Of a stretch of 64,000 bases of DNA, positions 1-64,000 are shown one piece after another. The DNA is from Antedon mediterranea (lineage: Eukaryota > Echinodermata > Crinoidea > Comatulida > Antedonidae). A program made the translations under genes and the position numbers. The notes under the pieces are model-generated. The model saw nothing but the letters and a program-made list of their open reading frames with translations, searched no databases and had not been told where the DNA came from. The first letter of the stretch is position 1. Every line of letters starts with the position of its first letter. The stretch covers positions 34,241,304-34,305,303 of the forward strand of contig NC_092671.1 of NCBI RefSeq assembly GCF_964355755.1. Reading direction: 5' to 3'.

Positions 1-929
1 CGACTCAGAATAACCCTGGAGCTAGGCAGCAAGGATACAATAGGTATCGCGGAAGGGGAGGCAAATTCCATAACTATGGTAGAAAATTTCAACAGAGAGA
101 ACCTTCAAATGAATGGATTAATGGCCTATGCTTTAATTGTAAGGAGAAGGGACATAAAATAGGGGATTGTCCTAAGATGGTAGCAAAAGGAAAGACTAGT
201 GACACTAAGAAGGGCCCGAATGTGAAAGATGGCTTAAGATGTGAAGGACTAAAATCAGATAGACCCCAAGTAGTTATAGATAGTGTAGAAAATAAAATGG
301 AGAAGTGTACAATACCAGGAAAATTAGAAGGACAGGATATAACTATGCTTAGAGACTTGGGATGTACCCAGTCAGCTGTTAAGGAAAGTCTAGTGCCTAA
401 CAAATGTTACTTGCCAGGAAAATGGGTTTCGTTAAGAGGTATAGGAGGCGATATTACCGTCCCCTTAGCTGAGGTAGCTATAGAAAGTAAGATAGTGACA
501 GGAAAAGTGATTGTAGCCGTAATCGAAGGATTACAGAAGGACATGTTATTGGGTCATGATTTGGACCAGAATTGTGGGGAAACAATGGCTAAAGAAATGT
601 TCGTCCTAACTAGGGAGCAAGCCAGAATAGAAAATGATGTTAGAATACAAGACGAAATGATATTGTTAGGGAAAGATAGTAACTTTAAGCTGATAGAAGA
701 GCCGCCTAAAGAAACTAATGTACAATTGTTAAAAACAGTAGTAAATGACAACAAAGTAAATAAAACTAAGTGTTTAGATGATATGAATGGAACAGAAATG
801 AATAATTTGTTTGACGAAAATGAGGATAGAGCTAAAGATAAAACAGTCAAACATAAAACTTATGAACAACAGCACAAGCTGAACCTAACTAAACAAGAAC
901 TGATCAAATTGCAAACTAAGGATGACTAA
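1..929 (+). pseudogene. gag C-terminus and protease of Gmr1-like copy A
   Basis: The frame is open from base 3 and contains the nucleocapsid zinc knuckle CFNCKEKGHKIGDC followed by the aspartic protease region. In copy B the protease triad is DSG; here the middle codon is TTG, giving DLG at 355-363, which should abolish an aspartyl protease. The frame stops at TAA 927-929, where copy B has a TCA serine codon (one C-to-A change), so protease is cut off from integrase. It is a fragment of a single gag-pol reading frame that is about 1539 codons long in copy B. Confidence 0.9.
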
Positions 930-3350
930 CTCAAAGGAGTGTTTGACAGGGTAGTCCCTATAGAAGAAATAGGTCAGCATAGGGTGTGTTTCTTTATGAG
1001 ACAAGGTATATTGATGAGAAATTGGAGTAGTATTAAAGATAAGAATAACCAAGTGGAACAGATTGTATTACCCACTCAGTGTAGACAGGGTGTATTACAC
1101 TTAGGTCATAATGTGCCATTTGCAGGTCACATGGGTGTTGAGAAAACTAAAAGTAGGGTCCTGAACCAATTCTATTGGCCAGGTATATTTAAAGATGTGG
1201 TAGTCTATTGTAAAGTCTGTAAGGAATGCCAAAAGGTAGATAAGGGTAAAAGTAAAAGGAAACATACTTTGATACCATTACCGATTATAAGTACACCATT
1301 TAAACGTATAGCGATAGACATTGTTGGACCCTTATCTAGAACAAGCCGTAATAACAAATATATGCTTACTATAATTGACTATGCTACGAGATATCCGGAT
1401 GCTATCCCGTTACCCAATGTTAGAGCTGAAACAGTAGCCAGGGCTCTAATAGAAGTCTTTACTAGAGTAGGATTACCCGAAGAGATTGTACATGATCAAG
1501 GAACTAATTTCATGTCTTCAATTATGCAATCTATATGTAGTATGTTGGGGATTAATCAATTAAAGACTACAGTGTACCACCCCCAAAGCAATGGGCTTGT
1601 TGAAAGATTTCACGGTACATTGAAAAATATGATAAGGACACTTACAGTTAAGCAAAGAAAAAATTGGGATAACTACATACCCCCGTTTCTGTTTGCATAC
1701 AGAGAAGTTCCTAGTAAAGCGACGGGCCATTCACCTTTTAAATTGCTTTATGGTAGAGAGGTGAGGGGACCCTTGAGTTTACTCAAAAGTAATTGGGTAG
1801 AAGATGAAGAAACATCTACTGATGTTATCAAATACATGTTAGACATAAGAGAAAAAATGGAGGAATTAATGAAAGATGCTAATGTAAACAAACTTGAACA
1901 ACAAGAAATTATGTCCCAAAATTATAACAAGAATGCTATTGATAGAGAATTTGTAGAAGGGGACAAAGTGTTGATATTCCTTCCAGTAGGAAATAGTAAG
2001 TTAGACAGTAAATGGCAAGGCCCCTTCACTGTTACAAAAAAGGTCAATGATGTAAATTATGAAATATACATAGGAGGTAGAAGAAAAGAAAAACAAATTA
2101 TACATGTTAATATGTTAAAGAGATGGTATGATAAAGTAGAAATAAGTAAAGATGGTTATTATGTAGTAACAAATGTTCAGTCGATAGAAGAAGTAGACTT
2201 AAATGAAACCGTCCATGACAATGAGTTAGATAGTGAAATAGACATAGGATTGTCTTATCATCAATCACAAACATGGAGAGATGTTAACGTTAGTAGTAAT
2301 TTAAATGATACACAAACTAAACAATTAACAGAATTGTTAAAGTACCAACAGATTGTATTCTCGGATGTACCAGGTAGAACTCACTTAGTGAAACATGAAA
2401 TTAAGACTAATGGTGAAATGCCTATAAGGCATAGGGCATATAGAACGCCCCAAGCATTAAAGGGTAAATTGAAAGAGGAATTAGATAGTATGTTGGCTAT
2501 GGGTATAATAGAACCTACTGTTAGTGCCTATGCTGCACCTATTATTGCCCTGAAGAAAGGCCAGAATCAAATTAGAATGGTGACAGATTTTAGATCACTA
2601 AATAAGACTACACAATTTGACCCTTATGTTATGCCTCGCATAGACGAAATGTTGGATGAGGTATCATCCGCAATATACATAACTACGTTAGATCTCACTA
2701 AAGGATTTTACCAGGTGCCTCTGGATCCTAAGACCAAAGACAAATCAGCATTTATTACACAATTTGGACAGTATTGTTACTATGTACTTCCATTTGGTAT
2801 GCAAAATAGTTCTAGTACTTTCCAAAGATTATTGGATAAGGTATTACAAGGTACTGAGGGATATGCTAAGGCATATATAGATGACATATGTATTTATAGT
2901 CAAACTTGGAAAGATCATATTTTTCATTTGAATGATGTATTAGAAAGATTAAGTAGTGCTGGATTGACAGCAAAGTCTTTGAAATGTAAAATTGCCTATG
3001 CACAGTTAGAATTTCTGGGGCATAAGATTGGTAATGGAGAAATTAGACCCATAATTGATAAGGTTGAGGCTGTGGAAAAGTTCCCCAGACCTTTTTCTAA
3101 GAAACAAGTCCGATCTTTTCTCGGATTAACGGGCTATTACAGAAAATCTGTACAGAACTATGCCGATATTGCTAAGCCATTGATTGATTTAACTTTAAAG
3201 AGTAAAAGTAATACCGTTAAGTGGAATGAACAATGTGAAAATGCCTTTGTAACTTTAAAGAAACGACTTACTGATGATAATGTATTAAAAGCAAACCAAA
3301 TTTTGATAAGATGTTTATATTGCAAACCGATGCCTCAAATTATGGCATAG
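930..3350 (+). pseudogene. Integrase and reverse transcriptase of Gmr1-like copy A
   Basis: Downstream of the nonsense codon the same frame continues through the H2C2 zinc-binding module (HLGHNVPFAGHMG, later CKVCKEC, with the usual FYWPGIF motif intact), the DDE integrase core (AIDIVGP, HDQGTNF, LVERF), then the gypsy-type RT with the catalytic YIDD box near 2874-2885. Near 3291-3300 the copy carries gcaaacc where copy B has gcccc, a net +2 change that shifts the frame and ends it at 3350. The first Met at 939 is only an internal codon. The product would be non-functional as a polyprotein. Confidence 0.9.
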
Positions 3351-3679
3351 GTGCAGTGCTGAGCCAAATAGATGGTGAGGGTAATGATTATCCCATTGTG
3401 TACTTAAGTAGAAAGTTATCTGTACATGAGCAGAGATATTCTGTGCCAGAAAAAGAGTGCCTCTCTATTGTTTGGGCTATCAATAAACTTAAGTATTATC
3501 TGTATGGTTGTGAATTTCAAGTTCATACTGACCACCAGGCATTGAGATGGATGGACTCAATGAAGGGTGCCAATGTTAGACTTATGAGATGGGCTCTGTT
3601 TTTACAAGGATATAAATTTAAAGTTATTTACAAGAAAGGATCATTAAATGGAAATGCAGATGGATTAAGCCGTGCATAA
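3311..3679 (+). pseudogene. RNase H end of Gmr1-like copy A
   Basis: This is the continuation of pol in the shifted frame. It shows the RNase H start LQTDASNYGIGAVLSQ, the HTDHQALRWM motif and the terminal NADGLSRA that ends many gypsy pol proteins. It matches the last 122 residues of the open frame of copy B. It follows the +2 frameshift and so is no longer joined to the RT. Confidence 0.9.
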
Positions 3680-3769
3680 TAATATTATAGAGGTGTTATT
3701 TGTAGATAGTTTATAGTAAAATGGTTTTAAATGTTAAATTTTTGGAAAGATTGACACAATCTTTTTCCC

Positions 3770-3780
3770 AAAAAGGGGAA
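3770..3780 (+). promoter_or_regulatory. Polypurine tract of Gmr1-like copy A
   Basis: The purine run aaaaaggggaa directly abuts the TGTCATATTA start of the 3' LTR, the expected place for plus-strand priming. The same tract is at 44329-44339 in copy B. Confidence 0.8.
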
Positions 3781-4191
3781 TGTCATATTATTGATGTTGT
3801 GATTCTCTGTGTTTAGATAAGGATGCTTTAGACCAGGTCCGCCTTATATTATTAGCCAATCAAAATTGTATAATTTTTGGAGGGAAAATGTTATCCTCCT
3901 CTGAAGCCTAAAATTTGCATGTCCAGTATAAAAGTGGAATGTAATAGAGATTAGAGAGAAGAGAGAATAAGATCAGAGTAGATAAACGGAAAGATGATAA
4001 AGAAAATATTAAGGCTTGACTGGTAGTGGTAGAAAGATGTATTAATCGAATTACAAGGAATAAAAGTTCTAGTTGAGTTAAATATACTTTTTGTATGAGT
4101 TATCATTCAGTGACAGTGTACGTCGCGTGGAGTTATATATATATATATACGCCTGAGAAAGCTCGGAACCAACTAAGATATATTCACTACA
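3781..4191 (+). repeat. 3' LTR of Gmr1-like copy A (411 bp)
   Basis: It begins TGTCATATTA and ends ATTCACTACA, i.e. TG...CA ends. It is shorter than the 484-bp LTRs of copy B because it holds single copies of two stretches that are duplicated there (a 32-bp unit and a roughly 48-bp unit near the 3' end), and has a short (TA)n run instead. A TATA box (TATAAAAG) lies at 3927-3934. Confidence 0.9.
3927..3934 (+). promoter_or_regulatory. TATA box in LTR of copy A
   Basis: TATAAAAG inside the LTR, conserved at the same place in both LTRs of copy B; it is the likely core promoter of the element. Confidence 0.6.
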
Positions 4192-4474
4192 CTTCTTTAG
4201 TATTTTGAAGAAACACTTCAATATCCAGATAGGCAAAAGAAACAAGAAAAAAATTCAACATTTATATTTTTTACGATTTATTTAGAAAGTGTGTTTACTA
4301 GAAATGTTCGCGCTTTGTGACACTTAAAATATGGTCCTCGGTCAAGTTGTCCTTTAATGCCTCGCTTTTGGAAACATAGATATACCGGTTGAGTATTATA
4401 GGATAAACAAGTACTAAGAAGAATTTACATTATTTATATAAGCTTACTAATAAAACATTAATAATTTGTTACAG

Positions 4475-4495
4475 TAAATGGAGTAGACAGCTAGA
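4475..4495 (+). CDS. Gene 1 micro-exon 1 (21 nt)
   Basis: It is bounded by ttgttacag and gtaagtata. Read with one base completing the previous codon it gives KWSRQL and leaves GA, which the next exon completes to Glu. The other two frames contain stops. Only the frame shared with its neighbours is open. Confidence 0.55.
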
Positions 4496-7400
4496 GTAAG
4501 TATATAAACATAATTATCTGTATATTAATGCCATGCCAAAATGTAAAATGTATTACGTAACAGTGGTAAAATACGTAACAATTCAATTATTTCACGAGCA
4601 CAAAGAATAATAAATGTATTACAAAACAATTGAAAAACAATGAAGTATAATGAAATTTAAATTTAATGGTATTTTATAAAATAATTATGGTCAAGACAGA
4701 CAAAGCATAACAAAATCTAAGTTGCATTTCTACACATCAGAAATTGGGTAGTGAATTCTTTATATTTTTAAAAAAACATGACTACATATAGAATGATCAG
4801 GTTTTAAATAATAATAGAGCAGTATATTGCAGAATTAAGACATTAATATTATGTAAGCTTACTATTAAATCTTAATTATTTTACAGAGAACAGAGAAGAA
4901 AGAGAGAGTAAGTATAAACATACTATTGCTAATGGTTTGCCATGCTAAAACGTGAAATTGATTACGTAAAACTTTAAAATACACTGTATAATGAAATATA
5001 ATTTATGAAGGGGCTTGTATTAGGACCAAGACAAAGTATAACAAAATAAAGATTTCATTTCTTACTACTACTACTGCGTCGAGCTTGCTCGGATTCTTTT
5101 AACTACTTCTTTCCAGCCGTCTCTATTAATCATTGCTCCTGGTAGCTCTTCAATTTTTTGGCCGGAGTCCGCAACTAGTTGGTCAATTAATGATTTTGGG
5201 GGCCTGCCTGGTCTTATTGTCCCATGTGATGGCATCCAGAGCATAAGTTCGCTTATCAGTTCACTTTTGTTGCGGAAAGAGTGTCCAACAAAGCGGACTC
5301 TTCTTTCTTTGATAACATCGGTGATCTTGCGAAGATTCCCATATAGCTGAGCGTTCGAGAGGTGCTCTTGCCACGAAACGTTAAGAACGGCTCGTAGCAT
5401 CCTAGTATATGTTCCGTTTAGAGTGTTTTCAAGTTTCTTAGTTAGGGTCCATGTCGATGACCCGTAGAGAAGGACAGACTCGACTGTGGTCTTAAAGAAA
5501 TTTTTCTTCATGTTGTTTGAGATGTTGGACTTCCATATGACAGTCAGGCGTTTGAGAGCTGACCAGGCTTTGCTGATACGTATATCAACGTCTTTTGCTG
5601 TTGAGGCAATGTTGCTGCCAAGATAGGTGAACTGGTCGACTTGATTGAGAGCGTATCCGGAGCTAGTTTGAATTTGACCTTGACAGTTTACGTTCATACT
5701 TTCTGTCTTTTTGGCATTTATGTTGAGGCCGATTGAGGATGCAGCATTTTCAAGGGCGTGTAGGAGGGTTTTTGCTCCAGCGATCGTGTTCGACAACAGG
5801 GCTATATCGTCAGCATAATCAGCGTCAGTTACCAATGTCGCAGGGAACCTCTTACTGATTCTTGGCTTCAATTTTAAGCCGTGTTTGTTGAGTGGATCAA
5901 TAGCCGAGCGGAGAACATAATCAAGACATATGATGAAGATGTAGGGAGCGAGAGTATATCCTTGAAGGACGCCTGCTTTTACCTGAAACGGATCAGTATC
6001 ACCATCTGGAGAACGAACCAGGGCACTTGAGTTTTTGTACAGCATCATTATGGCATTGACAATCTCAAGTGGAATTTTGTAGACGAGAAGAATTTCACGC
6101 ATCTTTTCACGATGGACAGAATCGAAGGCTTTTGCGAAATCTACAAAGAGGAGGACTGCAGGAAGATTTTTGTCACGCACTCCCTCAAGTATTCTCCTAA
6201 TTGTGAGAATCTGGCTGCTTACTGAGCGTCCCTGTCTAAAACCATCATTTCTTACACCTCCAGGAATTGTGTATAAGCCAACTGTATAAACTAACTTAAT
6301 ATATATTTACAAAAACAATATAGTAACCTACTACTTGTAAAATAATAATAAATCAAATGTTTTCAGCCTAAATGCCTCACTTTCAATCAATCAATAATCA
6401 ACATTTTTATTCCATAATTTAAAAAAACATATACAAATACAATAAAAATGATAGTGGAATGGGATACAAAATAAGCACAAGTGCATTAAACATGTAACCC
6501 TAGCTAACTAGAACAAACACTAGTACCAAAAAAACCTAACTTAAATATTTTTATTGATATAATGTTGCTTCAATCTCTGCTTAAACAAACTTAATGTGGG
6601 GATTGTTTTATATAATATGTTACATTATTCCAAATATGTGTTCTTGATAAGATATACATTGTTTTAGTTGTGGACAATAGTTTGACCTGTTTCTATATTT
6701 GAGTAATTATGGAACGCCTGGCCAAATCATTGATTAAATGATGCTGTTAATAGATTATGTTTATATCTGTGCATCAATATAGCAGCATAGTTGCTAATAA
6801 ATATTAGAGCTGATAATTTAAACAACTATTTTCATACATTATTTATGTCAACATACTATTGCATTTTTTATTTATTTTTTTTACAGAAAAGTGAGACAGG
6901 AAAAGTAAGTAGAATATTGCTTTTACTATCCAATAACATGACCATATAGAATAATCAGGTTTTTTTATAATAATACAGCAGGACATTTTGGGGAGAATTA
7001 TTAAGACATTAATATTTATGTAAGCTAACTATTAAATCTTAATTATTTTAAAGAGAACAGAGAAGACAGAAAGAGTAAGAATAAACATACTATTGCAAAT
7101 GGTTTGCCATGCTAATATGTAAAATGTGTTATGCAACATTTTAAATTACAAGTAGTATAATGAAATATAATTGTCAATTACTGTAGTAAATTGTATCTTT
7201 AAAATAATTTTCAATTTATTTTTGTTTTAAGTTCATGACATATTTTTAAATCATAATAAAGTCAAGGTTTAGTTTAAATGCACCATTATTGAAAAAAATA
7301 ATAAGAAAAAAATATAATAACAGGTAAAGTTTAAAAACATTAAGACAATTTATAATTATGTATGTTTAATATAACGTAATGAATATGAATACTTGTTTAT

Positions 7401-10400
7401 CTTATAGAAAATGGGAAAGACTACGAGAGTAAGTATATTTACACGATATAGTAATTTACCATGTGAAATGTGAAATTTGTTACGAAACACTAATGAAATT
7501 GATAATGTAGAAGACATTAAAAGTATATATGTTTTACTATTAAGACATAAGGTTTAAATAAATCACTAACAAAACTTAATATTTTTTGACAGAGAAACAA
7601 GTAGACTGTTAAAGTAAGTATAAATTATATATTATTTTTAATCTTTTGTCTTTAGACTTTGTGGCCAAGGATTGCCAATAGTAAATTAATCACTGTCCTA
7701 TCAGATAGTTGGTAATCCCCCTGATGCAGGGCTATTTTGTGAACCAGTTCACCGAGGTAACCCCCTTCTCTTCTCGAAAATGAAGTGGGTTCTAATTGGT
7801 AAAAATAATAGGTAAGACATAATTTTTTTAATGCAAAAATCATATAATACGTATAGTAAAATGAATACAATGTAAATGAACATTTTATAATTTAGTTAGA
7901 CACCAGGTGAAAATGCATACACTTAATGGAGAAAGAGTAATTAATGGGAGACACCAACTAAAGAGAAAACAACCGTAGTAGTAGTAGTTCAAAACAAAAG
8001 AAACACACTTTTTCACTTTATTTTTAATAGGGTGAAGTTTTGGTCAGTGACTGATGAACTTTCAAGTGAAATTAAAGTGAATGATTTGCAGATGCTGAAG
8101 GTCGCCCTATATGACATAATCAACAACAAAAAGGAATTAAAAGCAGCGTCAGCTAATAGTTTGTTCAGACTATTACATTCAGAGGGTTACGTTGAAATTA
8201 GTTGGTTTGTGGAAGTTGATTGTGATCTGCTATTTGAATTATTTGAGTTAACAGGACTTCAAAGACTATCTCAAATATTATCCAAGAACTATCGTAAGCA
8301 GAGGCAGACAAATATAATCACAGGCTACAGACGAATGCTAGTTAAACTTGGCAAATCATTAAATACTCAACAAGTTGAAATCCTTGCGAAGCTCTGCAAT
8401 ATTAGAAAAGTTGATTCAAAAAATGCGTGGAATTTAATTAGCAGATTGACTCAAGGCAAAATTGAAGACACTATAGAATCGTTGACGGCATTTGAAGCTC
8501 TTCTGAAAGACAAACAAGATTTGAATCATGTAGGCCTACTTACTATTGTAAAATCATTTGGTAAGTATATCTTTTTTAGCAGCATCGTTCTATTTCAATC
8601 AGAATATCTTACTCTGGGCCAACTTTTAAACGCAAAATGTTCTGGTTTTTTTTTTATGAATGTCTTTAATATAAAAAAACTGAAACAGTCATGATATCAT
8701 AAATGAAATTTTACACAATTCATTTCTAACCTGGCTCTAGTCTTACAATATAATTACAATTGTAATATTTGTTTTGATTTTAGAAAAAAACTATAATACG
8801 CCCAATAATATTTTTTTTTTCAGTGCAACAGAAAAAACTGAATGATGGTAAGAATAGTAACTAAGCAGTAAATGTAATATTCAATATTGATCTAATGAAA
8901 ATAGTGTCTGATATGTTTCTTATATTTTGTAAATCGTTTATTTCGAATTAATAATTATTTATTTTTACACCATGTTCCTTGACTGCATGTTATATTCTCC
9001 TTCACTAAAAGTCATCTTATTCTAGAAACTCTCTGTCTAATATCATACATGTACTGCATATCTAAAAAATCCGAAACCACACACATGTAATTCCTAACCA
9101 AGTAGTGCATGTGTATTTACATAATGTATGTCTTTTAAACATAATAATAGTTCCTCTTGAGGTGTTGGCAAGAAGGCAGGAGGCTAATGATGCATTTCTT
9201 GATGCCATACAAGAAGGAAGTAAATCTATATACCAAACACGTCTAATGCTTGTAGGACAAGAGCGTGTTGGTAAAACCAGTTTAACCAAAGCACTCACTT
9301 GTCAACCGTAAGTAGGCCAAAATCCAGAACAACAAGAACAATAGTTACATTAACAATTATTTTTAATTAATTATAGATTTATTTTAAAACAGAGCCTGCG
9401 TATTTAAGAACAATAGTTACATTAACAATTATTTTTAATTGATTATAGATTTATTTTAAAACAGATATGTTTCTTAAAATAATACATTGAAGGTTCATAG
9501 GAACACCTACGAAATTGGGCAAAGATCATTAACGCTTGATGCATGACCAACCTTCGGGACTAGTACAATGGTAGCAATCTTCCATTTTTTGGCAAATATT
9601 TCCTTTACGTAATGCAGTGTCTCTTAGTAAAATGAGAAGCTAATTCAGTGTAATTTGATTTTTAGTTTATGTTACTCAGTTCATCATTCGTAACAAGTGG
9701 TACATATAAGTGTTGGCTTCATTATAAAAACTAGATGGTACGCTCGCTTCGCTCGCGTACCATCTAGGTCGTGCCCACAGATGGTTCTCGAATACATAAT
9801 AATTTCAGCGTTAAAAAACTGGCAATTTCAAATGTACGTACCGCAGGACAATAATACATGTCGTGTACAGGAACGAATAAATAGACACTGTGATTTATGT
9901 ACTCAACTAAAATTAGCACCCTATTACTTCCAAAAGAGAAACTTGTCACAAAATAAGACCAATTGTTTAAGTCAAATTTAAACAAACTTAATTTGTGTTT
10001 TGTATGTAACATTAGGGTTGAGGGATGGGGAAGAGGATGGGTGCAAAGAGGAACAATGTTAAAATATATTCTTTATCCATTTAGTAACGAAATATTAATT
10101 GCTTTCATGTTTTACAAATAATATACCACTAAACACAGTAAAACATTGCGATGTAATACTTTGTTGAACTATCACCGTCCTAGTCGATTGAAATAGTACA
10201 GCACATGTAACGATACATCACTACGACGTGTATATGTTTATAATATAATGTAAAACAATTTGTGAAAACCACCTCTATTCGGGGAAAATCATAAATTTGA
10301 TTTAATCGTCAATAAATATTAAATTATCTAACTCAACTTAATTAGTAGGCCTAATGGTTTTCAATTGTTTCTTAGAGCCAATTCATACTTAAGTTGGTTC

Positions 10401-13400
10401 CTACCCTACCCACCAAAGTTGTTCTGCGTTTAGGGCATGTGATGTACCGTAGGCCTATTCTCTACTGGTTTTACAACGCTACTCATGCCAGTGAGGGAAA
10501 GGTGATGATGTGGGTGGTTTAACTGCAATAATAAAGATTTGTACATAATATACGGCAAGTGAAAACGCTAGCTCTCATTATCCGTTTAAAAAAAAATTAT
10601 ATCCAACCTCTGCAGCACAGATTGAAAACAAAAATGGATCGAATTTCGAGTATACAGTACTGTACTTGCCTTTACGACGCCTGAGGGAATAGACACTTGT
10701 GAAACAGAGATTGGAATGTTCCATTCATCGCAAATCAATACATTTGTATAATCGTATATTAAATCTATCAAAATAGTATTTTTTAAAGAAAATCGGCCTG
10801 TCTTCAACATTATGATGCTGTACTCTAGCTGTTCAACCAGTTTTCAGCTATTAAAAACCATTATCGTAGGAGGAGATAGGAAAATGCGAAGCCTCCTCGT
10901 ATTATTGTGGCGGGTATTTTTCAAGATGGACATCCATTAGACAGTGTATACCACGATCGGAAAACACCCCTATTTGGGGCAAATCGTTGAACCTAAATTC
11001 GTTTTAATCGTCAATAACTAATTACCTAACTCAATTTAATTAGTAAACAGGGTTACATCAGATGGTTAAAATCAGTACCGAAAGTACGAACCAACTTTAT
11101 ATACCATCGAGTAGAAATTCTAGAAATAAACCGAGATTTACCGAATTTTGCCCTTACGTAAATTTATATATAGATTAAATGATTTAAGTAATAACAATCC
11201 ATCTGATTACACAAAATTAAAAGCTTGTATAAAGGTCACGGAGTTAGACCTAATAGGCCAAATATGTTAACAGCGTGTTCTTTTCCTACACTGTATATTT
11301 TAAATATTTTGAATGACTTTTGTATTGCTTGAAATAATATGTTAAAAGTTTGTGTCATAAAATGTGTTTAAGTTGTGATATGTAGTAGAATGTGTTTCAG
11401 ATATAATACCACTTGTAACATTTATTTAGATTTGATGCTACTGAGGAAGTGACTGATGAAATTGAAGCATCATTGTCATGCACAATTAGTGTTAAGCATA
11501 CTACTAACTGGAAACCAAGTCAAATTAAAGGTATAGTACATTCACATTCAGAAATAAATATCTTAAATTAAAAATTGAAATTCCAAATAAGAAGTACGGA
11601 TATGAATATCCTCATTCATCCAAGTAGTATTAATTTTAGAAAGATATCAATCTAATCATTCAACCTAAGTCGTGAAACACTGTTTACTAAACAAGTAAGT
11701 GTAGTGGATTAAGGAAGTTTCAAAGGGTAATCATTACTGTAGGTAAACAATATTTGTATTTTTTATTTTTTTTATTTAAAAACATATTTATACATACTAA
11801 TGTAAATGTAATGCTTAACTTAATAAAGTAATGAGGTTCGGTTAGGTTTGCAATATGGTCCTGTTCGTATAATAAAAATAAAATAGAAAATGAAAATTAT
11901 AAAAATGAATCTTCTATTCAACTATACTGTAAAACTATAATAGAAAGTTGTATTGTGTTTCAAACCATTGCACCTGAAACACTTAGTGAACTATTCATGA
12001 GCATTCATTTAGTTGTTAAGGAGGATTAATGTTGAGATTTTCCTAAAAGATCCATGTCAAAAACCATTTCAATGTTATTATTTACATGTATATATTTTGT
12101 CCATTTTAACACGCTATAGCATAACCTCTGAGTTTTTTTTTTATAATTTGTTTAAAAATGTGCAGCTTCTGTAACCTCAGTAGTTTCTCAAAACATAATA
12201 CAGAATTGGGTTGTACGTTTATAGAGTAAATTTAAAAACGTTTTCCTGAGTGTCTCAGCTAATTTTGTATTTAATTGGCGTATAATAATGAGCATTCCAG
12301 TTTCACGGATTTGAATTCCTTAACTACTTGATTCATGTCACATGGGCATTCAGAGATACAGAAGAGCGTAAAGTAACTAGGTAACCATTCATAATGACAA
12401 TGTATGCAAAGATTTGCATTGCTTATATTCGCAGCAAAGAATGAAGTACGACAAGAATATATAAGAGCTCTTGCAGAAAAAATCGTAACTGACATTTTGA
12501 AGGATAAACGAGAGAATCAACATGAGGTTAGAACAATGTGATTACGATTATTAAATGTAAACAATGCTTGTATCATTATGTTATCTGTTGTATTTATGCT
12601 AATTATTGTTAAAATATGCCATTGTTTGCAATATTATACAGAAGTTAATGCACCATGGAAATGCAAAACAAGAAAATAAAGAAGTTGGCAGTGTTGCTGA
12701 GCCAGAGGAAGATAATCCAATAACGTATTTAACTTCCTCACATGAAGGTATGAAAACTCGATTAATACAATACCATGTTTTAAAGTCCATCTGGTTACAT
12801 ATATTGAAGAACAAAGAAATAACAACATTTACGATGGTTGGCAGCAACACACAAAACTGTTGGTAGGTAGAATTGCAATACGGATTTTGAATTTTATCCT
12901 TACTGGGAGTCCTTATTATTAATAGTCTGTCTTGTAGTACTTGATTTTATTCTGGTAGGATTGTATTTAAATTATTATTGCATGTTGTTGTTGCTGCTGC
13001 TGTTTGTTTTTTTTTTGCTGTTTTTTGTTATTGTTTTCTTTGGCGTTGTCACTAACCAATTGTAAAGAGTTATAACTATTTTTCCAAATATTATTTCTCA
13101 TTTCTCATACGATATTTATTAAATATTAATTTACAAATAAATTGTTTCAAATAGTTAATAATTTGTGCAGGCATTAAACACATCCATACATAACATTTAA
13201 ATTTCTATTAGAGAGCACAAGTAAAACATTGAAAGAAAGAGTGGTAAGAGCAGTTAGAGAAACATAAAGAAGGATTTTGACAATGAAAAGAAAGAAGGGA
13301 GAACAACATCAGGTCTGTATGCCTTCATTTTTAGTCGCGTGCAACGCGACTCTACAGCTCAATATGTCGGTCGGTTGGTCGGTCGGTCGGTTGGTTGGTC

Positions 13401-16400
13401 GACACTAACTTGTATATGGCCTTGTCTTGATATCAGTTTCATCTAGCTAAGTCAATATATTACTTATGGCCAGGACTCGATGTGGTTATGTTTTTCACAA
13501 TGCGCAATCAAAAATTACGCGGTCTACGCACGATTTAATGAAATCACGTTTGTAATCATATCTTCACAAACATGAATCACAATTAAATAAAAGTTGGTAC
13601 TCATAAATTTCAGATCATATTTCATTATCATCATAATTTTGACAATACAATTACGTGCGTAGCGCATATAACGCACGCGTACGCGCGCTTAAAATTTTTC
13701 AAAATTGTCAAATTTATTTTCGATAAAATTAGAGTACGTTTCAGGCAATTTTAAGCGTTTAAAACATTGCAATGAGTGCGCAGATTTTTGCACTCGCACT
13801 GCACGTAAAACGTTAATACGCACTCTTTTTCCCTATTTGATTCACTTTTCAAACTAGAAATTACGTTATACGAGCACGTCAAAGTGACAGGCTACGCACG
13901 TGTAAATTAAAAAAATATAAATGTTTTTAAACATTTTCCACATTTTTAAACATGTTTAGCAATTTCGGTCGGCCGATTGGTTGGTCAGTCGGTGAACACT
14001 AACATGAGCAAGCAACTACAGCCATGTATATGGCCTTGTTTATTAACAGTTTCAGTTTATTTAAACATTATATAAACAAGTTGAACTTTCAATTAACCAA
14101 TTGAGTACTTGATAATTAGTTTATCGAAAGTTAAAATGGTTTATACAATATTATTTTGAAACCAGATGAAATTTTTCGAGAATTTAAAAATTGTTCAGAT
14201 TAAGGGTTTAGACAGAACAAATACTTTAAAAAATATAATAAAAATTAAATTGTTTTGTATCAGTTTTAGGTGTCAACTTGCACCTAAAAACATTGCTGCT
14301 TGAAACAGCTTAGCCTTCAAATTCCACATCATGTCAATGCAACATTATATATTATTATATACTGTTTTATTAATCAGGGTATATACTAATGCATACTTTA
14401 AACATTATTATTTCATTTTGTAACAGGTTATTTTGCTTATTTTGTCATCTTTGCCCTTTTTACTTGTACTGTATATTACTATATTGATTTTTGTTATACA
14501 GAAATCAAGAGAAATTGTAAGAAAGAAACAGGAAGATGATAAATTTGGTAAGGTGTAATGGAATGTGCAATGTATGGCTTCATTAAGTTGTTGCTTTTTG
14601 TATTTTCTATATCTTGATTTTGGTTACAAAAAAAAGGAATAGTAAAAAATAGGTATGATTTATTGGAATTATACATTACTACTAGATGGTACACGAGAGA
14701 AGCGAGCGTACCCACAGATGGTTTTTTATATTTAAACTCCTGTAAACAAACCCAATTTGTGTTTTTGTATGTAACATTAGGGTTGAGGGATGGGGAAGAG
14801 GACGTTTACAAAGAAGAAAAATGTTTAAATATATTCTTTATCCACACTCAGTAATGAAATATTGTTTTCATGTTTTATAGGCCTATAAGTAATATACCAC
14901 TAAATACAGTAAAACATTTGCGCTTTAATACTTTGTTAAAACTGTCACTATCATAGTCGATTGAAAAGTACATGTAACGATGCACCACTTCGACGTTTAT
15001 ATTTTTTGTAATAATTAATTAATACAAACGTTCAGAAGCAACTGTAAGTAATACAGTTTATTTGTATATCATGCGTCTATAATCTAATAGTGTATACCAT
15101 GATCGGAAAACATCCATATTTGGGGCAACCCGTTGAACCTAAATTCGTTTTAATTGTCAATAACTAATTATCTAACTCAATTTATTTAGTAAACAGGGTT
15201 ACATCAGGTGGTTAAAATCAGTACCGAAAGTATGAGCCAACTTTATATACCATCGAGTAAACATTCTAGAAGTAAGGCGCGATTTACCGAATATTTCCCT
15301 TACGTAAATTTAACTCGTTGAATATTATACAGATATTGACTGCTTAGAGGTTAAATATAAGATTTGACATCCCCGAGGGAATGATATTAAGTTCGAGGGA
15401 ATATATATTTCCCGAAGCGCCAGCTGAGGGAAATATATATTCCCCGAGAACTTAATATCATTCCCGAGGGGATGTCAAATCATATATTTAACCGATATAA
15501 AAGGCAATATCTGTTATATTATACAGTATAGCCAAGAACAAGTCTGCTGGGTTGGGTGAAGCTAGGCTAGGCCTCCTATATTTCTATTGTATTTAAACAA
15601 GCCTGCCTAGACACCTTACCTTGCGAAGAATAATATATTGATAATTACTAATTAATGATTCCTTGGCAATAAAATATTCACTTAGGCCTAGGTCGTTTAA
15701 ATTAACAGAAGCATTTCCATCAATAAGCTTATTAATAATAATATTATAATCAGGTAGGCCGAATAAATAATTCGTCTTCTTAATTCTTCGAGGAGCCGAA
15801 CCACCGGATGTTCAGCGCGTACTAGTTACTAGGTTACTACACCGTGAGTATTGACCAATCACAAACGGTGTTTCATCACATTTAGGGTGGACTAATAACA
15901 AATGAGGGCGCTATGTATGCATAGCTTAAATAGTTTAGAAGATTAATTTCTTCAAGCAAGTTCAGTGGCGCAGCGGTTGAAGCGTTGTCTTGCGATGGAG
16001 TGACAATTCCACCCAAGTTCAAGATCGAGTAGATGACTTTTGTTTATTTATCGGCAACGCGAGTGTTGGCACACGAAAATTACACAGTCAATATCATCGT
16101 ACTCGAGAATCTATATGTTTAATGACAGGGGACACGATAATTACGCGAAAATTACACAGTCAATATCATCGTTCTCGAGGATATATACGATTTACGATCC
16201 TCGCAGCGGTAGTAATGTGATGCAGTTTCAACCAATCACGTTAGCGTATTTACATAGGCTATGTAATATAATATTATATCAAGTGTATACATATCAGTAA
16301 AACGTTCATGTCGGCAAGTTATAGGTAAAATAATATGGGCGTTTAGTCTATACGATAGTGAAAGACATTCCGTTTCGAAAAAGCTGTATTTATTTATTCT

Positions 16401-19400
16401 TTACATTAAACAGCACTTAGTGCATCTTCACAAATGACGCATGATACTCAAGAAGATGTTACTGAACTGGTTGTAGACATGCTTGAAGAAAAGAGAAGAT
16501 CTGCAGAAAAAAACGTGTTGAAAGAGAGTAAAGATTTACAGGAGACAATTGATGATCTGACTCTGAGCATTTGGGATTTTGCTGGACAAGATCTTTATTA
16601 CATTACTCATCAGGTACTATAGTAATAGACCATTTTAATATGTGTTCTTCACATTATTAGACATAATTTTAGATCTAGTTGACAAGAGATAACCATTCTT
16701 ATTACAATAAAGAACTAAAAAACAAACAATATAAATGTAAAGGTTGATATCTATACTATCGTGTAATAACTTATAATATGTAAACAATAATAAGTATTGT
16801 CTGGTCTGGCAATTTAAACATAACAGAATATAAAAACTAAAGGTCGTCGTATACTATGGCTGATTAGCCTAAAGTCGATAATTGACTCAAATGATCAAAC
16901 GTATTCAACTTTTTTTTTAAATGACACAAATTTATCAAAAAGATATCATTATTTGAAAACCATATGAACGCCACTTGGTGTTCAAGTACTATGCCATCGA
17001 TAACAGTGTCAGGTCACCATTGGATAAGTCTATTTTTGAGCTTAGAGATAACATCACAGAGGTAGCTAAGAATGAACCGTATATGGGCGAGAAGATGCCA
17101 TTGAAGTGGTTACATTTCTTGCATGAAATTGAAAAATTACGTGCACAGAATGAGCACTCAGTTACCTTCAAACAGGCAAGTATACTACCTCTGTATATCA
17201 TATCATTCAAATGAAAGATGCATTAACATGTAGAAGAAGAACAACACATTTGGAATTTTCGATTATAAATGCAAAATGCTTTTTTCATCAAAACAAACAT
17301 TAAATAAAAGAATGGTAAATTCAGCACAAAATATATGTCAATTACAGTATATGTGAGTGGTGTACGTTAAAACAGTTCAATATTACATGTATACCGCATA
17401 CATTAATACAAAATCAAAGTGAGAACAGAGAAAGAAAAGACAACAGTAGGTATACCATTTAGGATTGTTGCCAACAATAAAACAATTTAGCTTTTTTCAG
17501 TTCTTTTAATATAACTATTGTAAAGCTTTTTTGTGTCCAAGTGTGATGATTTTTGTATTTTTTTTTCATTTTTCTACTTATTGTTCATATTTATATATTA
17601 CTAATCAATTTTTTTTATCTTATACTTTTGTACTTATTTCATTCTATTGACCTTTTTTTCAAATGTCAGGTAACCAAACTAGCTTCCAAGTGTCATATCA
17701 CTAAACAGGATCAATTGTTTGCTATGTTGCATTTTCATCATGACCTTGGAAACATTGTTTACTACGGAGAACGAGACACACCAGATTGCGCCCTCAATGA
17801 CATTATCATTATAATACCGCAATGGTTGATTTTCATTTTCAAACTAGTTATCACAGTTAAAGATCCTTCAAAACAAGTATGAAATTTAGTTCAATTTTTT
17901 TTTTTCTGTGTTTCAAGTACAGATATTGGTGTGTTGTTTCAGTGCAACATGCATTTGATCATATGTTTTTAGCGTGGTAGTATTTCATTAGTTAACAATT
18001 AAAAATAACTATTTCAAACTAATTGTCAGCATTTTTTGCAGTTAATAGATATATATTTACAGACCATGCCTATTGATTTTTTAAAAAAATTGTATTTATA
18101 TTTTATCAATATCTTGTTATCTTTATTTTCAATATGGTTCAAAATATTAAATAGGACGACCACTGTTATTTTACCAAGTATTTCCCTCAGAAACTGAGCA
18201 CTTAAGTGTATTTTTTTAGTATGCAGAGCTTAGAAGCTCTTGGAGAAAACTTGACGAAGAGGGTCTCCTGGAAGAGAGATTACTTAGACGTATGTGGGAA
18301 GAATTTCTTGAGATATTCGAAGCATTGTTAGAGCTGATGCAGAAATTTGACTTACTATGTGTCAAGACTCCATCTACTCAGGTAAAGACAGGTTGATAGC
18401 AGTTAGTATCAAATTGATGTTTCCGGTTGTTTCTGTATCAATTTACATAATTGTTTGAAATCGCCCAACCAGTATCTGAGCAATATTGTAAACCTTTCGT
18501 TAGTCTCCTCATAGTTAATTTTAACAAAAATTAATTTCATTATTTGAAATTGTTACAAAAGATAACAAGTGTTGAAGGCAATCGTCTCTTTTATGTGCCA
18601 TCACTGCTGAAGAAGGATGAAGGTGACGAAATGGTATCACTTGATAAACTGACAAAGTCAATGAATACTGCGGTATTTTACGTTGACTTTGATGGTTTCC
18701 TACCTGAAGGACTGTACTATCGACTCGTAGTAAGAATCGTGCATTGGTCACAACAGAGGTCACATGATGAGAGATATGATCCTAGACTCTTTTACCAGCA
18801 GGTGAAAGTATACATTGATCTAAATCATGATGCAATCATCAGGATCCTACCTGAAAGAAGATCTTGTATTCAGGTAGGCTAGGAGTGTTTGCAGCAAGTG
18901 TATTACAAGTATGCCCTTAAAATCCTAAAGGTCAAATTTTCAATACTAAGTCCAAGAATTATCTTTCCATAATCATGACATTTGTTTGATAAAACAACTT
19001 TCATTCTGAGGCACAATTGTTTTGTTAACCAAAAAAAGTTCCCATATAAGTATTAAACATGAAAAATGAAAATTAATAAATCAGACTTTGAATACCTCTT
19101 GTTTTAATCAAGTTAATCACTTCCATAGAAATTTAAAAACACCAGAAAATTAATGTTTCAGTTATAAAAAGATACATTAAACGGTTAAATCAAACCAAAA
19201 ACCCACTGTCTGGCAGACAATTTGACTATTTGTTGTTTTAAACTACAGTTAAAATAATTTGTTTTAGGGCCAATTTTTTGACAAAATGAAAAAATATTAC
19301 GTGTCATTAAAATGGCTTATTCAACAAAAAAAATTAAACAAAATTTTCAGGGAACAATTTATTATTATTATTATTAGTGTTATTATTATTATTATTTATT

Positions 19401-21114
19401 TTTAATTTAAATGTTTAAACAAATCCTGAATATAAAATTGTTATTACAATCAAGTAAATTTGTTTTTATTCTATTACACTGTAGGTGGTTATTTACAGAC
19501 TTAAAGTTGACGATGATAAAGAGCTTGAACCATCACCGCGTGTATGCAAAGAGGTGAGTGATGAATGTTGTATTCCAACTTCTTCAATATGGTGAGAGAG
19601 TATCTATATATAAATTATGGTTAATTCCATAGGCGAGCCCAGTGGAAAAGCTTCGGGACAAATCTCCGCCTTGGATACCCACCTTATCTATCTCAGATGT
19701 ACCGCAAAACGTAGATTTGATAACATTAGTTCACTATTACGATATTGTCCATTTCTATCTTAGGAAGATATTATAAAGAGTTTTATAACAAACTTTATTA
19801 TTTCATCGGTAGATTTTTAACTCTACGCGCGGTAGAAGTCATTTCCTGGTTCACGGTAAGGTGTAAACTTCGGTTTAATACCTTTAGTAGAGCCTCTTTT
19901 TTTGATTTAGGTATCATTAACACATGGAACTCATTACCCTTTCACATTGTTTCAAGCCCAACACTTAACACTTTCAAGCAAAAATATGACACACACATGA
20001 GCAGTATGAGAGGAGGCAGCCTCTACGAGTAAATACAGTTTGACATTATCCCGAAAGAAACTTCCCAGATTACACGCATATTGGTCTTGTGACGCATTAG
20101 TGATAAATTAAATGTATCCTGATGTTATGGCTAGGTTATACAAAAAATGCATGCTGTGACAGGCACAGCAGATCTCAAGCCATGTTTAAGTACATAAATA
20201 GAATCGAGTAAAATGAATTAAGTAGTGACCAAAAATGTGTTACTGATTATAGATGATACAGCTTCTCAAGAAAAACTTAAAGGACATTTGCCAAAAATGG
20301 ATAAAACATGTTGCTTTTAACTTCTGTGTTCTATCCACCAATCGTTTGGAGAAGGTCCTCTTGCACAACCTTGATGACTGCCTAAAGTCAACTGGATGTC
20401 GACATCATGATCGAATGGATAATTCCAAAATTAGGCGTTTGTTTGGAGAGGAAATTTCAGGTACTGCTTAAAATCACTCTTAAAACAAAAATATTTTAAA
20501 ATACCTGTAGGGCAAAACGCCATCCGGAAAATATCCATGACTTTCTATTACATGTCGAGGCTAAATACAGAATTAAACGTCCAAGTTAAAGTATAGTATC
20601 TTTTTTTTTAAACGTTTAAGCAGCAATCTTTTAAACTTTTTACCTTTAAATCAATTATGATGGGGCTGCAGTCATAAATTATGTCAAGGGTTAAAACAAT
20701 CTCATAAATAGAATAAAAAGCTTGGTTTTATAACAGGAAACATTTCTTTTAGTCTGCCAAGCCACTGATGCTCAAGAAACCTCAAAAGTTCCAGGATTTC
20801 TGCGATATCTCATTGGCGTCTATAAAGACATCCCGTCACCATTCCTGCCATTTGAAATCATGACAGAGGTTTGTGTTCTCCTTGATCCTCCACACCCACG
20901 GGCTAATGACTGGCGTAGTGTAGCATGTAAGGTTGGCTATGATCATTATATCAACTACTTGATGGACATGATGAAAAGTCCTACTATGGCTGTAATGCAT
21001 GGATGTTATGAGAAAGGTTGGTCATTGGAAGACTTCGAAAAGTGTATGATTGACATACAACGTCATGATGTTGCAAGTTTGATCAATGAATATCTTTCTA
21101 CTAAAGAGGAATGA
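4475..21114 (+). CDS. Gene 1: DED-Roc-COR-death domain protein (multi-exon, possibly decayed)
   Basis: A split gene whose exons join in consistent phase: micro-exons 4475-7613, then 8031-8560, 8824-8847, 9151-9307, 11430-11530, 12435-12526, 12642-12747, 13212-13243, 14502-14547, 16414-16613, about 16957-17175, 17670-17876, 18220-18381, 18562-18873, 19485-19553, 20253-20460 and 20753-21114. The predicted order is a charged helical N-terminus, one or two death-effector folds, Roc GTPase (P-loop GQERVGKTSL, G3 DFAGQ), COR and a death domain. Known relatives with Roc-COR plus death folds (DAPK1, MFHAS1-like Roco proteins) act in death and inflammatory signalling; that role is inferred here. The start codon is not seen, probably lying left of the window. 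Two Roc exons kept by gene 2 (G4 region) are missing between 16613 and 16957, and the exon ending at 17175 has no clear acceptor, so this copy may be a young pseudogene. Confidence 0.8.
4887..4907 (+). CDS. Gene 1 micro-exon 2 (21 nt)
   Basis: Bounded by ttattttacag and gtaagtata; encodes EQRRKR between split codons. It is near-identical to micro-exon 4 (EQRRQK), and the intron sequence around both is repeated too, so the exon-intron unit was duplicated. Confidence 0.65.
5066..6244 (-). mobile_element. 5'-truncated non-LTR retrotransposon with 11-bp target duplication
   Basis: The 1179-bp insertion is flanked by direct copies of tcatttcttac at 5055-5065 and 6245-6255. It holds the C-terminal part of a LINE protein. 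The minus-strand 3' end carries a short (GTA)n run in which the stop codon falls. The flanking DNA rejoins as the intron repeat seen near 63000 (tttcatt...cctcaagaattgtgtat), so the element jumped into one intron-repeat unit of gene 1. Confidence 0.88.
5071..6244 (-). pseudogene. Reverse transcriptase C-terminal half, RTE-like LINE
   Basis: The frame is open from the truncation point. It starts at the RT motif GFRQGRS, continues through FVDFAKAFDSVHR, AGVLQGYTLAPYIF and the catalytic box DADYADDIALLS, then the long C-terminal region typical of RTE-like elements (TYTRMLRAVLNVSWQEHLSN, RRVRFVGHSFR). Length is about 390 residues; the endonuclease and N-terminal RT are lost to 5' truncation during insertion. 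There are no internal stops, so the insertion is fairly young. The clade is inferred from motif style only. Confidence 0.8.
6887..6904 (+). CDS. Gene 1 micro-exon 3 (18 nt)
   Basis: Bounded by ttttttttacag and gtaagtaga; encodes KVRQE plus split codons in the same phase-2 frame as its neighbours. Confidence 0.55.
7054..7074 (+). CDS. Gene 1 micro-exon 4 (21 nt)
   Basis: Encodes EQRRQK. The acceptor reads ttttaaag rather than ttttacag, so it may be weak or disabled; the donor is gtaagaata. Sequence and flanks closely match micro-exon 2. Confidence 0.5.
7408..7428 (+). CDS. Gene 1 micro-exon 5 (21 nt)
   Basis: Bounded by tttatcttatag and gtaagtata; encodes KWERLR plus split codons, continuing the charged segment. 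Confidence 0.6.
7593..7613 (+). CDS. Gene 1 micro-exon 6 (21 nt)
   Basis: Bounded by ttttttgacag and gtaagtata; encodes ETSRLL and leaves AA, which the first base of the 8031 exon completes to Lys (AAG). It is the last micro-exon before the death-effector exon. Confidence 0.6.
7614..8030 (+). other. Intron of gene 1 with an unidentified sequence patch
   Basis: Contains a block at about 7655-7800 that does not resemble the intron repeat. Its minus strand is open for 72 codons but has no recognisable domain; it may be a transposon scrap. No exon is supported here. Confidence 0.3.
8031..8560 (+). CDS. Gene 1 exon: death-effector-like domain(s)
   Basis: A 530-nt exon between tttttaatag and gtaagtat, phase 2 in and phase 1 out, open throughout. 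The first half (FWSVTDELSSEIKVNDLQML, NSLFRLLHSEGYVE, LLFELFELTGLQRL) has the six-helix spacing of a death-effector domain. The second half (GYRRMLVKLGKSLN, VEILAKLCNIRK, LTAFEALLKDKQDLN, LLTIVKSFG) looks like a second, more divergent one, as in proteins with tandem DEDs. The domain call rests on hydrophobic pattern, so CARD or a related death fold is possible. Gene 2 has the matching exon at 27251-27765. Confidence 0.75.
8824..8847 (+). CDS. Gene 1 linker exon (24 nt)
   Basis: Bounded by a long T run plus cag and gtaagaata; phase 1 both sides; encodes VQQKKLND. The same exon exists in gene 2 at 27918-27941 with nearly the same residues, which confirms it as real. Confidence 0.75.
9151..9307 (+). 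CDS. Gene 1 exon: start of Roc GTPase domain with P-loop
   Basis: It encodes VPLEVLARRQEANDAFLDAI, then TRLMLVGQERVGKTSLTKAL. GQERVGKTS is a Walker A/G1 nucleotide-binding loop, preceded by the hydrophobic beta strand usual in Roc domains of Roco proteins. The donor is gtaagtagg after the second base of a codon. In gene 2 the matching exon is cut off just before this loop. Confidence 0.85.
9334..9466 (+). repeat. Tandem duplication in intron (period 72 bp)
   Basis: The segment starting aagaacaatagttacattaa occurs twice, at 9334 and 9406, nearly identical for about 60 bp. It has no coding meaning. Confidence 0.85.
9480..9640 (-). mobile_element. LINE reverse transcriptase remnant
   Basis: The minus strand translates to EIFAKKWKIATIVLVPKVGH followed by NDLCPIS and a stop, the conserved RT block that reads WK.A.v.P..K.G....N.RPIS in LINEs. 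It is a short, decayed intronic fragment. Confidence 0.65.
9721..11170. repeat. Dispersed repeat, longer copy
   Basis: It shares long stretches with 14680-15315: the ctagatggtac hairpin end, a block around gtaacattagggttgaggga, and a block around gtataccacgatcggaaaac. A near-perfect short inverted repeat (ctagatggtac...gtaccatctag) sits at 9731-9767. Class unknown; no coding capacity seen. Confidence 0.6.
11430..11530 (+). CDS. Gene 1 exon inside the Roc insertion
   Basis: Bounded by acatttatttag and gtatagta; phase 2 in, phase 1 out; encodes PFDATEEVTDEIEAS and ISVKHTTNWKPSQIK. It sits between the G1 and G3 exons and probably holds the switch I region. No counterpart was found in gene 2. 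Confidence 0.65.
12435..12526 (+). CDS. Gene 1 exon inside the Roc insertion (charged)
   Basis: Bounded by cttatattcgcag and gttagaac; phase 1 in, phase 0 out; encodes AKNEVRQEYIRALAEKIVTD and a Lys/Arg-rich end. Helical and charged; no named domain. Confidence 0.6.
12642..12747 (+). CDS. Gene 1 exon inside the Roc insertion (acidic)
   Basis: Bounded by atattatacag and gtatgaaa; phase 0 in, phase 1 out; encodes KLMHHGNAKQENKEVGSVAE and EEDNPITYLTSSHE. It looks like a disordered loop. Confidence 0.55.
13212..13243 (+). CDS. Gene 1 small exon (32 nt) in Roc insertion
   Basis: Bounded by atttctattag and gtaagagc; phase 1 in, phase 0 out, encoding ESTSKTLKERV. Gene 2 has an exon with the same phases at 28255-28310 but other sequence. 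Confidence 0.45.
13334..14040. repeat. Non-autonomous TTA-flanked element, copy 1 (right end decayed)
   Basis: It begins after tta with GTCGCGTGCAACGCGAC and a (GGTC/GGTT)n run, then shares most of its length with 38509-39232. The right inverted end is not recognisable here. Confidence 0.6.
14502..14547 (+). CDS. Gene 1 small exon (46 nt) in Roc insertion
   Basis: Bounded by ttgttatacag and gtaaggtg; phase 0 in, phase 1 out; encodes KSREIVRKKQEDDKF. Gene 2 has the homologous exon at 28622-28661 (KFGRKKREYEEEF) with the same phases. Confidence 0.7.
14680..15315. repeat. Dispersed repeat, shorter copy
   Basis: It parallels 9721-11170, starting at ctagatggtacacgag and ending near the acgtaaattta block; the middle third of the longer copy is missing. 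Confidence 0.6.
15318..15520. repeat. Fold-back element (long hairpin)
   Basis: The arms 15361-15413 and 15428-15481 are nearly perfect reverse complements around a short loop (gaagcgccagctga). The pairing extends outward with mismatches (aggttaaatata / atatatttaacc; atacagatattg / caatatctgt). Each arm carries tatatattccc-type and gatttgacatcccc motifs. It would form a cruciform or RNA hairpin and resembles a small fold-back MITE in the intron before the G3 exon. Confidence 0.85.
15965..16035 (+). repeat. tRNA-like SINE head
   Basis: TGGCGCAGCGG resembles a pol III A box and AAGTTCAAGATCGAG a B box at tRNA-like spacing. No CCA-ready acceptor stem can be drawn, so a SINE head is more likely than a tRNA gene. 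Confidence 0.5.
16073..16195 (+). repeat. Tandem duplication (period about 74 bp)
   Basis: The block aattacacagtcaatatcat with following ctcgag occurs twice directly after the SINE-like head; probably the body of that repeat. Confidence 0.7.
16414..16613 (+). CDS. Gene 1 exon: Roc domain G3 motif
   Basis: Bounded by cattaaacag and gtactata; phase 1 in, phase 0 out. It ends with the switch II region LTLSIWDFAGQDLYYITHQ; DFAGQ is the G3/Walker B motif in the form common to Roco proteins (DFAGQxxYY.TH). Its upstream half is a charged stretch with VTELVVDMLEEKRRS. Gene 2 carries an almost identical end at 29293-29474. Confidence 0.85.
16957..17175 (+). CDS. Gene 1 exon: Roc-COR junction, with GC splice donor
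   Basis: The frame encodes KPYERHLVFKYYAIDNSV, then FELRDNITEVAKNEPYMGEK and MPLKWLHFLHEIEKLRA, the conserved entry into COR. A TGA lies directly upstream at 16954-16956 and no convincing acceptor is visible; an AG at 16985-16986 would keep the frame but shorten the domain. The donor is AAACAG|GCAAGTAT, a GC donor shared with gene 2. Confidence 0.6.
17670..17876 (+). CDS. Gene 1 exon: COR domain, first part
   Basis: Exactly 69 codons, phase 0 both sides (aaatgtcag / gtatgaaa). The motifs VTKLASKCHITKQDQLFAML, FHHDLGNIVYYGE and IPQWLIFIFKLVITVKD match the COR pattern of Roco proteins (the dimerisation and GTPase-coupling region). No homologous exon remains in gene 2. Confidence 0.85.
18220..18381 (+). 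CDS. Gene 1 exon: COR domain, second part
   Basis: 54 codons, phase 0 both sides. It encodes YAELRSSWRKLDEEGLLEER, RRMWEEFLE and ALLELMQKFDLLCVK; the W-x-x-L...G-x-L...LW-x-x-F...LMxKFDL pattern is typical of COR. In gene 2 this exon is fused by deletion to the next. Confidence 0.88.
18562..18873 (+). CDS. Gene 1 exon: COR domain, C-terminal half
   Basis: 104 codons, phase 0 both sides (ttacaaaag / gtaggcta). It encodes RLFYVPSLL, VFYVDFDGFLPEGLYYRLVV and RIVHWSQQR, the well-conserved FxGFLPxGLxxRL segment of COR. The acceptor has a weak pyrimidine tract. Confidence 0.87.
19485..19553 (+). CDS. Gene 1 exon after COR core (69 nt)
   Basis: 23 codons, phase 0 both sides (cactgtag / gtgagtga), encoding VVIYRLKVDDDKELEPSPRV. 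Gene 2 keeps a broken version at about 32308-32371. Confidence 0.75.
19625..20060 (+). mobile_element. LINE 3' fragment (CR1-like C-terminus)
   Basis: It encodes FNTFSRASFFDLGIINTWNS with LPFHIVSSPTLNTFKQKYD, the C-terminal tail found in CR1/Jockey-group LINE proteins. It lies in the intron between two COR-distal exons of gene 1 and has no RT core left. Confidence 0.65.
20253..20460 (+). CDS. Gene 1 exon: COR-to-death-domain linker
   Basis: Phase 0 in, phase 1 out (tgattatag / gtactgct). It encodes ICQKWIKHVAFNFCVLSTNR, LHNLDDCLKS and RRLFGEEISG, with spaced Cys/His residues. The gene 2 version at 32548-32759 keeps WMKRVVFNVCALCNVCHMER. Confidence 0.75.
20753..21114 (+). CDS. Gene 1 last exon: death domain and stop
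   Basis: Bounded on the left by catttcttttag, 121 codons with the split one, ending at TGA 21112-21114. The motifs MTEVCVLLDPP, NDWRSVACKVGYDHYINYL, SPTMAVMHGCYEKGWSLEDF and IQRHDVASLINEYL follow the six-helix death domain pattern (W in helix 2, R.D in helix 5/6). It should mediate homotypic contact with other death-fold proteins. Gene 2 has an intact homologue at 33182-33552. Confidence 0.88.
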
Positions 21115-21593
21115 ACATGCATAACAAACCAGAATGCTCTTTATCGATATGATTTTTCAGACTAATTTTATATTTTAGAACAATTACAGTATTGGTAAGA
21201 AGTCAGACATAATGACATGAAGAAGATATTAATAAGATAACTAAAAATAATAACAAATAGCAACAACCTAAAAACATGTTATCATTTGCATGATCATGTG
21301 ATATATTTTCATTGAATTTGTTTAGACTTTTGGGGACCATATGCAAATGGGGAACCAGTTGTTTTTTTCATTATTGTTTTTATTTTCTACACTATGTGGT
21401 TAGCTGTGTTGGTTTAGTTTAAAATGATATTATAATTATGTCATTTTCAATTGTATTCTTTTTTAAATATGCATTTGAAAGGTGAAATTGGTATAAACTT
21501 GTAACAGTAATTACTTTATCGGTAAGTTGTTCCACATTATTTTATATGTGACATAACATAACCATTTATTATGTTGAGGTTTTTGTGTTTTGT

Positions 21594-21599
21594 AATAAA
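21594..21599 (+). terminator. Candidate poly(A) signal of gene 1
   Basis: AATAAA about 480 bases after the stop codon, followed by T-rich sequence. Confidence 0.4.
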
Positions 21600-23612
21600 T
21601 AGGAATTTATTCCATGACATACTGTACGTACGTACTGTTTATTTTTTGGACTATTAAATTATTTGCACTTATCTCCTAAACTTCACATGGTTTTTTTGCA
21701 CCTCAGAATTTATTTTTTCTGTGTATATTGTGTAGCAAGATGCAAGAGAATTTACATATTATTTTATCATATTTCTAGTACTAATCACAAGTTTAATTAA
21801 ATAGTATAGTAGTATAATAATCAATGTATCCTTAAAACTCTTTGCAAAGTGTATTTATTTACATTTGAACAATGCATATTATAGTATTTCTTCATCTGCA
21901 ATGATGCCACATATTTGGTGGTTTTTTTTTGTATGAATGTTTGTAGTTAAGTTGCACTAAATTTAGTCTTTCATTTACGTATTTATCGTTTTTAAAAAAT
22001 CCATTAATGTATGATATAATTGGTAGAAAAATATTACCCTTGAAACTGATGTAATGTTGTTGTTGAGAGTCTGACGGATTCGAGTCTGACCTGCTTCCCG
22101 TTTTAAGATATTAATGACACCAACATCCAGAAGTTAACAAGTTTCCTTTGATTTCTTGATATTAACCATTTTATCATCAATTATTAACATAACATTAACA
22201 TAAGTTTTCTACTAATCCAGTATGTCTAGTATCCAGTAAGTATTCATTCAATAGGCATTCACCATTTTTTAAGTTGGATCTTTTTTTTCTCTTCATTCTT
22301 TATAATATTCTATATAGGCCTAACAGTTTTTATTTTTTATTATAACATAAATGTTTAATATATCCTTAATGTTATGCTTGAATTCAGTTTACAAAGTACT
22401 ATCCAATGGTGTAGGCTAATGAGATAGGGGCACTAGTTTAAAAAAAGATTGAATAATATATGAGGGGGTATGTGGAAATAATATATGTATTGGTCACAAA
22501 GAATATAAGATAATAAATAGAATTGAAGAAGTAGTACCTGATTGAAACTTGTAATAAACAAATAATGAAAGTTATTGTTTTTTTTATTATTATTATTTGT
22601 TGTCGTATCTACCTCGTCCCTATCACACTATGTTCTCATACCGACAAGGAACCCTTATTAATAAGTCGTCAGTAAAATTGTGTAGGTCTAGTTTTGTTAT
22701 TTTATTGACATGATTTTAAAAAGTCTTTAATTTTTCACTTTTTGTCAAGTGGATTGCCTGATAACAAATCTGATAAAACACAATGACACAAGAGTCTTTT
22801 TGAAAAATAAATATTTGAGTGTATGGCGTGGGCAGATACTAAAAAACATTCATATTCAATGATAAAAGGAATAAGAAAATTGTTTTTACAGAGAACTATC
22901 ACTTGAATATAATGGGTTTCACGGTCTGTAGCTAACGCAGTATACGCCCATTTGTTTTATTATCAAACATCTATTGACAATTTCTTGTTAAAAATGTGTA
23001 AATCTCCTTGTAATAATAGTCTATAATTATACTAATTCATCGATCTAAGCTCCTAAAAGCACCCTTGTTGGCATACCATACCGGTACTGAAATGTATAAA
23101 TGGACTCATTCATATTGATGAATTATAAACATTTTCCTAAAATATAAGTTTGAAAAAAGAGATTCGTGATTTTAATATTTAATAAAGTCATTAATATAAA
23201 ACCCCTATGCATGGACTGTACCATTTTTCGGAACATATTTTTATAACATACTCTACCAAGTTTAACCTAAAAATCTGTAAAACAGATATTGTCCCACATT
23301 TGTATATGTCCAGCTGTCCCAGCCCGTCCCAGCACTTAACTGCACTGCTTTTATAAAAATATATATATAAAAGAACTAAACTGACTCTACGTGAATCTTA
23401 GTATAGTATCTTCAGCTTAAGCTTGCATCATTTAATATACCATTTTTCTGTCCAAAAAAATCTTTACGTTGTGGTGCGATGTTGCGTGTGTTTTAAAGAG
23501 AATTCCCAGGCTTGATCAGTATTGTTTAGTGTACATTTGCCACCTGCGTTATATCTAAATTAAGCCCACTTTTCTCCCTAATATACATTATAAATAGACT
23601 GATATTACGGGA

Positions 23613-23652
<40 letters not shown>

Positions 23653-23889
23653 CATACTTTATAATATTTCCGGGAAGTCCCCCACACCGATTTCGAAACC
23701 AATAGAGTATTTCTGACTGACAATGGTCTGAATAAAATAAAGAAAGATAGTTCTGTCACCTTGTCAATACATATCAACCATGAAACCATTGATAACTATC
23801 TGTATTATGGTCTGTGGGCTCATAAAATGCTGCTGCTATTCATTGGTTTTGCTTGGTGTACGTTATTCATCAAGCTTAGAAAGATATAT

Positions 23890-23948
23890 ATATTGCTTGA
23901 TTTCAGTTTAAATATTTTATGGCGTTTTCCTTATAAATAAAATAACCG
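23890..23948 (+). other. Candidate 5' UTR exon of gene 2
   Basis: It ends at a good donor, aataaccg|gtaagtag, 640 bases before the start codon; a similar donor (aaaactag|gtaagtag, 39418) stands before the gene 3 start. The left end of the exon cannot be fixed. Confidence 0.3.
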
Positions 23949-24587
23949 GTAAGTAGATTTGAAATTTTTTAATTTACATTTGTAATTATGATCATCATAG
24001 TTTAGAACGTCTCTAAAGACGATTATTTTGCTTTAATGTACTTTTCAAAATTGTAGACAAAAATTGATACACGATTGAAGTTGACTTTAAGATATTTTAA
24101 TTTATATACCCATGATATAACAAAATAATTGTTTGGTAAACTTACTTCATCGATAACCATTAGGAGACTACATAGAAATAATTAATTTATAAGTTTTTAT
24201 ATTGTTTTTATTTTAAACGACGACGACGACTTTTTTTTTTTTTTTTTTTAATTTTTTAGATGTATATTTTTCTATATTGATGTTTTTTATACTATGTTTA
24301 TGTTAAAATGGCAAATACCTTGAAATGAAAAAAAGAAACAGCCAAGACATATATGGTGGTATCATAATTATCTGAAAAATATGCTTTCTCTCTATAATGT
24401 TACCAGATAGTAAAACACATATAGGCTAGTTAGTCTGCCTACAAGTTTCTAATTCAGAAACAAAATTTTAAATTCTAAAGGTTGAACATTTTAAAAGAAG
24501 ATAGATGATTTTCTCCTGTGGAAATAAAGTACCAACAAATACATTTTCAATTAAGTAGGCATATTAAATGGAAGTACTGTACTTGTA

Positions 24588-24649
24588 ATGGCATTTAATT
24601 TTGAAACCGAGGCAGAAGGCAGCAGGAAGAAAGAAAAGAAGAAAAAACG
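24588..24649 (+). CDS. Gene 2 first coding exon
   Basis: ATG opens MAFNFETEAEGSRKKEKKKK, then CG of a split Arg codon before gtaattatg. Gene 3 starts the same way (MASNFENPEE and AG before gtaatac), so the start and the phase-2 donor are supported by comparison. The segment is strongly basic. Confidence 0.7.
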
Positions 24650-25470
24650 GTAATTATGTGTTAATTATGTTTGCCTCACTATAAAAATAGTAGTACGCCT
24701 AAATATAAAGTATGAACAATTAAATGATAAATATGGTGGTCTAGATGTCAATATTATTAGTAAGACAATTAAATAATTGATGCTGTATCATTATACAAAT
24801 AACCTTAATATTGTATTTAACATGTATTAATCATTGTATATAAAAATATTTTAAACAATTCAATATTGGTCAATTACTGGAAATTTGACTTCTTTTGCCA
24901 ATACATATTTATACACATTAACATTAACCTACTTAACGATCCATCATTGCAGTCACGAGTGTTGAGTTATTGTTACTAAACTAAAATCTGGTAAAAAACT
25001 GATGTCGGTATAAAAGATAGTGATAGTACATTTACCCTGCTAAACACCTTGACAAATATAATTGTATTGATCATATGTACGGTATACTGTCTATAATACG
25101 CTTGGCCACTTTTTACAACCAGTTTATATTTCCCTTTTTTCATTTTGATTCATTACCATAACAACATAATAAGTTTATATTTAATAGTATGTTGAATTAT
25201 CTATTACCGGAGTTTCTACATTGTATTTAAAAACCAGTGATGATTGGACTCATTCTCAAAGTGCCCCAATACTAGGCTACAGTGAGCATCGAATTCCATT
25301 TTCTTGCTTACATATTGTAGTCTGTGAAACTGTTAAAGCCATACCTGCTGAAAACTTATTATTAATAGTATATAGTATTATTTTTTTAATATTTAGACAA
25401 CACGTTCATTCAGCATAATGTTCCTCCTCTCTGATATAACCTAAAGTAGTTCAATACTTTATTTTTACAG

Positions 25471-25497
25471 AGTTTCTACCTCAATCCCAGAATTGGA
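25471..25497 (+). CDS. Gene 2 micro-exon 1 (27 nt)
   Basis: Bounded by atttttacag and gtaagtatg; encodes VSTSIPEL plus split codons in phase with the first exon. Confidence 0.6.
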
Positions 25498-25954
25498 GTA
25501 AGTATGCTGTAACTATACTTAATGCCTTTATATCAAAGTAAAACTTACGTTTATACCATGTAGGATCATGAACGATTAATCTTTTGTTGGAAATTTCAAA
25601 CTGAATGGTTCTTTGACAGAAATAAACTGATAAGCAGTTAATTTTATCACATTTATTTTCACACCAGTAATAGTTATTACTTTAAAAAATACTAAATGCA
25701 AGCATTTCATTGTTTTGACATTGTTAAATTTTTAGTATAATATAAGAAACGTTTCTATCGTTATTAAAAGGTACGAAATACAATAATAAAAAATACATAG
25801 AACACATGTTATAGAATACAAGAAAAAATAAAGTAATAATATGATGAGTAAAAATTATTGTGAATATAATTATAATGAAATGTAAACAATTCAGAATTAT
25901 TTATACATTATATCTATGTAAACATTACTGATGAAAGTTAAATCTTTTTTACAG

Positions 25955-25978
25955 AGAATGGAGAAGCCAAGAACTAGA
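25955..25978 (+). CDS. Gene 2 micro-exon 2 (24 nt)
   Basis: Bounded by cttttttacag and gtaaatat; encodes EWRSQEL plus split codons. Confidence 0.6.
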
Positions 25979-26398
25979 GTAAATATCAACTTAGAATATT
26001 TTAATACTTTACTTTCAAAGTGTGAAATTTACTCATTATATGTCAGTACAAAAATCATATTCTAATCTAGATTGCTATGAAACAATTAGCATAACAACGT
26101 CAAGTGGCATTCACGAACTTTTTACACTATTTAGTGCTTAAGCAAATTTAAACATTATTGTCTAAAAGAAGAAATGTTGTTTGCCAAATTATAACACGTT
26201 GACGACTTTTAAATCGCGAACAAAGTTTCAAATCGAAAAAAAATCAGTTTAAATAAAAATAATAAGCTACTGTACTAAACAATATAGGATGAAAAATAAC
26301 AAAATACTGTATTCGATAGTCCGATTGTATCTAAATAATAGAATATCAGACATTAATTATGTACACATACTAATGAACCTTTTAAATTATCTTTACAG

Positions 26399-26419
26399 AA
26401 AAGAGGGAAAATTTAAAAA
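26399..26419 (+). CDS. Gene 2 micro-exon 3 (21 nt)
   Basis: Bounded by atctttacag and gtaagtat; encodes KEGKFK plus split codons. Confidence 0.6.
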
Positions 26420-26716
26420 GTAAGTATATTTTTTACTGTTTACAATAATTAGTGTGAAATTTATAAGTACCTTCAAAGGTGGCTTACTGTAAATCGTATA
26501 AAAATATAAAATGGAAATGCCTTTTATATGCACGGCATTAAAATATTCCTAAACCTCCTAATGCATAAGAATATATTTTTTTTTTATTAAAAAGCTGCTA
26601 CAGCTGTGTAAATAATAAAAACACCTTATAATATAACTTACGACAGTCAAACAATACAGAACTAATTATTAGACATTAATTACTAACCTACTAATAATGA
26701 AACTTCATTTTTATAG

Positions 26717-26740
26717 ACTACAAAGAAAAATCTCTGAGAG
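26717..26740 (+). CDS. Gene 2 micro-exon 4 (24 nt)
   Basis: Bounded by atttttatag and gtaagtaa; encodes LQRKISE plus split codons. Confidence 0.6.
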
Positions 26741-27056
26741 GTAAGTAAAACTTAAACTATGTCACTCTAAAGTAGGACTGTAGTATAATGAAATATAACT
26801 TCATGAATAAACGTGCATAATGACAAACTCAACAAAATAAAATTGCATTTAAATACTATCTAAATCTTGGGAATTGGTATTGAATGTATGTCCCACAAGG
26901 CGAAACGCAAGCGTGTTAACCAATGAAAAGCGTCAGTTTGATTATTCAATCGCTCGTAAATGGTCAAATTACTTACGTTGCACTTACGTCCTTGTATTGC
27001 TCCCTAGTGTTATTGTGTAATTAAACATACTAATAGATCATAATAATTTGTTTTAG

Positions 27057-27071
27057 GGAACAGAGAAGAGG
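27057..27071 (+). CDS. Gene 2 micro-exon 5 (15 nt)
   Basis: Bounded by tttgttttag and gtaagtaa; encodes EQRR plus split codons, the same peptide core as micro-exons 2 and 4 of gene 1. It joins in frame to the 27251 exon. Confidence 0.6.
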
Positions 27072-27250
27072 GTAAGTAACACACTAATTATCTAATAATA
27101 TTAGTTTAAAATATTATTTAAAACATGTGAAATTTAATGTTAAATAGTTTTAGTACAGTAGTATAATAGTGAATTATACTTTATGGTTGAACTTGTAAAT
27201 TAAAAATATAACAAAATAATCATTAAATTTAAACTGTTTTCTATGAGCAG

Positions 27251-27765
27251 GGATGAGTTTTGGTCGGTGATTGATAACATTTCAAGTGAAATTGCAGTTT
27301 ATGATCTATAGATGCTGAAGGTCGCCCTCTATGACATAATAAAAAACAAAGATGAATTAGATGCAGCATCAGCTAATGCTTTGTTCAGACTATTACATTC
27401 AGAAGGTTACATTGAAATTGGTTATGTTGTTAACTGTGATCTATTATTTGAAGTATTTGATGTAACAGGACTTCAAATACTACTTAAAATGCTCTCCAAG
27501 AAATATCACAGACGGAATCAGGCAAACAAAATCACAGGCTACAGACGGATGCTAGTTAAACTCGACAGATCATTGAATAGTCAACAGGTGGACATTCTTG
27601 CAAAACTCTTCAAGATTGAAAGGAATCCGAACAATTCTTGGAATTTAATTAAGAGATTGACTCAAGGAAATATTGAAAACACTATAGCATCATTGAAGAA
27701 TGTTGAAACACTTGTGAAGGACAAACAAGAATTGAATCATGTACTTACTATAGTAAGATCATTTG
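27251..27765 (+). pseudogene. Gene 2 death-effector exon with nonsense codon
   Basis: Homologous to 8031-8560 over its full length with the same phases. TAG at 27309-27311 replaces the CAG of gene 1 (CTATAGATG versus TTGCAGATG). Beyond it the frame is open: LKVALYDIIKNKDELDAASA, GYRRMLVKLDRSLNSQQVDI. Reinitiation at the ATG that follows the stop is possible in principle. Confidence 0.8.
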
Positions 27766-27917
27766 GTATGTATTGCTTCTTTTGTTTCTAAGGACTGTTT
27801 TGGTTGATATACCATTATGTTATATGTAACAAATAACTTAACATTTTATTGAATTTTTGATGATAAAAAAATAGCTCTGTAATCTATAGCAATATTGTTA
27901 TTGTTTACTTTTTTCAG

Positions 27918-27941
27918 TGCAATTGAAGAAACTGAATGATG
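27918..27941 (+). CDS. Gene 2 linker exon (24 nt)
   Basis: Encodes VQLKKLND between tttttcag and gtaagtat; matches 8824-8847 of gene 1 in length, phase and sequence. Confidence 0.7.
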
Positions 27942-28110
27942 GTAAGTATGAAAGTTTAAGAAAAGGATGATAACTTGAACAAAAAAGTGTATTTTATTTC
28001 TGCACAATCCCTGTTTCAAAATTAGTTTTTCATTGACTCCTTTAATATACTTTCTGATAAATATAATACTTAATTCTGTGTATTTGCATTATTTTTTATC
28101 AAAATATTAG

Positions 28111-28207
28111 TTCCCCTTGAGGTTTTGGCAAGAGGTAAAGAGGCTAATGATGCATTTCTTAATGCCATACAAGAAGGCAGCAAACCTATATACCAAACAC
28201 GTCTAAT
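28111..28207 (+). pseudogene. Gene 2 Roc start exon, P-loop deleted
   Basis: It matches gene 1 up to YQTRLI, then departs after cgtctaat exactly where gene 1 continues into the P-loop, and reaches TAA at once. Walker A and the next three insertion exons of gene 1 are absent. Confidence 0.8.
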
Positions 28208-28254
28208 CTAAAAGATTGGTGTTTCAATCATATGTACTGCTTTTCTTTTGATAG

Positions 28255-28310
28255 GGAATGTAGGTAGAGAATTGAACGAAAGACCTGATGTGGAAAATTT
28301 TCCAATAAAG
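28255..28310 (+). CDS. Gene 2 exon in Roc insertion (56 nt)
   Basis: Bounded by tcttttgatag and gtaaaaaa; phase 1 in, phase 0 out; encodes NVGRELNERPDVENFPIK. Confidence 0.5.
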
Positions 28311-28621
28311 GTAAAAAATAAAGACAAACTTCAGGTTTGAAGACAATTTTAATAAAGATGTTGGAAAACATTAATTATTATTGTTATTGTTGTTAATGTT
28401 TTTGTTGTTTATAATGTTATTCTTATGGTTGAATATGATGTTGATGATGTGGATGTTGTTGTTTTCCCTCTTCCTTTGTTGATCCCACTGAAACTATATA
28501 ACAAGTAATAATTATACTGTATCATACTGTTTCATACTGTATTTGATAGACAAATCTACTGTAGTTTTATATAATTTGTTCTATTTGCCTGTTTGCAAAC
28601 TTTACTTTGATTTAAATATAG

Positions 28622-28661
28622 AAATTTGGAAGGAAGAAACGGGAATATGAAGAGGAATTTG
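28622..28661 (+). CDS. Gene 2 exon in Roc insertion (40 nt)
   Basis: Bounded by atttaaatatag and gtaagaaa; encodes KFGRKKREYEEEF; homologous in place and phase to 14502-14547. Confidence 0.65.
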
Positions 28662-29292
28662 GTAAGAAAATTCGAATTGAAGGGACAGCAGAAATTCAAC
28701 CAAAAGCATGTTTGTTCTTCCATTGTTCTTCCTATCTAGTCAGTGTATTTGAAACCATTTTTGTGAACACAATGATGTAAAAACATTATTTTAAACATTC
28801 ATTTCAGATTGTTTTAAATATTTTTTTAACATTGACTTCGAACCGCTGAAAAAATCCTAAAAATTGAAATATAAAATATCCTTAGTAAAACAAAATATTT
28901 TTGTAATGAAATTGAAAAAGCCTAAACATCTACTAATTGTAAACTTCACAATTCACTAATGAATGAAAGATAAATTAAAAAGACGCTCAAAGTAAACAAG
29001 TACTGTAATACGACTAAAAATGGTGTATTTATGAATTTTCAAATTATTCTTTTCTTTTACTTTATTTAGCCTCATTTACACAATTACGTTACATTACTAA
29101 AAATGCAATCCACTCAAAAGAAAGAATTCAGCAATACATTAATTCAAATAGATAATTTTGTACCTTTATGTGGTAAAATCTTTCGTAATAAGACACTGTA
29201 AGCAAACAATTCACTTACGGGAACAGTAGGCCTACCAGTAATAAAATATTTGTGATAATAATATAAGCTATGTTTGTTGGGCATTATCATAG

Positions 29293-29474
29293 GCCTAACA
29301 TCGGATATTCAAGATGAAGTATTTGAACTTGTTGAACACATTCTAGGAGAAAAGAAAAAAGATGGAGAGACGGATGTGTTGATAGAGAGTGAAGAGTTAC
29401 AAGAGGCAATTGATGATCTGACTCTCAGCATTTGGGATTTTGCTGGACAAGATCTGTATTACATTACACGTCAG
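29293..29474 (+). CDS. Gene 2 exon: Roc G3 motif
   Basis: Phase 1 in, phase 0 out (ttatcatag / gtagaata). It ends LTLSIWDFAGQDLYYITRQ; the upstream half (VFELVEHILGEKKKDGETDV) is charged as in gene 1. Confidence 0.8.
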
Positions 29475-29804
29475 GTAGAATATAAATATCATTATAAGGT
29501 CACAACCCACAAAAGATTTCTTTAAATTTACCGCTTAAATGGGTCACACAATATCGTCAACTTGATGAGCTAACATCTAAGAGTAGTTACATTTTGAAGG
29601 GGAAGAATAAGGCCAAGGTTACAATCCACAAAACTCAAATTATTTAAAAGAAACACTTTCCTCCGCAACATTGAACCTGTTTCCACTCATGGAATGGACT
29701 AGACTCATTAAACCAAACTTATCATCGAGTTTTCACTATCTTCAATATTAAATAGTCACTCTCAGTTTTTGAAGACATCATTTATTTCTTTGGTTTGTCG
29801 ACAG

Positions 29805-29906
29805 ATGTTTCTGGTATCTCGTGCTATTTACATCATATGTTTCAATCTCTGCCATGACCTCAATGCACCATCAAGAGTAAAAGTTTTTCATAGAGATTAT
29901 GGAAAG
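29805..29906 (+). CDS. Gene 2 exon: Roc core after G3
   Basis: 34 codons, phase 0 both sides (tgtcgacag / gtaaccta), encoding MFLVSRAIYIICFNLCHDLN and a basic end. This is the hydrophobic strand after the G3 motif (FLxxRAxYxxxFNL) of Roc domains. Gene 1 has no such exon. Confidence 0.75.
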
Positions 29907-30223
29907 GTAACCTACAGATATTTAAAAATATTATGGTTTGATATGTATTCACATGCACTAAGGAAGGATAAGTATTATCCGAAATCTTTTAGCTTATTTT
30001 ATTTGTATCTCTATTGAGATCCAGTTACTGATAACCACAATATTGTCATTTTTTTTTGACAAAAAGCTAAAAATCAAACATTAAAAACACATTTTTAGTT
30101 TTATTTTTTAATTATTTTTGGATTGGCCTAAACCAATACACTTTCAATATTATATGTTCTCTGTTAAATAACGTATGTTTGGTATGATTATCTTTGTAAT
30201 TATTTAAATTCTAACTTGTACAG

Positions 30224-30378
30224 ATTTCAGTCTACTACATGACCAACTTGGATCGTGTGGTTTTCTGGGCACAATCAATTTACTCACATACGAGTACGAC
30301 AAAAAATTCAACCCTGAAGCAGTATTCACCACCAATATTTATCGTTGGCACTCATTTTTCATACACTTCCAACAGCGA
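30224..30378 (+). CDS. Gene 2 exon: Roc G4 region
   Basis: It encodes YYMTNLDRVVFWAQSIYSHT and SPPIFIVGTHFSYTS. FIVGTH is the strand and start of G4; most Roc domains have THxD, here it is THFS. The donor gtaactcg is uncertain and its phase does not fit the next exon. Absent from gene 1. Confidence 0.65.
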
Positions 30379-30479
30379 GTAACTCGCCAATTACAGGATG
30401 GATAAACTAATTTTTGAACAATTTATCGTGTTTATAAGCCAAGTCTCATTTTAGGCTTAAGGAGTTGAAAGAGTTGTGA

Positions 30480-30562
30480 GTTAAAATCCTGGCACTAGGT
30501 CAGGATTAAGCCCGGACCTTGGGGTTGGAAGGCAAGCACGTTAACCACCAAGCTACAGCTCC
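30480..30562 (-). repeat. tRNA-like SINE, minus strand
   Basis: The minus strand reads GTAGCTTGGTGGTTAACGTG and, at tRNA spacing, GGTCCGGGCTTAATCCTGA, resembling A and B boxes. It lies inside an intron of gene 2. Confidence 0.5.
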
Positions 30563-30599
30563 ACTACAATTTATTAAAATAATATTATTTGGTTTTCAG

Positions 30600-30857
30600 A
30601 CTGAAGAGAAGTTTTCACTGATAAGAGAAGCATTTTAGGGTAAACCATACGAACACCATATTGTGTGTATTATGTCCTTGACAACAGCGTCATATCAGAA
30701 TTTGATATTTTATCAATTTTTAAGCTTAGACGTCATACCAGAGGTACCTAAGAACGAACTATATATGGGAGAGAGGATGCCCATAAGTTGGTTGAATTTC
30801 ATGGGTGAAATTGAGCAATTACGTGATCAGCATAAGCACTTAATTAACTTCAAGCAG
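30600..30857 (+). pseudogene. Gene 2 Roc-COR junction exon, broken
   Basis: It starts EEKFSLIREAF then TAG, then GKPYEHHIV; indels move the frame twice before DVIPEVPKNELYMGER and PISWLNFMGEIEQLRD. It ends at the GC donor AAGCAG|GCAAGTAA, as in gene 1. Confidence 0.75.
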
Positions 30858-31776
30858 GCAAGTAATAATCATGTAGACTAGACTAAAACTACATAGTCCA
30901 AGAGCAATTAAGTCAAAATAAGCCATAAACCTGGACATTTCTGGTAGCAAGCTTATTTTTATCTTTAGGTGTGTTACATGAATATATCTGATTAACGTAC
31001 TAAAGGTCCTCGTTGATACAAATAATAATTAAATGCTCTTGGCTTAACCCCTGTGTCTCACTAAAACAAAAGTAGGCCTGCAGAACATGTTAAACAAACA
31101 AACATTGTTTCTTGAAATCCATGGATCATATTGCGTACAATACGAAAACAAACTGGTATTAATCGGCTCTACACTATTATTTTAAGATTTATTCCAAATC
31201 TCAGGAATAAATGAATTGACTGAGCATTGGATTTTGTCTTTATTTATTATCATCTCATTCAAATATTAAATTAATATTCATGATCTGAGTTATATGACTA
31301 ATGACAAATATAAGTATTTAAAATGTTGTTTTGTTCTTTCATAGTAGAATTTTATGTTCATGGTGCTTATTTTATAGTTACACATCTAGGCCTACCGAAT
31401 AATAGTATTTTATGGTAGGTCTACTGAAGTACATGGTAAGGGGAAGGTATAATACATTCTGAAATTCAATGGCGACTGGAATGATGCGATTTAATTTCTA
31501 GCCGGGAAAAAATATTATAGTGGACAAAAGCCATGTTTCCGCAGCCAAAACAAAAATTATTGGTTTAATGTTTTAACCAATCAGGTAATTTCTTAAGAAA
31601 CAATGTGCGCATAATCAATCATTACCAAACAACCAATAATTATCCGATTTGAATTATCGGTTAATTTTTCTCGAGTGGAATTGGTTACACCCCTTTTCCA
31701 TCGGCAGTTCGGTTATACGCCCTAAATAGTTGGTGGCACATTTGCTGTTATTGTTTTGTTTGTTTTTTTTTTGTAG

Positions 31777-32015
31777 TATGCAGAGTTCAGAAGCTCTTCG
31801 AAAAAAGAAAGTAAAAATAAAGAATAACCAAGGTGGTGAAATGGTGTCACTTGACAAACTGACAAAGTCAGAGACTGATGCAGTTCTTTACGTTGACTTT
31901 GATGGTTTCCTACCTGAAGGATTGCACTACAGACTCGTAGTAAGACTCGTACATTGGTCACAACAGAGGAAGCTTGATAAAGGATATAATCCAAGACTCT
32001 TTACCAGCATGTCTT
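31777..32015 (+). pseudogene. Gene 2 fused COR exons
   Basis: The beginning of the second COR exon (tatgcagagttcagaagctctt) runs by deletion straight into the C-terminal COR exon, out of frame. The latter still reads MVSLDKLTKS, AVLYVDFDGFLPEGLHYRLV and RLVHWSQQRK. Confidence 0.8.
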
Positions 32016-32307
32016 AAATTCTAACAACTAAAGTTGTTTGTCTTTTTACTGAAACTCCAAAACATATTTATTTTCATCCAAACTATGAATGATAAAAATG
32101 ATTTAGATCGTTAAAAGTCATAGGAATTGTAATTTGTTTTTCACTTTCTATTTAACACTATTAACTGTATTGGCAAATAAACTATTGGATGTTTTAATTA
32201 AAAGTAATATAATTGATAGGCCTACGCATGGTTATTTAAATAATAATTACCGTCTCAATCATGTTACTATCAGAATACATAACGCAAAGTCCAATATTTC
32301 TGAATAG

Positions 32308-32371
32308 GTTGTTATTTACAGACTTAAAGCTGGCGGTAACAGCTTGAACCATCCCCAAATGTCTGCAAAAA
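32308..32371 (+). pseudogene. Gene 2 post-COR exon, broken
   Basis: Matches 19485-19553 (VVIYRLKAGG...) but has a small deletion that shifts the frame and has lost the donor GT. Confidence 0.65.
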
Positions 32372-32547
32372 AGAAAGTGCTTTTAATTAGAATGATTTTT
32401 TTTTTAAATTTTATGATGGAGTATAAATTGAAATTGTAAAACAATTAAAAAGATGTAGACAGCACATCACTGCATTTTGTGTGCACATGTATGTTAGATT
32501 AAACTTAAAACGAAATCCAATCCTTAGCTTGTATATCTGATATACAG

Positions 32548-32759
32548 GCTCATTGAGGCAAATCTACTGGACATTGGTCACAAATGGATGAAACGTGTTG
32601 TGTTTAACGTATGTGCTTTGTGCAACGTCTGTCATATGGAGAGAGTCCACTTGCACAAACTTAAAGATTGCATGCAGTCTACGCCTCGATGTGGGCCAGA
32701 TGACGGAATGGATACTACCAAAATCAGACGTTTGTTTGCAAAACACGAAACAAATCCAG
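32548..32759 (+). CDS. Gene 2 COR-to-death-domain linker exon
   Basis: It encodes KWMKRVVFNVCALCNVCHME, then LHKLKDCMQS and RRLFAKHETNPG before gtactgca. It matches 20253-20460, but the left border does not keep phase 0. Confidence 0.6.
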
Positions 32760-33181
32760 GTACTGCATGTCACCATTCTTGTTCAGTAATATCTCACAAG
32801 TACCATGTAACACGTTTCTTTTTATTTTTTTGGATATAATAAATCCATTGACTATGATTAAAATGGGTCCACATAGAATTCGGGCACTAAAATGAGTCTC
32901 AGTGTCTATAATTTCCCTGGAATCACAGGGAAATCATGTGACATACCCATGATTATCTTAGCTTCACATGATATACACGCCGCTTTTGGTACACATGTGA
33001 CAAACGAGATGATGTATACAGAGTTTGCCCATAACATAATGAAATATGGAGAAACCGTACTGATAATTGGGTTTCTCAGTGGCATATTCTATTATCTATT
33101 TTTCCCCAAAGCAATTGTCTTAAATACAACAAAACGTTAAAAATCTTTATATTACCAAATAAGTATTTTGTATTATTTCAG

Positions 33182-33552
33182 CTTTCCAAGCCACTGCTAC
33201 TGAAGGAAACTCAAATGTTCAAGGGTTTCTGCGATTTCTCATTGGCATCTATAAAGACATTCCATCACCAATCTTGCCATTAGAAGTTATGACACAGATT
33301 TGTGTTCGTCTGGACCCTCTTCGCTCAACAGACTACAATGACTGGCGTGGCGTAGCATGTAAGGTTGGCTATGATCGTTACATAGACTATATCATGAGCA
33401 TGAGCTTTGTATCAATGATCAATAGCCCTACTATGTGTGTAATGCATGGATGGTCTGAGAAAGGTTTGTCATTGGACGATTTTAAGGAGTGTATGATTGA
33501 GATGAATCGTCATGATGTTGTACGTATAATTGATAAACATCTTAATCTCTAA
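33182..33552 (+). CDS. Gene 2 last exon: death domain
   Basis: Bounded by tattatttcag and ending at TAA 33550-33552. It encodes PLEVMTQICVRLDPL, NDWRGVACKVGYDRYIDYIM, SPTMCVMHGWSEKGLSLDDF and MNRHDVVRIIDKHL. It keeps the death domain pattern without any stop, with a short insertion relative to gene 1 after the second helix. Confidence 0.82.
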
Positions 33553-36500
33553 AGATGAATGAACAAAGTAGAATGATGAACTACAGTTTACTGTATTTAT
33601 TCAGAGAGTTATGTAGAATCAATATGAATTCTAATAAATTTTATAAAATCAAAGACACAGCTTTTCAAAAATCATCAAGTTCTTTAAACAGAAGCTTAAA
33701 TCAAGAGACACATATCTAAAGAATCCAAATATATACATACACTCCGCTTTAATGTTTAAATTTATTGTTCAACTAATATTGTTTGGTTATAATATAAATA
33801 AATACGACCTGAAATTAATATGCAAACACTGTACAAATATTATTATAATTTGAGAAACAATAACTGAACAAAGTACTATAGGCACTGCAGCACTAGGTTG
33901 TAAAAATGCAGTAAAAAACACATAAGGGAAAAGATTCACATGAGTACTAGTTCTGATTTCATGAAATGAAATCACTTCTTTGGACCTTGAGATGTCGGTA
34001 AAATCCAGAAACTAATTTGCATAACAAACATTGTTTCACAAAAATGTTTAAGAATATCTTTACTAATAGTTTGTACTTAACCGCGAATAAGGATTTCTTA
34101 CAAAACATCGTCTATTTTAACTAAAACTTATAAATTAACTAAATCAATCATTCTGTTTAGTATGTGTATTAGATTTCTATATTTTCAAATAAGAAGCTAA
34201 TAATACAAATATCACAATTGTATTTTTCAAGGATATTATCACCCATGATTATATTGGTAAGTAAATTTATAACCAGCTTTTATGTCTGTAACTTTACATA
34301 ACCAATGTTTGTGTATAAGTTTATTATCTTATGTGTTACATTACATTAGTTCTACTGTTAGATTAGTTGCACTTTTATCCTAAATTTGACAACATTTGTT
34401 CGTAAACATTAGCTTTAAAAAATACTTCCCAAATTGTTTTAATACAGTATTGTATTTACATATGAACACTGCACTTTTTACAGTTTTAACCAGACTAATT
34501 GCTTTGTAACGTAACTTCCTGAACATTACGTTTACAATTACTAAAAACTACATAAGGAAGTTCATTACATGTAGGCATATGCTGCTACTATCTCGTCAGA
34601 CGTTAGTGAATTAGCTGTCTGTTTTAAGATCGTCCAATTTTAGGTGTAAATGGAATTGGTATTTAAATTTGCAAATGCTACACAAGCCACTTTCAGACCA
34701 ATTGTTTTATTTTTAACCGTCTTACTTTGATTGTTCGATTGAATCTTGGAAAGTAGGTAAGTTATCTTACAATCAATGTTTAGAACCATAGGCCTACATA
34801 GTGAGTTTCAGATCTACGATGATTAGTTCTCTGGGCCAATATAATTATCATAGTGATGACACGAGTCAAGGTTTCGTCCAGTAAGTTCGATAACAATTTA
34901 TAGACGGCAACGTATATCGCGCGATGGCTTGTTTTAGGCGACGCGACGTGTGGATAAGAAGAGACTGGTTTATATGTGGCGTAGATCTAAAACAGACAAC
35001 GTAATAATAATAATAATAATAATAATAAATACTTTATTTTAACACGGAAAAGCTTGTGTCACCATAAAGGTGTTCTTCTACAAGGCCGTATTGTTTGTAT
35101 TGTTTGTGGATAACGCGTCATATCCACATAGCGTGTTCTAGGCTACTCGTTGTCGCTGATCTAAAACGCATCATTATACAGTACCTATTTCATCCCATAC
35201 CAGATCATTCGTTGTGATCGTAGTAAATTAAGGAGACTCGCAAGTTCAATCAAGAACGGACATTGTAAGAAATGTCAATTGTACTACATGATGATTATCT
35301 AAATTTTAGACGGCGATTTAGCTTAATATGTCTATGAAAGAAATAAATTTCGGCATACATGTTGTTTTCTAACTATATTTAATTAAAATTAATTTATTAA
35401 ATTTACTGTGCTGTAAGCTTGTTTAAATATTTTTAAACACTTATTCTATACCAGTACATATGAACGTTCATTCGTATACCTGAGTTGGAATCAGGTAAAC
35501 TAAATAAAGTCTGTCTAATACAAAGTGCATGCGTTGATTAAATGAATTAAACTTCAATCTCTAATTAATCATTAACAATATTTTTCCGTGGAAAAATGAG
35601 ATTTTAATTAAACTAGATAGGCGTTTATAGGATCATTATCATTATTTTTGAGTTGATATAAATAAATAATTGTCATTGTAGTACTTGTACAAAAAATCAT
35701 CATGCACCTATTGTATAAATACACTTCGATTGAGCATATTTTCTTTCTTATTTTGAGCACAACAATGCTTAAAACAAGTACTTTGTTATTTCTTGTCCAT
35801 TTTAGTTAAAAATTCCATTAAATTCATCCACATTATTGGTAAATAACATAACATGTGGTATTGCTATCTCGTCAAATCAGATTTAATACGGTAAGTAATT
35901 AAATGCTCAACTAATTATTCTCAACATGGTCTTAAAGTGTATCATTGAAAGTAAATAAATTATGAATGTATGGGGAATACGTCAATATTATTGTTGAAGA
36001 AAAACTAGGTTGTTCGTTTCTTTTCTTATTTATTGGACCAGCAGTTTCCTAAAATTATAGATCATGTGTTTATACTTGATGTATGTACAGATATCATTCC
36101 ATAAATTAATATTCATAGACCTACTTCTGTATATCCCGTCATCGTGTAAAGTTTTTAGATATTAGCTTAAGAAATGTTCGCAGGAATGAGTAGAGTAAGG
36201 TAGCATATATTGCAGTTAAATTATACTTTTCAAAGTGAAATTCCCAATCTTCTCCAACGTAATATATTGCTTGTCAATGTTGTATTGTTGTAGGATTAAC
36301 CCTAGAACCTTGCTTCCTGACAAGAAGTTTACAATTGCTATTATGAACTTATAAGGAAGTTCAACTTCCTTCAAAGGTAAATGGCATAATATAAACCTAT
36401 TATTGCCTACCTAATCTTTTACAATCATCCTCTTCCTCCTCCTTTCCCGTGATACCGAATATTCCTGTTCAAGTCCCAGTTTGTAGGGGTTCGAAACGGA

Positions 36501-36826
36501 TGGGAACACTAGACTATGAATATCACGTCAAAATGGATGGGAACACTAGATTATGACCATCTACATTATCATTTATTAATCCGTATTCTTGGCACTTTTT
36601 ATGATATTCATGTTTCATTTCTTTTTAGTGAATTTTTTTTAATTTAATGTGAATTTGATAGGTTGATATTTGACAAAAGGGAAATTAAAATGATTCGATC
36701 AGTTTGTTAATGTTTTCAATATGTTAGCCCTGCGTTTCGGATCGACTTCATAATGATGGTTTAATGTTGTTCACAATGTAATGTGTATGAATTTAAAAAA
36801 GTATACGAGCAAACATATGTTTTAAT
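33553..36826 (+). other. Gene 2 3' UTR and spacer to gene 3
   Basis: AATAAA at 33633-33638 is a candidate poly(A) signal. Two stretches (about 34497-34640 and 36295-36400, both with cataaggaagttca-like text; also 34581 and 35858, ctatctcgtca) are related to each other. Good donor-like sites occur at 34257, 34756 and 35891. An (AAT)n run is at 35002-35028. No coding exon is supported. Confidence 0.5.
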
Positions 36827-37170
36827 TAACATTTGTTTTAAGGCTATAATAGCTCCTGGAAAGAAACTATTTGTAAATCGTGCCCTATTGACCTTAATAG
36901 AACGAAATTTCCGACCGCTGCGCATCAACTGGAACATACTAGAGGCCGGATGAAATTGATCATCCTTGATAGCCACTGCCTTTTTCAGAAGACGATCCGA
37001 CAAAATGTTCTCCAAAGGCAATTGTGCAGATCCAATTATACGCGATGCGGTCTTGACTATTCTATTTTGGTCACGCTTTTCATTTTCGGTAGCGCTACCG
37101 AACCATACCGTTAAAGAATACATTATAACACTCTCTGTAACTGACCTATAGATGGACGACAGGAATGATT
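36827..37170 (-). mobile_element. LINE C-terminal fragment
   Basis: The minus strand encodes FLSSIYRSVTESVIMYSLTV, WFGSATENEKRDQNRIVKTA and FRSIKVNRARFTNSFFPGAI, the C-terminal tail of a LINE protein family common in fish and marine invertebrates. It is a short remnant without RT core. Confidence 0.7.
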
Positions 37171-38508
37171 CATGATTATAATATAATTATAGAATTATAG
37201 AAAGTAATTTACCAAAGTAATTTACTAAAATGCTAGGTCAATTTTGATAAATAGCAGTTTTTAAAGTCCTCACTCGCTTTGATGTTACGCTATAGGCCTA
37301 GGCAGCCAACCAACACGTACCTGCGCTTCGCTCAAATTTACCGCAGGTTTTGGACGGCGCGCTCAATATTAAAAACAGATTTTTACTGAGGTATCCGTTT
37401 CCGTTATCGTATTCGTAAGGTTGCGAAACCTCTCTAGTTCTAAATTACCTGTTATGCTTTTATTCATGCGTTGAGTGGTTACTTGGCCAGTACTTAATAC
37501 ATTTACGTTCTACGTTTGTTACGTCATATTTTGTAATAATTGTCATATTTGTTTTGTAATTTTCGTATTTTGTAGACCAAATTACCTCTCGTAATTTTGT
37601 ATCAAACCTATTTTAAAACAAATGTGTGCGCCTATTGACTGGTGCATAGCCGCGTGGAGCGTCGTGAAAACGAAACACTGAGTCGCCGTACCGGAACCGT
37701 GCCGGAACAGGTGTGAAAGACCCTTTACTTCGGCCACTCGCACATACTAACTACTGTAAGTATATATCTTATTCTTATCTGTCAATATTTGACCTCATAG
37801 AATTAAATGACGCAGTTTCTACACAGATACTTTCCAGATTACACAGTACAAAACTTGTGTTTGTATGTCAAGGGAGTCACTGACAGACCATAAAACTAGT
37901 GTCCCTTTTTTCTCAATACACATGATTGACATACTTTCATCGAGTTTTGATGATTAATTTGATTAAAGTGTCTATGGCCGGCTTTGAGTATTGTTTTTGC
38001 TTTGAGAATTGTATAATTATGTATAGATCTACATCTGTAAGACAAATGGGAAACTTAATAATAAAAAGAAATATATAAAGAAATGTATGTATTATTATAT
38101 AATTAATTTCCAGAATATCACCCGGGCGGTTTAGAATTAATTTTTGGCACCTGTGGTGTTTATATTATCATTATGCATATGCAAAAAACAAAAGTAGAGA
38201 AACAAGAACCGATAGATTATAAAGAAATATATTTATTCAACATTGACGGACGTTTTAGTCTGTCGTCCCCGACCAAATAATGATACCTTTTGTTGTTCTT
38301 TTATTTGTTTTTTAATTGTACTTGTACTACAGTATGTTGATGATGCTTTTGTCGAAATAAATTGGGTCTGCCGATATTATTTCAATCTGACCATCTCCTA
38401 TACAATAACATTCGTTTAAAACGAATGATATTGTTCAAATTGTGACTCAGTTTAAACTAACAGTATCTAAAGCAAAAGGACTTTGCCATATAAATTGTTT
38501 TATTTTTA
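37171..38508. other. Spacer before gene 3
   Basis: Includes a more GC-rich stretch (37640-37730). No ORF, RNA gene or clear repeat recognised. Confidence 0.4.
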
Positions 38509-39232
38509 GTCGCGTGGACGCGACTCTATAGTTCACTACGTTGGTCGGTCTGTCGGTCGGTCGGTCGGTCTGTCTGTCGGTCCGGTATCACTATGCATGT
38601 TATCGCTTTCTGACCTTATCTTGATATCAGTTTAATCTAGCTAAGTCAATTTTTCACAGTATATTCCTTATGGCCAGGAATCGATGTGGTTATGTTTTCA
38701 CGGTGCGCAATAAAAAATTACGCGGTCTACTCACGATTTAACGAAATCACGTTTGTAATCATAATCTTCACAACCATGAATCACAATTAAATAAAATTTG
38801 GTACTCATAAATTTCAGGGCATAAATCATCATAATTATGGCAATATAATTACGTGCTTAGCGCATGTAACGCATGCGTACGCGCGCTTAAAATTTTCAAA
38901 ATTTATTTTCGATGAAATAAAAGTACGTTTCATGCAATTTTAAGCGTTTACAAAATTGCCATGAGTGCGCAGATTTTTGCGCGCGCACTGCGCGTTAAAT
39001 GTTATTGCGCACTCTTTTTGCCCGATTTCTGTTTTCTTGACTTACTTTTCAACTAGAAATTACGTTATACGAGCACGTCAAAGGTGACAGACTACGCACG
39101 TGTAAATTAAAAAAATATAAATGTTTTTAAATATTTCAACATTTTTAAACATGTTCAGTAATTTCGATCAGTATAGTTCACTATGTCGGTCGGTCTGTCG
39201 GTCCGGTATCACTATGCATTGTAGCACGCGAC
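38509..39232. mobile_element. Non-autonomous DNA element flanked by TTA, copy 2
   Basis: Ends GTCGCGTG... and ...GCACGCGAC are short inverted repeats; TTA stands directly outside both (38506-38508 and 39233-39235). A GGTC-repeat lies just inside both ends. It is related to 13334-14040. The 3-bp duplication is compatible with a PIF/Harbinger-type origin, which is an inference. Confidence 0.65.
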
Positions 39233-39952
39233 TTAATGGCTGTTGGCCTTGCCTCTTTCAATATTTGATCTACCATAGCAATAAACGACAATGTTTCATG
39301 ACTGATTATTTCGCGATTATACATATAACCTGTCAATCTAGGGATACACCATAAAGACGTCTCTTCTTAAATTCTATTCTATCTATGGCGAAATGTTTGC
39401 TTTGAGTATGAAAACTAGGTAAGTAGTTTTATATGGTACATAACTTGTAATATTCTATCTCTAGTACAAAACACAAGTTTACTATGACAGCATAATTTCT
39501 GCAATGACGCCGCACTTTTAACTGTTTTTGTTATTGTTTGCTATTGTGTGCAACTGTTTTTTAAAATTATATTACAGTTGCTCAATGTTTTAAACATACA
39601 TTGTCGTATGTATAACACATGCTATCAACTTTAAACACGAAAAAACAGGTTTATCTTTAAATGTCTAAATTAAATATTTGCAGCTTAGTAGCATTACGTA
39701 TGTAAAATAGTAATAACAGATATTAATTGGTTGTGCTATAATTATTATAAAAGATATATATATTGATACTATATTATATACACAGGGTTTCTAATAAACA
39801 TTTGTTATAGTGTGTCTGATTGTAATTTAGAAATAAATGCGGGTCAGACAAAAAGCATGTAGGCCAAGCGTCGGAAACTCATGCCTTTTAAGGATATTAA
39901 GAGTGTTTTCCCTTTTATCTGTAGCTCTTTCGCGAGCCGACGAAGTGCAACC

Positions 39953-39984
39953 ATGGCATCTAATTTTGAAAACCCGGAAGAAAG
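39953..39984 (+). CDS. Gene 3 first coding exon
   Basis: ccATGG context, MASNFENPEE then AG before gtaatac. It matches the gene 2 start MAFNFE and uses the same phase-2 donor. ctgtag at 39918-39923 could be the acceptor of this exon after a 5' UTR intron whose donor is at 39419. Confidence 0.65.
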
Positions 39985-42900
39985 GTAATACTATTTGTAT
40001 CTTATAATAATAGTAGATATAAATAATAAGTCTTCACAATCTGTATCTCAATTATTGCTTCAAAATGTCATTTTTCCACTATAATGAATCAAAAGTAAAA
40101 TTACTATACATGTAGTAGCCTAGGTGACAACAAATAATTAAAACAAATTTAACAAACAGTAGCCCTTCTATTCAATAAAGGTACTTACTTACTTACTTGT
40201 TTACTTGTTTCCGGAGCTCAGCAATGCTGGGTCCGGAGTCGAGGCTAGGCTATGCCTATAAGCCCCTCTTGATAATTACATCAACTCTTGAATATGGCGC
40301 AAATTTAAGAGGGTGGTTGGACCATGCCCGTTCAAGACCGGACTTAAATTGATTGGTTGATCTTGAAGCTACTACATCCTCCGATAACGAATTCCATAAT
40401 ATAATAGCTTTTCGACCAAATGAGTCCCTCATCCAATTTGTGCGTGAGAACTTAAATTTTAATTTAAAAGAATGACCACGTGTTCTAACATCTTCATCAC
40501 GCTCAAAAAAAGAATCAGCAGAAATACTATCCACTCCATGTAAAATTTTAAAAATCTGTATCAAATGAGCTCTTTGCCTTCTGTATGCGAGAGTAGGTAG
40601 GTTGAGAATTTTCAGCCTTTCTGAATAAGGTAAATGACGAATGGAAAAAATAAGCTTGGTGGCACGTTCTTGGACTTTTTCCAATAGGTCTTCCTCCTTA
40701 CAATGTAGCGAGTTAAAAACAACGTTGCAGTATTCCAAGGTCGGACGAATAATAGCTTTATATAAACGAAGAAACCCATCCATATTTAAAAACTTGAAAG
40801 CTCGATATACCATGCCCAACTTCCGATTTGCTCTCATTGCTACATCTGCCACATGTACATTAAAAACAAGTTTAGAGTCAATAGTAACACCGAGGTCTTT
40901 TTCATGATCAACTTCATTCAATAAGAAACCACGAATGGCATACAGATGTTTGTTGTTTTTCTTCCCAAAGTGCATTACTTTGCACTTACCCTCGTTAAAA
41001 GGTAATTGCCATTTGTCAGACCAGTCACATGCTTTCTCTAAATCTTCTTGTAGAACTTGAGCATCATTCACAGTAACTATTCTATACAATTTAGTATCAT
41101 CTGCAAACATGCGTACAGAGGAAGAAATAACAGAAGGTAAATCATTTATAAACATAATGAAAAGAACAGGTCCAACGACGCTTCCTTGCGGGATACCACT
41201 ACGAACATCAGCCCAATCTGAAACACATCCATTGACACTAACCCGTTGTTGTCTATCGTTAAGAAATTCTTGAAACCATTTTAGAAGTTTACCTCTAATA
41301 CCCAATGCACTCATTTTCAGAAGGAGTCTATGATGAGGCACACTATCGAAAGCCTTCTTGTAGTCAAGGTAGATACAATCAAAACAATCCTGATTATCAA
41401 AATAAGAAAACCAGTTTTCAAGAACATCAAGTAATTGTAAAGCACAAGAACGACCTTGCCGGAAACCAAATTGCTCATAACAAATAAGTGAGTGATGTTC
41501 AAGAAAGTCCAATAATTCCTTCCTGATAATTCTCTCCATAATTTTACCAACTACCGAAGTTAAACTCACAGGTCTATAGTTGCTTGGGTCAGACTTCACT
41601 CCTTTTTTAAAAATCGGTACCACTGTAGCCCGTTTCCAACTATTAGGGACGGCTCCTTCTTGAAACAATTTCGTAAAAATAATATGGAGGGGATAGCAAA
41701 TGATATCCTTTAGTTCGACTAAGATGCGTGGGTGAATACCATCAGGTCCAGCTGTTTTAGTAATATTCAACGTTGATAAAATATTTAAGATTTCGTCACA
41801 AGGAAAGTCAACTTGAGATAAAAAATCCTCTGAAATGTCATCAATAGCCGGTACATTCGAAAAATTTTCATCGACAAATACACTACTAAAAAACGTGTTT
41901 AGCAACTCAGCCTTATCCTTGTCATCAGACACATGCCTTCCATTACTATCAGTTAAGTTGGGTATACCAGACTTTATATTGATCTGAGAACTGAGATACC
42001 TCCAAAAAGACTTTTCATTAGATTTGATCTCAATTGCTATTTTATTTTCGAAGTCAGATTTACTACATCGAATCAGATCTACTGTTTGATTTCTTACTTG
42101 GACAAACTTCGACCATTTTGCTGACACACATACTTTTTGTTTTCTCTTGGCCTTTACATACTGTTTCCAACATTTATTCTTTTTGGCAATCTGCTTTTCA
42201 ATTTTTTTGTTCATCCAAAGAGGTTTTCTTCCGTGGCAAACCTTCCTCATCGGGATACACTCATCAATATTCTTCGTAAGAATATGCTCAAATTCGTCCC
42301 ACGATTGAATACCTGATTTGTCATTGAAAACCACATCCCAATCTACCAAATCAATTTTCTCGCGCAGCAAATCATAGTTACCATGCCTGTAACTTCGAAT
42401 ATTTGGTTCAATTCTGTCATCTCTTACAAGATCCAATGAAAATTGTAACACCATATGGTCGCTTTTACCCAGTGGTGGAGACTGCATAATGCCATTTATA
42501 GTATTCTCTTTGTCTGTAAAAACCAGATCCAAAACATTGGGTGTTTCGCCTTCTCTGTATCTAGTAGGTTCCATAACGTGTTGAATTAAAAATAGATCGT
42601 TGATGGTGTCAAAGAAACTTCTGCTGGAATCTCCATCTTCCGAAGACACACAATTTAATTCCCAGTTAATACTTTTATAGTTAAAATCGCCGACAACGAT
42701 TAAATCAGAAAAAGATGATTTATATACTTCACGGAACAATGAGTTCAGCTTGATATTATTATCCATACTACAAGTCGGGCTACGGTAAACACAACCTAAT
42801 AAAAGATCCGTTTTTACTTCTTTTACTCTAACCCAAACTGACTCTACAAACTTATTCTTCTTAAAGAAAATTTGAGAAACTGAAATTCCATTTCTGACAT

Positions 42901-45900
42901 AAATTAAAACACCACGACCAGAAGTAAAATCCTCATTCGAAAAAAATGCTTGGTAACCTTGGACACGAAATTCATTTATCAGTGGCGGGTACAAACAATG
43001 CTTTGGTAAAATCTCTGTCAATGCAATAAAATCAACTTTTTCTGAAACCAAACGGGAAAGTAACTCTGACTTCTTATTTAGAAAACCATCACAATTTGAG
43101 TACCAAAAGTTAAATTTCTGATTGGAAAACGTACTTTCTTTTAAATTAGAGAACTTTCTGTTTTTATTTTCTTTATTGGGAACGAAAAAGCTTCACAATC
43201 TTCCCACTTCGGATAACTATGTCTTTCTCACCTGCATCTAATCGCGTGCGGTACGGCTTACTACTGAATACCAATTTTACAAGTAGCTATTCTGAACATA
43301 ATTGTATTAATTTACTTCATTAATTATATGTATGACGTACAATACGCTACTGTAATACATATTTATTTCAATACTATTTTATTAGAATGGTCCTTCCAGC
43401 CGAAACATTTTAAGCATATTACTACACTATTGCACATTTTCAAACGTTCATTATAATAGTAAATGACTAGATTTATCTTTATGACATGACTAGTGTTATT
43501 ATTTATTGCAAGGTCTGATATTTTGTTTAACTAACAGAAAACAATTTATATACAAATAAATAGCATCAAACATTATGATGAATTCTACCGACATTTAGAG
43601 ACAATGAACTGATTTTCAATAAATAATAGAGCAAGAAATGTAAATAATTAATACAGCACTATTCATAAATTATTTATGTAAGCATAATGAAATTTATATA
43701 TTCTTTTCTTTTTACAGTGACTTATACAGTTTTTCATAAGTATAAACTTAAATCAGTAAAATTAATAATAAAATCATGTGTCAGTATCATGTACTATTAG
43801 TATGGTACTGTAAAGTGGTACAGTACAATGAAATATAAGATGATTGTAGTGAATTTATCTTTTAGTTGGTTCCGAGCTTTCTCATGCGTATATCCACTCG
43901 CCGTACACAGCTGTCGTTCCGAGCTTTCTCGGGCGTATATATTTCCACGCGACGTACACAGCTGTCACTGAATGATAACTCATACAAAAAGTATATTTAA
44001 CTCAACTAGAACTTTTATTCCTTGTAATTCGATTAATACATCTTTCTACCACTACCAGTCAAGCCTTAATATTTTCCTTATCATCTTTCCGTTTATCTAC
44101 TCTGATCTTATTCTCTCTTCTCGTTTATCTACTCTGATCTTATTCTCTCTTCTCTTCTAATATCTATTACATTCTACTTTTATACTGGATATGCAAATTT
44201 TAGGCTTCAGAGGAGGATAACATTTTCCCTCCAAAATTTATGCGATTTTGATTGGCTAATAATAAGGCGGACCTGGTCTAAAGCATCCTTCTCTAAACAC
44301 AGAGAATCACAACATCAATAATATGACATTCCCCTTTTTGGGAAAAAGATTGTGTCAATCTTTCCAAAAATTTAACATTTAAAACCATTTTACTATAAAC
44401 TATCTACAAATAACACCTCTATAATATTATTATGCACGGCTTAATCCATCTGCATTTCCATTTAATGATCCTTTCTTGTAAATAACTTTAAATTTATATC
44501 CTTGTAAAAACAGAGCCCATCTCATAAGTCTAACATTTGCACCCTTCATTGAGTCCATCCATCTCAATGCCTGGTGGTCAGTATGAACTTGAAATTCACA
44601 ACCATACAGATAATACTTAAGTTTATTGATAGCCCAAACAATAGAGAGGCACTCTTTTTCTGGCACAGAATATCTCTGCTCATGTACAGATAACTTTCTA
44701 CTTAAGTACACAATGGGATAATCATTACCCTCACCATCTATTTGGCTCAGCACTGCACCTATGCCATAATTTGAGGCATCGGTTTGCAATATAAACATCT
44801 TATCAAAATTTGGGGCTTTTAATACATTATCATCAGTAAGTCGTTTCTTTAAAGTTACAAAGGCATTTTCACATTGTTCATTCCACTTAACGGTATTACT
44901 TTTACTCTTTAAAGTTAAATCAATCAATGGCTTAGCAATATCGGCATAGTTCTGTACAAATTTTCTGTAATAGCCAGTTAATCCGAGAAATGATCGGACT
45001 TGTTTCTTAGACAAAGGTCTGGGGAACTTTTCCACAGCCTCAACCTTATCAATCATGGGTCTAATTTCTCCATTACCAATCTTATGCCCCAGAAATTCTA
45101 CCTGTGCATAGGCAATTTTACATTTCAAAGGCTTTGCTGTCAATCCAGCACTACTTAATCTTTCTAATACATCATTCAAATGAAAAATATGATCTTTCCA
45201 AGTTTGACTATAAATACATATGTCATCTATATATGCCTTAGCATATCCCTCAGTACCTTGTAATACCTTATCCATTAATCTTTGGAAAGTACTAGAGCTA
45301 TTTTGCATACCAAATGGAAGTACATTGTAACAATACTGTCCAAATTGTGTAATAAATGCTGATTTGTCTTTGGTCTTAGGATCCAGAGGCACCTGGTAAA
45401 ATCCTTTAGTTAGATCTAACGTAGTTATGTATATTGCGGATGATACCTCATCCAACATTTCGTCTATGCGAGGCATAACATAAGGGTCAAATTGTGTAGT
45501 CTTATTTAGTGATCTAAAATCTGTCACCATTCTAATTTGATTCTGGCCTTTCTTCAGGGCAATAATAGGTGCAGCATAGGCACTAACTGTAGGTTCTATT
45601 ATACCCATAGCCAACATACTATCTAATTCTTCTTTCAATTTACCCTTTAATGCTTGGGGCGTTCTATATGCCCTATGCCTTATAGGCATTTCACCACTAG
45701 TCTTAATTTCATGTGTCACTAAGTGAGTTCTACCTGGTACATCCGAGAATACATTCTGTTGGTACTTTAACAATTCTGTTAATTGTTTAGTTTGTGTATC
45801 ATTTAAATTACTACTAACGTTAACATCTCTCCATGTTTGTGATTGATGATAAGACAATCCTATGTCTATTTCACTATCTAACTCATTGTCATGGACTGTT

Positions 45901-48900
45901 TCATTTAAGTCTACTTCTTCTATCGACTGAACATTTGTTACTACATAATAACCATCTTTACTTATTTCTACTTTATCATACCATCTCTTTAACATATTAA
46001 CATGTAGAATTTGTTTTTCTTTTCTTCTACCTCCTATGTATATTTCATAATTTACATCATTGACCTTTTTTGTAACAGTGAAGGGGCCTTGCCATTTACT
46101 GTCTAACTTACTATTTCCTACTGGAAGGAATATCAACACTTTGTCCCCTTCTACAAATTCTCTATCAATAGCATTCTTGTTATAATTGTGGGACATAATT
46201 TCTTGTTGTTCAAGTTTGTTTACATTAGCATCTTTCATTAATACCTCCATTTTTTCTCTTATGTCTAACATGTATTTGATAACATCAGTAGATGTTTCTT
46301 CATCTTCTACCCAATTACTTTTTAGTAAACTCAAGGGTCCCCTCACCTCTCTACCATAAAGCAATTTAAAAGGTGAATGGCCCGTCGCTTTACTAGGAAC
46401 TTCTCTGTATGCAAACAGAAAGGGGGGTATGTAGTTATCCCAATTTTTTCTTTGCTTAACTGTAAGTGTCCTTATCATATTTTTCAATGTACCGTGAAAT
46501 CTTTCGACAAGCCCATTGCTTTGGGGGTGGTACACTGTAGTCTTTAATTGATTAATCCCCAACATACTACATATAGATTGCATAATTGAAGACATGAAAT
46601 TAGTTCCTTGATCATGTACAATCTCTTCGGGTAATCCTACTCTAGTAAAGACTTCTATTAGAGCCCTGGCTACTGTTTCAGCTCTAACATTGGGTAACGG
46701 GATAGCATCCGGATATCTCGTAGCATAGTCAATTGTAGTAAGCATATATTTGTTATTACGGCTTGTTCTAGATAAGGGTCCAACAATGTCTATCGCTATA
46801 CGTTTAAATGGTGTACTTATAATCGGTAATGGTATCAAAGTATGTTTCCTTTTACTTTTACCCTTATCTACCTTTTGGCATTCCTTACAGACTTTACAAT
46901 AGACTACCACATCTTTAAATATACCTGGCCCATAGAATTGGTTCAGGACCCTACTTTTAGTTTTCTCAACACCCATGTGACCTGCAAATGGCACATTATG
47001 ACCTAAGTGTAATACACCCTGTCTACACTGAGTAGGTAATACAATCTGCTCCACTTGGTTATTCTTATCTTTAATACTACTCCAATTTCTCATCAATATA
47101 CCTTGTCTCATAAAGAAACATACCCTATGCTGACCTATTTCTTCTATAGGGACTACCCTGTCAAACACTCCTTTGAGTGAGTCATCATTAGTTTGCAATT
47201 TGATCAGTTCTTGTTTAGTTAGGTTCAGCTTGTGCTGTTGTTCATAAGTTTTATGTTTGACTGTTTTATCTTTAGCTTTATCCTCATTTTCGTCAAACAA
47301 ATTATTCATTTCTGTTCCATTCATATCATCTAAACACTTAGTTTTATTTACTTTGTTGTCATTTACTACTGTTTTCAACAACTGTACATTAGTTTCTTTA
47401 GGCGGCTCTTCTGTCGGCTTAAAGTTACTATCTTTCCCTAACAATATCATTTCGTCTTGTATTCTAACATCATTTTCTATTCTGGCTTGCTCCCTAGTTA
47501 GGACGAACATTTCTTTAGCCATTGTTTCCCCACAATTCTGGTCCAAATCATGACCCAATAACATGTCCCTCTGTAATCCTTCGATTACGGCTACAATCAC
47601 TTTTCCTGTCACTATCTTACTTTCTATAGCTACCTCAGCTAAGGGGACGGTAATATCGCCTCCTATACCTCTTAACGTAACCCATTTTCCTGGCAAGTAA
47701 CATTTGTTAGGCACTAGACTTTCCTTAACAGCTGACTGGGTACATCCCGAGTCTCTAAGCATAGTTATATCCTGTCCTTCTAATTTTCCTGGTATTGTAC
47801 ACTTCTCCATTTTATTTTCTACACTATCTATAACTACTTGGGGTCTATCTGATTTTAGTCCTTCACATCTTAAGCCATCTTTCACATTCGGGCCCTTCTT
47901 AGTGTCACTAGTCTTTCCTTTTGCTACCATCTTAGGACAATCCCCTATTTTATGTCCCTTCTCCTTACAATTGAAACATAGGCCATTAATCCATTCATTT
48001 GAAGGTTCTCTCTGTTGGAAATTTCTACCATAGTTATGGAATTTGCCTCCCCTTCCGCGATACCTATTGTATCCTTGCTGCCTAGCTCCAGGGTTATTCT
48101 GAGTCGTACTATTCTTAGGTTTACTATTTTCTTGGCCCTTATAATACGTAGGCTTATTTTCAGAATTTACGGCATTCCAATAGCCACGGCCACCTCTATT
48201 AGCTATATAATCATCGGCTATCCTAGCCATATCATAGCTCTTATTTACTTGTTTATCTCTAAGATAAAGCCTCAGATCTTCAGGCATTTTATCAAGTGCC
48301 TGTTCCATTATAATCATTTCAATAATGCCTGCAGCATCATCTTCTTTTACATTAGCACATTTCAAATAATGGGAGAGCTCATTCAGCCATTCCCTGATGG
48401 ACATATCTTTAACTCTGTTTGAATTTCTAAATTTAAATCTGTAGGTCTCTGCGGACACATCATACTTTTCTAAGATTGCCTTCTTTAAGGTATCATAATC
48501 TACACATTCTTTTACGGTTAAGGATGCATATGCTGTCCTAGCTTTACCAGACAGTTCAGGTGCTAACCTAGCGGACCACGTATTCTTATCCCAACCTGTG
48601 GCTTCTGCCAAGTGTTCAAATGTTCTAAAATATATATCAATATCATCTGATTCCTTCAAAGTAGGAACCTTTACCTTCATTTCATCTACTATATTCCTAG
48701 CATTACTGTAGCTAGACCTATTTTCTAATTCCATCATTTTCACTCTTTCTTGTGATTCAATTTTTCTTTGCTCTATATCTATTTTCTTTTGCTCTATATC
48801 TGCTTTTAATTGGTCTTGTTGGTATTGTAATTCTAACTTTTTGTTTTCGGCCTCGAACTTCATTCGAAAATATTCGAGCATCATATCTTTAGGCATACCG

Positions 48901-51900
48901 CCGGGTATTTCGGGCAAATCAATATCCCTAGCCATGTTATCATACATTTCATTGACTTGATCAACCTCTTCTTGGTCAACCATATCTTCCCTAGTATCTT
49001 TTTCTGACATAGTCTTATCTATATTTTTACCCGATCTTAAAGTTGTCATGCTAATAACAATTTTACTAATGAAATATGTAAACTTATGTATACAAAATAT
49101 GTTATAAAAGTATTTGTATTACCTTGATTCCATTCAGATATGTAAAAATATGAAATCCACATAAATTTTTAAATGCAATACAATATAAGACATTAATTTA
49201 CTTCAAAGTCACAAACAACGTTCCAAGTTCGCTCCGTACAAAAATTTTACTTTCGAAATAAAATAGTTTACAAAGTCAGCTTTGCAAATCTTCTCCAAAT
49301 TTACTGGGCTTCCTTCTGTTACTTCAGTCTTCTTCTTTCAGACCTCGGTGAATTATACAGTATCTCCGATGAATATCCAGCAGTCTTGAGCTCAACAGTA
49401 CTTCTTCTTCGTTGTAATATCCAAACAACGCACGGTATAAAAACTGTCAGGAATCCAGATCTTCGTAACCATTTAACTTTTTGGTTACTGATTTAACAGG
49501 CCCGTAGAGTAGGCACTGTCACTTCTTCTTCTTCTTCTTCTTCTTCTTGATACTTAAATCATGTAAACAAAAATTTTCACCGCTGCCACCATGTAGTGAA
49601 TTTATCTTTTAGTTGGTTCCGAGCTTTCTCAGGCGTATATCCACTCGCCGTACACAGCTGTCGTTCCGAGCTTTCTCGGACGTATATATTTCCACGCGAC
49701 GTACACAGCTGTCACTGAATGATAACTCATACAAAAAGTATATTTAACTCAACTAGAACTTTTATTCCTTGTAATTCGATTAATACATCTTTCTACCACT
49801 ACCAGTCAAGCCTTAATATTTTCCTTATCATCTTTCCGTTTATCTACTCTGATCTTATTCTCTCTTCTCGTTTATCTACTCTGATCTTATTCTCTCTTCT
49901 CTTCTAATATCTATTACATTCTACTTTTATACTGGATATGCAAATTTTAGGCTTCAGAGGAGGATAACATTTTCCCTCCAAAATTTATGCGATTTTGATT
50001 GGCTAATAATAAGGCGGACCTGGTCTAAAGCATCCTTCTCTAAACACAGAGAATCACAACATCAATAATATGACAATGATGAATAAACTTGCATGTTATG
50101 ACCAAGACAAAGCATCCAAAATCAAAATGCATATAAACCTTAATCCCTCACTAGTACGTCTATGTCACACTTTGCTTAACTCATCCCTTGTATATAATAG
50201 TTCTTTTAAACGATTTAAATTTTGTTTAAATAAAAATTAATTGACACACATTTTGTAGACACACTGCTTATAGGTCAGGAAATGTCTATTGAATTATATG
50301 TAGGTACTGCGTTAATTTAGATTGTGATATTTATATAAAAAAACATTTAAAAAAAATTAAGACTCATTTTGTGAGTTTCTCTTTCGGATGTATTTTCCAG
50401 GGTGCTATTCTATTTGACTACATCAATCACCGTGTTTGTATTACGACATGCATTAGTCCTACACTGTCCTGTGGTTCATATATCCTTTAAACATTATGAA
50501 ATTTATCATTTAACAATTGAAAGTAAATGCAAGTAGTAAACCTGTAATGAAATGTACATTTTTGAATGGATTTGTATTATTATTATAGTCAACCCGAAGA
50601 AAAACAAAATTCCATGTAATTGTAAAATAAGTTCATGGATTATTATTTTAACAAACAAAACATATTAAATGTTACTGTCTTTTGGATATTTTAGAATGTT
50701 CTCCAAATTTTGAATTAATTTGATATAAAAAGGCGAAATAGAACGAATTATATGCATCAGCGTATTCTGCAAATTGTGCTCATAAATCGATCATTAACCT
50801 GTGTCTTGGAATATAGCATCGCCTTATTGTTAAACATTCGTAACAGCTTCCATAATTTCGAATTGACATTAATTATTTTGTTCATGCCAACACTCACAAA
50901 ACAAAAGCCGTTCAAAACAATGTGATTAGTGACGATAGTATTTACGTTTAGGCTAATTTATTTTTCAAAGTTAAAAAAGTGTTTAATATAATAATAATAA
51001 TAATACCAGATTTATATAGCGCCTTTTTCATGAGTAATCATGCTCAAAGGCGCTTTACAAGCATTATTACCCCAGTATTTTTTGGGATCAAACACGTATG
51101 GAAACATACTCCCATAATGCAGCCGGTAACCAGCGCAGTTGTGTCTAGATCTAACTGGGTACCCATTTATACACCTGGGTGGAAAGAGGCAACGTAAGTA
51201 AAGTATCTTGCCTACGGATACAAGCAATGCGGCGAGAGTTGGATTCGAACCTAGGTCTTAATTAATCAAATCGGTATTCCCACACTGTCAAAAGACATGA
51301 TAGTTCCAGTTAACCCACCACCTAAATTGTCCTCATCATCAAAGTTAAATAAAAAAGACTTTTCTTTTCAAGCATTGCCCGTGGTGGTGAATACAAAGAG
51401 AGATACAGTTCTCTCCTTTATTAAGTGATGGTGAATTGTTATCGTGTCTAACCGTCTATCTCCCAGGCTTGTGATGAGACGACTATTCAACAGTCTCCCC
51501 GATTTTCAACTGATTGTCGACGTCTACGTACTTCAAAATAAATCACTTTTCAGTCTGGAGTACGCCCTCTAGCCTTCGGCTTATAAAAACTCTCTGCTTT
51601 TTCCATCCATTCGACACACCCCGATCCCCGCCCCCAACCTCCCAGGAAGTCTCCCTGCTGGCGGTAGGGCCTAGCATTTTTGGCCGGTTGTAATTTGATG
51701 TCTATTTTATGTTTTAATTACAACTGAACAATATAAATAATCGAGGATTGTGAATTTTTCAAAGAATACACAATTAAAAGTATCGAAACTATTTTATATT
51801 CATTTTGTCTATCTAGCCTAGCTAGCTAGGCCTAGGCCTTAGTATAAATAGGCCTAGGCCTAGTAGCTAGGCATATAGGCTAGTATAGATACAGTAGGCC

Positions 51901-54900
51901 TAGGCCTAATTAGCTTACTCTCTAACTAAGGGCCTCCTAGCCTAGCCTACCCTAGGCCTAGAAGCTATGTAGGCCTTCCTTAGGCCCCAGAACTAGCCTA
52001 GTCAACAGTAATAATAGGCCTATAGGCCCTTGTACCTTGATATCTAAAAACTAAGCCTAGACTAGGCCTATGCATCATCCAAATTGTAAAATAAATTCAT
52101 AAATTATATAATATTATCTTTATAAATCATAAAAATCAAAGGTACAACAAGTAGTATAAATATAATTACAGTATGTAAAACATAATAGGATTCTCATAAG
52201 ACTAGAGTGAGTATAGACTTTGTTGCAGGGCTGCAAATTAACTTTTTTACTTGGTAGCACTATCAAATGTGTATGATGGCCGGCTCATAATAATTTTTGG
52301 TAGCACCACCAATTTTTTTAGTAGCACCTCGACAACTAACCCCCTTCCCTCAAACCATATCCGCGCAGATCCGTTTTTAGTTTAGTGGGGGGGGGGAGGT
52401 GTATAAAAATGAAATACAACCTTAAGCCGATTTTCCACTAGGCGAATTTGTTCGCGCGAATCGAAAGCGTCATGCTCTGCGCATGCGTATTCGAGTTTCT
52501 GTCTGTCATACTCCCTTCTGCGACGAATTCTAGTTCCTTGAATTTTCGCTGTAGCGAAATTTACTAGTTCGAATTGTTTCTACTTTTTGCGAAGCGAAAT
52601 ATTGCGCAACCAATCAGAGCTCAGGAAATGAGCTATGACGCTTTCATGAGCAGTCATGCGAATCGAAATGCTCAGCAACCACGCGAGGAACATGAACGTC
52701 GCAGCTATTCGCTCATGTAGTGGAAAGAGAGTAGGCGATTTTTGTCTCTTCGAAACGTTTGATTCGCGCGAACAAATTCGCCTAGTGGAAAATCGGCTTT
52801 AGGCTGGCGTCAGGGGGGCGCCAATGGCCCCGCTTTGGGGGGGGGGATTTTTGAGTAATTATAGGTTGTTTCAATCGATTTCTGAGCACATAAAAATTCC
52901 GCCCTGAAGAATTCAATTAATTTGGGTTATGCACATTTAGGCACTGGTCCTGATGCGCCACTTATATTCACGCAAGATCTATTCTTTTTACGGTAACAGA
53001 AAGAAATTACTGCTTTGTATATACGCGTAACCTTTCGTAGCCTACGCGTAAATAGATCGTAGGTCATTGTTCGCTAAACGTATCCTGCAATCAAAGTATT
53101 GTTCGTTGCCTACGATGTATTGATAATGATAATATCTACGCGTCGATCATAGGGTGGTTTGTAGGTTTAGTAATTTGTAAACACCAATGTCATCGCCTTT
53201 AGGAGCATGAACAATGGAAACAAACATGTATTGTTGGCTAATTAAAATCCTAGACGTTAATTTTTGTAGCCGCCCTACACATCGGTTGTCCTAATTTGGC
53301 AGGACATCCGCCGACGAGACGAAATCGTGCCCGAGGCTCACGCAGAGAGAGTTTCGGTGGCCTACATGATTCAATCCTACCTTGGTTTAGCGAATTATAA
53401 AAACAACACCACCTTGGCTAGGACACCAACAAAATATATGGAAAATAAATATATATTCCATGTTAAGATTTAACATAGTTCTTTGCATGTTCTTTGTAAA
53501 TTATTATTACGACAAAAGGCCCGACCAGAATTTGAAGGAGAAAAACGTGCGAATCGTGGGAACAGTTTAGAGCTGTATTACGTTTCATGTGACGCAAAAT
53601 TCAGGTACACTGTTTTGTAGCCACCCCTCGTACCGAGTAAAAAAAAACATGCGAGAGGTTTGCGGTGGTAAAACAGAGTATCGCGTTTCATGACATGTGA
53701 CCAAAAAACTAGGTCTGTATTAATTACGGTCTAGTCTGTCGGCAGTCTTTTTGAGCGACCGGTTGAACGTTCTGATACTATATTTAGAATGAATTGTTTA
53801 CGATCTTTTTGTTTGCATGTTTCTGGATCGACTGGACGTTCGCTATATTATTTTTATTAGTTGGCATAGTTCATTGTGTTGGATCGTGTCTCTACGTTTA
53901 CATTGTGGGAAATTTATATTCGCCGTTGAGAGTAAAAAAACACACACGAATGAAACATTTACGAATAAAAAATATATATATTATATATTTCTTAAGCCCC
54001 TTTCTCACAGATGTGCCTGCAATATACCGGTACAGTGCTGGCGTCGTGCCGGTATCGTTACCGGCATATACCCATTCTCATCGGACTATCGTGCCGGAAA
54101 TATAACCGGTATATACCGGCTGCGATATTTTTTTTCGCTCAACGAAACTGCCAGCTAGCCAGAATACTGTTTTCTGATTGGATGTTGATGTCACGTGAGT
54201 TGTTCAAATCACTCACGCATGCAGTTCGTCTCAGTAGGTAATTCCTCCTCGCACTCTCAGAGCGGTTGCGACTCGCACTGCATGCTCTCTAGGCTAGCAA
54301 TTTACGTGTTGTAGGAATCGTACATTTCAATGGCTCGCTGCCTGAGAGCGCGCTGCCTGAGACAACTACTAACTCCTTGCACAACAGACAGAGGAGGCTT
54401 ACAATTTCCCGCTTAAGAGCTGGCCCGGCTTTCTGTGAGAAAGGAGTCGGGCATATATTCGGCCAATAAAAAGTCTCTGACAAATAATTGTTGAGGGCGT
54501 CCTTTATTGTTATTATTTTTGTCTAGTGATGATATGGCGGCGAATGTTAAGTTACAGATTATTATCTTCCTTTATAGCATATTTATGCAATACATGCTAT
54601 GTACAGTATATTGTGCATATATTATACAGGTGTAGCAATTAATTTGCCGTCATCGGCAATCTGTAAAACACCTTATTAGAAGGCTGTAGGCCTACAATTT
54701 ACAAGGCGACGAAAGGTCAGGCACCAACAAACAAATCAAAGAGCTATGTTATGGCCTAGCCTAGCGGCCTATAGATTATGCTACAAATTTCTTCTTGTCC
54801 CCTTATTTTAAGCAGCTCTCTTATCTCATTATCCCTCCAGTTCGACATTATTATTGTTAATTGAATTGAATAGGCGCCAAAGTGATACACTTGACCGCGC

Positions 54901-57900
54901 AAGGTGTCAAAGCCTCGACGGGGAACCCCGGAATATAACGGCGATACGTTCTCACAGAATGCCCGTCTGGCATTGCGGGGAATATCCCTAGAATATTACT
55001 AGGTCTAAAGAAGTGGTCATGTCGATGCCGGCATGATGCCAAGACGACCCGTTCTCACAGAAAACCATACCGGCATGGTAATGGTATATTCCCGCAATAT
55101 TCCTGGCACACAACTCTGTGAGAAAGGGGCTTTAGTAATGTACAAATTGGTCCTCCTCCGCCAGTCAAAAATAACACATTAAATAATAATGTTCACACCT
55201 TGCTACTTACTAAAGAACATCATCGTGAGGTTGTTTATTGAGGTTACTAACGAAGCCAAACAATGTAACCTACAAAGCCAACAACGTAGCCTGTTTTATC
55301 TACGAAGCTACTTCGTAGGAAAAGTTGCGGTATTTTCTCTGATATATAATTTTCGATAATCAGAATCTGGAATAAAGTATTAAATCTACTGATAAACAAT
55401 ACTGCTGTTTAATCTATATAATGAATAGATATTATATATATCATTAATTACATTATTTAGTAATCATGATAACCATACTGCCTAAAAAATGCTGATGGCT
55501 GCGCGGCGACAATCCTTTGTTTTCTGCCGCGCCCGCCCTGGCTAACTTCTGTGTACGGCGGTACAATTGTTTTTATATTCCTTCTTTAAAACGGAGGTGA
55601 TTTTCCACGAGGTTTGTGTCGTCCGCGCGTCACACTGTGCTGTGTGTTTGGTGTCCTTTTGTGTGATTGTGTAAGGCAGCATGCAATAAATGGACGAACT
55701 TCCAATCACAACGAGTGTAAAATGTTTAGGGGCTTTGTACGCTTGAATGAACCTGACTCCTTTGCGGCGGCAGCGGTGACTAGTGGAAACTCCTGAGCCT
55801 TCCGTAGTAGAGAGATTAAATTACAACACAGTGTTTGAAATAGGGAAAACACACCTGACTTCAATTTGAAACAACTCGCACAAGCAGACGATCTTGTCTT
55901 GACGACCTATTCTGTTTCTTTAGTTGCAAACAGAAAAATCAGGTCGCAAATGCGACCAAATACCCCTTAATTTGCAGCCCTGCGTTGCTTTCTAAAAATA
56001 TAATATTTATTTGAAAGAAATTAAAAGTAAAGTAGTATTAATAGTTATAATAAAATATAAATTCATTAATGGAATTAATTATTATTGTCAATTAAAAGCA
56101 TAACCAAATACAAATTTAAACTTCCTACACCTCAAGAATTGTGTATTGAATTTCATGTACGTTATTATTAATTGAAATCTCTCAAATAATTATGATAATT
56201 TTAAAATACATTCACATAGATTGTTATTCATATTATATTATGTAAACAAAAAGATTTATAAATAAATGATTATGATTGTACAGAATTTAGTGTGAATAAA
56301 TAATGGTTACCACAAATCATAACAAACATCAACATTGCATTTACACATACTTCCTACACATTATTTAAATATAAAAATCAATCTTACAACTTTTGAATGT
56401 CTTTTTGAATATTTTAGATAATTGTCCAATTTGTAAAATAAGTTAATACAGTACTATAGTATCATGTACCTATAAAATGTATAGGTCCATGATAGTAATA
56501 CAAAACAGGTACAGGTACTGTAACTTGTTAAAACATAAGATAATCAAAATGCTTTTGACCTTTAACTTGCTATTGCAAATGTAATAACAAAATCAAGTTT
56601 AAGCTAACTATAATATAGTATGTTAAAACAATGACAGTACATAGCAATCTGGTTGTCAATAAATAACAAAGCTGGTAATTAAACAATGCATTAATATTCA
56701 GACATTATTTATGTAAATTTACTAATGAATCTTAATACTTTTTTTACAGAAAAAGGCGAATGTAAGTATAAACTTTCATTGTCTAATTGTTTACTAAATT
56801 AAAAATGCAAAATGTATTACAAAGTAAAAGTAGTATAATGAAATAAATGAATGAATCAACTTGCAAATTATGGTAAAAACAAAGCATAATAAAAACAAAA
56901 TTTCATTTAGACACTTCCTATAACTCAGGAAGTGTGTATTGCATGTACTGTATTAATCTTTCAAATAATTATAATTATAAAAATGAATTCATAATTCATA
57001 ATTTAAAAAAATATATATACAAACAAAAATTATACTACAACTTTTAACTGTTTTATTTTTGGTATTTGAAATAATAGTATACATTAATGTTTACAAAGTG
57101 AATTAATATATAGATTTTTTTCCAAATAAAAACATTTTTTTTTAAATTGCTACTTTACATTTTTAAATTATAAGAGAATCAAACGATTTTAGCATAGTGA
57201 AAGAAAAAAAGACAATAAATAGCAGTCTAGTTGTCAATAAATAATAGAGCAGGTAGTTAAAAAATGCAAAACTATTCAAACATTATTTATGTAAACATAC
57301 TAATGAATCTAAAGAGAAAGAGAGTAACTTTCCAATACAGCGGTTGATCGAACGTTATTAATGGTAACATACCATGTTACCAGTACCAAAACGTATTTGC
57401 CCCAACTTATTTTAAACTCCTTATTTATGTGTCCAGTGTCTGATACTGAAATTATAGATTTTGTCAAATGCTTTGAAACTAATAAAGCGCAAGGACTTGA
57501 TGAATTCAGTCCAAAAGTTATTAAACAATCAATTTCCTTTTTGGTTAAACCTCTATGTCACATATTTAATCTATCTTTAACAAAAGGAGTTTTTCCAGAT
57601 AAATTGAGATAAAAAGAGTTACTGCCATCTTTGAAGCAGGTAAAAAGGACACTTTATCTAATTGCCGACCGATTTCAGTCCTTTCGGTATTTTCTAAAAT
57701 ATTAAAAAGAAATATCTATAATAGAACCTATGCCTTTATGAAAAAAAAACATATTCTATTCAATAGGCAATTTGGATTTCGCAAAAATGTTGATACCGCA
57801 ACCCGCAATGGCCTTAATTAATTGATTTGTCCAATGAAATAATAGATGCATTTGAAGATGATAAGTTTGCAGTTCAAAACTATAACCATTATGGTATTCG

Positions 57901-60900
57901 CGGTGTTTCTCTCAATTTATTTAAGAGCTATTTATCCAACCGCTACCAATATACCAAGTTTTTTTACTCCCAATCTGACTATTTGCCTATTAGCTGTGGA
58001 GTACCACAAGGTTCATTACTAGGTCCTCTTCTGTTTCTTTTATATGTGAATGATATTTACAATTCGTCAGTATCTTTATCTTATTTTTTTATATGCAGAT
58101 GACACAACACTAATATGTTAAAATCGACACTTAGAGTCGCTGTTTAACACTGTAAATACAAGTTTAACTAGAGGGTACTCCGAGAGTACAAACCTCCGCC
58201 TACTGTAAAATTCCTCTACATAAAATGCCCCCTGAATATTTTTTTTTAACATTTTTTTTTATTAGCTCTAAGTGTAAATATGTTAACTGCACACTACAAA
58301 GTTGTGGATGACAGTGTGGTGCAATGGTTATGTATCCAGCCTCTCACAGTTGAGGTCGCTGGTTCAAGCCCCACTGAGGGTTTTTTTTTTTATTATTTTT
58401 TTATTTTTTATTTTTTTTTTTTTGGTGGACCTTGATCTTTGACCCTGACCCTTCAAAATGTAACCACAATTATATGATGTGTCATTGATCATTGTGGCTA
58501 AGTTTGGTGAGAATCGGATCAAAACTGTGGTCTCTAGACAGTAAAATAGTTTTTTGTTAGTTGTGACCTTGACCTATGACCTTTCCCCTCAAATTCGAAC
58601 TCGTCCGAGCTTTTTGGGCATAGATCATTGTGTCCAAATTTGGTTAGAATCGGATAAAAACTGTGGCCTCCAGGCTGTTCACAGACACACACACAAACAC
58701 ACAAACACACACACAAACACACAAACAAACACACACACAAACATACAGGGGTGAAAACATAACCTCCTTGGCGGAGGTAATTAATGTATCCGAATGGTTT
58801 CTGGCAAATTTCCTTTCTGTAAATTTAAAAAAGTGCAGCTGTGTTTTGTTTAGAAGTAGTCCGATGCCGGTTAAATTAGGTCCATTGCAAATTAAACTAA
58901 ACGGTTTTGTTCTCCCCATGGTCAATCATGTTAAATGTTTGGGTGTATCCATTGATAGTCGTCTGACATGAAAACCTCATAATTATTATTGAGACAGAAA
59001 ACAAAATCTTGATTTAAATTAATTAAATTATTGATATAATTTGTAGACTGGCATCTTTTCTTCCACATAACATTCCCATACAATTTAAATAAACTTCAAA
59101 TACTAAAACAAAAAAATCATCATACGAATTATTTCGAATGTTTCACCTAGAACTAATACAGATCCTTTATTTCGGTCTCTTAAATTATTAAAATTGACAG
59201 ATATTAATATTTGTCAACAATGTTTATTTATTTACAAAAGCCAAAATGCTCTTCTTCCATCTCATTTGCGCGATATGTTTTCACCCAATTATGAATTTCA
59301 CGGCTATTCTAAAGGAATCCTCAATAACCTTCATATTCCTAAATACAAAAAGACTGGACTCAAGATATGGAACTCACTTCCTAACATAATTACAACTTCT
59401 GCTAATAAACATAGCTTCATCCTTAACACTAAACATATTTAACACAAAAGTAATTTAATAACTAGTTATATTCTAGGTATCAGTTTTTATTGTTTTCATA
59501 TTCTTTTACGGTAAATACTTTATCCCTATCTATTATTTACTAATTTGATTTTAATTATTTTTTTGTTTTTGTTCAGGCACTTTCAACACAAGCTTTTGCT
59601 TTCCGAAATTGTGCCTCCTTCATAATATTGTTTTATTCATTTTAAGTATTGTATTGTTTTAACTACCTTACTTCTCGTTATAAATTTTGTATTGTATTAT
59701 TTATATTTTGTATATTATGAAGGAAATAAATGTTACTATGAAATGTAATGAAATGAAATGAAAATCTTTTGCTGTAAGACTGCAAACTTACTCCAAGGTT
59801 GAAAGAATGTATGTTTTATCTCCAGAATAAATGTCAATCATTGGCAAAAATACTATTGACGATTGGTTTGGGTATTTCATTTCTCAGTGAAAAGTGTACA
59901 TCATACCTTGCCAATTGGGTGTTGTCTGATTACATTTTAGTGAAAGTTCACATAAAATATCAAATCCCCCATAATAGTCGGCATTTGTTGGAAGGTCTTC
60001 AAATACCACATTGCGATGAGCATTGCTTAGAGACCGGTATACAAACATTGAGATTTTTGTCTTCTCAATGATATTTAAATCTGATAATTTTTGTCAAATT
60101 GGATACAAAAATCATATAAAAAGAGTGCGATCTTATCTCAACCAATTGGCATGATATGATAAGTGCTGCATAGTTAAAGGTCAATAACATGTTTTTCCTT
60201 CCGTGTTGTGAAAAATTTTTCATTATACTAAATACAAATATTTTTGAATTCAAACAATTTGAGCCATAAAATATATTTTTAAGACCTGCCGTTGAGATAT
60301 AGCACATCGAGGTCTACGGTCAAATTGTCAGAAATTGTATTTCCGATCATTTTTGGTCAAAATGTTCCATTATAACAAATATAAATATGTATCTACTGAG
60401 TATTTTGGTACTAAAATCATATCAATAGACCAAGTAGTTTAGGAAGAATGGCCATTTACAAAAAAAACACTTTCTGGTGGTCGAAATTCTTTAGACTTTT
60501 TTTCTGTTATTTAGTACACCCAATACTACCAAAATCTGTTGAAAAACCTTTTGTTGCAATTTTTTGAGGTGAAACCTTATTTCTACTCTACTAAGAACGA
60601 ATGATAGACATCAGCGTATTCTGAAAATTGTGCTTATAAATCTTTTCTTGGGATATAGCATCTGTCTCATTTAATGATAACTGTGTGCATAGCCTAATTG
60701 TTAGACATTCGTAACAGTTTCCAGAATTCCGAATAACCTTTAATTATTTTGTTTGTCCATTATTCAACAGTCACAAGACAAAAGCCGTTTAAAACAAAGT
60801 GATTAGTGACGATATAGTGTTCACGTTTAATTTATTTTTCAAAAATTAAAAAGGTGTTTAATCAAATCGGTATTCCGACACTGTCAAAAGACATTAGTGA

Positions 60901-63900
60901 AGTTCCAGTTAACCCAATCACCTAAATTGTCCTCATCATCAAAGTAAAAAAAAAAGAAACATACTTTTGTTTTCAATCATTGTCCGTGGTGGTAAATACA
61001 AAGAGGGACAGTACTCTCCTTTATTAAGTGATGGTGAATTTGTATTGGGCCTAATTTTCTATCTCCCGGGCTTGTGATGAGACAACTATTCAACTGTCTA
61101 GTCTCCTGATTTTCAACAGATTGTCGACGTCAAGCTTCTAAATAAATCACTTTTCAGTCTGGAGTACGCCCTCTAGCCTTCAGCTTATACAAACTCTCTC
61201 TGCTTTCATTCGACCACCACCACCAAAGATCTTATAATAACTTTTATAAGTTCTTTGATTCGGCACATACTACAGTATACACCACCATACTTTCCGTAGG
61301 AACTATCTTTGGTAGGAACCAAAGATACTAGGCCTAGGCCTATAGCTGGAGGTAGGTCCTGCATTTTTAGCCGGTTGGAATTTGATGTTTATTTTAATGT
61401 TTTAATTACATCTGAACAATATAAATAAATAATCGAGGATTGTAAATGTTTCAAGGAATACACAATTAAAAGTTTATCGAAACTATTTTATTTAAATTTT
61501 GTCTATAGCCTAGCTTTTAGATACAGTAGAGTAGGGGTGTCACGAAACCTAAGACCACGAAAGCGAAGACCCCATAAGACCTAAGATCACGAAAGCTAAG
61601 ACCCAACACCTAAGATTACAAATATTTATCTTTCGCACCTGCCTTGTATTTTAACTCCCAACATTTATTCTGAATACCACACCTTAGAATTGGCACTTTC
61701 ATGAAAAAGAATCACATAAAAAGTAACAAATACATTTTTAAATTGATGATTTTACAGACGTTTTTCTCGCACACAAAATGACTAGCCTACAGTACAGTAG
61801 GCCTACCCCATGGGCCATGTTCAATGTTTTTGTTTCTATGGAACGTCAAAAGAGCAAAAATTATATAGAGGGCTGAAAACTCTGTGGAGTCCATCTGCAG
61901 TGTGGATGGAACAATGTAAAATTAAAATTGTAATGATAATAGTATAATCATGCAAGTACGAAGAAATAAATACTGGCAAATAAATTTTAATTTAAAAATC
62001 ATGATAAGTTTTTTTGTTTCGTTTTCTTTCTGTTTTTATACTTGTACTATTATTGTTGCTCTTTTGGCGCTCCATAGAAACAAAAACATTGAGCATGGGG
62101 AGCTCGAGGAGTTACATTACAGTATACAAAGAAACACATCTGTAAAATCATCAATTTAAAGGATTTATTTATTTGTTATTATGTGTTTCTCCTTCTGAAA
62201 GTACTTATAAGTCCTAATTTTAAAGTGTGGTGTTCAGGATAAAGTTAGTCAACAAATTTGGAGTCAAAATACAAGAAAGGCAGGTGCGTAAGAAAAACAT
62301 CCTCTGAACCAACACAATGGAGTAAATATATACCAACAAACAACCCGTCAAGTTTGTTTGTTGTAAAGAAAAAATATACATTTACTCAACGGGCGAAAAT
62401 AATGTGAGTTTATCTATGTTTTGCGGTAGTATTAAATTATAATTATGGTAATAAATGAAACCTACTGTGTTTAAAATTATGTATGGATAAACAAGTATTG
62501 TTTTTAAGCTGTAGTATATCTTAGTATTTGTAATCTTAGTGTTGGGTCTTAGCTTTCGTGATCTTAGGTCTTAGGGGGTCGGAGCTTTCGTGATCTTAGG
62601 TTTCGTGACACCCAGTAGAGTAGGCCTAATTAGCCTACTCTAAGGGCCTCCTAGCCTAGCCTACCCTGGGCCTAGAGGCTAGGTAGGCCTTCCCTAGGCC
62701 TAGCCTAGTAAGTAATAATAGGCCTATAGGCCCTAGTACCTTGATATCTAAAAACTAAGCCTAGAATAGGCATCATCCCAATTGACATTGTAAAATAAAT
62801 TCATGAATTATTAAATATTATCTTTTTAAATCATAACAATCAAGGGTACAACAAGTAGTAATAGTATTATAATGAAATATAATTACAGGTATATAAAATT
62901 AAGATTTTTATAATAGTGAATAAACTTTGTTACTTACTAAAAATATAATATTTATTTGAAAGAATTTAAAAGTACAAGTAGTATTATAATGAAATATAAA
63001 TTCATGAATGGACTAAATGTTATTATTATTGTCAAAGCATAAACCAAATACAAATTTAGACTTCCTACACCTCAAGAATTGTGTATTGAATTTCATGTAC
63101 GTTATTAATAATTGAAATCTCTCAAATAATTATGATAATTTTAAAATACATTCACATAGATTGTTATTAATATTATGTAAACAAAAAATATTTTTCAAGA
63201 AATTATTGTACAGCAAGTGTGAATAAAGAATGGTTACCACAAAGCATAACAAACATCAACATTGCATTTACACATACTTCCTACACATTATTTGAATAGA
63301 ACTTAATCAATCTTACAACTTTTGAATGTATTTTTGAATATTTTAGATAATTGTCCAATTTGTAAAATAAGTTAATACAGTACTATAGTAGCATGTACCT
63401 ATAAAATGTATAGGTCCATGATAGTAATACAAAACAGGTACAGGTACTGTAACTTGTTAAAACATAAGATAATCAAAATGCTTTTTACCTTTAACTTGCT
63501 CTTGCAAATTAATAACAAAATCAAGTTTAAACTAACTATAATAAAAAATGTTAAAACAATGACAATAAATAGCAATCTGGTTTTCAATAAATAACAGAGC
63601 TGGTGATTTAAACAATGCATTAATATTAAGACATTATTTATGTAAACTTACTAATGAATCTTACTACTTTTTTTCAGCAAATGGTATGAGTAAGTATAAA
63701 CTTTAATTGTCTAAATTAAAAATGCAAAATGTATTTCAAAGTAAAAGTAGTATAATGAAATAAATGAATGAATCAACTTACAAATTATAGTTAAAACAAA
63801 GCATAATAAAAACAAAATTTCATTTACACACTTCCTATAACTCAGGAAGTGTGTATTGAATTGCTAGACTTGCCCCAAGTCTGTATTGTTTTTTTTTATA

Positions 63901-64000
63901 ATTTATTTGTTTTTATTTCGACCGCGATTTTTGTCTGAAATACAGACTTGTGAAACACGTATAGAAATCGATTTGCAGACCGCAAACATCTGATAAGAAT
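39953..64000 (+). CDS. Gene 3: 5' part of third paralogue, micro-exon region
   Basis: Only the N-terminus is in view: start exon 39953-39984 and two supported micro-exons (56750-56761, 63678-63689); together they read MASNFENPEER, KRRI and KWY in one frame. The introns are the same repeat family as in genes 1 and 2 and hold a LINE, the complete Gmr1-like element, a hAT-like element and a fold-back element, so the 5' half exceeds 24 kb. The death-effector, Roc and COR exons would lie to the right of the window. Additional micro-exons may be hidden, for instance a degenerate one near 43718. Confidence 0.55.
40181..43194 (-). mobile_element. CR1/Jockey-group LINE with tetranucleotide tail
   Basis: Minus-strand element that ends, after a short 3' UTR, in a (TAAG)n-type tail (40181-40210 on the plus strand, acttacttactt). 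Microsatellite tails are usual in the CR1/L2 group. It sits in the first intron of gene 3. The 5' border is not defined and no target duplication was found. Confidence 0.8.
40256..43194 (-). CDS. LINE ORF2: endonuclease and reverse transcriptase
   Basis: The frame is open for about 980 codons from a TGA at about 43193; the first Met in a plausible context is at 43051, but conserved sequence precedes it (FWYSNCDGFLNKKSELLSRL), so the real start is lost or upstream. It has an AP-like endonuclease (LIVVGDFNYKSINW, SDHMVLQF), RT motifs GPDGIHPRIL, YRPVSLTSVVGKIMERI, EQFGFRQGRS, YLDYKKAFDSVPH, SGIPQGSVVGPVLFIMFIND and the catalytic FADDTKL, then the C-terminal SERLKILNLPTLAYRRQRAH region. No internal stop or frameshift, so the RT may still work; ORF1 was not found. 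The clade is inferred from motifs. Confidence 0.85.
43718..43739 (+). other. Degenerate micro-exon candidate in gene 3
   Basis: Stands at the expected place after ttctttttacag, but the length (22 nt) breaks the rule of three and the donor has lost its first GT (cataagtataaac). Probably a dead unit. Confidence 0.3.
43845..44328 (-). repeat. 3' LTR of copy B
   Basis: 484 bp, TG...CA ends on the element strand. It contains a perfect 32-bp tandem duplication (44091-44122 and 44123-44154) and a diverged duplication of about 48 bp (43869-43971); copy A has single units. Confidence 0.95.
44329..44339 (-). promoter_or_regulatory. Polypurine tract of copy B
   Basis: On the element strand the purine run (aaaaaggggaa) abuts the 3' LTR start. 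Confidence 0.8.
44430..49049 (-). CDS. Gag-pol polyprotein of Gmr1-like element
   Basis: One frame of 1539 residues. Order: coiled coil rich in Gln/Lys/Glu (about 70-120), capsid (about 130-300, related in this group to the vertebrate SCAN domain), CCHC knuckle at 358-371, aspartic protease with DSG at 433-435, H2C2 and DDE integrase with D754, D813 and E849 (35 residues between the last two), RT with YIDD at 1273-1276, RNase H (LQTDASNYGIG) and the terminal NADGLSRA. All catalytic residues are present. One likely defect is Gly at 707 in FYGPGIF where copy A and the family have Trp. Gag and pol are fused without a frameshift; protein ratios would need another mechanism. Confidence 0.95.
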   Translation of the reverse strand: MTTLRSGKNIDKTMSEKDTREDMVDQEEVDQVNEMYDNMARDIDLPEIPGGMPKDMMLEYFRMKFEAENKKLELQYQQDQLKADIEQKKIDIEQRKIESQERVKMMELENRSSYSNARNIVDEMKVKVPTLKESDDIDIYFRTFEHLAEATGWDKNTWSARLAPELSGKARTAYASLTVKECVDYDTLKKAILEKYDVSAETYRFKFRNSNRVKDMSIREWLNELSHYLKCANVKEDDAAGIIEMIIMEQALDKMPEDLRLYLRDKQVNKSYDMARIADDYIANRGGRGYWNAVNSENKPTYYKGQENSKPKNSTTQNNPGARQQGYNRYRGRGGKFHNYGRNFQQREPSNEWINGLCFNCKEKGHKIGDCPKMVAKGKTSDTKKGPNVKDGLRCEGLKSDRPQVVIDSVENKMEKCTIPGKLEGQDITMLRDSGCTQSAVKESLVPNKCYLPGKWVTLRGIGGDITVPLAEVAIESKIVTGKVIVAVIEGLQRDMLLGHDLDQNCGETMAKEMFVLTREQARIENDVRIQDEMILLGKDSNFKPTEEPPKETNVQLLKTVVNDNKVNKTKCLDDMNGTEMNNLFDENEDKAKDKTVKHKTYEQQHKLNLTKQELIKLQTNDDSLKGVFDRVVPIEEIGQHRVCFFMRQGILMRNWSSIKDKNNQVEQIVLPTQCRQGVLHLGHNVPFAGHMGVEKTKSRVLNQFYGPGIFKDVVVYCKVCKECQKVDKGKSKRKHTLIPLPIISTPFKRIAIDIVGPLSRTSRNNKYMLTTIDYATRYPDAIPLPNVRAETVARALIEVFTRVGLPEEIVHDQGTNFMSSIMQSICSMLGINQLKTTVYHPQSNGLVERFHGTLKNMIRTLTVKQRKNWDNYIPPFLFAYREVPSKATGHSPFKLLYGREVRGPLSLLKSNWVEDEETSTDVIKYMLDIREKMEVLMKDANVNKLEQQEIMSHNYNKNAIDREFVEGDKVLIFLPVGNSKLDSKWQGPFTVTKKVNDVNYEIYIGGRRKEKQILHVNMLKRWYDKVEISKDGYYVVTNVQSIEEVDLNETVHDNELDSEIDIGLSYHQSQTWRDVNVSSNLNDTQTKQLTELLKYQQNVFSDVPGRTHLVTHEIKTSGEMPIRHRAYRTPQALKGKLKEELDSMLAMGIIEPTVSAYAAPIIALKKGQNQIRMVTDFRSLNKTTQFDPYVMPRIDEMLDEVSSAIYITTLDLTKGFYQVPLDPKTKDKSAFITQFGQYCYNVLPFGMQNSSSTFQRLMDKVLQGTEGYAKAYIDDICIYSQTWKDHIFHLNDVLERLSSAGLTAKPLKCKIAYAQVEFLGHKIGNGEIRPMIDKVEAVEKFPRPLSKKQVRSFLGLTGYYRKFVQNYADIAKPLIDLTLKSKSNTVKWNEQCENAFVTLKKRLTDDNVLKAPNFDKMFILQTDASNYGIGAVLSQIDGEGNDYPIVYLSRKLSVHEQRYSVPEKECLSIVWAINKLKYYLYGCEFQVHTDHQALRWMDSMKGANVRLMRWALFLQGYKFKVIYKKGSLNGNADGLSRA
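49522..49548 (-). repeat. (GAA)n run in the leader of copy B
   Basis: cttcttctt repeats on the plus strand, in the untranslated leader between PBS and gag. Confidence 0.85.
49578..49591 (-). promoter_or_regulatory. Primer-binding site, tRNA-Leu type
   Basis: On the element strand TGGTGGCAGCGGTG follows the 5' LTR directly. It is complementary to the 3' end of an animal tRNA-Leu (…CACCGCTGCCA plus CCA), recalled from the known human tRNA-Leu sequence. Confidence 0.8.
49592..50075 (-). repeat. 5' LTR of copy B
   Basis: 484 bp, matching the 3' LTR except for two bases near 49632 and 49679. It includes the TATAAAAG box at 49924-49931 on the element strand. Confidence 0.95.
50988..51261 (-). repeat. 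SINE-like insertion present only in block A
   Basis: Block B has an uninterrupted gtttaatcaaatcgg here, so the limits are precise; ttaat is repeated at both sides. The insert has (ATA)n at one end, tatagcgcctttttcatg, caaaggcgctttacaag and, near the other end, gttggattcgaacctaggtc, a B-box-like sequence on the minus strand (GGTTCGAATCC). Confidence 0.75.
51811..52080. repeat. AGGCCTAG-rich patch, block A
   Basis: Dense, irregular repetition of taggcctag/ctagcctagc. The homologous patch in block B is at about 62619-62770. Confidence 0.8.
52425..52798. mobile_element. TTA-flanked MITE nested in the hAT-like element
   Basis: 374 bp with 38-bp perfect inverted repeats beginning AGCCGATTTTCCACTAGGCG and TTA directly outside at 52422-52424 and 52799-52801. 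Non-coding. TTA duplication suggests a PIF/Harbinger-type transposase in trans. Confidence 0.85.
53995..55131. mobile_element. Second TTA-flanked element nested in the hAT-like element
   Basis: Inverted ends AGCCCCTTTCTCACAGA, TTA at 53992-53994 and 55132-55134. Further copies of ttctcacaga-type motifs occur inside (near 54430, 54947, 55050), along with many accggta/taccgg motifs. No transposase frame. Confidence 0.75.
56750..56761 (+). CDS. Gene 3 micro-exon in block A (12 nt)
   Basis: Between ttttttttacag and gtaagtataaac; phase-2 reading gives KRR plus split codons. Only 5 of 12 bases match the block B exon although the flanks are nearly identical. Confidence 0.55.
57320..59762 (+). mobile_element. 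Decayed CR1-like LINE, split by a SINE-like insertion
   Basis: Pieces of RT in three frames: NKAQGLDEFSPKVIKQ, NCRPISVLSVFSKILKR, FNRQFGFRKN, CGVPQGSLLGPLLFLLYVND, the start of a catalytic ADDTTLIC box at about 58097, then after the insertion VSEWFLANFLSVNLKKC and NHVKCLGVSIDS, and the C-terminal DINICQQCLFIYKSQNALLP. It has frameshifts and stops and ends in a (TGAAA)n tail at 59744-59762. Confidence 0.8.
58169..58780 (+). repeat. Composite SINE-like element inside the LINE
   Basis: Begins tagagggtactccgagagta and ends cttggcggaggtaa; a short inverted repeat acctccgcc / ggcggaggt marks the ends. Inside are a tRNA-like unit (GTGGTGCAATGG ... GGTTCAAGCCCC, 58316-58378), T runs, two gtgaccttgacct-type sentences and an (AC)n run at 58678-58745. 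Taking it out restores the LINE frame from NTSLT to NVSEW. Confidence 0.7.
59763..60592. other. Intron sequence of gene 3, nothing recognised
   Basis: A 90-codon open stretch at 59799-60071 has no known motif and no splice or codon support. Confidence 0.4.
61535..62613. mobile_element. Fold-back DNA element with 10-bp target duplication
   Basis: Ends GGGTGTCACGAAACCTAAGA and its complement; agtagagtag is repeated directly outside (61525-61534 and 62614-62623). Inside, long stretches pair across the centre: near 61745 and 62140 (attgatgattttacag), near 61812 and 62085 (catgttcaatgtttttgttt), near 61640 and 62280 (gcacctgccttgtattt). A 10-bp duplication fits a Mutator-like element best. Block A lacks it. 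Confidence 0.8.
62619..62770. repeat. AGGCCTAG-rich patch, block B
   Basis: Homologous to 51811-52080, cut on its left side by the fold-back element. Confidence 0.75.
63678..63689 (+). CDS. Gene 3 micro-exon in block B (12 nt)
   Basis: Between actttttttcag and gtaagtataaac; phase-2 reading gives KWY plus split codons. It keeps length and phase but not sequence relative to 56750-56761. Confidence 0.55.
   Translation, partial: QMV
63863..64000. other. Right edge, unassigned
   Basis: Leaves the duplicated block after gtgtattgaatt; no feature recognised. Confidence 0.3.

Follow-up and report, generated by a model that had tools for sequence, protein, structure and literature searches.

The window, i.e. 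the whole stretch of 64,000 nucleotides from Antedon mediterranea that was analysed, holds two Roco gene copies on its forward strand, both of them damaged. The first-pass annotation had placed six micro-exons between positions 4475 and 7613 ahead of the first copy (gene 1), with AG acceptors, GTAAG donors, lengths that are all multiples of three and phase 2/2 throughout, and each was confirmed at its coordinates. They comprise micro-exon 1 (4475..4495, 21 nt, KWSRQL(E)), called from its sequence and splice sites and lying upstream of the start of the annotated NCBI protein P0066; micro-exons 2 (4887..4907, 21 nt, EQRRKR(E)) and 3 (6887..6904, 18 nt, KVRQE(K)), both used by P0066; micro-exon 4 (7054..7074, 21 nt, EQRRQK(E)), which has an AAAG acceptor and is skipped by P0066; micro-exon 5 (7408..7428, 21 nt, KWERLR(E)), likewise skipped, with an equivalent in the first exon of P0001, a close copy of the gene; and micro-exon 6 (7593..7613, 21 nt, ETSRLL(K)), present in both P0066 and P0001. 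As had also been claimed, no frame but the shared one stays open throughout the six (frame 0 meets stops in micro-exons 1 and 6, frame 2 in 1, 3 and 6), and it continues into the exon at 8031. This exon (8031..8560, + strand; ended by P0066 at 8529) encodes a tandem death effector domain (DED) with the fold of caspase-8. Its PF01335 score lies below the gathering score (23.5 bits against 35.9; 18.4 bits for P0066), the relative P0067 from Anneissia japonica reaches 45.9 bits, and a sequence search of the exon against the PDB gave nothing useful (one row, E 0.91). Besides this 530-nt exon, those downstream of the array measure 46-362 nt, apart from two of 24 and 32 nt; the array-bearing gene is not made up mainly of very short exons, as schistosome MEGs are.

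About 20 kb downstream, the second Roco gene (gene 2, + strand) contributes five further micro-exon candidates of 15-27 nt. A putative first coding exon (24588..24649, MAFNFETEAEGSRKKEKKKK(R)), which ends in phase 2 and occurs in no model found, would precede candidate 1 (25471..25497, 27 nt), the weakest, with 44% purine and no flank similarity to another unit. There follow candidate 2 (25955..25978, 24 nt, GTAAAT donor), candidate 3 (26399..26419, 21 nt) and micro-exons 4 (26717..26740, 24 nt, LQRKISE) and 5 (27057..27071, 15 nt, EQRR), both with equivalents in P0004. The gene-2 tandem DED exon (27251..27765) is broken by an in-frame TAG, and gene 2 is a disabled copy. No convincing copy of the gene-2 first exon was found upstream of gene 1, whose own first exon probably lies outside the window, since LTR-element sequence fills the upstream side. 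Retroelements were observed within and ahead of the gene-1 array, with LTR matches at 3781-4191.

The limit of 30 nt between AG and GT that was set for micro-exons is kept by all six exons of gene 1 and all five candidates of gene 2, and all 11 are open in the shared frame. Every pattern of inclusion preserves that frame, as in combinatorial cassettes of the troponin T type: all 64 inclusion subsets of gene 1 read open, which bears out, at the level of sequence, the earlier claim of frame-safe skipping, and so do all 32 subsets of gene 2 when the frame is followed as far as 27308, ahead of the TAG. The exons end in GA, AA or AG in 10 of 11 cases and in GG in one, so that the junction codon is never a stop and any subset should be spliceable. 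Six open exons are not rare in themselves (when the letters are shuffled within each gene-1 exon, none of the six acquires a stop in 11.8% of trials), and a frame statistic over 11 exons is biased, because the gene-2 exons were picked by eye, partly for being open and multiples of three.

Chance splice-like motifs within AT-rich intron sequence are a highly improbable explanation of the array and were rejected. Between 4441 and 8030, a scan for acceptor-donor pairs enclosing 9-36 nt found 11, of which six are the micro-exons and five arise from shifted acceptors of exons 2, 3 and 4. In 300 Markov shuffles the number of such pairs averaged 1.06 and never exceeded 6, and pairs that were multiples of three and open in the shared frame averaged 0.21, with at most 3. 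The rest of the + strand (57,809 nt) contains 19 pairs, 5 of them open multiples of three, and the - strand of the whole window contains 8, with 1 such pair. The same scan recovered four of the five gene-2 candidates and one shifted acceptor, candidate 2 being missed because of its GTAAAT donor. Splice-site matrices were trained on sites hand-called in the window (20 acceptors, 18 donors), and their 10th-percentile cut-offs were passed only by micro-exons 3 and 6 of gene 1 and by three of the five in gene 2. Lacking a final exonic G, the donors of micro-exons 1, 2, 4 and 5 score 3.6, whereas no training donor scored below 5.95; exons 4 (AAAG) and 5 also have acceptors below the cut-off. In favour of chance, five of the six gene-1 exons show either a weak donor by the matrix or, in the scan, an alternative acceptor at a shifted position. 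However, the density of pairs exceeds that of the shuffles, the flanks of the units resemble each other, and three of the exons are used in P0066, which was matched letter for letter over 276 residues and contradicts the chance explanation unless that model is wholly unsupported.

The earlier proposal that the units arose by duplication is supported by the resemblance of their intron flanks, unit similarity extending into the flanking intron as in a tandemly duplicated array. The exon-2 unit recurs around exon 4 (repeat 4772-5003 / 6932-7172, 84% over 244 columns), with two base differences between the 21-nt exons, each of them a replacement. The sequence of the units has not been conserved, and in a tree of the 11 units the one node with support of at least 0.9 joins exons 2 and 4 (0.914), the others ranging from 0.31 to 0.80. 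Between genes 1 and 2 the flanks are similar on the upstream side only, acceptor tract included. The gene-1 exons thus look like duplicated units, and a paralogous array appears to precede the second Roco gene. The first-pass annotation had recorded neither this second array nor the tandem make-up of the DED nor the damage to the Roc domain of gene 1.

Annotated use of the exons was followed in three protein searches (covering candidates of roughly 540-1716, 124-393 and 209-665 residues, one search scoring just the 7994 candidates with most words in common), which list cluster representatives, so that other isoforms may exist. The first 276 residues of P0066 correspond to micro-exons 2, 3 and 6 joined to the DED exon, with 4 and 5 skipped. 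P0001 contains equivalents of micro-exons 5 and 6, its first exon reading the exon-5 equivalent from an ATG that corresponds to 7379, intronic in the window. Three of the six gene-1 exons are therefore used in P0066 and a fourth has its equivalent in P0001, exons 1 and 4 occur in none of the annotated models found among these cluster representatives, and no stalk of this kind is present in the model of the relative P0002. The junctions that had been predicted fared unevenly: P0066 contains 4907-6887 and 7613-8031, and P0001 has a counterpart of 7428-7593, but 4495-4887, 6904-7054 and 7074-7408 are in none of the models found, P0066 having 6904-7593 instead. Likewise, the suggested device for linkers of variable length draws support from the different exon use of the public models P0066 and P0001, but as these come from different copies, alternative splicing of a single gene is not required to explain how they differ. 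The micro-exons might then be real but constitutive, the array merely lengthening a charged N-terminus and the model differences arising from incomplete annotation or splicing noise. In line with this, three micro-exon-bearing models (MTTYRMIR, MNMNTCLSYR, MKLHFYR) start in sequence that is intronic in the window, as truncated models would, and are for that reason incomplete or artificial; the first exon of P0066 (4778..4800, + strand, MTTYRMIR), inside the repeat 4772-5003 / 6932-7172, is probably an artificial start within an intron. However, P0066 joins exon 3 to exon 6, and the skipped exons 4 and 5 have the weakest acceptors; constitutive use is considered rather unlikely.

Downstream of the DED exon, gene 1 (+ strand) contains a Roc P-loop (G1) exon (9151..9307), absent from P0066, an exon from 13212 with an in-frame TAA, and a Roc G3 exon (16414..16613, DFAGQDLYYITHQ), after which the Roc exons expected next are missing. 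Only 10 of the 123 residues of P0001 between G3 and COR were found, about 113 being missing, and gene 1 does not encode a complete Roc. Its C-terminal Death domain exon (20753..21114) scores 28 bits with PF00531 and that of gene 2 scores 24.5 bits (cut-off 22.6). The relatives P0001-P0004 show Roc followed by COR (PF08477 55-58 bits, cut-off 27; PF16095 53-59 bits, cut-off 35.3), with no LRR and no caspase domain by Pfam, and P0001 and P0004 combine Roc and COR-A above the cut-offs with micro-exon peptides. No relative was found in viral contigs. Exon duplications drifting without function in a decaying pseudogene would account for the damage to both copies, the retroelements in and before the array and the free divergence of the unit sequences. 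However, arrays lie ahead of both genes, and micro-exon peptides occur in P0001 and P0004, where Roc and COR-A are retained, so that the array predates the decay. Moreover, comparison of gene 1 with gene 2 gives dN/dS values of 0.21-0.57 in four of five segments (COR segment left out for want of a gene-2 partner, stop codons and gapped codons dropped), and the exons have stayed open in the shared frame. A functionless relic is improbable.

The reading that we hold, on balance, to be probable is that of a duplicated, skip-tolerant, purine-rich cassette array that encodes a charged, probably helical stalk before the tandem DED in a crinoid Roco family. Each duplicated unit brings an acceptor, an exon of 15-27 nt and a donor of its own, in phase 2/2 throughout, and would add about 5-9 residues to an N-terminal stalk running straight into the caspase-8-like tandem DED. 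The stalk consists to 76% of E/K/R/Q, and AlphaFold predicts the start of P0066 as a helix (pLDDT 78 for residues 1-10 and 75 for 11-20) in a model that is otherwise poor (mean pLDDT 43). In fuller family members, to judge from models of relatives, the tandem DED would be followed by Roc-COR and in some models by Death. Inclusion is probably set by GA-rich exonic enhancers together with splice-site strength, weak acceptors causing those exons to be skipped and N-termini of varying length to arise, and the stalk would determine how DED assemblies are spaced or nucleated. Because the Roco part of gene 1 is decaying, its annotated product is a truncated micro-exon/tandem-DED protein. A more far-reaching proposal is that a combinatorial array, giving up to 64 N-termini from six exons, sets the length and charge of a helical stalk, so that splicing tunes the assembly of innate-immune or cell-death filaments, while damaged copies (gene 1 among them) persist as c-FLIP-like short stalk-plus-tandem-DED regulators; this is speculative and seems quite unlikely.

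In its way of working, with regulated splicing putative, the array may be likened to the avian fast skeletal troponin T P exons (Tx segment), about 15 nt each as deduced from a pentapeptide, and to the alternative exons 4-8 of mammalian fast troponin T. However, troponin T is a muscle thin-filament protein whose splicing is established, whereas that of the crinoid array is putative, and the crinoid units are E/K/R/Q-rich and stand ahead of a tandem DED. Schistosome MEGs have many short exons, mostly multiples of three, with alternative splicing (PMC10526429); their very short exons number 10 to 20 and their products are secreted, whereas the crinoid gene has a 5' array alone, followed by larger domain exons. 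The tandem DED is about 15-20% identical to those of caspase-8 and c-FLIP, from which the crinoid relatives differ by fusing it to Roc-COR and by the charged N-terminal stalk. Such a device had been thought undescribed for Roco genes. This has to be qualified, since brown algae have ROCO genes with arrays of shuffled 72-bp phase-2 LRR exons and splice variants (PMC11378527), which share the Roc-COR family, the phase-2 exon arrays and the splice variants with the crinoid genes. Each 72-bp exon encodes one LRR, with sites under positive selection, in contrast to the crinoid stalk exons of 15-27 nt. Among the literature matches listed, neither a micro-exon array before a DED nor one in an animal Roco gene was present.

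The annotated N-termini of the Roco family, with starts in sequence that is intronic in the window, may be incomplete. The GA-rich sequence required to define tiny exons may by itself yield charged helical linkers. If the favoured reading is true, a micro-exon array would serve a death-fold signalling protein rather than a muscle or secreted parasite protein, and the number of exons could be related, in a directly testable way, to stalk length and DED assembly.

The six micro-exons reported by the first-pass annotation in gene 1, the upstream of two Roco (Roc-COR) gene copies in the window, were present exactly at 4475-4495, 4887-4907, 6887-6904, 7054-7074, 7408-7428 and 7593-7613 (exons 1-6; 21, 21, 18, 21, 21 and 21 nt), all in phase 2/2. 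Joined, they translate as KWSRQLE-EQRRKRE-KVRQEK-EQRRQKE-KWERLRE-ETSRLLK and, as had also been claimed, read on in frame into VKFWSVTDELSS of the death-effector exon at 8031-8560, which encodes a tandem death effector domain (DED) of caspase-8 fold. Acceptor-donor pairs were scanned using the donors GTAAGT, GTAAGA or GTGAGT, an acceptor matrix score of at least 3.5 bits and a spacing of 9-36 nt. The interval 4441-8030 contained 11 pairs, six being the micro-exons and five arising from shifted acceptor sites at exons 2, 3 and 4, versus a mean of 1.06 and a maximum of 6 in 300 Markov shuffles; shuffled pairs that were both a multiple of three in length and open in the shared frame averaged 0.21 (maximum 3). 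The forward strand outside the interval (57,809 nt) yielded 19 pairs, 5 of them both a multiple of three and open. The assignment of the six segments as an exon array is considered solid.

Exon use was examined in annotated NCBI protein models; proteins of Antedon mediterranea (Crinoidea) ranked top among the matches listed for the conceptual gene 1 protein. P0066, a 351-residue model fitting the gene 1 locus, matches over residues 1-276 the translation of 4778-4800, exons 2, 3 and 6, 8031-8529, 14502-14547 and 16414-16613, and residues 272-351 map by tblastn to 16972-17211 (75/80 identical across the junction); this fit points to A. mediterranea as the source of the window. Half of the six micro-exons are thus included in this model, which leaves out the intervening exons 4 and 5, the two with the weakest acceptors (3.9 and 4.6); exons 2, 3 and 6 score 7.1, 12.9 and 9.7, and exon 1 (6.7) lies upstream of the model. 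The acceptor matrix was trained on 20 hand-called sites from other exons of the same window; at stricter matrix cut-offs only exons 3 and 6 pass and exons 1, 2, 4 and 5 fail, the donors of these four scoring 3.6, below the 5.95 of the lowest-scoring training donor. Such weak sites fit alternative exons, but they also call for caution. In general, exons this short are seldom predicted without transcripts.

P0001, a close copy of gene 1 (98% over the DED exon), begins MNMNTCLSYR-KWERLRE-ETSRLLK-VKFW, its residues 1-17 matching 7379-7429 exactly, from an intronic ATG through exon 5, with exon 6 next. P0004, the closest relative of the downstream gene 2 among the matches listed (91% over the DED exon), begins MKLHFYR-LQRKISE-TEQRRG-DEFW, a stalk of gene-2-type exons 4 and 5 preceded by residues intronic in the window. 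Judged on the protein model alone, the start of a further relative, P0003 (MDATNRFQNQEQERWLEERRRWTDAEFW), could hold two further 7-residue units; no such charged stalk was found in the protein model P0002. The tandem DED is joined to Roc-COR in the more complete relatives. The 518-residue model P0067 (Anneissia japonica) carries two similar DED-like units followed by a Roc P-loop and is a DED-Roc fusion from another crinoid.

Gene 1 retains the micro-exons, tandem DED, P-loop exon, G3 exon, COR pieces and Death exon. Only 10 of the 123 P0001 residues between G3 and COR were found in gene 1, about 113 being absent; the intervening Roc exons are missing at 16613-16957, and the next exon has lost its 5' part. 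The exon at 13212-13315 carries an in-frame TAA and is open in P0001; the P-loop exon is also absent from P0066. A second Roco gene, gene 2, lies at 24588-33552 with its own micro-exon candidates. It is disabled by a TAG within its DED exon (27251-27765) and by the absence of G1 and COR pieces; the G1 part, COR-A piece and following COR piece of P0004 had no match in gene 2 at E <=1. Between the two genes, dN/dS was 0.49 for the tandem DED, 0.21 for the P-loop exon start, 0.46 for the G3 exon and 0.57 for Death, values that fit sequences formerly under constraint that have decayed recently.

A pair of related LTR retroelements, matching at 98.5% across some 4 kb, occupies 1-4191, just upstream of the array, and 43845-50075; the latter looks young, since its LTRs are 99.6% identical and it holds a 1562-residue open frame. 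On the reverse strand, a reverse transcriptase fragment (RVT_1, 84 bits) lies at 5071-6306, inside the intron between exons 2 and 3, and a 978-residue open frame at 40256-43192 resembles, by eye, a non-LTR retroelement protein. A direct repeat of about 960 bp (90% identity) spans 55984-56941 and 62929-63858.

Avian fast troponin T is the nearest working analogue, its seven P exons giving seven tandem pentapeptides in a variable N-terminus (PMC11016001; PMC7581897). Schistosome MEGs likewise have short exons, mostly multiples of three (PMC10526429), and brown-algal Roco family members are described as having arrays of 72-bp phase-2 LRR exons with splice variants (PMC11378527). Among the literature matches listed, from a collection that covers a minority of subscription papers, none reported a micro-exon array ahead of a DED or within any Roco gene of an animal.

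That the exons can be skipped without frame loss was borne out, all 64 subsets of the gene 1 exons staying open, as did 32/32 for gene 2 (read to 27308, ahead of the TAG). Across both genes the micro-exons end in GA, AA or AG (10/11) or GG (1/11); because the units are multiples of three in phase 2/2 with these ends, no stop can arise in a junction codon. Micro-exons were 77% purine, compared with 52% for flanking sequence and 55% for large exons, and GA-type tetramers numbered 12.8 per 100 nt in micro-exons versus 0.9. GA-rich motifs belong to the classic exonic splicing enhancers, so the charged composition (E/K/R/Q share of 76% in gene 1 micro-exons, 57% in those of gene 2 and 26% in the DED exon) may partly be a by-product of defining exons so small. 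The micro-exon peptide is predicted to be helical, with low overall model confidence, and leads directly into the DED. An alternative-splicing device is a reading of moderate confidence; it would place a stalk of varying length and charge in front of the DED, which, more speculatively as to function, could change DED assembly.
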